From positions 1 through 37,449 of the IMG/VR virus record IMGVR_UViG_3300020056_001745: a stretch of 37,449 nucleotides of DNA; one strand, given 5' to 3'. This document shows positions 1-37,449 of the stretch, piece after piece. The position numbers were made by a program, and so were the translations under genes. The notes beneath the pieces were generated by a model. The model saw nothing but the letters and a program-made list of their open reading frames with translations, made no database searches and was not told where the DNA came from. This DNA comes from a virus. How positions within the stretch are numbered: the stretch's first letter is position 1; the number at the start of each line of letters is the position of its first letter.

Positions 1-94
1 CCATGTAAAATAATCTGTACTCTTCTTTAAGATCATTTCTTAACATACAGTATTTACATTACTGTTACATTTAGTGCGCTAACATTGGGGTATT

Positions 95-844
95 TTAGCC
101 GATTGTAAATCCGTAACCTACGCCACCAGCAACTTGCTGAATTACATCTTGCTCTAGTTTTTCCATTTCTTGCATTGCTTCATTTTTAAGATCATTACCA
201 TTAAGGGTTGACCCACCTTGTGGTCCTGCAATAGTAGCAAACTTTGAACGTGCTTCGCCTAACATATATTTACAGTTTGCCAAAGTATAATCTTTAATCC
301 ACTGCTTTGCTAGATAATCATCAAGTAGTTGCTCGTCTGGACGATAATTGTACGCCATGAGCATTAGTGTTTCGTCTGTTCTCGGACGCTGTAATAATGT
401 AAGTTTATGTGTTGTAGGATTCCATTTGAATTCGATGAACGATCCAAACATACGTCCTACAAGTTCTTGGTATTGGCTAAACAAATCATATGTTGCTAGT
501 CCTCCCATATTAGATGAACTTAACAGATATGTGTTAGTGTACGCAAGGTTAAATGGTTCAAACAAAGTGCCGCCGTCTCCGCCGCCTGTTCTTGATCCAA
601 TTGATCTACGAAAGATTCTTCGAACTTCAATAACTTCGTTTGGAAGTGTGTATTCATTTGTATCTTCCATAGTTTCCATAAACAAATACGATTCTTCTAC
701 ACTGTTATCTGAACGCTGTCTAAATTTAGTTAATGATTTAACTAAAGCAGTTTCATAATGGATAGGATCTAGTTCGACATCGACCATGCCGCCGCCTAGC
801 ATTGCGTGGACGTAGTCAAATATTTCTTGTTTTTGTGTAGCCAT
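95..844 (-). CDS. gp13: T4-like neck protein gp13 (head completion)
   Basis: Probable head-completion/neck protein that joins the filled head to the tail, working with gp14. The 249-residue product is full length, and its pattern matches the gp13 neck proteins of marine T4-like phages as I know them: an N-terminal helix followed by GGGMVDVELDP, a middle NTYLLSSSNMGGLATYDLF segment, YNYRPDE, and a C-terminal IAGPQGGSTLNG block followed by a helix. T4 gp13 is somewhat longer (about 309 aa). The ATG at 844 is preceded by a good Shine-Dalgarno (GGAGA at 853-858) and by a GATAAATA late promoter at 866-873, which would give a leader of about 16 nt. The gene points away from gp14, whereas in T4 the two run in the same direction. 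The assignment rests on recalled family similarity, not on a search. Confidence 0.72.
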   Translation of the reverse strand: MATQKQEIFDYVHAMLGGGMVDVELDPIHYETALVKSLTKFRQRSDNSVEESYLFMETMEDTNEYTLPNEVIEVRRIFRRSIGSRTGGGDGGTLFEPFNLAYTNTYLLSSSNMGGLATYDLFSQYQELVGRMFGSFIEFKWNPTTHKLTLLQRPRTDETLMLMAYNYRPDEQLLDDYLAKQWIKDYTLANCKYMLGEARSKFATIAGPQGGSTLNGNDLKNEAMQEMEKLEQDVIQQVAGGVGYGFTIG

Positions 845-865
845 ATATAAAGTTCTCCGATATAG

Positions 866-873
866 TATTTATC
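866..873 (-). promoter_or_regulatory. T4-type late promoter (GATAAATA) for gp13
   Basis: The minus strand reads GATAAATA, one base from the T4 late consensus TATAAATA. If it sits at -13 to -6 as in T4, transcription starts near 860. That leaves a 16-nt leader containing the GGAGA ribosome site of gp13. The same octamer recurs upstream of the 3740-aa gene. Confidence 0.62.
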
Positions 874-877
874 TTTC

Positions 878-885
878 GATAAATA
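878..885 (+). promoter_or_regulatory. T4-type late promoter (GATAAATA) for gp14
   Basis: The plus strand reads GATAAATA and forms a perfect 8-bp inverted repeat with the minus-strand copy at 866-873, separated by TTTC. Standard T4 late spacing would start transcription at 891, the A of the likely gp14 start codon. The transcript would then be leaderless. No other recognisable late promoter serves gp14 in the 40-bp divergent gap. Confidence 0.5.
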
Positions 886-890
886 TGTGT

Positions 891-1994
891 ATGCCAAGAC
901 TTAGCTTATATAAACCCGAACGTGGTAACGATTTTAACTTCCTAGATAAACAAATTCTAGAGATGTTTACTGTTGGTGGTACAGACATACATGTATACAA
1001 ATATATCGGTACTGATGACGGAACAACCGTTAAAGATCATACTCAAATACAAGATTTAATGTTTCTTGAAAATCGAGATAGAAAATACGATCAAGATATT
1101 TACAGACTTAGAGGCATATACAATGTACAAGATCAAGATTTTGATTTAAGTCAGTTTGGTTTGTTTTTAAGCAACGACACATTGTTTATGACAGTTCATA
1201 TACGCAGCAGTGTTGAAACTATTGGTAGAAAAATTATGCCTGGTGATGTATTTGAGTTGCCGCATTTAATAGATGAATATGCAGAAAATGATGCCAGTGT
1301 TGCTCTTAAAAGATTCTACGTTGTAGAAGATATTAATCGTGCTGCTGAAGGATTTTCACAAACATGGTATCCGCACTTATATCGTGTAAAACTAAAACAA
1401 ATATACGACGGACAAGAATATAAAGATATTTTAGATTTACCAGCAAGTGAAGATGCGCCCGATGGAGATACTTTAAGAGATATATTATCTACATACGAAA
1501 GAGAAATGAATATTACTACAGGAGTAATACAAGAAGCAACAGAAGAAACTCAAAAAAGCGGATATGATATCAGTCATTACTTTTCAGTATCCGTTGACGA
1601 CAACGGTATAGTAGAATTAACTGAAACAAAAGACGCAGACGGTTTATCCGAGATGGCGCCGCCTGATAGAGCAGGATACAAAGGATATATTATTGGTGAT
1701 TCTATTTCACCTAATGGAGAAGCATTTGGCTTTGGAGTTCAGTTTCCGGCAGAGCCAGAAACTAATGATTATTTTTTAAGAACAGATTTTTTACCTAATA
1801 GATTGTTTCAATTTAGAAATAATAAATGGAACAAAATTTACGATGTTAAACGTGCATTTGTTTACGGTGCAGATGAAACTAATACCCAGCGTGGCACATT
1901 TATTAATAATACCAATACTAATAATATAGGTGGCGAAGTAACCGAAGAAAGACAAAGTATTTCTCAAGCACTAAAACCTAAGGCGGATAACTAA
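891..1994 (+). CDS. gp14: T4-like neck protein gp14
   Basis: Probable neck protein, partner of gp13 at the head-tail junction. Residues about 90-130 (QFGLFLSNDTLFMTVHI, then IMPGDVFELPHLID) line up with the gp14 core of T4, where SNFGMQVQDEVTLSI is followed by GDLIYFPMDNSLF. At 367 residues it is longer than T4 gp14 (256 aa). The extra C-terminal part includes a YFLRTDFLPNRLFQF segment and a low-complexity TNTNN tail. The reading frame is open from an ATG at 885, but I prefer the ATG at 891 (MPRLSLYKPERGND), because 885 is the last base of the promoter motif. Neither start has a visible Shine-Dalgarno. The stop overlaps the gp15 start as TAATG, indicating translational coupling. Confidence 0.76.
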   Translation: MPRLSLYKPERGNDFNFLDKQILEMFTVGGTDIHVYKYIGTDDGTTVKDHTQIQDLMFLENRDRKYDQDIYRLRGIYNVQDQDFDLSQFGLFLSNDTLFMTVHIRSSVETIGRKIMPGDVFELPHLIDEYAENDASVALKRFYVVEDINRAAEGFSQTWYPHLYRVKLKQIYDGQEYKDILDLPASEDAPDGDTLRDILSTYEREMNITTGVIQEATEETQKSGYDISHYFSVSVDDNGIVELTETKDADGLSEMAPPDRAGYKGYIIGDSISPNGEAFGFGVQFPAEPETNDYFLRTDFLPNRLFQFRNNKWNKIYDVKRAFVYGADETNTQRGTFINNTNTNNIGGEVTEERQSISQALKPKADN

Positions 1995-3418
1995 TGCAAC
2001 ATTTTTATGATGGACAAATACGTAGATATCTTACACAAATAGTTAGATTGTTTGGACAATTTAGTTATAAAGACGGTAAGGGTAGACTAGTACAAGTTCC
2101 AGTTACATACGGCGACTTAACAAGACAAGTAGGAAGTATCCTTAGAGATAATTCTGAAAATAAAATTCCTAGCGCACCAAGAATGGCTGTGTATATAACC
2201 GGACTAGAAATGGATACTTCACGTCTAGCAGATAGCAGTTATGTTAATAAGCTAAACATTAGAGAACGTGCATATGATGTAGACGGCCAAGAATATTTAA
2301 ATAAAGCAGGTAAAAATTATACAGTAGAACGTATAATGCCAACCCCTTATACTCTTACTGTAAACGTAGACATATGGACTACTAATACGGATCAAAAATT
2401 ACAAATACTTGAACAAATTTTTATGTTGTTTAATCCTAGTTTAGAAATACAAACAACAGACAATTATATCGATTGGACTAGTTTAAGTGTTTTAAATATA
2501 GATAACATAAACTTTAGTAGTAGAAGTATACCAACTGGTACTGAAAGTGAAATTGATGTTGCTTCGATTAGTTTAACAACACCTATCTTTATTAGTCCTC
2601 CTGCAAAAGTTAAAAAATTAGGAGTTATTAGTAAAATAATTACAGCAGTATTTGCAGATCACGGATTAGAAGTTAATATAGACGAAACTGCTTACACACA
2701 AAGTTTAGTTGAACAAAAAATTAAAGAGAACGAAGAAACAGACAAAGTTAATAGTCAACCAGATGAAGCATTGACTAATGAAAGTGCATTAGTAGTAACT
2801 ACATATCAAGATTATGGATTAGAAGTGTTTGATGGTGTTGCAAGATTATTAAAGAATGGTGTTAATCGAAACGATACATGGACTGCTTGGAACATTGCGC
2901 AACCATTTACATTTGAACCTGGAATTACACAATTACGATTACAACGTGCAAACGGTTTAGAAATAGTATTTACTATTGATAGTATTGATACTACAGACGA
3001 AACACGACTTATACTAAATGCTCCTGATGCAGAAACATTACCAGCAGATTCTGTTATACCAGGTCCTGCTGGTGACAAAACATATGTTGATTATATTATA
3101 GATCCACTAAGATTTGATCCAATGCAATCGCAATCAAATAATAGACTTTTATTATTAGGTAGTATAGGTGATCCTAATAATACTAATGGCGCTCTGGCAT
3201 GGAAGAATTCAGATAACTCAGATTTTGTAGCAAGTGAAAATGATATTGTAGAATGGGACGGTTCACGCTGGCACATTGTTTTTGATGCTAGTGAAGAAAC
3301 TAACGAAGCATTTGTAACTAATCTAAACACACAAACACAATACAAATGGACAGGCGAGTATTGGATACTCTCTTATGAAGGAGAATATCCAAATGGCTCT
3401 TGGAGGTTTACATACTAA
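1994..3418 (+). CDS. gp15: Tail sheath stabilizer and completion protein gp15
   Basis: Terminates the contractile tail and binds the neck. The N-terminus (HFYDGQIRRYLTQIVRLF, then VPVTYGD) matches the T4 gp15 opening FYNSSFRRYATLMGDLF...VPITYAS. The block TPYTLTVNVDIWTTNTDQKL followed by ILEQIFMLFNPSLEIQ matches the gp15 core with its MIYELSIFTRYEDDMFQIVEQILPYF. Length is 474 aa against 272 in T4. The extra C-terminal part of about 200 residues has two regions: residues ~265-350, and a terminal WDGSRWHIVFD...YKWTGEYWILSYEGEY segment that looks like a small beta module. The start overlaps the gp14 stop by one base, and AAGGCGG lies just upstream. Its 3' end overlaps the NUDIX gene by 26 bases. 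Confidence 0.82.
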   Translation: MQHFYDGQIRRYLTQIVRLFGQFSYKDGKGRLVQVPVTYGDLTRQVGSILRDNSENKIPSAPRMAVYITGLEMDTSRLADSSYVNKLNIRERAYDVDGQEYLNKAGKNYTVERIMPTPYTLTVNVDIWTTNTDQKLQILEQIFMLFNPSLEIQTTDNYIDWTSLSVLNIDNINFSSRSIPTGTESEIDVASISLTTPIFISPPAKVKKLGVISKIITAVFADHGLEVNIDETAYTQSLVEQKIKENEETDKVNSQPDEALTNESALVVTTYQDYGLEVFDGVARLLKNGVNRNDTWTAWNIAQPFTFEPGITQLRLQRANGLEIVFTIDSIDTTDETRLILNAPDAETLPADSVIPGPAGDKTYVDYIIDPLRFDPMQSQSNNRLLLLGSIGDPNNTNGALAWKNSDNSDFVASENDIVEWDGSRWHIVFDASEETNEAFVTNLNTQTQYKWTGEYWILSYEGEYPNGSWRFTY

Positions 3419-3863
3419 GATAATTATTAGTATGAAAGACATTATTTGTAGTGGTGCATTAATTTATTCTCTAAAGTCTAAAATGTTTCTATTTCTGCAT
3501 AGAGCAAACGGAAGCCGTAATAATGTTTGGGGCTTAGTTGGTGGAACTAACGAAGGTTTAGAAACACCCTGGGAAGGTTTGCGCAGAGAAATTGAAGAAG
3601 AAATAGGCTCTATAAATATAAAGAAAACTATTCCTTTAGAAACATTTGTATCTAACGATTCTAAGTTCCAGTTCCATACATATCTTTGCGTTATCGAAGA
3701 TATTTTTATTCCTAAACTTAATAACGAGCATGACGGATTTGCTTGGGTAGAATTTAGTAAATGGCCGAAACCTTTACACTCAGGTTTGCAAAGCACTCTC
3801 AATAGAAAAAGTAATATTACTAAATTAAAAACAGTAATCGAAGTAATAGATTTACTTGACTAA
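3393..3863 (+). CDS. NUDIX hydrolase
   Basis: Hydrolase of a nucleoside diphosphate linked to another group; the substrate is unknown. The Nudix box GX5EX7REUXEEXGU is complete at residues ~51-73 (GTNEGLE, then REIEEEIGS), including the metal-binding REXXEE. The only deviation is Ser at the last hydrophobic position. I chose the ATG at 3393 (156 aa, MALGGLHTK) because AAGGAG lies nine bases upstream at 3378-3383, inside gp15. An ATG at 3432 lacks a good ribosome site. The gene is the first of the sugar island and overlaps gp15, so it is probably translated with the late structural message. A role in clearing or recycling ADP-sugars would fit the neighbours but is only inference; ADP-ribose, dNTP or RNA-cap substrates are equally possible. 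Confidence 0.85.
   Translation: MALGGLHTKIIISMKDIICSGALIYSLKSKMFLFLHRANGSRNNVWGLVGGTNEGLETPWEGLRREIEEEIGSINIKKTIPLETFVSNDSKFQFHTYLCVIEDIFIPKLNNEHDGFAWVEFSKWPKPLHSGLQSTLNRKSNITKLKTVIEVIDLLD
3611..3618 (+). promoter_or_regulatory. Possible internal late promoter (TATAAATA)
   Basis: A perfect T4 late consensus octamer on the plus strand inside the NUDIX gene, about 270 bp upstream of hldE. It could start a separate late transcript for the heptose genes. It encodes residues in a normal coding stretch of an AT-rich genome, so a chance match is quite possible. Confidence 0.3.
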
Positions 3864-3889
3864 TAATCATAAAGGTAGTATAATAAATT

Positions 3890-5032
3890 ATGTCTAAAGT
3901 ATTAGTTATTGGTGATTTAATAAATGATAGGTATATTTTTGGTTCTTCGACTAGGTTAAGTCCTGAAGCACCTGTACCTATTGTAAGTCAGGATCGTATA
4001 GAAGAATTTCTTGGTGGCGCAGGACTTGTTTATAACAACTTAAAAAGTTTAGGCGTCGATGCAACTTTATTAGAATACGACGATCCAAAAAGTGAAAAAA
4101 CTCGTGTAATCTGTGATGGCCATTATGTTACAAGAATAGACGACGATCGTTATGCTAACGGATTAGATATTTACAATGATATTAAAAAATTAGATTTATC
4201 TAATTTTGAATATGTTATTCTTAGCGATTACAATAAAGGTGTATTAGAATATTCAAAAGATATTATTGCACATCTTAATAGTTTTGATTGTAAAGTTATT
4301 GTAGATCCTAAACGCCACGTTAGTTGTTATGACGGGGCTTGGTTAGTAAAACCTAATTACAAAGAATACAAAGAATTAGGGTTTGAAAAATGGGACGGTA
4401 ATATAATTGTCACTAATTCTAGTAAAACTACTACTGCTGAATTTGATTTAAAACGTTATGTTTCGCAACCTGAACCTTTAGAAGTTAATGATGTAACCGG
4501 AGCCGGAGATTGTTTTCTTGCTGCATTTGTTTATGCGCTAACTAAAGGGTATGATTATCAAAAAGCATTAGATTTAGCAAATAGAGGATCAACTGAAAGT
4601 GTAAAACACGTAGGTACATATATTCTTACTGAAAAAGACTTGAATAAACGTATTGTTTTTACTAACGGATGTTTTGATGTATTGCACAAAGGTCATCTTA
4701 CATTACTAAAAGAAGCTCGCAGTTTAGGTGATAAACTTGTAGTAGGACTGAATAGTGACGGTAGTGTAAAACGCTTAAAGGGAGACAACAGACCGTTTAA
4801 CGATCTTGAAACAAGACGAGAACAATTAGAACTTATTCCGTATGTAGACGAAGTTATTGTATTTCATGAAGATACGCCATATGAGCTTATTAAAGAACTA
4901 AAGCCAGACTTAATTGTTAAAGGTGGAGACTATACTGTAGAAGAAATTGTAGGACATGATTTAGCACCTGTGCATATTGTACCTACAGTACAAGGTTACA
5001 GTACAACAAAAATTTTAGAGGCGTCTGTATGA
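3890..5032 (+). CDS. hldE: Bifunctional HldE: heptose-7-P kinase / ADP-heptose synthase (compact)
   Basis: Carries two steps of ADP-heptose synthesis: phosphorylation of D-glycero-D-manno-heptose 7-phosphate at C1, and later transfer of AMP to heptose-1-phosphate. The N-terminal PfkB/ribokinase-type kinase opens with VLVIGDLINDRY, then SPEAPVP and GGAG, and ends with the catalytic DVTGAGD at residues 201-207. The C-terminal cytidylyltransferase-like domain begins at TNGCFDVLHKGH, with the HXGH nucleotide site at H266-H269. It continues through LKGDNRPFN, VKGGDY and a terminal GYSTTKI. At 380 residues it is about 100 shorter than E. coli HldE (477). The losses fall in the kinase lid region, before DVTGAGD, and in the interdomain linker; the catalytic motifs remain. 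AAAGG lies upstream of the ATG. The stop overlaps hldD as ATGA. Confidence 0.92.
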   Translation: MSKVLVIGDLINDRYIFGSSTRLSPEAPVPIVSQDRIEEFLGGAGLVYNNLKSLGVDATLLEYDDPKSEKTRVICDGHYVTRIDDDRYANGLDIYNDIKKLDLSNFEYVILSDYNKGVLEYSKDIIAHLNSFDCKVIVDPKRHVSCYDGAWLVKPNYKEYKELGFEKWDGNIIVTNSSKTTTAEFDLKRYVSQPEPLEVNDVTGAGDCFLAAFVYALTKGYDYQKALDLANRGSTESVKHVGTYILTEKDLNKRIVFTNGCFDVLHKGHLTLLKEARSLGDKLVVGLNSDGSVKRLKGDNRPFNDLETRREQLELIPYVDEVIVFHEDTPYELIKELKPDLIVKGGDYTVEEIVGHDLAPVHIVPTVQGYSTTKILEASV

Positions 5033-5847
5033 AAATTTTAATTACTGGACACAAAGGATTTATTGGACAAAATCTAACTCTTAGATTACAAGACGAACAC
5101 GAGCTATCAGGATATGAATGGCAAGCTGATTATTTGCCTGAAGTTGAAGGCTATGATTGGGTTATTCATTTAGGTGCTATTTCAAGCACAGCTGAACGTA
5201 ATGTTGATAAGATCATGTTACAAAATTATGAATTTTCAAAATGGTTGTTTAATCAATGTAATCTAAAAGGTGTAAATTTTCAATATGCATCTAGTGCAAG
5301 TGTATATGGACCATACGAAAAGTTTAAAGAAGAAGATCCAAAACAACCACAAAGTCCGTATGCTTGGAGCAAGTATCTTTTTGATAGATGGGTTACTGGA
5401 CTCTCAAAAAGAAACATTATAGTTCAAGGATTTAGATATTTTAATGTATACGGTCCTTTAGAAGACCACAAAGGACATCAAGCAAGTCCTATAACTAAAT
5501 TTACTAATCAAGCAAAAGAAACTGGTACTATTTCTTTATTTGAAAACAGCGACAAATACAAAAGAGATTTTATTTTTGTAGGCGATGTATGTGAAGCACA
5601 TAAAAAATTATTATCTAGTGATGTTTCCGACATTTATAATATAGGAACAGGAACTACTACAAGTTTTCAACAAATAGCAGACATTATTGCTAAAAAATAT
5701 GATGCAAAAATTAAATATGTACCGATGCCGGATCATTTAGCAAATCAATATCAAGAGTACACATGTGCAGACAATTCAAAATTAAGTAATATTGTAAAAA
5801 TTAATTTTACAACAGTAGAGGAATATATAAATGGATCAGCCAACTAG
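5029..5847 (+). CDS. hldD: ADP-L-glycero-D-manno-heptose 6-epimerase HldD
   Basis: Extended short-chain dehydrogenase/reductase that inverts C6 of ADP-D-glycero-D-manno-heptose to give the L-glycero form. The NAD(P)-binding GHKGFIG is at residues ~7-13. The active-site set is SSASVYG followed by Y111xxxK115 (SPYAWSK). The segments FRYFNVYGPLEDHKGHQAS, KRDFIFVGDV and YNIGTG follow E. coli HldD closely (FRYFNVYGPREGHKGSMAS, KRDFVYVGDV, FNLGTG), which separates it from UDP-glucose epimerases. It is 272 aa against about 310, mildly compact. The start overlaps the hldE stop by four bases (ATGA), and the last 17 bases overlap the cupin gene, so the genes are co-translated. Confidence 0.9.
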   Translation: MKILITGHKGFIGQNLTLRLQDEHELSGYEWQADYLPEVEGYDWVIHLGAISSTAERNVDKIMLQNYEFSKWLFNQCNLKGVNFQYASSASVYGPYEKFKEEDPKQPQSPYAWSKYLFDRWVTGLSKRNIIVQGFRYFNVYGPLEDHKGHQASPITKFTNQAKETGTISLFENSDKYKRDFIFVGDVCEAHKKLLSSDVSDIYNIGTGTTTSFQQIADIIAKKYDAKIKYVPMPDHLANQYQEYTCADNSKLSNIVKINFTTVEEYINGSAN

Positions 5848-6217
5848 AAAGTCAGGTGTAGATCAAAAAGGTTGGGGCTACGAAATGATTTGGGCCACAA
5901 ATGATTTATACTGCGGAAAAATTATGGTGTTTACTAGAGCTGGAGCAAAAACTAGTATGCACTTTCATAAAGAAAAAGACGAAACTTGGTTTGTAAACAA
6001 CGGCAAATTTAAGGTTGCATACATTGATACAAAAAATTCAAAACTACATGAAAAAGAACTTAATGAAGGCGAAGTTTGGAGGAATCCTCCATTACAGCCA
6101 CATCAATTAATTTGTCTTTCGAAAGAAGGAAGTGTTACAGAAGTTAGCACTCCAGATAGTGTTGAAGACAACTATAGAATTATTCCCGGCGACAGTCAAG
6201 TATTAAGCGAAGAATAA
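5831..6217 (+). CDS. Cupin protein, phosphomannose-isomerase type II-like
   Basis: Single-domain cupin of 128 aa. Cupin motif 1 is visible as MHFHKEKDETWFVNNGKF (residues ~44-61; metal ligands expected among H45, H47 and E51), and motif 2 as NPPLQPHQLI, whose His would be the last ligand. The opening GWGYEMIW with CGKIMVF resembles the small cupins related to type II mannose-6-phosphate isomerase that sit in sugar gene clusters. A hexose or heptose phosphate isomerase or epimerase role is inferred from the context. It could conceivably stand in for the missing GmhA step, but nothing in the sequence proves that. The start codon lies inside the end of hldD, preceded by AGAGG. Confidence 0.78.
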   Translation: MDQPTRKSGVDQKGWGYEMIWATNDLYCGKIMVFTRAGAKTSMHFHKEKDETWFVNNGKFKVAYIDTKNSKLHEKELNEGEVWRNPPLQPHQLICLSKEGSVTEVSTPDSVEDNYRIIPGDSQVLSEE

Positions 6218-6218
6218 A

Positions 6219-6917
6219 ATGTATAGCATAAACTGGAGCAATAAAAAATCAGACAACACTGTATCCGATAAAAAAGAATCTGCGATTCGATACAGTACAG
6301 ATAAAACAGAAGAAGAATATAATATTCCATTCTACGATACTGTGAATAATATTGCACCAAAAGTTGTTGTAGGTTTAGATAGAGACGGTGTTATTAATGT
6401 TGATCGTGGAGACTATACCTACAAGGTAGACGACTTTGAACCGATCGAAGGTAGTTTAAAAGCAATAGCTAAAATTCGTAGACTAGGTCATAAAATTGTT
6501 ATTATAACAAATCAAGGCGGTATAAGTAAAGGCATTTATACTCAAAACGATGTTGACACTGTACATAATCATATGTTTAATTTATTAGGTGAAGCAGGCT
6601 GTGCAAGTATAGATGCTCTTTATTATAGCGAAACTAGTGCTAGATGGGACCAGTATGCAAAACCTAATACCGGTATGTTTAAAAGATGTGAAAAAGAATT
6701 TCCTTTTATTAAATTTTCAAAAGGATTTTATGTAGGCGATAAAATATCAGATCTAAAAGCTGCTTTTAAAATGGGAGCAAAGCCTGTACTAGTAAAAACA
6801 GGCTACGGAAATGAAACGTTAAAAGAACTTAACAAGTTTTCTAATCAAAAAATTAAAAAGAAAACTATTGTTTTTGATAATTTATCTAGCTTTGCTGATT
6901 GGTTATCTCGTCGATAG
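6219..6917 (+). CDS. gmhB: GmhB-like HAD phosphatase (heptose bisphosphate phosphatase)
   Basis: HAD-family phosphatase expected to remove the 7-phosphate from heptose-1,7-bisphosphate between the two HldE steps. The nucleophile motif is GLDRDGVINVD with D54 and D56. Motif II is IITNQGG. KPNTGM supplies the conserved Lys, and motif IV is YVGDKISD. All of these match the histidinol-phosphatase/GmhB branch. Two things are unusual. There is an N-terminal extension of about 50 polar residues. The Cys/His zinc loop of E. coli GmhB is replaced by YYSETSARWDQYAKP, with no Cys or His. The ATG comes one base after the cupin stop. The 3' end overlaps the oppositely directed oxygenase gene by 32 bases. 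Confidence 0.82.
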   Translation: MYSINWSNKKSDNTVSDKKESAIRYSTDKTEEEYNIPFYDTVNNIAPKVVVGLDRDGVINVDRGDYTYKVDDFEPIEGSLKAIAKIRRLGHKIVIITNQGGISKGIYTQNDVDTVHNHMFNLLGEAGCASIDALYYSETSARWDQYAKPNTGMFKRCEKEFPFIKFSKGFYVGDKISDLKAAFKMGAKPVLVKTGYGNETLKELNKFSNQKIKKKTIVFDNLSSFADWLSRR

Positions 6918-7509
6918 CTATTCCAAAATTTGCACTAATAGTGGATCTTAATTCATCAGCCTTGTGTGTTGATACATAATGATCTAAACTAGCAGGAAAG
7001 AAAATAATATCCCCTTCTTCTAGCGGCGGCGTAACTCTTCTTCCCATAAACGGTTTGTTTGTAAAGCATTGTGCAAGATGTACCGGAAAATGACTGTAAC
7101 TAGAATCATAAAAAGAAAAACTTGCACTGTTTGGTGGTAACTTTAACATATATGCACAGCTAATTACTAAATTTCCACCACTATGGGAATGTACTTCTTG
7201 GTATTGTCCTTTTGTATATCTATTTGCCCATGCTTGTCCGTACATTTTTTCACATGCTTCTTGTGACAATCCTATAGAATATGCATATTCGTCTACTAAA
7301 TTATAAACAGTTTTAAAAAACAAATGCCAAGGAAATAAACTATTTTTTTCATCATTTTGAATTGTTGTTCTACAGTCACAATCCCAAAATGTTGCTTGAT
7401 CAAAATTATCTTCAGACTCAATAAAAGGAGTAAATCCTTTTAAAATTTCTTCGTGATTAGGCATTTTTGTTTTATATACAGGTGTGCCAAAAATTACATT
7501 AAGACTCAT
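6886..7509 (-). CDS. 2OG-Fe(II) oxygenase family protein
   Basis: Likely iron- and 2-oxoglutarate-dependent dioxygenase that hydroxylates an unknown substrate. The 207-residue protein has the late-phage oxygenase pattern: a conserved start (LNVIFGTPVY), then YQEVHSHSGGNLV with candidate iron ligands H107 and H109, then EGDIIFFPASLDHYVSTH with H177, and shortly after an Arg (DELRSTISANFG) suited to bind 2-oxoglutarate. These features resemble the TIGR02466-type family common in marine myoviruses. AAAGG precedes the start. The first bases overlap the end of the carbamoyltransferase gene by 11, so it is the last gene of a coupled three-gene minus-strand arm. The substrate is unknown; sugar or protein hydroxylation are both possible. 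Confidence 0.8.
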   Translation of the reverse strand: MSLNVIFGTPVYKTKMPNHEEILKGFTPFIESEDNFDQATFWDCDCRTTIQNDEKNSLFPWHLFFKTVYNLVDEYAYSIGLSQEACEKMYGQAWANRYTKGQYQEVHSHSGGNLVISCAYMLKLPPNSASFSFYDSSYSHFPVHLAQCFTNKPFMGRRVTPPLEEGDIIFFPASLDHYVSTHKADELRSTISANFGIAIDEITNQQS

Positions 7510-9292
7510 TTTTTACCTTTACTAACTTTTTCTTTTCTGGCAAATACAAATATTCAATTTTACTTTTTGCTAGTGTATGGAATGCATCTTCTAAAGTTTC
7601 AACTAGAGGATCGCCGCCTAAATTAAAACTTGTATTAAAAATAATCGGACAACCTGTCTTTTCTTTAAAGGCTTTAATCAAATCATAGTAGTTTGCATTT
7701 TGTTCTCTGTTAACAGTTTGAATACGGCAAGTTCCGTCTACGTGAATAATAGCAGGAATCTTTTCTTCTACTCCGGGCTGACAATTAACAGCATACATCA
7801 TTGTAGGAGAGTTTTTCATACCTCGCAAGTCAAACCATTCATGCACATCTTCTTCTAGAATAGATCCTGCAAATGGGCGGAAATATTCTCTGTTTTTAAC
7901 ACGATTTACAAAATCTTTTCCGTCAGGATCTGTTGGATCATAAAGAATACTTCTATTACCTAATGCACGTGGGCCGTTTTCACTACGTCCTTGAAATATT
8001 GTAACAATATTTTTGTTTGTAATTAAGTCGATAACATCTTCATTAGTAGCATCTGTAACTTCGGCAGAGTATTTTTTTGCTAGTTGTTGGATATCACCTT
8101 CTGTAATTTTATAATCTGGTCCTAGATAAACAGTTTCAGCTTGAGAATCAATCGACATATCTTTAGTAAGACTTCTATGTAACCACAATGCTGCACCCAT
8201 TGCAGTGCCGCCGTCATTTGAAACCGGCTCTACATAAAGATTAATATCATTGTCTATCTCTTTTAAATAATGATAATTTGCAACACAATTCAACCCATAT
8301 CCACCGCTTATAACAACATTTTTAATTCCTGTAGATTCAACAGCATGTTTTATTAGTTGAGTTACCGCTGCTTGAGATTCTACTTGTACTGCATATGCCA
8401 TATCTCTTCTATTTTGGCATAGTGTTGCATCTTCTTCACCTTTGTCAATCAAATAACTATATAAATTTTCGTTTAGAATAGAACCGTTTGGATATCTCGG
8501 AACAAATAAACTTCTATTACTTACTGGAATAGGCAAATCAGTATATGGATCAAATACCGGAGGAATTAAATCATTAGGTTTACCATATGGAAATAATCCC
8601 ATAGTTTTTCCAGCTTCAATGGCATCCCAGCCACAGTATTCTGTTACACCCTCATAACACTTAACAATGCCTGCTCTATCAGATAACGAAGTTGAAAATT
8701 TACCTATTTCTTTACCAAAAATATCTTGATCAGGTGCTGTAAGTTCTGCTGTTGGCAGATAGTCTCTACAACCCATAGTTTTAAAAAGAGTTTGTATATT
8801 GTCTGGATATGTACATTTATATAATGTTTCAGTTTCCCACATATGTTTTATAGATCCGTCAACTTCTAAATCAAAACAAGTCCCAGCACCGTCAACAATA
8901 ACTGCTACTGCTTCTTCAAAGCCACTTCTATAAAATGCTAAACTGGCATGCATTTTATGATGTAGTTTAGATACATCGATTACTTGTGGATGCGGATCCC
9001 AAGGCGGAGAATACTCTATTAGACCTACTTTTCTAGCAAGACCTGTGTAAATATCCTCAGCAGTATAATCAACTCTACCAGCTGTTTCTGCAAGAGTTTG
9101 TGTATGCGATATTACCATGTAATCAAGTTTGTCTGTATACTCTAAAATTTTTAGAATTGACGCTAACGGTCCTCCATCGTACTTTTTACGAGTAAGTCTT
9201 TCTTCTTCAATAGAAAAAACTATTTCTCCATCTTTTAATAAGCATACTCCAGCATTGTGTCCTCTAGCAAGTCCTGCTATCCACATACTCAT
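7499..9292 (-). CDS. NodU/CmcH-family O-carbamoyltransferase
   Basis: Transfers a carbamoyl group from carbamoyl phosphate, through carbamoyl-AMP, to a hydroxyl, usually on a sugar. Full length at 597 aa. The N-terminal Kae1-like ATPase domain opens with GLARGHNAGVCLL and IEEERLTR, and carries HHKMHASLAFYRS near residue 110 followed by VIVDGAG. The C-terminal domain has the family signature GRSENGPRALGNRSIL near residue 435, then VKNREYFRPFAGS. The family includes NodU, CmcH and TobZ. O-carbamoylated heptose is known from the Pseudomonas LPS core. Starts at 9292 in an ATGA overlap with the GT9 gene; a second ATG two codons on is also possible. The neighbouring heptose genes make a heptose-containing acceptor an attractive inference. 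Confidence 0.92.
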   Translation of the reverse strand: MSMWIAGLARGHNAGVCLLKDGEIVFSIEEERLTRKKYDGGPLASILKILEYTDKLDYMVISHTQTLAETAGRVDYTAEDIYTGLARKVGLIEYSPPWDPHPQVIDVSKLHHKMHASLAFYRSGFEEAVAVIVDGAGTCFDLEVDGSIKHMWETETLYKCTYPDNIQTLFKTMGCRDYLPTAELTAPDQDIFGKEIGKFSTSLSDRAGIVKCYEGVTEYCGWDAIEAGKTMGLFPYGKPNDLIPPVFDPYTDLPIPVSNRSLFVPRYPNGSILNENLYSYLIDKGEEDATLCQNRRDMAYAVQVESQAAVTQLIKHAVESTGIKNVVISGGYGLNCVANYHYLKEIDNDINLYVEPVSNDGGTAMGAALWLHRSLTKDMSIDSQAETVYLGPDYKITEGDIQQLAKKYSAEVTDATNEDVIDLITNKNIVTIFQGRSENGPRALGNRSILYDPTDPDGKDFVNRVKNREYFRPFAGSILEEDVHEWFDLRGMKNSPTMMYAVNCQPGVEEKIPAIIHVDGTCRIQTVNREQNANYYDLIKAFKEKTGCPIIFNTSFNLGGDPLVETLEDAFHTLAKSKIEYLYLPEKKKLVKVKNES

Positions 9293-10269
9293 ACATTTTC
9301 TCCGAAATTTTCTTTTGGTTGTTTAGGTGCAGTCTTAATAGACTTACCTACAGTTTGTTTAATTGATTTTACGATATCATTAATATGTTCTTTGCTCATA
9401 TTCATTGCTTTATCGTTTAATCTATCTGGTTCTTCTTCAGTACTTACACGTATAGGACTATAAACTCTTCTACCGTCTCCTATATCAAACACTGTTATAT
9501 CTTTGTCATTTAGATAAGTTGTGTTGATAGGAAAAGTACTTCCTGTAATTACAGTTGCTTGTTTTCCTAAAGATTTTGCAATATGTTGTCCTACACTGTC
9601 ACAACCTAAGAAATGATCAGCTGCTTCTATTACACCTGCCCATATTCTAATATCCGGTATTTGAGGTTGTGCAAGCGGAGTGTTATCGCCGTCTTCATTA
9701 TAAAATGGTAAGGGAAGTTCACTCATAATAATAACACCATAATCTTGTTTCAGTTGATTAGCAATATCAAGCATATCTTCTGCTCTAAAACTTCTAGATG
9801 TTTGGTCTATTAAACTTTCTTCAACACCTCGGCCAAATGGTTGTATTACAATAACTTTATTAAATCCAGTAACATCTTTTACTTCTTGTACTACTGATTT
9901 TCCATTATGCTGTTCTGATTTATTAAGATATATGTTAGGTATAGGTACTTCTCTTATGCCTTGTTTATTAATTTCAATATCAAATGCTTGTGCAAGACTA
10001 CATTTTTGATTATAATATTCCCATATACGATATGGTTCTGGACTTACACAATTTCTATCTTTGATATATTGTTCAAATAATCCTTTATGCCATACATCGT
10101 ATGCACGTCTATGAAGTGTAGGATGTCCTTTATAAAAGTCAGTTCCGCCTTCGCAAACAATAATAAAATCGTCATTTGGATTTTCTTTTTCATATAGTTC
10201 AAGTGCTGGAATTGAGGTTATAACACGACCGGCACCGCCGTTAATAAAGAATGCTGTAGATCTAGTCAT
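9289..10269 (-). CDS. Glycosyltransferase family 9 (heptosyltransferase-like)
   Basis: Probable GT-B fold glycosyltransferase of the ADP-heptose:LPS heptosyltransferase family (GT9), 326 aa. The N-terminal FFINGGAGRVITSIPALE corresponds to the usual GxxGD(V/I) plus TxPxL opening, although the Asp is replaced here (GAGRV). The donor-binding half has VIVIQPFGRG and, near residue 220, the GT9 signature GCDSVGQHIAKSLGK followed by TGSTFP. In the family this last stretch reads ndsGxxHlAaalg...fGpt. GT9 members act either on the LPS core or, like the TibC/Aah autotransporter heptosyltransferases, on proteins. The gene lies directly downstream of a consensus late promoter (10296-10303), with AAGG as ribosome site. 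It is translationally coupled to the carbamoyltransferase. Confidence 0.78.
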   Translation of the reverse strand: MTRSTAFFINGGAGRVITSIPALELYEKENPNDDFIIVCEGGTDFYKGHPTLHRRAYDVWHKGLFEQYIKDRNCVSPEPYRIWEYYNQKCSLAQAFDIEINKQGIREVPIPNIYLNKSEQHNGKSVVQEVKDVTGFNKVIVIQPFGRGVEESLIDQTSRSFRAEDMLDIANQLKQDYGVIIMSELPLPFYNEDGDNTPLAQPQIPDIRIWAGVIEAADHFLGCDSVGQHIAKSLGKQATVITGSTFPINTTYLNDKDITVFDIGDGRRVYSPIRVSTEEEPDRLNDKAMNMSKEHINDIVKSIKQTVGKSIKTAPKQPKENFGENV

Positions 10270-10295
10270 TAAGATACCTTTTTGTAATTACAAAA

Positions 10296-10303
10296 TATTT
10301 ATA
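10296..10303 (-). promoter_or_regulatory. T4-type late promoter (TATAAATA) for the GT9-carbamoyltransferase-oxygenase arm
   Basis: A perfect T4 late consensus octamer on the minus strand in the only sizeable intergenic gap. By T4 spacing transcription starts near 10290, 21 nt before the GT9 start codon. A terminator sits immediately upstream, so the arm is a transcription unit of its own with late timing. Confidence 0.72.
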
Positions 10304-10342
10304 GTACACTTGATCCTATAATTACAAAAATGGTTTCATAAA

Positions 10343-10370
10343 AAAAGGCTGTACAAATATACAGCCTTTT
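10343..10370 (-). terminator. Rho-independent terminator of the structural operon
   Basis: A perfect 11-bp stem (AAAAGGCTGTA pairing with TACAGCCTTTT) around a 6-base loop. On the minus strand it is followed by an uninterrupted run of T (10346 to 10340). It lies 19 bases after the stop of the assembly-chaperone gene and upstream of the GT9 promoter. It therefore ends the long fibre-gene transcript and separates it from the sugar genes. Confidence 0.88.
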
Positions 10371-10388
10371 AAGTTTTATATGTAACAG

Positions 10389-11228
10389 TTATTCACCGTA
10401 TGGGTTATTAGAATCATAGCCTTCAACGCCATACTCTTCATTTAGTTCATCACACTCTGGCCAACAAGAATCAACAAAGATTAAATCAATTCCTGCATCT
10501 TGCATTACTTGCGGAAAGTCTCTAAGACGTTGCTTGTATGTTTCGATGCCTGCGGCTCTGTCTGCATCTACGCTTGAAAAAACCATTGCCGGTGCATCTG
10601 CTTCGGCAAGTCTTTGGTTTCTCTCAACTTTTATCATAGGCCATGTCTGAGGTAGTCCCATTACATCTACGTTTGAATTTTTATATAGGTCTAACGAATT
10701 AGTTTCAAAGTTCCATATAGATTTTTTATCATCGTATAACTCATCTGGATGAATTGGATATTCGTATGAAAAATGTCCATACCCTTCAATCGGAGTTGCA
10801 GGGATTGTTTTTTCACCAGGAGTTTCCTCCCAATCTTCTAAATCTTTATAATTATCATGATAATCTGATAAAACTTCAGCACCCAATGGATCTACAGTAG
10901 CATCGAGTTTAATAAGTTCTACTTCTTCTGGAATTTGACTAAAATCTTGTGTGATTTCTCTTGCTTCAAATTCTCTCCATACAGACTCAAATGATCCTAC
11001 AGGATTTGCTCCTTCCGTATCCTTCCAAGCATAAAAATAAAGATACTTAGGTCCTTTATATGTCATACTAATTGTTTCTGTTGTTTCACCGTCTAGATAA
11101 TTATCATTAGGACAATCATATGTATAATTTACCTCAACCCACTCAGTACCGTGTTCATCAGTATCTGTTATAGTACGATAATCAACTACTTCGCTTTCTA
11201 ATTCATCATTTAAATTGTCATCAGCCAT
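10389..11228 (-). CDS. Putative tail fibre assembly chaperone
   Basis: 279 residues, acidic, beginning MADDNLNDELESEVV. The segment at residues ~197-240 (KVERNQRLAEADAPAM, then ETYKQRLRDFPQ) has the recurrent pattern of phage tail fibre assembly/tail assembly chaperone proteins: RxxRLxxxD followed by YRQxLRDxP. In those proteins it is the C-terminal chaperone-like domain. The rest, including a Trp- and Tyr-rich middle with VEVNYTYDCPNDN and GHFSYEYPIHPDE, is not recognised. It is the last gene of the structural operon, just after the adhesin and S74 fibre genes, which is the usual place for a fibre chaperone. GGAG precedes the start. It could alternatively be a virion protein. Confidence 0.55.
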   Translation of the reverse strand: MADDNLNDELESEVVDYRTITDTDEHGTEWVEVNYTYDCPNDNYLDGETTETISMTYKGPKYLYFYAWKDTEGANPVGSFESVWREFEAREITQDFSQIPEEVELIKLDATVDPLGAEVLSDYHDNYKDLEDWEETPGEKTIPATPIEGYGHFSYEYPIHPDELYDDKKSIWNFETNSLDLYKNSNVDVMGLPQTWPMIKVERNQRLAEADAPAMVFSSVDADRAAGIETYKQRLRDFPQVMQDAGIDLIFVDSCWPECDELNEEYGVEGYDSNNPYGE

Positions 11229-11231
11229 TAA

Positions 11232-12095
11232 TTATCTCCAAGTAATTCTTACTAGTCCAGGATTTCCAGGTGTACCTCTACAGTTTCCTAAATCCTGTCC
11301 ACACGTTGCTTTAATTAGATTTGACCCTGCCTTGGCAATTTGTCTAAATCCTTTACAACAATTTGTACAACCGCAGTACTTAGTACCTGTCTGCATAGCA
11401 TATTCGTGTCTATTTTTAATACCCCATGATTCTGATGTAGCACTTGCTCGTGAACCACAGTTCATGTTTGATCTGTATCTGTTAAAATAAGATTCGTTAC
11501 CTAAGTCAACAAAATCCCATTTACAACCAATACATAGTCCTAAGTTACACATGCCTTCACTTCTGTTACCTTGGTTGATACAGAAGCATACACAATATAG
11601 ATTGTATCCGCCTCTTCCGCCCGGTACACATCCGCAACATATACCCGATCCGCTAAACCAACTACCACATCCTCTTGGTGCATCACAACAAGCCGTAAAA
11701 CACCCACAACCGTTATTGGTTGTACCATTGCCGCCTGCTCCTACACAGTAGTTGTAACTACATCCTGGTACAAACTGTCCATCAATTCTTCTAATAGTCT
11801 TCCGACCATAATATCCAGCATAAGCGCCACAACTTGCAATGTCGCAGAAACAGTTTCTACAACATTGGCCTGCTCCCGAGCCGCCGCCACTCCATACTTC
11901 AAATGTTATCTCTGATGCACACGTTGGTGCCGACCAACTTCCGCAACGTCCGCAGTGCGCTCGACATCCGTGCGGACCGTTACACACTGAGCATGTATTA
12001 AAACATTGAAACATGCCCCCAGAGGTAACACCTTGTGTTCTTTGGCACGTTCCGTCTGGAAATCTAATACCATCTGCGTATAAACAAGTTGCCAT
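11232..12095 (-). CDS. Cysteine- and glycine-rich adhesin-like fibre protein
   Basis: A 287-residue protein with 37 cysteines (about 13 percent), many as CC, CxC or CxxC, and abundant glycine. The N-terminal ADGIRFPDGTCQRTQG resembles the FPDGTxQxTA opening of marine phage fibre tips. ITFEVWSGGGSGAGQCC and VPGCSYNYCVGAGG follow, and the end (GNPGLVRITWR) resembles the last strand of glycine-rich tail adhesins. I recall comparable Gly/Cys-rich proteins among cyanophage structural proteins, but know of no assigned function. The position between the S74 fibre and the assembly chaperone suggests a fibre-tip receptor-binding protein, analogous in place to gp38 of T-even phages. No signal peptide or membrane segment is visible. 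AGGAGAGG precedes the start codon, which directly abuts the stop of the S74 fibre gene. Confidence 0.68.
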   Translation of the reverse strand: MATCLYADGIRFPDGTCQRTQGVTSGGMFQCFNTCSVCNGPHGCRAHCGRCGSWSAPTCASEITFEVWSGGGSGAGQCCRNCFCDIASCGAYAGYYGRKTIRRIDGQFVPGCSYNYCVGAGGNGTTNNGCGCFTACCDAPRGCGSWFSGSGICCGCVPGGRGGYNLYCVCFCINQGNRSEGMCNLGLCIGCKWDFVDLGNESYFNRYRSNMNCGSRASATSESWGIKNRHEYAMQTGTKYCGCTNCCKGFRQIAKAGSNLIKATCGQDLGNCRGTPGNPGLVRITWR

Positions 12096-14300
12096 TTATT
12101 CCTCTCCTTTTAAACTATTTATTTCTGCTTTTAGTTCTTTGATTGCTTCAACTAATAATGGTACAAGTCTTTCGTATTGCAATGTTATGTAGTCATTGCC
12201 TGAAATACTTTCACCTTCTTCTCCTCTATCAAATGGAGCATCGTGAATCACTTGAGGAAGAACTTTTTGAACCTCTTGCGCTATTAAACCTACTTCTTCG
12301 ACTTCAGCACTAAATCCAGCTTCAATGGCTGTTTCATTCCAGTTATATGTTATACCGTTTAGTGACATAACTTTATCTAATGCACTGTCAATGTTTTTAA
12401 TATTTGTTTTAAGTCTTGCATCTGAAGTATTTGAAATAATATTTTCAGTAGCAGTAATACGTCCTGCAACGTTTGGATCTGCTGTGTTAACACCAATACA
12501 ACGTACACTTGTAAGATTTTTGCTTGAGTCAAACAAATCATTGCCTGCCATTTTAATAGCACCAACGTTTACGTTAATACCTGTATCGTCTAAAATTTGG
12601 AACCAAATTTTATTTGAATCTTCTGGTTCTTTAAAGTCTAATCCTTCAGGTGTTGCAAGTATTTCACAGTCAACGCCTGAGTCACTTGAACCATTAAATG
12701 TAATACCTGGATTAGTAGTACCGTATAAGTTTATTTTACCGCCGTTATTATTAATAGTACCGTTAATAGTATGTGAGTCACTTGTTGCATTACCTAGTGT
12801 GCCGTTACCGTTATAACTAAAGTTACCACTTGCACTTAGACTTGTAAATGCACCTGAACTAGCACTACTTGCACCGATTGACATATTGTTAATTGTACCA
12901 CTACCCGGGTTAAGTGTTAGTGACCCTGCTGGTGATATAGTAACTGTACCTGTACCACTTGGTGACATAGTTACGTTAGCATTATTTGGTGAAAATGTAA
13001 CTGTTGAGTTAGCATCGAGTGTTGTAAACTGTCCAGTACTTCTTGATACGTTACCAATTGCGCCTACAAAGCCGCCTCCTGAATAAACACGTTTAGCAAT
13101 ACTTGCACCACCTTCACAACGTAACTGTCCTGTGTCACCTGTTGCATTTGTTGCTTCACCTGTGCCTGTAATATCTACTACACCACTTGCTGTTACACTT
13201 GTAAAAGTACCTGTATTGCTACTTACGTTACCAATTGGACCTTGGAAACTACCTGAATAAAGTGCTCCGCTTACACCTAATCCGCCTGTTATAACTACTG
13301 TACCTGTTGTAGTATTAGTTGATGCTGTATTTGCTGTAAATGTTGTTGCACCGCTTGATGTTAGTGTAGTAAATGCACCTGTATTAGCTGTACCGCTGCC
13401 AACTGGCCCATTGATTCCGCCTGCGTAGATTGATCCACCTACGCCTACACCACCTGTTACAACTACTGCACCGCTACCTGTTCCTGAGCTTGCTGTTGCA
13501 GAGCTAAGTGTTACATTACCACTTGCGTTAAGTGTTGTAAATCTACCAGTTCCTGGTGTTGTAGCACCAATATTCATGCCATCTATTGTACCTGCACTGT
13601 CAGAACTAATTGTTACTGTAGTACCTGATCCTATTACTACTGGACCATCTGGATCTATAGTAACTGCTGAACCTGCATCTGTTGGAGAAATTGTAACAGT
13701 TTGTCCTGACGTTGTAAATTCAATGTTACCTGGAAAACTTGTAGTTTCTCCTGCATCACCGATTGATACTGTACCCGTACTAGAACTTAAATTTAAGTTT
13801 CCTGCAGGACGAATAGTTGCTTGTCCGCCTGGCTGTATTGAGACGGAGGATTGCGGACTAATGTCAACTGTTCCTGTTCCTGTTGGTTTAATTTGTATGT
13901 TTTCATCTGCAGGATTAAGTTCTACTGGACCATCTGCATTTAGTACATCATTAAATGTAACTGGTAATTCAAATACTGTAGTACCTGCTAACGCACTTGT
14001 TAGAACGTAATTAGTACCGTCTGATGTTAAAGTATAAGTTGAGTTTGTTGGAATATCAATCTCAGTACCTAGTGTAACACCGTTACCAGTAATTTGTCCT
14101 GCTGCTGTACTAAGAGTAATCATATCAGCAGTAGCATTATAAAATGTTTGTTTGCTACCAGGGAAAAATACAGGACTTACCATTTCAACTGTATATCCCG
14201 GAGTTCCGGTTAAACTGATAATTCCACCTGTAAACGCATAGGTAAATTCTGTTGCTCCGGTTACTTCTAGCGTTTGTGGTGCTGTATTATAACGTGCCAT
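12096..14300 (-). CDS. Tail fibre with C-terminal S74 intramolecular chaperone
   Basis: 734-residue fibre. The middle is beta-rich repeats: a TISP/TVSI/NLNLSS-type stack at ~120-250. After it come several copies of a unit ending in GPIGNVSSNTGTFTSVTASG (also GPVGSGTANTGAFTTLTSSG and GAIGNVSRSTGQFTTLDANS). The last 109 residues are a Peptidase_S74 chaperone: TSDARLKTNI, then LNGITYNWNE, VGLIAQEVQKVLPQVI, and a YERLVPLLVEAIKELKAEI coiled-coil end. S626-D627 matches the conserved Ser-Asp where this family self-cleaves after helping the trimer fold, so the mature fibre would be about 626 aa. The N-terminus (MARYNTAPQTLEVTG) has no known attachment domain that I recognise. GGGGA precedes the start. 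Confidence 0.86.
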   Translation of the reverse strand: MARYNTAPQTLEVTGATEFTYAFTGGIISLTGTPGYTVEMVSPVFFPGSKQTFYNATADMITLSTAAGQITGNGVTLGTEIDIPTNSTYTLTSDGTNYVLTSALAGTTVFELPVTFNDVLNADGPVELNPADENIQIKPTGTGTVDISPQSSVSIQPGGQATIRPAGNLNLSSSTGTVSIGDAGETTSFPGNIEFTTSGQTVTISPTDAGSAVTIDPDGPVVIGSGTTVTISSDSAGTIDGMNIGATTPGTGRFTTLNASGNVTLSSATASSGTGSGAVVVTGGVGVGGSIYAGGINGPVGSGTANTGAFTTLTSSGATTFTANTASTNTTTGTVVITGGLGVSGALYSGSFQGPIGNVSSNTGTFTSVTASGVVDITGTGEATNATGDTGQLRCEGGASIAKRVYSGGGFVGAIGNVSRSTGQFTTLDANSTVTFSPNNANVTMSPSGTGTVTISPAGSLTLNPGSGTINNMSIGASSASSGAFTSLSASGNFSYNGNGTLGNATSDSHTINGTINNNGGKINLYGTTNPGITFNGSSDSGVDCEILATPEGLDFKEPEDSNKIWFQILDDTGINVNVGAIKMAGNDLFDSSKNLTSVRCIGVNTADPNVAGRITATENIISNTSDARLKTNIKNIDSALDKVMSLNGITYNWNETAIEAGFSAEVEEVGLIAQEVQKVLPQVIHDAPFDRGEEGESISGNDYITLQYERLVPLLVEAIKELKAEINSLKGEE

Positions 14301-14315
14301 TCTTTATTCCCCTAA

Positions 14316-14636
14316 TTACGTTGTAGATGTTTCAATGCCGTACACAGTAACTCCAACATTTGATGCATCTGTGTTTACTACTATATTTAGTCCACCTTGC
14401 ATAACTAAGCCTGTGCGTTCAAACACACCGTTTGGAATAATAATTGTATTCCATTCGATCCATTCTTCATCATTTGGCACGCCTGTAGTTGCCATTGCTA
14501 ATTTCATTGAAATAGCGTTTTGGTTTCTATTAGTAATTGAAACGTTTGCTACTGCATATGTACCGACCGGAACAGTATATACAGTGGTGTCTGTATTTAA
14601 TGTTAAGTCTTGTACTCCTAGTCTTCCTGTTGCCAT
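14316..14636 (-). CDS. Small structural protein (beta-sandwich-like), unknown
   Basis: 106 residues with alternating hydrophobic beta-strand character throughout (TVYTVPVGTYAVANVSITNR, then LNIVVNTDASNVGVTVYGIE). No signal peptide or membrane segment. Proteins of this size and pattern sit next to long fibre genes in marine T4-like phages, where they are only called structural. In strand order it resembles the 109-aa protein at 34177-34506, since both have a xAxVxVxxxxIxNxx strand followed by a final hydrophobic strand, so the two may be distant paralogues. It lies between the 3740-aa and S74 fibre genes in the same transcript, with GGAGAATT upstream of the start. I do not know its function; a fibre connector or collar is a guess. 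Confidence 0.6.
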   Translation of the reverse strand: MATGRLGVQDLTLNTDTTVYTVPVGTYAVANVSITNRNQNAISMKLAMATTGVPNDEEWIEWNTIIIPNGVFERTGLVMQGGLNIVVNTDASNVGVTVYGIETSTT

Positions 14637-14652
14637 TTTTAATTCTCCGTCC

Positions 14653-17600
14653 TTATCTGCTTAAGAAGTATCCAAGTGCTACTGGAGCTCCATCAATACC
14701 ACCTGTAAAATTCATTTTTGCTTTAATATTTAGCTGTCCGCCACTTGTAGTTGTTATTTCATCATTTGCAATGAATACAACACCTGCTGTAAGTGTGTTA
14801 ACGTTCAAGCTACTCTGACCGCCACCAATCTGTGCTGTAATGTAGCTCTTAATTGCACGTTGCGTTGGAACAATACTATCACTATTTTCAGTAAAGAATG
14901 GATCTGTACTGAACTGTGTAATAATTGCTGATCCAATACCAACAGCAATACCACCAAGTTGCAATGACTGCAAGCCTGCTAAGTTAAACGCATCAGCATC
15001 CAACGTCGCAGTACCTGTTGACTGTTGAACTCCAAACAGTCCGCCAACGTTAAAGTTACCATCTTGGTCAGTACTTGTAAAGAACACTCGACCACCGCCA
15101 CTACTTAATTGTTGTCTATTAATATCTGCTGTAGTAATATCAACAAATGGATAGTTCGTTTTAGCTTGGTTTCCTGTACCAATATACAAGAAGTCATGTC
15201 CAGTTAGTCGTACTTGTGAGTATTTGTTAGTTGTAACAACTCTTGTACCATCTTTTGGTGCATTTAATGTTACTAGTCCTGGACTAATTTGGAAAGTTGC
15301 TGTATAACTTCCAGGTTGTCCTATAACATTACTAATTGTAACTAGTTTGTAATATGATCCAGGAATATTATCAAACTCAACATTTGATCCAGGTTCTGGT
15401 AATTCAAACAAGCCTCTTAGTGCAATAAATGTGCTTGGTTGATACAAGTCTGCGTTACCGTCGCCGCCTAGCTCTGCTGTTGCTGTTGTATAACCTGCAC
15501 CTCTATTAGTAAATGTTGGGTTAGCTAACGCACCATTTCTAATTCTCGAATTAACAGCTACATCGATAGTTGCGTTCGGATCGCCAATTGTTGCTTTTGG
15601 ACTTCCTGCAAATGTTGCTGTACCTATAGCAGTTGGTGCTACAGTTTCAATATCAAAACTTGCTCCTCCATCAAGTAAGCTAATTTCTATATCTGTTCCA
15701 GCTATTGCCGAAATGTAGTACTTGACTTCGGAATCAATACCAATTGCTGCTAAACCGTCTCCGTCAAAGTTGATAGGTTGTCCTACAAACAAGTTAGACA
15801 CTGTGTTTAGTTCAATTGTGTTTGGTGCAGTTGTACTTACAATAGAACCTTGTGTAAATCCTGAACCCGGTTCTCTTAATGTAAATGCTACAATAGAATC
15901 TGTATCTACATAAGTTCTACCATTTGGTCTAGCACCAGTTTCAATCCACTTTGCACCATTGCTGCCGCTACTAGTAACAGCAGCCCAGATTGGAACATTA
16001 CTTGGATTACCAAATGCTACCGCTGCAAACCCAGCAGTATCACCTGTAGTTCTATCTGTCCAAATAACACCGTCTTGTGAAGTTGCAAAAGTACCTCCAA
16101 TTGGTCCTGATGCTAAAAATAGTCCTTGACCATATTGTACATCACTCCATCCTGATGAACTAATATTAGCAAGTGATGTTGATCCTGCTGACCAGTTTTG
16201 ACCAAAGTCATAACTTATAGCCTGTTCACCTGCTGAACCAATTGCAACAAAACGTCCATTACCGTATGCAACCTTCATCCAATTAGTTGAAGAACCAGGT
16301 AATGCGCCACCTACAGTCCAAGTAATACCGTTTGAGCTATAAGACGTATATCCGTTATCGTTAATAGCAACAAATGTTGTACCACCATATGCTACACTTA
16401 CAAAAGTACCTGCAGGTGGTGTAGTATTATCACGTGATACCCAGTTTTCGCCGTCTGTTGATGTTCCTGCTGATCCTGATCCGCCTGTACCACCAACTAC
16501 AACCCATACACCGTTACCAAATGCAATATCATTAAAGTTTGAATTTGGTAGTGCTGAACCTGCTGCCCAAACAGCGCCAGGAGCATCTGTTTGTGTTAAG
16601 TATGCATTATTAGTTGATCCAGGAGCAATAGCAACCCATCTAGCATCTTCATCAGTAATTGTTACTGTTGGTTGTGAAGTATAACCGGAACCTCTAAGTA
16701 AAATACCATCATTATCTTCGTCAATAGTAATAGTTGCTACACCTCTGTTATCAAGTGTTGCAGTTACTTCAGCTTGTACTGAAGCTCCTCCGCCTGTGAT
16801 AGTTACAGTTGGAGCAGTTAAGTAGTTATTACCTTTTGTGTCAACAATAATTTCAGTAACCTTGTCTGTTTCAGCAGTTACTGTCGGTGCTTGTGAATAA
16901 CCTGCACCAGTACTTGTAATGATAATCTCTTGGATAATACCGTCTTTAACTGTTGCAACAGCACTTGCGCCGCCGCCACCTGCTGTTGGCGTAAACACAA
17001 TAGTCGGAGCAGTTACAAAACCAGTGCCGCCATTAATTACATTTACTCTTGCAATCTGTGTCGGACCTGGTAAACCAATACTATTAATTTCACCTAGCTC
17101 TGCTTCAAGTATTGCACCTGAACCACCTAGTCCGCCGATAACTGCTGTTGCTGTTGCTCCTGTGCCGCCGCCAAATGCGCTTGCACTCCAGTTACCTGTT
17201 GCTGGTAATACACCAGCTTGTACCCAAGTTTTACCATCTAATGAGTAATCAGTTTGTGTACCATTATTTGGTAATGCTATATATCTACCCATTGCAAAAT
17301 CAACTCTATCAAAACCAATAGCGTCTGCTGTAGTAGTATTATTTGCAGTAAATCCTGGCTCTGTATAATGTACTGACGGTTCAATAGTATAACCAGTTGT
17401 TAAGTCTAGTCCTGCTACTGCTGCTTTACCTGGAATAACATTATCCCAACCAGCTGTATACATTGCAACACTTTGACCTGTTGTAGTTATTAGTGTTGCT
17501 GCTGCTCCTCCAACGGAATCACTTAGCTGAATAGTGCCGTCTAAGTTATTTGTAATAACGTAGTAAACATTGCTAGGTGAATTACCTTCATCTAAACCGC

Positions 17601-20600
17601 CTACACTTGCATTTAAGTAAACTGGATCATCTACGCTAAGATGCTCATAGTTTCCAGTTATAGTAACAATGTTTGTCGTTGCAGTTGTAGCAGTAATTGT
17701 AAATGGCTCAATGCTTGGTTTATAAACAGTTGCATTTTTAGTACCATTATTAAATCGTAATATCTTAGCATACTGTCCTACACCTGAACCTGCTGTAATT
17801 TGTACATTCATTCCTGAATATGCATTACTTAGAGCAAAGTCAGTAGCAGCTAGTGTGATATATGTTGGATCGCCGCCTTGCGCAACGTTTTGAGCAGTTA
17901 CATAATCCTCACCGCCGATACCGTTGCCATCGTTTAAATCGATGATACGTGTTTCAACAACAGCACTATCTCTAAATTCATCATCGTCTGCTGCTGCATT
18001 AAATCCTGTACCACTGATTGCAAATTCTGCATTGGTGTAATCTCTACCAGCGTTGCTGAACTCAAATCCTAGAACTTCTTCTTCTCCGTCTGTTGCTACA
18101 CTATATATTGTTGCTTCTTGTGATAAGTTATCAACTATTGCTGTAATTGGTTCTTCACCTGTGTCAGTACCTTCAGCAATAACACCATATGTACCATAAG
18201 ATGAGTTACCATTTGTAGCACGAATACGTCCGCCAAAGTCTGCTAAGTAACCTGAATAGTTATAGTATGCGAACACAGAAACAAGTTCTGTTAATGAGTT
18301 GTTACCGCTACACCATACGCCAATACCATCACTTAGTACTTGTGTAAAGTCGTTTGAAACAATAGATCTGTTACCGCCTGCGTGTAACGCACCGTCAATT
18401 TTACAACCAACACAACCAACACCAAATGTTGTTACGTTTTGTACATAACAAGATTTGTTAGTTACCCATGCTTCGGTATCATTTGGACCAAACCCTGGAT
18501 CAAGTGATACATAAGAGCCTGCTGTTGGACGTCTTGTTCCAAAGTCATTAAGTTCTGTTAAGTTTCCACGTAGTCCATTAACTGTTTGGTTACGTACACC
18601 AGTTGCGTTTCTTACATGATACATATCTGATTTTTCAGAACCATTAACCGCATTTAAGTATAGCTCACCTGCTTTCCAAACTTTGTGATTTCCTGGATAT
18701 TGTAAATCGTATACAATAGCATCAATATAACGCTCCATGTCTCTACGGCATAGAGCAGGATCATATGCATATCTAGCAACACTAGATCCAGAAGCTACAT
18801 CAAGTACTAGAGGTTCGCCGCCTCTGGTATCAGAAATTTCAACACCTGTTGTATCTACAATAGATGAAACATAATAAGTTTGTCCTGCTACTAGTTCGCC
18901 AAATGCATTTTCGTCAAACACAATAGGATCGTTAACTATTAAGTTGTGGGCACTAGTGAATCTAATAGTTCCTGGAGAACCTTCAATGTCAGTTACAGTT
19001 CCACCATAACTTTGTGTGATCCAAGCTGTTGCCTCGTTTGCTAAGAAGTTTCTATTTGCTTTAAGTATATCAACAGCATTGATTGTTTCTGTATCACCGA
19101 AGTACGTAATAGTTCCATGAATTTCTGGAGTGTTTCCGTTACCTTTGTCTAGCATATTAATAATAATATCCATTAACGAATTAGTACGCTTTTTAGCTAA
19201 TGCACTACCGTCAATGTATGTAGCAATTACATTTTTTAGTTCTCTATAAGATTGTACAGTAGCATTCTTTTGCGCTCCTAAAACTAAGTCTGCTTGTGTA
19301 CCTCTATAGTATGCCTGTGCAACAATTTGTGTTAAGTAGTTGGTGTTATTCATCATATCTCTACCAACTGCTTCTACAATATAACCTACATCTCTTTCAC
19401 ACTTAGCTACATCATAGTCAAGTGTTGGATACTTATCTGCAATAAATGATGTAATAGCTGCCTTAATTGAAGATAAAGAACCAGTTAAGTTTGTGAACTG
19501 CTGTTGTAATGTTCCAGAAACACCAGTAATGCTACCTGTTTGATAAATGTATGCAGTAGCAATTATATCGTTTTGATCATCTGCTTCATAAGTAGGTCCA
19601 TTAAAGTATCCTGACAAAGTAAACGTTGTTGGATTAACAATGGACTTAACATAGTATGTTTCAAAGTCTTGGAACTCGTCTAAGAATTGGACAATGTCGC
19701 CTACACGTAAGTTGTGATTAACGTCACAAATAAACCCATTACTAGATATGCCAGTTACTGTAACACGAGGTCTTAATTGTTGATCGTTTATGCTATCATA
19801 AACTATTGTCATTAATTCTTCAACTTTAGCTAAAGATCCGGCATCACCTACTGGCTGAAGTGAATCTCTTATTACTGGTTCAACATATCCTTGTAATGGT
19901 CCTGGACTTACGGCACTGTTTACTGCTAATCCAGTAACAATTTGTTTTGCATAATCATATGCAGCAAGTGTAGCAGTTTTCTCATCTTCGCTAATAACTA
20001 ATTCATTATCACCGTTAATGTCTTTCTGATAGTAAAATTCTGCAAATTTTACTGATGCATAATTACTGTTATAAGTTAAATCATATCTTAATGCATCAAC
20101 TAACATTCCAACATCTCGTTCACACTTGGTTTGATTATATGTTAGTGATGGATACTCTTGATTTAAAAACTCAATTACTTCAGCTGTTACATATGCTTTA
20201 TTTTCCCAAATAATGCTTGCTGCTGCAACATCTGCTGTGTCAGCATCACTAGGTTCAACCCATTTAGCAACTGGAATTTTGCCGCCGTTAATGTAATTTG
20301 TTAAGTCTTCAATTAATAAGTTTACTGAAGCGTTTGCTGATACTGTTGCAACACGTCTTACTTTTTGTGCCATAAACTCCATGCTACCAACAGTTGCATA
20401 TAGTTCATTATTAACAACTTCTAAAGCAGATGCAATAAGTCTATAATAACTCATTCCAGCTTTTGTAGTTGCAAAGTTTGATCCGGTATATAAATCTCTA
20501 GCAAGTGCATCAACAATTAACCCTGCATCACGTCTGCAAGTATCTTGATTGTATTCTAGTTCTTGATGGAATTTTTCTACCCAAAACACAACATCTTCAA

Positions 20601-23600
20601 CAATTTCATTTTTACGATTTAAAATTCTATTATACGCTGTTGTTGTTTCAATTTGCTGCCAACTATTTGCAATTTCGATAGCAGTGTTTGCTTCGCCGTT
20701 GTTAATATAGTCAAGTACATCTTGTACTCTATCTTCAGCAAATTCAATTGATGCTGCGTTACCCGGAGTACCGCTTGTATCTTGTACTTCTGTTACACCT
20801 GGGCTAGTAGTTACAGTAGTTTCTGCAATGACTTCTGCAACAACAACTTTTAATCTTGCATACGCTGCAAGAGTTGCTGGAAGTTCGTTTGCACTAATTG
20901 TTAGTACAAAGTTTGAATAGTATGCGCTACCTGCAATCTCTGACTGTGTATTACCGCCATATGTTAAATCATAACGTACTGCATCAAGTATATAACCTAC
21001 ATCACGGATGCAACGATCTTGTCCGTCAGCACTAATAGATCCCCATATAACATCGTAACCGTTATTAGAATCTTCTAACCAATGACGTATTTCATCTTGG
21101 ATAAATGCATGGTTAGCAACAATTTGCGCTGCTGCATCACCGTATGTTGTAGTAACACCAGTTGTGTTTGATGCTGTAGCATAAGCAGTATCACTAAAGT
21201 CTACTGTATTGTAACCCGGTGCTGTTGGAAATACAGTTGGCGGTAATGCTGCTAAACCGTTTTGAACAATGGTGTTCATATCTTTAATTAGTTTGTATGC
21301 ACGATCGCCATCTTTTCTAGTTCCAGGTTCGGATATAACTCCGATAGTAAGTTCTGTTATTGCTGAATTTAAGAATCTAACAGTTGATAGTGTTTCTTGT
21401 AGTTGACTATTTAGAACTAGTTCTGTTGATACTGTACCTCTACGATATGCTATAGCATTTTGTACTGACAAGTAATTACTATCAAAAATTACGTCATAAC
21501 CAATACCGTCGATCATATAACCAACATCTCTTTTGCAAAGATCTTTGTTATATGTTAAAGTAGGATACACAAAATCAATATAATCAACTAATGCATCTTG
21601 TATAACCGGAGTTCTTTCTGTTAACACATTTTTTAATTTTTCTAAAGCATTGTCAGTCCAAGCAGTTGAAGGCTTAATTAATGCTGGAGCTAATGCAGTG
21701 TCAGCAGTATTATAAATTTCTTGTGTTCTGTCTTGAGCAAATGTACCTGCACCAAGTGAACCTGCTGTTCCATTAGTATCCTGTGTATCGGCATTACTTG
21801 TAGATTTTGTAATTGCATTACCTTGTGCAATATCTGAAATAATATCTATAAGTCTTTGCTGTGCATCAAGTGTTTCGGTTTTTTGACTTGCACCTCTTAC
21901 AAATGCGCCGTCTAAATCATAAAATAATCTAGATTGAATAATAGTTGCTAAGTTACCTCTATATGTTAAATCATATTTTACTGCTTCAATCTGTTCATCT
22001 AAATCTTCTAACCACTGTGCTTTTGAATCTGAGTCTAAACCTACCCAGAATGCACCATGGTTATCTGTCATATATGCATCTATTTCAGAAATGATAAAGT
22101 CTTTGTTAGCAGTAATAAGTCTACGTGCATTAAAGAATCCTGTATCATAGTTTGTTGGATCAGTGTATGTATAACTAGTTGGAATTGAACCTGATCCGTT
22201 TTCTAAAATATCTATAATTAAGTTTGTACTTTCATCTACTTTTGCTGTTCTAGTTGAGTAATACTTAATTCTATCTCTCGTATATTCAATTGTTCCTAGT
22301 GTTGGTTCTAGTTGACTATCAATTACAAGTTCTGCAGAACTAATTGCTCTACGATAAGACATGCCTGCTTTTAGTGAACGGAATGTACTTCCAAATAAAA
22401 CATCATATTCTAAAGCGTCTACAATATAGCCAATGTCTCTTTCACACTTAGCTTGATCATAATCTAGATCCGGATAATTTTCATTAACCCAGTTAGTTGC
22501 ACCTGTTTGAATACTAGATTTTACATTAGTAAAATCTGTAACTATAGATTGTACAACAGTATCAGTCCAGCTAGTATCTGGAAGTATCGGTGTTGGTAAT
22601 GTACCGTCTGTGTCAATAGTATCATAAATTTCTTGAATACGTGCATCTGCAAATGTTTCTGCACCTGCACTACCTGCTGTTCCTGAAGTGTCTTGAGTTT
22701 CAGTATTTCCTGCTGTCGGAGTAATTGTTGTTTCAGTAATTACATCTCCGATAATTGATTTTAAATGTGCGTATGTAGCAAGCGTTTCTGCTTTTTTACC
22801 AGTACCGTAAACTGGGTTACCATTTACAAAATAACTTCTTGCTGCTACTGTAGTTTCTAAATTACCGCCATAAGTTAAATCGTAACGTAGTGCATCGATA
22901 ATATATTTTGTGTCTCTTTCACAGTTTGCAGTATCAAATGTAAATAATGCATCAAATGGTGCAATAGTATTATCAACTTGGAATTGAATCCAGGCTGTTT
23001 GTTCTGCTACTATGAAATCTCTGTTTGCTTCAAGTTGTGCAACAGCGTTTGCAAATCCCGCATCGCTTGCGTTGTTTGTACCGCTTGTAGGTGTTGGACC
23101 AACTTCTGGTAAGTCTGGTACAACTTGTAACCCATTTGCAAGTACATCAGTTATAACTTCAACGCCATTGTTTAGTCTGTTTGTTGAAGCTGTGTTTCCA
23201 GCATATCCGTTTACATACTGCTGATCTACGTTATTTCCAGTAGTCTTAGCAATCTCAACATTTTGTAAAATGTCATCAGCTACGTCTTTAATTCTGTTTA
23301 ATGCACTAGTTGTTTTGTTTACATCATTTGCTAATTCTGGTATTGCTGTTTGAGGTTGTACAACACTTGTACGTAGTTCGTCTCCTACTACCGCAGTATA
23401 TTCCGGAAGAATCATTGGAAGTACTTCGTTGTATGTACCTGTTTTAATAAACACTGTAGTATTTGGAAGAATAGGTAATGCAATAGCAGTGTTAGAACCT
23501 GCAACAATACCGTTTACAACAATGTCTAATAATTCATTTGCTTTTGCTGCGCCAACTTCTTCAGCAGTTAAATTAAAGTCGATAACTTGCTGGGCTCTAT

Positions 23601-25875
23601 CTTCTAACTCAATTCCAATTAATGACTGATAACTAACTGGAGATCTATTATTAAGAACTGTTGAAACAAACTCTTTTAATTTTGTATAAACCTCTTCGTT
23701 AATTTTTTTCTGTTCTTGAACTTCTTGAGAAACATAATTGTTACTTTCAACACTAAATGTGTAAGTATTTACATAATACAAGTTAGTTGCTGTTGTGGTT
23801 TTTAATGTGCCACCTCTTGAAATATCGTAGATTAGTCCGTCAATAATAGTAGCGCAATCTGCTTCTAGATTATCAAAGTTTACAGATGCGTTACCTTCCA
23901 TAGTACCTGTATCATCTGTAAGTATTAATGATATACCACCTTGGGTGTCACTAATTCTAAATTCTGTTGAACTTACAATAGCATCAACATAATATTGTGT
24001 TCCAGCTGTTACGCCGCCTAATGTTCCATCAAATACAATTGGTATGCCGTCACGTAATTTTTCTGTGCTATTACATGTAAAAGTACGTGTACCACTTGCA
24101 GAAGCAGTTATAGTAACTTTATAATTATTCTTTACCCATGCTGTAGATTCTTTAATTAAGAACTGTTTGTTATTTTTTAGAATATCTCTAGTTTGAGGGT
24201 TTAAATAACCTTCTCTAATTTGATCTAGTGCATAGCGTACACTTGCCCAAGGTTTGTCGATTGTTAATCCAGATTCTGGTGCAGGCGTATCTGTACCTAA
24301 AGGACCAACATAAACAACATTATCAATTAGTCCATAGTTTGCCCAGTCTGGGAAACCATCTGTTGCACGAAGAATCTGACCATCAACACCGATTGGTAAT
24401 CTTGTTGGACCGTTGTTACCAAAGTAAACTAAATCACCTTCTGCTTCGAGTGCTAGTGCTTCAGACCCGATTGTTAAGATATTCCAATAATCTGCAACTA
24501 GATCGTTATCTGGTCTGTTTGCAGTTTCTGATGTGTGTTTTTGTGTACAAATAAATGAACTTGCACCATAAATTACAACATCTCCTACATGATAATCGTT
24601 AGCAGGTACCCAAGTAGATGAATAACCAGTATGTGTAACTGTGTCAATGACACCGCCTGTTTGTCCTGTTACTGTTACTATAATATCATTTGCTGGAGTA
24701 GTGCCGCCGACATCTGCACCTGAAATAGTTATAACATCATTGTCAGCATAACCTGTACCAGCATATCCTGTTGATATACTGACTGTGTAAACTGTATTTG
24801 ACTTAACAACATCAAAACGTGCTCCTGAACCACTGCCTGATTCGTTAGTACCAGAAACTTGTGAGAAAGACTCAGTACTTCTTGTCCAGTTAATACCAGA
24901 GTTTAGTCTACTCCAGTAAGTATCGTTCGGTGGTTCAAAATCTAAACTATCTGCAATAGCTACATAGGTATTACCGCCAAGTCTTACTACATCACCAACT
25001 TTATAAGAATCTAATGAGCTCCAATCACCTTGGAATGCAAATCCTGATGTAAATACTTCCCAATCATCTGGGCTTGCAGTTGGCTGTGCATTTGTATTGT
25101 TTGTTTTAGCAACATATACATAGCCACCGTATGTAACTGTGTCTCCTATTTGATAGACTGTAGAATTATCCCAGCTATCTTCAAATTGGAAGCCTTCGAT
25201 AAAGACATCCCAGTTTACTTCGTCTGAAATAAAATCATTTGAAACATGCGGTGCAGTACAAATGAAAACGTTTCCGCCGTATTTTACAACATCATTAACA
25301 CGGTAACGAGTTGTAGTTACCCACTCGCCTAAATATACAAGTCCGTCGCTGAATAACGTCCATTTACCTTGATCGGCTTCTAAGCCTAATGCTACTGTGG
25401 CAGAAGAAACGTGAGCAGTGTTACATACATAAACATAACCGCCATATCTTACTAGGTCATTAATTTTATAACGGGTATTTATTGTCCAATCACTTTTCCA
25501 ATCAAAAGATGTAGCAAACGGTGTCCACTTATCTAAGTCTGCTTCAAGACCTAAATAATCAGGATCTGCAAATGTTGCTGATGTATGTCCTGTTTCAGCA
25601 ATATAAACAATAGCACCATAACGTACAACGTCACCTGGTGCATATGTAAATTCTGGTTGCCAATCACCTTGCCAACTTGTACCATCTGATACAATATCCC
25701 ATTTTGGAATTTCGTTATCAAAATCTGCTTGGAAATCTGTTGATGCAGTATGGTTTCTAATACATATGTATGATTTACCGCCAAAACTTACAACATCGTC
25801 TGCGACATATGCTCGTTCTGCTGCCCAGTCACCCTGCCAAACAAATCTAATTCTACCTAGTTTAAACTCTGCCAT
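14653..25875 (-). CDS. Giant virion fibre/baseplate protein, 3740 aa, multi-module
   Basis: An uninterrupted 3740-residue reading frame, roughly 400 kDa, paralogous to the 2616-aa gene that follows. Modules in order: seven CBM5/12-like carbohydrate-binding repeats (residues ~10-460, e.g. WQGDWQPEFTYAPGDVVRYG); a beta-strand linker (VVYVGPLGTDTPAPESG); ten helical repeats built around CERDxGYIVDALxYDL (~640-2400); a beta-helix block (NATGVRNQTVNGLRG to SSYGTYGVIAEG, ~2420-2570); Gly-rich GTGFVTAPTIVFTPTAG units; Asp-box-like WxxVAYGxxxFVAI...SSNGITW repeats (~3070-3290); and a C-terminal HDFLYIGTGN...STDQDGNFNVGGLF module. This fits a long receptor-seeking or baseplate-decorating fibre of marine myoviruses. 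A GATAAATA late promoter lies 25 bp upstream of the start. No catalytic residues were identified. Confidence 0.8.
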   Translation of the reverse strand: MAEFKLGRIRFVWQGDWAAERAYVADDVVSFGGKSYICIRNHTASTDFQADFDNEIPKWDIVSDGTSWQGDWQPEFTYAPGDVVRYGAIVYIAETGHTSATFADPDYLGLEADLDKWTPFATSFDWKSDWTINTRYKINDLVRYGGYVYVCNTAHVSSATVALGLEADQGKWTLFSDGLVYLGEWVTTTRYRVNDVVKYGGNVFICTAPHVSNDFISDEVNWDVFIEGFQFEDSWDNSTVYQIGDTVTYGGYVYVAKTNNTNAQPTASPDDWEVFTSGFAFQGDWSSLDSYKVGDVVRLGGNTYVAIADSLDFEPPNDTYWSRLNSGINWTRSTESFSQVSGTNESGSGSGARFDVVKSNTVYTVSISTGYAGTGYADNDVITISGADVGGTTPANDIIVTVTGQTGGVIDTVTHTGYSSTWVPANDYHVGDVVIYGASSFICTQKHTSETANRPDNDLVADYWNILTIGSEALALEAEGDLVYFGNNGPTRLPIGVDGQILRATDGFPDWANYGLIDNVVYVGPLGTDTPAPESGLTIDKPWASVRYALDQIREGYLNPQTRDILKNNKQFLIKESTAWVKNNYKVTITASASGTRTFTCNSTEKLRDGIPIVFDGTLGGVTAGTQYYVDAIVSSTEFRISDTQGGISLILTDDTGTMEGNASVNFDNLEADCATIIDGLIYDISRGGTLKTTTATNLYYVNTYTFSVESNNYVSQEVQEQKKINEEVYTKLKEFVSTVLNNRSPVSYQSLIGIELEDRAQQVIDFNLTAEEVGAAKANELLDIVVNGIVAGSNTAIALPILPNTTVFIKTGTYNEVLPMILPEYTAVVGDELRTSVVQPQTAIPELANDVNKTTSALNRIKDVADDILQNVEIAKTTGNNVDQQYVNGYAGNTASTNRLNNGVEVITDVLANGLQVVPDLPEVGPTPTSGTNNASDAGFANAVAQLEANRDFIVAEQTAWIQFQVDNTIAPFDALFTFDTANCERDTKYIIDALRYDLTYGGNLETTVAARSYFVNGNPVYGTGKKAETLATYAHLKSIIGDVITETTITPTAGNTETQDTSGTAGSAGAETFADARIQEIYDTIDTDGTLPTPILPDTSWTDTVVQSIVTDFTNVKSSIQTGATNWVNENYPDLDYDQAKCERDIGYIVDALEYDVLFGSTFRSLKAGMSYRRAISSAELVIDSQLEPTLGTIEYTRDRIKYYSTRTAKVDESTNLIIDILENGSGSIPTSYTYTDPTNYDTGFFNARRLITANKDFIISEIDAYMTDNHGAFWVGLDSDSKAQWLEDLDEQIEAVKYDLTYRGNLATIIQSRLFYDLDGAFVRGASQKTETLDAQQRLIDIISDIAQGNAITKSTSNADTQDTNGTAGSLGAGTFAQDRTQEIYNTADTALAPALIKPSTAWTDNALEKLKNVLTERTPVIQDALVDYIDFVYPTLTYNKDLCKRDVGYMIDGIGYDVIFDSNYLSVQNAIAYRRGTVSTELVLNSQLQETLSTVRFLNSAITELTIGVISEPGTRKDGDRAYKLIKDMNTIVQNGLAALPPTVFPTAPGYNTVDFSDTAYATASNTTGVTTTYGDAAAQIVANHAFIQDEIRHWLEDSNNGYDVIWGSISADGQDRCIRDVGYILDAVRYDLTYGGNTQSEIAGSAYYSNFVLTISANELPATLAAYARLKVVVAEVIAETTVTTSPGVTEVQDTSGTPGNAASIEFAEDRVQDVLDYINNGEANTAIEIANSWQQIETTTAYNRILNRKNEIVEDVVFWVEKFHQELEYNQDTCRRDAGLIVDALARDLYTGSNFATTKAGMSYYRLIASALEVVNNELYATVGSMEFMAQKVRRVATVSANASVNLLIEDLTNYINGGKIPVAKWVEPSDADTADVAAASIIWENKAYVTAEVIEFLNQEYPSLTYNQTKCERDVGMLVDALRYDLTYNSNYASVKFAEFYYQKDINGDNELVISEDEKTATLAAYDYAKQIVTGLAVNSAVSPGPLQGYVEPVIRDSLQPVGDAGSLAKVEELMTIVYDSINDQQLRPRVTVTGISSNGFICDVNHNLRVGDIVQFLDEFQDFETYYVKSIVNPTTFTLSGYFNGPTYEADDQNDIIATAYIYQTGSITGVSGTLQQQFTNLTGSLSSIKAAITSFIADKYPTLDYDVAKCERDVGYIVEAVGRDMMNNTNYLTQIVAQAYYRGTQADLVLGAQKNATVQSYRELKNVIATYIDGSALAKKRTNSLMDIIINMLDKGNGNTPEIHGTITYFGDTETINAVDILKANRNFLANEATAWITQSYGGTVTDIEGSPGTIRFTSAHNLIVNDPIVFDENAFGELVAGQTYYVSSIVDTTGVEISDTRGGEPLVLDVASGSSVARYAYDPALCRRDMERYIDAIVYDLQYPGNHKVWKAGELYLNAVNGSEKSDMYHVRNATGVRNQTVNGLRGNLTELNDFGTRRPTAGSYVSLDPGFGPNDTEAWVTNKSCYVQNVTTFGVGCVGCKIDGALHAGGNRSIVSNDFTQVLSDGIGVWCSGNNSLTELVSVFAYYNYSGYLADFGGRIRATNGNSSYGTYGVIAEGTDTGEEPITAIVDNLSQEATIYSVATDGEEEVLGFEFSNAGRDYTNAEFAISGTGFNAAADDDEFRDSAVVETRIIDLNDGNGIGGEDYVTAQNVAQGGDPTYITLAATDFALSNAYSGMNVQITAGSGVGQYAKILRFNNGTKNATVYKPSIEPFTITATTATTNIVTITGNYEHLSVDDPVYLNASVGGLDEGNSPSNVYYVITNNLDGTIQLSDSVGGAAATLITTTGQSVAMYTAGWDNVIPGKAAVAGLDLTTGYTIEPSVHYTEPGFTANNTTTADAIGFDRVDFAMGRYIALPNNGTQTDYSLDGKTWVQAGVLPATGNWSASAFGGGTGATATAVIGGLGGSGAILEAELGEINSIGLPGPTQIARVNVINGGTGFVTAPTIVFTPTAGGGGASAVATVKDGIIQEIIITSTGAGYSQAPTVTAETDKVTEIIVDTKGNNYLTAPTVTITGGGASVQAEVTATLDNRGVATITIDEDNDGILLRGSGYTSQPTVTITDEDARWVAIAPGSTNNAYLTQTDAPGAVWAAGSALPNSNFNDIAFGNGVWVVVGGTGGSGSAGTSTDGENWVSRDNTTPPAGTFVSVAYGGTTFVAINDNGYTSYSSNGITWTVGGALPGSSTNWMKVAYGNGRFVAIGSAGEQAISYDFGQNWSAGSTSLANISSSGWSDVQYGQGLFLASGPIGGTFATSQDGVIWTDRTTGDTAGFAAVAFGNPSNVPIWAAVTSSGSNGAKWIETGARPNGRTYVDTDSIVAFTLREPGSGFTQGSIVSTTAPNTIELNTVSNLFVGQPINFDGDGLAAIGIDSEVKYYISAIAGTDIEISLLDGGASFDIETVAPTAIGTATFAGSPKATIGDPNATIDVAVNSRIRNGALANPTFTNRGAGYTTATAELGGDGNADLYQPSTFIALRGLFELPEPGSNVEFDNIPGSYYKLVTISNVIGQPGSYTATFQISPGLVTLNAPKDGTRVVTTNKYSQVRLTGHDFLYIGTGNQAKTNYPFVDITTADINRQQLSSGGGRVFFTSTDQDGNFNVGGLFGVQQSTGTATLDADAFNLAGLQSLQLGGIAVGIGSAIITQFSTDPFFTENSDSIVPTQRAIKSYITAQIGGGQSSLNVNTLTAGVVFIANDEITTTSGGQLNIKAKMNFTGGIDGAPVALGYFLSR
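18160..18620 (-). repeat. Beta-helix block, copy 1 (paralogous to 30630-31090)
   Basis: Encodes NATGVRNQTVNGLRG, then DPGFGPNDTEAW, FTQVLSDGIGVWCSG and NGNSSYGTYGVIAEG. The second giant gene has almost the same residues and long stretches of identical nucleotides. This is the best conserved segment between the two genes. Confidence 0.8.
18680..23960 (-). repeat. Ten-copy helical repeat array in the 3740-aa protein
   Basis: The core motif C-(E/K/R)-RD-x-GYIVDA-(L/V)-x-YDL recurs near residues 673, 983, 1143, 1291, 1446, 1621, 1779, 1916, 2156 and 2375. Copies 1 and 4 are degenerate. Each is followed by a Tyr/Arg helix (GMSYRR type), and many by a DRxQEIxDxI helix and a TSGTAGS-like linker. 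Spacing is mostly 130-175 residues, but longer between copies 1 and 2 (~310) and after copies 8 and 9 (~240 and ~220). Similar DNA words recur between copies (for example near 20960 and 22865), indicating internal duplication. Confidence 0.8.
24490..25845 (-). repeat. Seven CBM5/12-like carbohydrate-binding repeats (3740-aa protein)
   Basis: Seven units of about 50 residues follow the pattern WxGxWxxxxxYxxGDxVxYGGxxYxCxxxHxS. Examples are WKSDWTINTRYKINDLVRYG, YLGEWVTTTRYRVNDVVKYG and FQGDWSSLDSYKVGDVVRLG. The seventh (NDYHVGDVVIYGASSFIC) is separated from the sixth by an inserted beta segment. Confidence 0.8.
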
Positions 25876-25899
25876 TTTTTATATAACTCCGTGTTCTTA

Positions 25900-25907
25900 T
25901 ATTTATC
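25900..25907 (-). promoter_or_regulatory. T4-type late promoter (GATAAATA) for the 3740-aa gene
   Basis: The minus strand reads GATAAATA in the 32-bp gap between the two giant genes, directly after the stop of the 2616-aa gene. T4 spacing predicts a start near 25894 and a 19-nt leader before the ATG at 25875. Confidence 0.65.
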
Positions 25908-28900
25908 CTATTGCAAATCACCGCGTGTAGGATCGACAAATGTCTTAAAGAAATAAGCCATTGCAAGTCCGTCTCCTGCCCAAGCTGCTGTTGGTCCTTC
26001 TACCATTGCTTTGGTTCCGATTTTAACTTGCCAATCTTCACCACCTTCAGGTATTGAAGATGTAATTTCGTCTGGTCCGCCTACTTTAACAGTACCTGCT
26101 TGTAGCAAACCTGTAAATGTGTCTGAACCACCTTGTGACAACCTACTTGCTAAGTAAGTTCTAATTGCCCTCTGTGTTGGTACAATATTATTTGAGTTAG
26201 CAACAAATGTACCGTCTGTGCTAAACTCTGTAATAACAGTAGGTGATCCGCCAAGTGCAACACCACCGATACTCAATTCTGTCAGACCTTCAAGTCCAAA
26301 CTCTGATGCACTCAATGTAACAACACCAGTTGCCTGCTCAACTGCAAACAAGTCACCTACTCTAAAGTTACCATCTTGGTCTGTGCTTGAATAAAACACA
26401 CGACCGTTATTTGTCTCTTGGACTTCATCCTGTGGCTCTAGTCCTGTATCTACTGGTAAGTTAGGATAGTTAGATTGTATTTCGTTACCAAAACCAATGT
26501 TTAGGAAGTCGTGGTTAGTAATACGACATTGACTAAATCTTGAACGTATGGTAAACGGTGTATCATTTTCAGGGGCTGTTTCTTGTGTAAGTTGTGGACT
26601 AATTGATATTAATGCTTCTAGATTTGGAACTTCTGTTCCTCTTAATCTAGTTGCACTTGCAACTCTATAAATTTCTGGATTCCCGTCAAACTGTAAATTA
26701 TCACCTGGAGCAGGGAATCTAGTAATTCCTTTTGCAATAAATTCTAATCCAGTTTGGAACGAATCTGAGAAGCCATCACCTCTAATCGCAATAGCAGTAG
26801 ATGTTGAATTATACCCACTACCTTGACTTATAAATGTTGGAGCTCCTAGTGTTCCGTCGCCAATTCTTATTTGTATAAGAGCTTCTTCTGAATTGTTAGG
26901 GTCTGTAATAGTAACTCCAGGGCCAAAACTGTCATCAGTATAACCAGAACCTGTTTCTAATAAACTAATTCCAGTAATTCTAGCATTACTAACAGATGCT
27001 CTGCCAAATGCTTTACATCCTGCTCTAGCTTTATATGCAGAACTGCCGAATTCATCTATAGTCATAAACCAACCTTTGTTAGTATTTCGATCAATGCCAA
27101 AAGCACAAACATCATAATCGCCGCCGACTGTATCTGTTTCTTGATCCCAGGTATAACCGTCTGGCGATGTATAACAGATTCCTGTATCTGGGTTAATCAC
27201 TACAAAAACGCCTTGACCATATTTAATAAATGATCCGCTAACATCTACATTAGAAGCATACCAATTTATGCCATTAAAGCTATATGCTGAAGGTCTGTCG
27301 TCTCTAGATATTGCTACAAATCTTCCGTTTCCAAATTCAACACTGCTCCAGTTGTCAATAGTACTTCCGTCGCCATCTTCTCTTAGAGTCATTCCAATCC
27401 AAGTAACGCCTCCGTCTGTAGAATATTTTCCAATGTCGTTTGATCTAGAAATAACTACAAATGTTTCTTTACCATAAGTAATATCGATCCAGTCTTCGTC
27501 ACCAATAGCTGGTGAAACTACACTAGTCCATGTAATACCATTGTTATTACTATAAGCAATTTGTGATCCGCCGTTTGCTACAGCAACAAAAGTTCCGTTA
27601 CCGTATGTTACCGCTGCATAGTTTAGACCACCTAAACTAGGTAAGTCTACTGATAACCATGTTAACCCATCAGCTGCTGAAACTAGACAATCTGTTCCAT
27701 CAGCTGACAAAATAAACCAAGTGTTATTGCCGTAACACGCATCTACCCAACCGCCATTAGTACCAGGAGTGCCTGATATAGGTAATGTATAAACTTCGTC
27801 CCAGTCAGTATAATCACTAGTTCCTAAAACAGTATCACCCTGACGAGGTATTGCAAGCATTTTATATCCGTCACTTACAATAGCACAGAATCCTAAGCCG
27901 TCGCCGCCTTGTATAGTTGGTAGTAACTCAACATAAAAGTTTGGTTTATCAAATGTAATTCTTGGTTCAATAATATAAACTGATGTAGAGTCAAACTGTG
28001 TAACTAAAGGAGTTCCTGCATTAATGTGATCCCAACCAACTTCGTTGATTTGCATAGAACCAGTTTCGTCAATTAATGTTACATCCGGGCCGCCTTCTGT
28101 TTCAGAAATTGTAATTTCGTATGATGAATTCGTATCAGTTTTAGAAGTTACAAAATATTTTGTTCCTTCTACGATGCCGCCAAATATTTCTGTAAAGAAT
28201 GATCCTTCCATTGCATCTCTACCAGCTTCTAATACTAGTTTAGTGCCAGTTGTTTGGCCGTTCATTGTTCCTGTGGTTGTAGTTAACACAATTTCGTCTA
28301 ATACCGTAGTAACAATTACATTACCGACTGCTGTTGTTAATGGAACGGCTGCGCCTCCTGGTGTTTCGGAAATTGTAAATGATGTAGCATCGTTAACAAC
28401 CTGTATATAGTAAACTTCATCATTATCAAGTTGTCCAAATGTTACACCTGTAAACTTAATAGGAGCATTTACAATAAATCCGGCTGTACTATCAACTGTT
28501 ATAAGGTTTGATATGCCTTCAGTTGCTGTTGCTGTAGTTGTAATTATATCACTTGCTAAGGTAAAGTTTGTCCCATTTAAAATACTATTAACATAATATT
28601 TTGTTTTTTCTTGTAAGCCGCCTAGTATGGTTCCTTCTTTAAAAATAATAGGGTTTAATGAATTTAAGCCTGAAGTATCAGCAATAGTAAGACTGTTATC
28701 AACTGCACTAGATGCTGTTACTTCAATCGGTAATAGTGCTTCTGAAATTGCAAACTCAGTATCATTATAAACTTCATGAATATAATAGGTAGCACCTAGT
28801 TCAACGCCGCCGATTGATTTACCTGTAAATTGTATAGGAAGTGTTACCTCCATATTAGCAGTTGTATCTGCTTCTAAGAAGCTAGTTTGATCTGGATAGT

Positions 28901-31900
28901 TTAATGTAAATGGCGGAATTTCTCCTGTTAATACAATCGGAGAATCATCTGGATCCTCAATGTTTACGTTTGATAACGGCCATACAGCACCGCCTAGTGA
29001 TGTCGAAATTTGGATTGTTCTGTCGTCAATTACGTCAATAATATAATAATCAAAACCAACAATAACGCCGCCAAATGTTGTACCACTAAAGTTAATTTTT
29101 TGTCCTATACGTAATCTAGCAGTACTGTCAACGTACATGTAGTTATTTAAATCTCCTAATGTACCTAAAACATTTACTCCGCTTTGTGAAGAACTTAGTA
29201 CGTCTATATTATAAAATGTAGGTGTAAATTCTATTTTTTGTCCTACAAAAATTCCATGAAAATCTGTATTAGGTCCAAATATAAGAGTATTATCAGCAGT
29301 GTTTACTGCTACAATTTCTTGCTGATCAAAAGATTCTTTAACAACAGATGCATACTTAGTAACTGGATCATAATTTGAAATAATACCATATTGACCAGCT
29401 CCAATACCTGACTGTACAACTAATCTCATACCTTCATATTCTGTTGCTGTTGCTACTTCTGATTGTGCTAATATTAAAAGTTCTGTGCTGCCGCCTTGAG
29501 CATTATTTGACTGAATATTGTAACCTAAACCGCCTAATCTAACTGTTTCGCTTTCAAGAATTCTTGACTGGAATATTGATCCAGTTCTTACTTCGTCTGC
29601 AATTACTTTAACTCCTGTACCAGCACCTGTTATATTGATATTGGCATGTACCGTTGGTGTACTGTCAGTATTTTCTACAAAATAATCTGGAGTATCGCCT
29701 ATTAATATTTGAGCTCCGTAAAAATTTGTATACCCAGCAATACCGTCAATTCCTCGAGGATAAACTCGCATTGTTAAATTTGTATTTTGTGCTGTTTCGT
29801 CAAATATTGAATATGAAAGTCTCCACCAACCGTCTTCTAAGAAGTCGGCTCGAAGATCAGTTGGGTCATTTAAATTTCCTAATTGAGATAATGTTGTAAA
29901 TTCCTCTGTATCAAAATTAAAACGACAACTATATGTTTTTTCTTCTCCTGGTGTAGGCGATCCACTAAAAATTCCTTCTAAATCAAAATAAGCAGTGTCT
30001 CCTTTTTTAGCATGAATACTAACATTATATTTTAATGCAGATCCTAAAGGAACTGTACCTTCATGATTAATTCCAGAAATTGCTGTAATACTCAAATCTT
30101 GCACTGTAACCGTAATATCATTTTCTGGTGATCGTCCGCCGAAATTTCGACCGTCTATTTGTATTTGATTACCAATAACATAACCGCTGCCGCCGTTATT
30201 AACTGTTACCTCATAGCTTTCAGCAAGAACTTTAACATCAAATGTTGCTTCAATACCAGAACCGCTAATATTTGTTCCCGCAACATTTGTATAAGTTCTT
30301 CCTTGAGGTCCAATACCAATTTGTTGTTCAAAATATGCACTGTCAGTTAGAGAAGTATTTGCAGTTACTCTCCAAGCAAATTCGTTTTCATAAGGAGTAG
30401 TATTTGCACGTATGACACTAATATTTGAGTCATTGGTCCAAACAGAATCTAATAGATCGTTTGTATAAGTTAATAAGTTTGTGACCTTTTTAAAGTATTC
30501 TGATCCGCCATGTGTATATTGTATTTTTAATATTTCAGAATTTGCACCTAACGCAGAAACTGCTTCAGCTGTTGCTTCTCCTGATTTGTTGTTAATTATA
30601 CCAGTTGCAGGAGTTTCTGAATCGTCAAATCCTTCTGAAATAACACCAAAAGTACCATAAGATGAGTTACCATTTGTTGCACGAATTTTTGCTCCGTCTT
30701 CTGCAAAGTAACCTGCATAGTTATAATAAGAGAACACAGAAACACATTCTGTTAATGCATCGCCACCTTTACACCAAATACCAATACCATCTGAAATAAT
30801 TTGTGTAAAGTCGTTTGATACCATTGAACGATTTCCGCCATTGTGTAATGTTGAGTCAATTTTACAACCAGTACATCCTTTACCGAACGTAGTTACGTTT
30901 TGAATATAAGGAGATTTATATGTAATCCAGGCTTCAGTATCGTCTGGTCCTTTGCCTGGATCAAGTGCTACATATGCACCTCCAGTTGGACGTCTTGTTA
31001 AGTATTCGTTTTCTTCTGTTAATGTACCACGTAAACCTTTGACAGTTAAATTTCTAATACCTGTAGCGTTACGCACACGGAACATATCTTTAAGAGCATT
31101 ACCTCCATATACATACATTCCGCCAATGTTTGTTTGTAATTCAACACTTGGTCCGTCTGGTACTTCAGAAACACTGAATGTTGTATCAGTAATCGAGTCG
31201 CCAATAACATAATAAGTTTGTCCTGCAACAACATTACCAATTATAGTACTAATTTCGTCAATTGGATTTAATGAAACAAATTGTACCGGAGAATTATGTA
31301 CCATATTACGTGTTGATCCTACAGTAAACACATTAATATCGCCTGTTGTTCGTGTACATAAAGTATTAATAGGATTAGCAGGTTGTATTGTTGTACCACG
31401 TAGTTCGTCACCATTAATTGCTGTGTTAGCAGGAACAACAATCGGAAGTTCTTCAAGATATGTTCCAGATTTTACATTAATTGTACAGTATGCTCCTTCG
31501 TTTGCAGACGGAATGTTATCAGGTGATCCTGCAACAAATGATTCTACATATATTCTTTCAAGTGCTCTGACTATTGTAAGTGTATCGCTTTCTAATGTTA
31601 AACTACTATTAATATATTGTGTTACAATGCCATTGTCTAATGGCCTTCCTAGTCTATCAGATTCTAGCTGTTGATAACTTGTTGACGACAGTGTGTTTGT
31701 AAGAGCTTTTTCAATATTATTAAATAATTCTACAAAGTAAACTATAAAATAAGGTGCTTGTGCTGCAATTTCTTCGTTAGTAAACTTGTTTGTACTTTCT
31801 AAATCAAAATAAGAAAGGGCTGCTGCAACAGTTTGAGAGTTGCCACCTTTTTTCAAATCTTTAACTACTGCGTCAATAATTTGACGAGTATCTCTTATAA

Positions 31901-33758
31901 CCTTATCATTATCAAAGTTTACAGAATCAGCAAACGGCTCGGTTCCTTGGTTTTGCTGATACAAGAACCAGTAAAAAGTTTCTTGTGTAATCCACTCTTT
32001 GTTTCTTTCTATTAGCTCTTTAGCATTTTGTTGTAAAGTTCCTTCTAAAACTCTTTCACATGCGTACTTAACAGTTTTCCATGCAGTGTCAGGTGTTGTT
32101 CCGTATGTTGGTACATCTAAACCGTTTATTGCAACATAATAAACATTTGTAGTAAAGTTAATGTCACTCCAAGTAGGCAATCCATTTACAACTTTTAAAA
32201 TACTTGCTTCGTCGCCTATTGGTAGTGCAATGTTTCCTTCGTTGCTATCAAATGTAACTAATTCACCTGGTTGACTTAAACTATTTCTTTGATCATGTTG
32301 TAAATAAATTACCCAATAATTAGTTTGAAAATCTACATCAGGTCTATTAACTAAAGCCGAAGTGTGTTCTCTAATAGCTCTGTATGTTGCATTTCCGTAA
32401 TATACAACATCGTCAATATTATATAGAGATCCTTCAGCCCAACGACCTTCCCAGTTAAATCCTGGTATTAACAGTTCCCAATATGCAAAATTAGTACCTA
32501 CAAAAGTTAACACAGCTTCGTCAGATATTGTGCCGTCTGGCGCATAGTTTAATGTTACTGTAATTAATTTTGTTTCTTCGTCAACACTAACAGTTTCAAC
32601 TTGTTGTCCACTAGCAAATCCTTCGCCGATAACTGTCATACCAACTGTTATAGCACCTAGATTCACAGAATCTTCTGCGTTTAAAACTAGAGTAGTGCCT
32701 GACGATCCTTCTGCTTCAAATGGTATAGTAACTTCAAAGTTTCCAGGATTTTGACCTACGCTGTCTGTTAGTGCAACATATAAATCTCCGCCATAATTTA
32801 CAATACTACCGATTTTATATTCTTTGTCTACTACCCAATCACCTTCAATATCGTATGCTTGTGTAATAACTTCCCAAGCATCGGTAGAATCTTCACCGTA
32901 GTTAGTTGAAGGACGATTTCCTAAGTTATTAATAATTTTACTTTGGAATAGATAACCACCATATAATACAACATCACCCGGTTGATAGAATGTGTCAACA
33001 TCCCATACATTATCAAAGTCTAACCCTGGAAGCCACAATTCCCAGTACTCACTAATAAATGTATCTGCAAACTCTGTGTTAACTGAATCGTCAAATCCAA
33101 TTCCTGGTGCATGTCCCCAAATGCATTTATATAAACTAGGACCGTACTTTACAACGTCATTTAATTTGTATCTAACTGTTGCGCTATCTTCTGAAAATGT
33201 AGTATATTTTCCTCTGTACTGTACACCATACTGAGATAACTTCCAATATCTTTCAGTACTATCTTCAATGTCTGTATAATCAGCTTCTAATCCTTCTAAA
33301 TCTGTTGCAGCAGATACATGAGCAATAGTACATTCGTAAGCTGAACCGCCATAGTTTACAATGTCGCCCGGACCATATGTTGTATTAGATGTCCATTCAC
33401 TTTTCCAAGTTTTAGACTCCGCATATACGTCCCACTTGTCAATGTCTGGATCAATTATACTTGCACTAAGATGTTCTTCATTACATTTATAAACAACACC
33501 ACCGAAAATTACAATATTATCTAATGCATATCTTTTAAACTGTTCCCAAGGTCCTTTCCAGGTTTGCCCTGTCATCATTAGTTCCCATCTAGGTTCAACA
33601 GCGTTTAAATCATTGTTAAATCCATTTGATGTATGAGGAATCAAACAAACATATGCTTTACCTTCGTATTGTACAATTTCGTCTTTGTTATAAACGTATT
33701 GATCTTGCCAGGGGCCTACCCAACTAAATCTTAATCTGCTAATTTTAAATTCTGACAT
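25908..33758 (-). CDS. Giant virion fibre/baseplate protein, 2616 aa, multi-module
   Basis: Shorter paralogue of the 3740-aa protein with the same module order. It has seven CBM5/12-like repeats (residues ~8-475; FSWVGPWQDQYVYNKDEIVQ onward), the linker NVYYVAINGLDVPTYG, and only one helical repeat (KVIRDTRQIIDAVVKDLKKG). The beta-helix block follows (NATGIRNLTVKGLRG to SSYGTFGVISEG, ~897-1040). After that it has its own long series of units of the type PIxFTGxxxGxLxxxxxYYIxxVxDxTxFxIS (~1450-1860), then Asp-box-like YGNGTFVAVA...SNNGITW repeats (~2010-2200). The C-terminal module is HDFLNIGFGN...STDQDGNFRVGDLF followed by SNNIVPTQRAIRTYL. Likely a carbohydrate-binding tail or baseplate fibre. 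A CATAAATA late promoter lies 27 bp upstream of the start. Confidence 0.8.
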   Translation of the reverse strand: MSEFKISRLRFSWVGPWQDQYVYNKDEIVQYEGKAYVCLIPHTSNGFNNDLNAVEPRWELMMTGQTWKGPWEQFKRYALDNIVIFGGVVYKCNEEHLSASIIDPDIDKWDVYAESKTWKSEWTSNTTYGPGDIVNYGGSAYECTIAHVSAATDLEGLEADYTDIEDSTERYWKLSQYGVQYRGKYTTFSEDSATVRYKLNDVVKYGPSLYKCIWGHAPGIGFDDSVNTEFADTFISEYWELWLPGLDFDNVWDVDTFYQPGDVVLYGGYLFQSKIINNLGNRPSTNYGEDSTDAWEVITQAYDIEGDWVVDKEYKIGSIVNYGGDLYVALTDSVGQNPGNFEVTIPFEAEGSSGTTLVLNAEDSVNLGAITVGMTVIGEGFASGQQVETVSVDEETKLITVTLNYAPDGTISDEAVLTFVGTNFAYWELLIPGFNWEGRWAEGSLYNIDDVVYYGNATYRAIREHTSALVNRPDVDFQTNYWVIYLQHDQRNSLSQPGELVTFDSNEGNIALPIGDEASILKVVNGLPTWSDINFTTNVYYVAINGLDVPTYGTTPDTAWKTVKYACERVLEGTLQQNAKELIERNKEWITQETFYWFLYQQNQGTEPFADSVNFDNDKVIRDTRQIIDAVVKDLKKGGNSQTVAAALSYFDLESTNKFTNEEIAAQAPYFIVYFVELFNNIEKALTNTLSSTSYQQLESDRLGRPLDNGIVTQYINSSLTLESDTLTIVRALERIYVESFVAGSPDNIPSANEGAYCTINVKSGTYLEELPIVVPANTAINGDELRGTTIQPANPINTLCTRTTGDINVFTVGSTRNMVHNSPVQFVSLNPIDEISTIIGNVVAGQTYYVIGDSITDTTFSVSEVPDGPSVELQTNIGGMYVYGGNALKDMFRVRNATGIRNLTVKGLRGTLTEENEYLTRRPTGGAYVALDPGKGPDDTEAWITYKSPYIQNVTTFGKGCTGCKIDSTLHNGGNRSMVSNDFTQIISDGIGIWCKGGDALTECVSVFSYYNYAGYFAEDGAKIRATNGNSSYGTFGVISEGFDDSETPATGIINNKSGEATAEAVSALGANSEILKIQYTHGGSEYFKKVTNLLTYTNDLLDSVWTNDSNISVIRANTTPYENEFAWRVTANTSLTDSAYFEQQIGIGPQGRTYTNVAGTNISGSGIEATFDVKVLAESYEVTVNNGGSGYVIGNQIQIDGRNFGGRSPENDITVTVQDLSITAISGINHEGTVPLGSALKYNVSIHAKKGDTAYFDLEGIFSGSPTPGEEKTYSCRFNFDTEEFTTLSQLGNLNDPTDLRADFLEDGWWRLSYSIFDETAQNTNLTMRVYPRGIDGIAGYTNFYGAQILIGDTPDYFVENTDSTPTVHANINITGAGTGVKVIADEVRTGSIFQSRILESETVRLGGLGYNIQSNNAQGGSTELLILAQSEVATATEYEGMRLVVQSGIGAGQYGIISNYDPVTKYASVVKESFDQQEIVAVNTADNTLIFGPNTDFHGIFVGQKIEFTPTFYNIDVLSSSQSGVNVLGTLGDLNNYMYVDSTARLRIGQKINFSGTTFGGVIVGFDYYIIDVIDDRTIQISTSLGGAVWPLSNVNIEDPDDSPIVLTGEIPPFTLNYPDQTSFLEADTTANMEVTLPIQFTGKSIGGVELGATYYIHEVYNDTEFAISEALLPIEVTASSAVDNSLTIADTSGLNSLNPIIFKEGTILGGLQEKTKYYVNSILNGTNFTLASDIITTTATATEGISNLITVDSTAGFIVNAPIKFTGVTFGQLDNDEVYYIQVVNDATSFTISETPGGAAVPLTTAVGNVIVTTVLDEIVLTTTTGTMNGQTTGTKLVLEAGRDAMEGSFFTEIFGGIVEGTKYFVTSKTDTNSSYEITISETEGGPDVTLIDETGSMQINEVGWDHINAGTPLVTQFDSTSVYIIEPRITFDKPNFYVELLPTIQGGDGLGFCAIVSDGYKMLAIPRQGDTVLGTSDYTDWDEVYTLPISGTPGTNGGWVDACYGNNTWFILSADGTDCLVSAADGLTWLSVDLPSLGGLNYAAVTYGNGTFVAVANGGSQIAYSNNNGITWTSVVSPAIGDEDWIDITYGKETFVVISRSNDIGKYSTDGGVTWIGMTLREDGDGSTIDNWSSVEFGNGRFVAISRDDRPSAYSFNGINWYASNVDVSGSFIKYGQGVFVVINPDTGICYTSPDGYTWDQETDTVGGDYDVCAFGIDRNTNKGWFMTIDEFGSSAYKARAGCKAFGRASVSNARITGISLLETGSGYTDDSFGPGVTITDPNNSEEALIQIRIGDGTLGAPTFISQGSGYNSTSTAIAIRGDGFSDSFQTGLEFIAKGITRFPAPGDNLQFDGNPEIYRVASATRLRGTEVPNLEALISISPQLTQETAPENDTPFTIRSRFSQCRITNHDFLNIGFGNEIQSNYPNLPVDTGLEPQDEVQETNNGRVFYSSTDQDGNFRVGDLFAVEQATGVVTLSASEFGLEGLTELSIGGVALGGSPTVITEFSTDGTFVANSNNIVPTQRAIRTYLASRLSQGGSDTFTGLLQAGTVKVGGPDEITSSIPEGGEDWQVKIGTKAMVEGPTAAWAGDGLAMAYFFKTFVDPTRGDLQ
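30630..31090 (-). repeat. Beta-helix block, copy 2 (paralogous to 18160-18620)
   Basis: Encodes NATGIRNLTVKGLRG, DPGKGPDDTEAW, FTQIISDGIGIWCKG and NGNSSYGTFGVISEG. This is collinear with the block in the 3740-aa gene, with long identical nucleotide stretches. Confidence 0.8.
32330..33730 (-). repeat. Seven CBM5/12-like carbohydrate-binding repeats (2616-aa protein)
   Basis: Seven units include WKGPWEQFKRYALDNIVIFG, WKSEWTSNTTYGPGDIVNYG and IEGDWVVDKEYKIGSIVNYG. As in the paralogue, the last unit (WEGRWAEGSLYNIDDVVYYG, followed by ALVNRPDVD) is set apart by an inserted beta segment. Confidence 0.8.
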
Positions 33759-33784
33759 TTATGCGGTTCCTAATTTATTTTACA

Positions 33785-33792
33785 TATTTATG
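33785..33792 (-). promoter_or_regulatory. T4-type late promoter (CATAAATA) for the 2616-aa gene
   Basis: The minus strand reads CATAAATA, overlapping the stop region of the 125-aa gene. T4 spacing gives a start near 33779 and a 21-nt leader before the ATG at 33758, matching the spacing of the other late motifs here. Confidence 0.5.
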
Positions 33793-34165
33793 TGACTATC
33801 TGTGATGGCAAATAATTGTAAGCCTGATTAATTCTAACTACTAATTCGCCTTCGTCGTTAACATAATAATACATATTTTTGTTATCCCAGCGATATTGAT
33901 CCCATTGTAAATTTGTGTACGGACGACTATGATCTTCTTCTAGACGACCGTCAAAAAAGTCAACACCATATTCAAACTCAGTAAAATCATCTGCTGACTT
34001 TCCTGGATTATTAACTGTAATTGTATCAACGTCCTTTAACTGATCAATTTTTGCAAAAAACAAAGTACCGTCCTCTGTTCTTCTTAAGGCATAAAAGTAT
34101 CTAGGTTGACCTACGCCTAGTAATTCTGTTATACTTGGTGTTCCGCCTACGTAAAATGCTGACAT
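33788..34165 (-). CDS. Small structural protein, 125 aa, unknown
   Basis: 125 residues, MSAFYVGGTPSITELLG at the N-terminus. It is rich in aromatic residues, with PYTNLQWDQYRWDNKNMYYY near the C-terminus and a middle FEYGVDFFDGRLEED. No membrane segment or signal peptide. I do not recognise a defined family; similar small proteins sit between long fibre genes in marine T4-like phages. Its abundance of Tyr, Trp and Asp would suit a beta-rich virion or carbohydrate-contacting protein, but that is inference. AAGGAG lies a few bases upstream of the start. The 11-bp gap to the preceding 109-aa gene indicates the same transcript. Confidence 0.6.
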   Translation of the reverse strand: MSAFYVGGTPSITELLGVGQPRYFYALRRTEDGTLFFAKIDQLKDVDTITVNNPGKSADDFTEFEYGVDFFDGRLEEDHSRPYTNLQWDQYRWDNKNMYYYVNDEGELVVRINQAYNYLPSQIVT

Positions 34166-34176
34166 ACTTTATCTCC

Positions 34177-34506
34177 TTATACAATCTCTACTGTACTCAT
34201 AATAACATCGACGCTATCGTCTACGTTAGAAGTAACATACAAATTATTCTCTGGAGTAAGAATTAATTTTTCTCCTCCATTTAGTACTCTTAAACTAGCA
34301 TTTGGCGGCAGTACAATTTCTTTAGCATAATATCCTGTAGTACTAGCTTCGTCTCTTAATTCAACATCTACTAGTACAGTTCCGCTTGTGATATTAGCTA
34401 AACTAAATCCTACTACTGTTACTCTTGCGTTTTCGTTAGTTGCAAGTACTTCTGTTCTTTGTGTTCCTATGTTAGGTACTACTTTGTTTTTAAATGTTGT
34501 TGCCAT
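34177..34506 (-). CDS. Small structural protein, 109 aa, beta-sandwich-like
   Basis: 109 residues made of alternating strands: ARVTVVGFSLANITSGTVLV, VDVELRDE, KEIVLPPNASLRVLNGGEKL, and a final DSVDVIMSTVEIV. The order of strands (decorated jelly-roll or Ig-like sandwich, by eye) and the PPNASLRVLNG turn are typical of small phage decoration or tail-associated proteins. Its size and pattern recall the 106-aa protein at 14316-14636. It starts four bases after the stop of the upstream repeat fibre, with AGGA as ribosome site. Function not known. Confidence 0.6.
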   Translation of the reverse strand: MATTFKNKVVPNIGTQRTEVLATNENARVTVVGFSLANITSGTVLVDVELRDEASTTGYYAKEIVLPPNASLRVLNGGEKLILTPENNLYVTSNVDDSVDVIMSTVEIV

Positions 34507-34510
34507 ATCT

Positions 34511-37449
34511 TTATCCTAATACCAATACTGTTGCTAGTGCAATTTCTTCTGCATCACCTCTAGTAATACCTGCTCCAGAACCCGCAACAGATACCCAGTT
34601 ACTTCCGTCAAATATTTCAACACGACTATCGTCAGTATTAAAACGCATTTGTCCTACTTCAACAAATCCTGCAGGAGGTCTATCAACGCTTGCACCTACT
34701 GGAATAACAACACCATATGTGCCGTCAAACTTTACATAACCGTTTCCAGTATTTTCAAATAATGTAACACTGTCACTTACTGTGTTTGTAATTGTAGAAC
34801 TTTCAAATGCAAAATTGTCAAATCTTACTCTACCTGCACCGTTTGCAGACAAACGCAAATCAGTGTCAACTGTGCTAGTTGTTATAACATTGCCGTCGAT
34901 TTCAACATCGTCAACAATCACTTTCGGTGCGTTTAATCCAGAATCGTTAACAGTTACAATAGTACTACCTTGAACATCAAATCTAATTACACCGTCATTA
35001 GCTCCTTCAGTTAACTCAGCAGTAACTTTTGTATCGCCGTCTAAATCTTCTACACCTTTTAGATTAATCCAATTTGTTCCGTTATAACCTTCAAAGCGTG
35101 ATAAGTCTGTATTATAACGAACTTGTCCTGTTACTTCTGCAGGACGTTCTAATGTTGTACCTGCAGGTAATTTTAATGCACCTGTACCATTAATTATAAT
35201 ATTACCGCTACCAGGTGTTAAATTTAAATCATTAGTTGTAGTAATAGTAGATCCATTAACATCAAAATCATCAATAATAATAGATCCGGTTCCGTTTGCA
35301 CGTAGTTCTAAATTACTATTACTTAATGTAGTAGTAATAAAATTGTCATCAATTAATATATCACCTGTTGAAAATGAATTAGACTGTATACTATTTGAAA
35401 CGTTAATATTTTGAACTGAAACTGTATTACCTACTGATAAATTATTTTCAATTAATAAATCGTTTTCAGGGATATAAACATTTCCTGTTCCGTTTGCACG
35501 TAGTTCTAAATTACTATTACTTTCAGTTGTAGTAATTTTATTACCGGTAACTTGTATATCTTCAAATTGTATAACACTTGCGCTAATAATAACTTCACCA
35601 GTTACATCTAGGTTACCAGTTAAATTAATATTACCTGTTTGAGTAGTATTACCGGTATGTGTTAAATTTCCTACAATATTAGTAGTTTTTAAATTAGTAT
35701 TACCATTTACAGTTAAATCGTTTTCAATAACAACATTATTGCTCGGAACAACTACTTCGCCAGTTCCGTTAGCACGTAATTCTAAGTTTGAATTAGTTTG
35801 AGTAGTTGTAATAAAATTATCATCGATTAATATATCGCCAGTACTAAATCTGTTTGCAGTAATTGTTCCTGCACTATTAATATCTCCAACAGTAATTGTT
35901 CCTTCAACAATTAAATCGTTTGATATAACTAAATCATTATTAGGAATTAATATTTCACCAAACTGTGTAGCTCTTAATTCTAAATCCGAAGTGCTAATTG
36001 TTGTAGTAATAAAATTATCATCAATTTGAATATTTTCAAATTGTGCAGCATCGGAAATAGTAATATTTCCAGTAATACCTAAGTTACCAGTTAAATTAAT
36101 ATTACCTGTTTGAGTAGTATTGCCTGTTTGTGTTACATCTCCTACTATAGAAACACTTTGTAAACTTGTTGTTCCTTTAACTGTAAAATCTTCGTTTGCA
36201 AGTATATCATTATTAGGAATAAAAACTCGTCCAGTTCCGTTAGCACGTAAATCTAGATCGCTATTTGATTGAGTAGTTTCTATATAGTTGTCTTGTATTA
36301 AAATATTATCTGATGCAAAGCTGTCAGCTGTAATTTGTCCAACTAGTGTAAGATTATTAGCAGTAATATCGTTGCCAACTGTTAAATCATTTGTAATTTC
36401 TACATCATTATTTGGTACAAATATTTTTCCAGTTCCACTAGCACGTAATTCTAAATCTGCATTTGAGCTAGTAGTTGTAATATAGTTGTCATCAATTAAT
36501 ATTTCTTCAAACTGTGCTGCACCAGTTATATCTACGTCTTGAGTTACTGTAAGATTGCCATCAACAGTTGTATTGCCAGTTTGATTTAAATCGCCTACTA
36601 GAGTAAGTGTTCCGGTAACACTTGTATCTGACAAGGTTGTTGTTCCACTTACTGTTAAGTTATTATCAATTTGTACATTATTACTTGGAACAACTACTTC
36701 GCCAGTTCCGTTAGCACGTAATTCTAAATCGCTATTAGATAAACGTGTTTCAATGTAATTTTCACGTATTTGAATATCGTCTACATTAATTTCATTTATG
36801 TATAAATTTTTCCAAGTTTTAGTTACAGTACCTAAACTATAAGTGCTTGCAGTTTTTGGAATAATGTCTGAGTCAATACCTGCAATAATTTGAATAGTGT
36901 CAGTTGCTTCATCACCAATTGTAATATTGCCTCCGATAGTAACATCACCTGTTACATCAAGACTTCCAGTAACATTTACATCAGCATTAAGATTAATTTC
37001 ACCACTACCTGCTGCAAAGTTAGCATCTTGTGTTAATGTTTCTACAGTGTTGCCGCTTATGCGCCAATCACCTGTTTCAATCTTAGTACCGTCAACAAAA
37101 GTAGTATCGCTTCCTGTAACAAATGTTACACCATTGTCTGTATTAATTTCAAAATCACTTACTGCAAATGTTACACTACCGGTTTCTTGATTAACGTAGA
37201 ATAAGTCTCCAACTCTAAAGTCGCCTTTGTGATCAACTGAGTTATAACGTATTTTTGCACCTTGTGATTCAACAACTTCGTTTGCTTGGATAACAGTCTC
37301 GGTGTCATTAGTAACTTCTTTACCGTTGCCAATGTAAGCAAGGTTGTGTCCAATAGCATACATAATAACACCCGGACCTTGTCCAACAAGTCCAAAGTTA
37401 CCGTAAACTGATGCAGAAGCAATTAAGCGTACTTCTGCACCAAATTCAC
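34511..37449 (-). CDS. Repeat-built tail fibre protein, 5' end cut by window edge
   Basis: The reading frame is open through the right edge, so the true N-terminus lies outside the window. The first internal Met is at 37363, but 28 further codons in frame before it continue sensibly (EFGAEVRLIASASVYGNFGL, then VGQGPGVI). At least 978 residues are present. The first ~75 are the HNLAYIGNG...VDHKGDFRVGDLF module that ends both giant proteins. Then come repeated IDDNFITTTxSNSNLELRAN units with TGNxTQTGNINLTGNLxVTG linkers. The C-terminal region contains two copies of RPxxxxGQxRxNTDxSRxExxxGxNW (ERPAEVTGQVRYNTDLSRFE and DRPPAGFVEVGQMRFNTDDS), a common fibre end motif. A trimeric beta-solenoid fibre is likely. 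Confidence 0.78.
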   Translation of the reverse strand, partial: EFGAEVRLIASASVYGNFGLVGQGPGVIMYAIGHNLAYIGNGKEVTNDTETVIQANEVVESQGAKIRYNSVDHKGDFRVGDLFYVNQETGSVTFAVSDFEINTDNGVTFVTGSDTTFVDGTKIETGDWRISGNTVETLTQDANFAAGSGEINLNADVNVTGSLDVTGDVTIGGNITIGDEATDTIQIIAGIDSDIIPKTASTYSLGTVTKTWKNLYINEINVDDIQIRENYIETRLSNSDLELRANGTGEVVVPSNNVQIDNNLTVSGTTTLSDTSVTGTLTLVGDLNQTGNTTVDGNLTVTQDVDITGAAQFEEILIDDNYITTTSSNADLELRASGTGKIFVPNNDVEITNDLTVGNDITANNLTLVGQITADSFASDNILIQDNYIETTQSNSDLDLRANGTGRVFIPNNDILANEDFTVKGTTSLQSVSIVGDVTQTGNTTQTGNINLTGNLGITGNITISDAAQFENIQIDDNFITTTISTSDLELRATQFGEILIPNNDLVISNDLIVEGTITVGDINSAGTITANRFSTGDILIDDNFITTTQTNSNLELRANGTGEVVVPSNNVVIENDLTVNGNTNLKTTNIVGNLTHTGNTTQTGNINLTGNLDVTGEVIISASVIQFEDIQVTGNKITTTESNSNLELRANGTGNVYIPENDLLIENNLSVGNTVSVQNINVSNSIQSNSFSTGDILIDDNFITTTLSNSNLELRANGTGSIIIDDFDVNGSTITTTNDLNLTPGSGNIIINGTGALKLPAGTTLERPAEVTGQVRYNTDLSRFEGYNGTNWINLKGVEDLDGDTKVTAELTEGANDGVIRFDVQGSTIVTVNDSGLNAPKVIVDDVEIDGNVITTSTVDTDLRLSANGAGRVRFDNFAFESSTITNTVSDSVTLFENTGNGYVKFDGTYGVVIPVGASVDRPPAGFVEVGQMRFNTDDSRVEIFDGSNWVSVAGSGAGITRGDAEEIALATVLVLG
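34815..36785 (-). repeat. Eight-copy beta repeat array in the truncated fibre
   Basis: Eight copies of a unit whose core reads xIDDNxITTTxSNSxLELRANGTGxVxVPNNDVxI occur at intervals of about 65-120 residues. The first seven are close; the eighth (EIDGNVITTSTVDTDLRLSA) is divergent. Shared nucleotide words such as GTTAGCACGTAATTCTAA on the plus strand recur, showing recent duplication. Confidence 0.82.

Follow-up and report, generated by a model that had tools for sequence, protein, structure and literature searches.

Parts of the gene cluster discussed here are already known as co-occurring "LPS genes" of T4-like cyanophages. The set found in P-SSM2, S-CAM3, S-SSM7 and Sf-FS3 corresponds to T4-GC 302-308, of which 304, 305, 307 and 308 are among seven LPS genes reported to co-occur, and in that 2010 paper the sugar genes were left as LPS genes that may be either functional or 'stuffer DNA' (PMC3037559). 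A host recognition cluster known from pelagimyophages and from cyanomyophages likewise contains rfaE, glycosyltransferases and fibre genes and precedes a neck gene; unlike in our locus, GT8 is the most represented glycosyltransferase family there, and carbamoyltransferase has 0 occurrences in the text of that survey (PMC7029224). For cyanophage SynMITS9220M01 a heptose 7-phosphate kinase, HldD and a "phosphoheptose isomerase" were reported (PMC7378029), a likeness by description only, and a heptosyltransferase I is reported for a huge wastewater phage (PMC10747093). The cluster of S-CAM1 is known to us from match tables only. A search of the open-access literature found no description of a unit combining a glycosyltransferase (GT), a carbamoyltransferase (CT) and heptose genes.

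The locus studied here lies in a stretch of virus DNA of 37,449 nucleotides (the window). It resembles the clusters of the Kyanoviridae P-SSM2, S-CAM3 and S-SSM7 and of Sf-FS3 in holding GT, CT, HldE kinase/adenylyltransferase, HAD phosphatase, cupin and HldD genes. A 2OG oxygenase as in the window occurs in P-SSM2, S-SSM7 and Sf-FS3, whereas none is annotated in the S-CAM3 stretch. In S-CAM3, S-SSM7 and Sf-FS3 a largely similar set, in which HldE is split, occupies the interval between the fibre and the neck genes; in P-SSM2 this set, likewise with HldE split, is found among the fibre genes. The window differs from these four in that HldE is fused, HldD belongs to the supply arm and the two arms are convergent; its HAD phosphatase is GmhB-like, whereas theirs is of the small EcbF type, and its neck and sheath genes are, unlike theirs, nearest to jumbo phages.

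Organization of the island

The features of the island and its fibre-side border are the following.

3375..3863, + strand: NUDIX hydrolase (PF00293, E 3e-13; Nudix box at residue 57; likely start 3432)
3890..5032, + strand: HldE, in which a reduced heptose-7-phosphate kinase and a heptose-1-phosphate adenylyltransferase are fused (below-cut-off match to NF008454, E 4e-83)
5029..5847, + strand: HldD, ADP-glyceromanno-heptose 6-epimerase (TIGR02197, E 3e-71, below cut-off)
5831..6217, + strand: small predicted cupin with no assigned role (Cupin_1, E 1e-5; WbuC-type weak; phrog_7851)
6219..6917, + strand: GmhB-like HAD phosphatase (NF006506, E 4e-40, below cut-off)
6886..7509, - strand: 2OG-Fe(II) oxygenase (PF13759, E 2e-13; phrog_81)
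7499..9292, - strand: NodU/TobZ-type O-carbamoyltransferase, CT (PF16861, E 1e-59; PF02543, E 1e-23)
9289..10269, - strand: GT9-fold glycosyltransferase, GT (phrog_8954; structure model)
10296..10303, - strand: T4-type late promoter motif TATAAATA, whose end lies 26 bases upstream of the GT start codon
10343..10370, - strand: terminator-like palindrome with T run, 3' of the fibre-side operon, which it sets apart from the GT operon
10389..11228, - strand: tail-assembly-chaperone-like protein (Phage_tail_APC motif), the usual 5' neighbour of GT

The eight adjacent genes proposed in the initial annotation were all confirmed as ORFs in the window (3375-10269), and from HldE onward neighbours overlap or almost abut, as in an operon. 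Family models hit seven of the eight and phrog_8954 hits the eighth, the synteny of the island is maintained in many contigs, and dN/dS lies between 0.07 and 0.40 for all eight genes (three comparisons; rough values, as dS is 0.9-1.6). The ORFs are therefore not due to chance. The start at 3393 given earlier did not hold: it is an internal ATG of an ORF that runs from 3375, and the likelier start is Met20, which at 3432 lies past the stop codon of gp15.

The island lies between neck/sheath and fibre genes, as had been noted. The genome can be called T4-like in a wide sense, since a Gp23 major capsid protein is present in seven of ten related records, but for the neck and sheath genes the best matches in the phage collection come from the PA5oct-like, Phosso and Atu_ph07 jumbo phages.

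Co-occurrence of the island genes

Co-occurrence in related phages had been set beforehand as a refutation test. The CT gene was found on the same strand as GT in all 80 of the best GT loci, directly downstream in 69 of them, and the proposal was not refuted. In the phage collection the CTs nearest to that of the window were held by 23 of 23 full-length GT records (44.9-60.3% identity; the next record reaches 39.3%).

Among the 58 loci with room, HAD adjoins the GT-CT pair in 49 and HldE is near it in 32; a pure heptose pathway fails to explain that HAD is the more nearly constant partner. CT, 2OG oxygenase, HAD, cupin, HldD and HldE occur all together in 29 of the 58, and in 18 of those NUDIX is present as well, so that the eight genes are frequent companions but hardly an obligate unit. 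An APC-family ORF precedes GT by no more than 600 nt in 66 of 88 loci and by no more than 6 kb in 86, and may simply be part of the fibre module.

The NUDIX gene probably belongs with the tail-sheath gene and not with the sugar pathway. Although it is present in 79 of 80 HldE-selected loci, in line with its earlier placement in the sugar supply, it adjoins gp15 in 104 loci, three of which are without a detected HldE, and in PA5oct-like phages (Cassandra, Ettore and Paride among them) it is annotated at the sheath gene. Membership in the pathway is thus unlikely.

Heptose supply

The dedicated ADP-heptose route comprises five chemical steps, of which HldE catalyses two. Because HldE alone performs two, four of the five steps are encoded; the earlier count of three out of four has to be revised, whereas a supply route without GmhA stands. 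Indeed, the SIS_2 domain of GmhA was found in none of 30 related records (fragments, the window's own record being outside that search).

Both the PfkB kinase and the adenylyltransferase domain of HldE were found. The best structural match of the kinase model is HldA (Z 28.0) and Asp207 of the GAGD motif is retained; the kinase is shortened, with stretches of E. coli HldE absent. The scores stay under the NCBIfam cut-offs. HldD has 1eq2 as its best PDB match (E 5e-47) and retains Tyr111, Lys115 and Lys148, with Tyr111 and Lys148 invariant in a five-row alignment with E. coli HldD, whose acid/base pair is presumably Tyr140 and Lys178. The GmhB-like HAD phosphatase matches 4pnh and 2gmw in the PDB. 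In an alignment with E. coli GmhB it keeps Asp54 and Asp56, the HAD-IIIA Asp pair, with a score below cut-off, and lacks the Cys-rich loop, which we take to be the zinc loop of the E. coli enzyme.

The database label of phrog_1238 needs review, as the members checked are HAD phosphatases and not isomerases.

The glycosyltransferase

The initial annotation had named the glycosyltransferase a GT9 enzyme. By sequence it stays below the Pfam cut-off (PF01075: 12.7 bits against a cut-off of 22, E 0.078), and 14 of 47 relatives match this family with E values of up to 1, the lowest being 0.0014. By structure, the predicted model (pLDDT 86) clearly has the GT-B fold of the GT9 heptosyltransferases WaaC and WaaF: the GT9 entries WaaC, WaaF, TibC and 3tov, along with three plant NDH-PSI chains, gave Z 18.2-21.9 (18.3-21.9 for the GT9 entries) and the next rows at most 11.9, and Foldseek aligned the model with 3tov at E 8e-10. 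The fold is shared with WaaC, WaaF and TibC across residues 1-311 (Z 18.3-19.6), and Asp224 and His229 are similar to the Asp and His found C-terminally in E. coli GT9 proteins.

The catalytic Asp of these enzymes, Asp13 in WaaC, is part of a GD motif in the first loop. All 76 distinct homologues have Arg at this position (Arg15 in the window GT), as placed by a weak hhalign alignment (probability 1.2%, E 0.045) together with the start of the structural alignment, which sets model residue 3 on WaaC residue 1. In TibC, a GT-B heptosyltransferase able to modify proteins, the corresponding residue is Asp110 and residues 1-97 form a beta-barrel (PMC4358343). The window GT, unlike the BAHT TibC, is without this N-terminal barrel, its model residue 1 aligning at TibC residue 92. 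Since Arg replaces the catalytic Asp, the donor and chemistry of GT may differ, which weakens the view that it uses heptose by the usual GT9 chemistry. This exchange of Asp for Arg within a heptosyltransferase fold poses a clear question of enzymology.

A scan for bacterial relatives of GT in an 84,980-genome collection, by peptide patterns, which miss distant kin, gave seven loci. CT is present in all seven, and six have homologues of CysR, APC or fibre genes of the window. Judged by gene content, these loci appear to be phage sequence that was binned with MAGs, less certainly so for the longest contigs, and the Arg-type GT9 enzyme was seen here in phage or phage-like sequence only.

A sequence-only profile search of the PDB, tried as a means of GT9 detection, returned a single weak unrelated match. 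The database label of phrog_8954, a GT9-fold protein, needs review.

Late transcription

Motifs of the TATAAATA type are presumably the T4-type late promoter consensus. ATAAATA occurs in 58 of 65 distinct GT upstream regions against 1.7% of random stretches, and TATAAATA in 35 of the 65. Late promoters had been proposed for both arms. The minus arm agrees with this, but the ATAAATA motif was found upstream of HldE in none of 56 cases, while the virion gene upstream of the heptose arm has it in 10 of 30; through that gene a late promoter gains indirect support for the plus arm, which may be read through from virion genes. It is the cross-locus conservation that is informative here, as counts in the single window are not (TATAAATA: 2 against 6.6 expected). 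A sigma-70-type scan of bases 1-15000 gave 54 sites against 64.3 expected and carries no information.

Proposed function

We propose, with a probability of about one half, that the island is a late-expressed virion-modification island for carbamoyl-heptosylation of a tail-fibre protein. Starting from host D-glycero-D-manno-heptose 7-phosphate, the plus arm would make ADP-heptose by C1 phosphorylation (HldE kinase), removal of the C7 phosphate (HAD), addition of ADP (second domain of HldE) and the C6 flip (HldD). The GT9-fold enzyme would then transfer heptose, or a close relative, to a hydroxyl of a protein from the tail-fibre region, perhaps one created by the 2OG oxygenase, and CT would cap the sugar with a carbamoyl group. 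Directly in support are the enzyme families, the model folds of GT and the HldE kinase, the active-site residues of HldE and HldD, the operon structure, the conserved late motif of the GT-CT arm, the GT-CT pairing, the fibre-side location and purifying selection. We infer heptose as the GT donor, the order of steps, the roles of oxygenase and cupin, read-through of the plus arm, and that the acceptor is a fibre and not a glycan of the host.

More tentatively, it is possible that T4-type phages from marine and estuarine waters, with at least two different backbones, use the Arg-type GT9, a dedicated CT and 2OG oxygenases to decorate their own tail fibres with carbamoylated heptose. The viruses would then encode a protein hypermodification with a sugar reportedly missing from cyanobacterial LPS. 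A product located on the fibres would amount to a virion modification with a possible influence on adsorption. With the invariant GT-CT pair, the late motif and the fibre neighbours, the sugar genes become a tight, testable unit, whose heptose supply comes in two gene layouts.

It is rather unlikely, although compatible with late timing and the fibre neighbourhood, that the island instead alters a host surface glycan (LPS or O-chain) late, for example against re-adsorption of progeny or superinfection. WaaC and WaaF, which share the fold of GT, act on LPS, and the pelagimyophage survey proposed such a role for rfaE and the glycosyltransferases of the host recognition cluster (PMC7029224). Cyanophages carry the set, however, though cyanobacterial LPS is reported to be without heptose (PMC4390846), which argues against the island completing host LPS, at least in cyanobacteria. 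The single recognised GT in the window island, the late motif and the fibre-gene neighbours also count against a glycan of the host.

Less probable still is that GT and CT use another host-supplied sugar, with the heptose genes forming a module of their own, frequently close by but without a causal tie. This would suit the Arg at the catalytic Asp site. HldE is absent from five of 24 GT-selected records, with a weak adenylyltransferase-like match only in one more, and these six include contigs of 86 and 145 kb; conversely, HldE occurs without GT in P-TIM68, S-T4 and two of ten HldE-selected records. Against this, in the phage collection all 23 full-length GT records have an HldE match, near full length in 22 (in the 4-kb record MH319735 the adenylyltransferase part only), and 22 have HldD. 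Moreover, the same GT-CT pair has HldE nearby in both lineages, although the gene is fused in one of them and split in the other, and where HldE is absent the ADP-heptose could come from a host whose LPS contains heptose.

Carbamoyltransferase and 2OG oxygenase

Both putative decorating enzymes were correctly named at the outset. CT has the two NodU/TobZ Pfam domains, PDB matches to 7xb6 and TobZ and an HxxxH motif, presumably that of NodU/TobZ O-carbamoyltransferases; the oxygenase rests on PF13759 and phrog_81. Two annotated GT-CT islands without HldE also carry 2OG oxygenases (five in L028, two in L066) and, in L066, a Trp halogenase, and these enzymes could act on side chains. Collagen-like targets of hydroxylation were rejected after a scan for Gly-X-Y runs of at least five: nine ORFs on the fibre side had none, and all loci examined together yielded a single run, of eight.

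Modification of DNA bases by the island CT, as by the 5hmC carbamoyltransferase of PMC8670742, appears very improbable from gene context: the two share Pfam families and a thymidylate synthase gene lies about 4.5 kb beyond the P-SSM2 island, but CTs that act on DNA occur in linkage with genes of the thymidylate synthase family, of which PF00303 was found in none of ten related records (fragments; ThyX-type enzymes left out), the thymidylate-synthase-linked cyanophage CTs of S-RIM44 and Sf-CH3 lie outside the GT-adjacent clade, and the CTs of unmodified contigs are noted to adjoin glycosyltransferases (PMC8670742). That clade comprises 26 rows, including the window CT, with support 100/98 in a tree of 39 ORFs from 35 loci, hand-picked out of 138 ORFs, with the assayed enzyme of PMC8670742 left out and the split CTs of S-RIM44 and Sf-CH3 represented by their longer piece only. 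The second, shorter CT copies of S-SSM7, Sf-FS3, L167 and L171 fall outside it.

Content of the island

The eight ORFs of the island span 3375-10269 of the window, a virus record of 37,449 bases, and fall into two arms, with families assigned from family and profile matches:

Features of the island and its flanks
845-891, both strands: ATAAATA around a short gap between the divergent gp13 and virion genes (a by-eye reading); the plus-strand copy overlaps the annotated start codon of the virion gene
plus strand, heptose arm: NUDIX, HldE, HldD, cupin and GmhB-like HAD
minus strand: 2OG oxygenase; NodU/TobZ-type carbamoyltransferase (CT, 7499-9292); protein without a significant Pfam match, the putative glycosyltransferase (GT, 9289-10269)
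10303-10296, minus: T4-type late motif TATAAATA, 26 bases upstream of the GT start codon, 3' of a terminator-like palindrome
11232-12095, minus: Cys-rich protein, 287 aa, of which 37 are Cys and 50 Gly; phrog_4205 (function not annotated)
14653-25875, minus: giant fibre-region ORF, 3740 aa
25908-33758, minus: giant fibre-region ORF, 2616 aa

Upstream of the plus arm stand genes for a virion protein and the tail sheath, gp13 being divergently oriented; on the far side of the minus arm lie an assembly-chaperone-like gene, the Cys-rich gene and the fibre genes. Purifying selection acts on each of the eight genes (dN/dS 0.07-0.40 in three comparisons, rough values given a dS of 0.9-1.6).

Pairing of the glycosyltransferase and the carbamoyltransferase

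A CT was found on the strand of the GT in all of the best 80 GT loci, which were taken from 440 relatives and some of which are near-identical. It lies directly downstream in 69 (65 by script plus L002-L005, where the overlap is one base), downstream at 1.1-2.0 kb in 8 and directly upstream in 3. In the 58 of these loci with at least 9 kb downstream, presence was scored by homology to the window proteins, by which diverged copies are missed: HAD was found in 49, 2OG in 46, cupin in 36 and HldE and HldD in 32 each, and the full set of CT, 2OG, HAD, cupin, HldD and HldE in 29/58. When loci were selected by HldE instead, the 27 of 80 with at least 8 kb downstream contained HldD (27), cupin (27), HAD (24), CT (18) and GT (18). 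Among 24 GT-selected whole records, kinase and adenylyltransferase were both present in 18 (one with a stop codon inside the kinase stretch), one gave a weak adenylyltransferase-like match only and five had neither; the GT was present in 8/10 HldE-selected records. The phage collection, whose 23 full-length GT records are repeats of about ten viruses, gave nearest CTs in 23/23 and near full-length HldE in 22/23. The loci of related contigs and of the phages compared here contain 63 distinct GT ORFs in all.

Heptose supply

HldE matches the bifunctional-enzyme model with E 4e-83, yet stays under the curated cut-off. Its kinase domain lacks stretches present in E. coli HldE and retains Asp207 of the GAGD motif; the kinase model is nearest to Burkholderia HldA (Z 28.0, 35% identity; top other kinase Z 25.4). 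The main missing stretch is also missing from the split kinases of five cyanophages, and longer HldE frames of 418-424 codons occur in three other records. HldD retains Tyr111, Lys115 and Lys148, and the GmhB-like HAD has no Cys loop. The island is thus predicted from its sequence to encode four of the five ADP-heptose steps. The SIS_2 domain of GmhA was found in 0/30 related records, all of them fragments, so that, should the pathway run, the host must provide the heptose 7-phosphate. The "phosphoheptose isomerase" (phrog_1238) of P-SSM2 (L162:18021-18365) and S-CAM3 (L163:15936-16256) is a small HAD phosphatase of the EcbF-BcbF type; therefore the stretches examined in these two phages likewise have no annotated, recognised GmhA.

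Glycosyltransferase fold

At the Pfam level the GT sequence only hints at GT9. Its AlphaFold model (pLDDT 86) matches 3tov (Z 21.9), WaaF (19.6), WaaC (18.6) and TibC (18.4), with the plant NDH-PSI chains 9grx_1, 7wff_a and 7f9o_6 interleaved with the GT9 entries (Z 18.2-18.9) and the remaining structures listed at Z 11.9 or lower. The loop equivalent to the WaaC Asp13 loop reads NGGAGR; Arg15 was placed opposite Asp13 by the start of the structural alignment and by a profile alignment that is itself weak (probability 1.2%, E 0.045). Arg15 is shared by all 76 distinct homologues, whose identity falls as low as 40%; 75/76 have Asp224/His229, and the other contains an unread base. A dying enzyme is argued against by the purifying selection on the GT (dN/dS 0.07-0.17, three comparisons; rough, at dS 0.9-1.6). 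Some other residue may serve as the catalytic base; alternatively, the GT may not be a classical heptosyltransferase.

Late motifs and proposed function

In the window alone TATAAATA is not enriched (2 observed, 6.6 expected), the second copy lying within NUDIX. Of 65 distinct upstream regions of the GT, 58 contain ATAAATA and 35 TATAAATA, whereas among 4,000 random stretches from those loci the frequencies are 1.7% and 0.3%; as these upstreams are related, the counts reflect conservation and not independent events. ATAAATA also precedes gp13 (28/28), the Cys-rich gene (10/10 distinct upstreams) and the virion gene (10/30). The initial annotation had both arms reading from late promoters. ATAAATA is present in 0/56 HldE, 1/55 HldD and 0/66 CT upstreams; the heptose arm is probably transcribed by read-through from the virion gene unit.

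The location, the late motif and the constant pairing of GT and CT make late carbamoyl-heptosylation of a fibre-region protein the best reading, to which we give a probability of about 0.5. It is further favoured by the precedent of TibC, which heptosylates protein (PMC4358343), and by the presence of a heptose supply in cyanophages whose hosts reportedly have no heptose in their LPS (PMC4390846). Against late carbamoyl-heptosylation stand Arg15, the GT-CT islands without HldE, the HAD without HldE and the lack of a known acceptor.

Related phages and precedents

T4-GC 304, 305, 307 and 308 were described in 2010 among seven co-occurring LPS genes of P-SSM2, S-SM2 and S-SSM7 in a paper that lists CT 303 and raises the question whether the LPS genes are functional (PMC3037559). 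Pelagimyophages are reported to carry rfaE and GTs, with a host recognition cluster preceding the neck gene gp14 (PMC7029224), and SynMITS9220M01 to carry heptose genes (PMC7378029). The 5hmC carbamoyltransferase, as described in PMC8670742, has a gene context unlike that of the CT in the window. The literature searched yielded no paper that names the GT-CT unit, or the fold or late motif of this unit.

In S-SSM7, Sf-FS3 and S-CAM3 the gene set has fibre genes on one side and gp13 on the other; S-CAM3 has no annotated 2OG, and an additional fibre and virion gene separate its set from gp13. In P-SSM2 fibre genes flank the set on both sides. In P-TIM68, which gave no GT match, HldE, HldD and cupin adjoin other sugar genes. 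The neck and sheath genes of the window have their best matches in the PA5oct-like, Phosso and Atu_ph07 jumbo phages; therefore two backbones have related islands in their fibre-neck region.

The annotated GT-CT islands without HldE, L028 and L066, contain five and two 2OG oxygenases, respectively, and DUF6445 in each. L028 (12786-18829) adds a PPIC-type isomerase and a cupin, with no HldE match across its 86-kb contig. In L066 (11056-18010) the second 2OG follows DUF6445, with a Trp halogenase and a GmhB-like HAD, which stands there without the remainder of the heptose pathway. An APC-family (tail-assembly-chaperone-like) gene, in the window at 10389-11228 (minus strand), lies upstream of the GT within 600 nt in 66/88 loci and within 6 kb in 86/88, excluding 5 loci without room; it may simply be a component of the fibre module. 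Homologues of the Cys-rich protein lie close to the GT in many loci.

The GT-adjacent CTs form one clade (26 rows; support 100/98, midpoint root, some long branches). Outside it fall the thymidylate-synthase-linked CTs of S-RIM44 and Sf-CH3, those of the P-RSM4 type and second copies from some of the GT islands. The shortened second CTs of S-SSM7 (L164:17507-18616) and Sf-FS3 (L166:16667-17824) form a clade of their own with a CT from a Rhodobacteraceae MAG contig.
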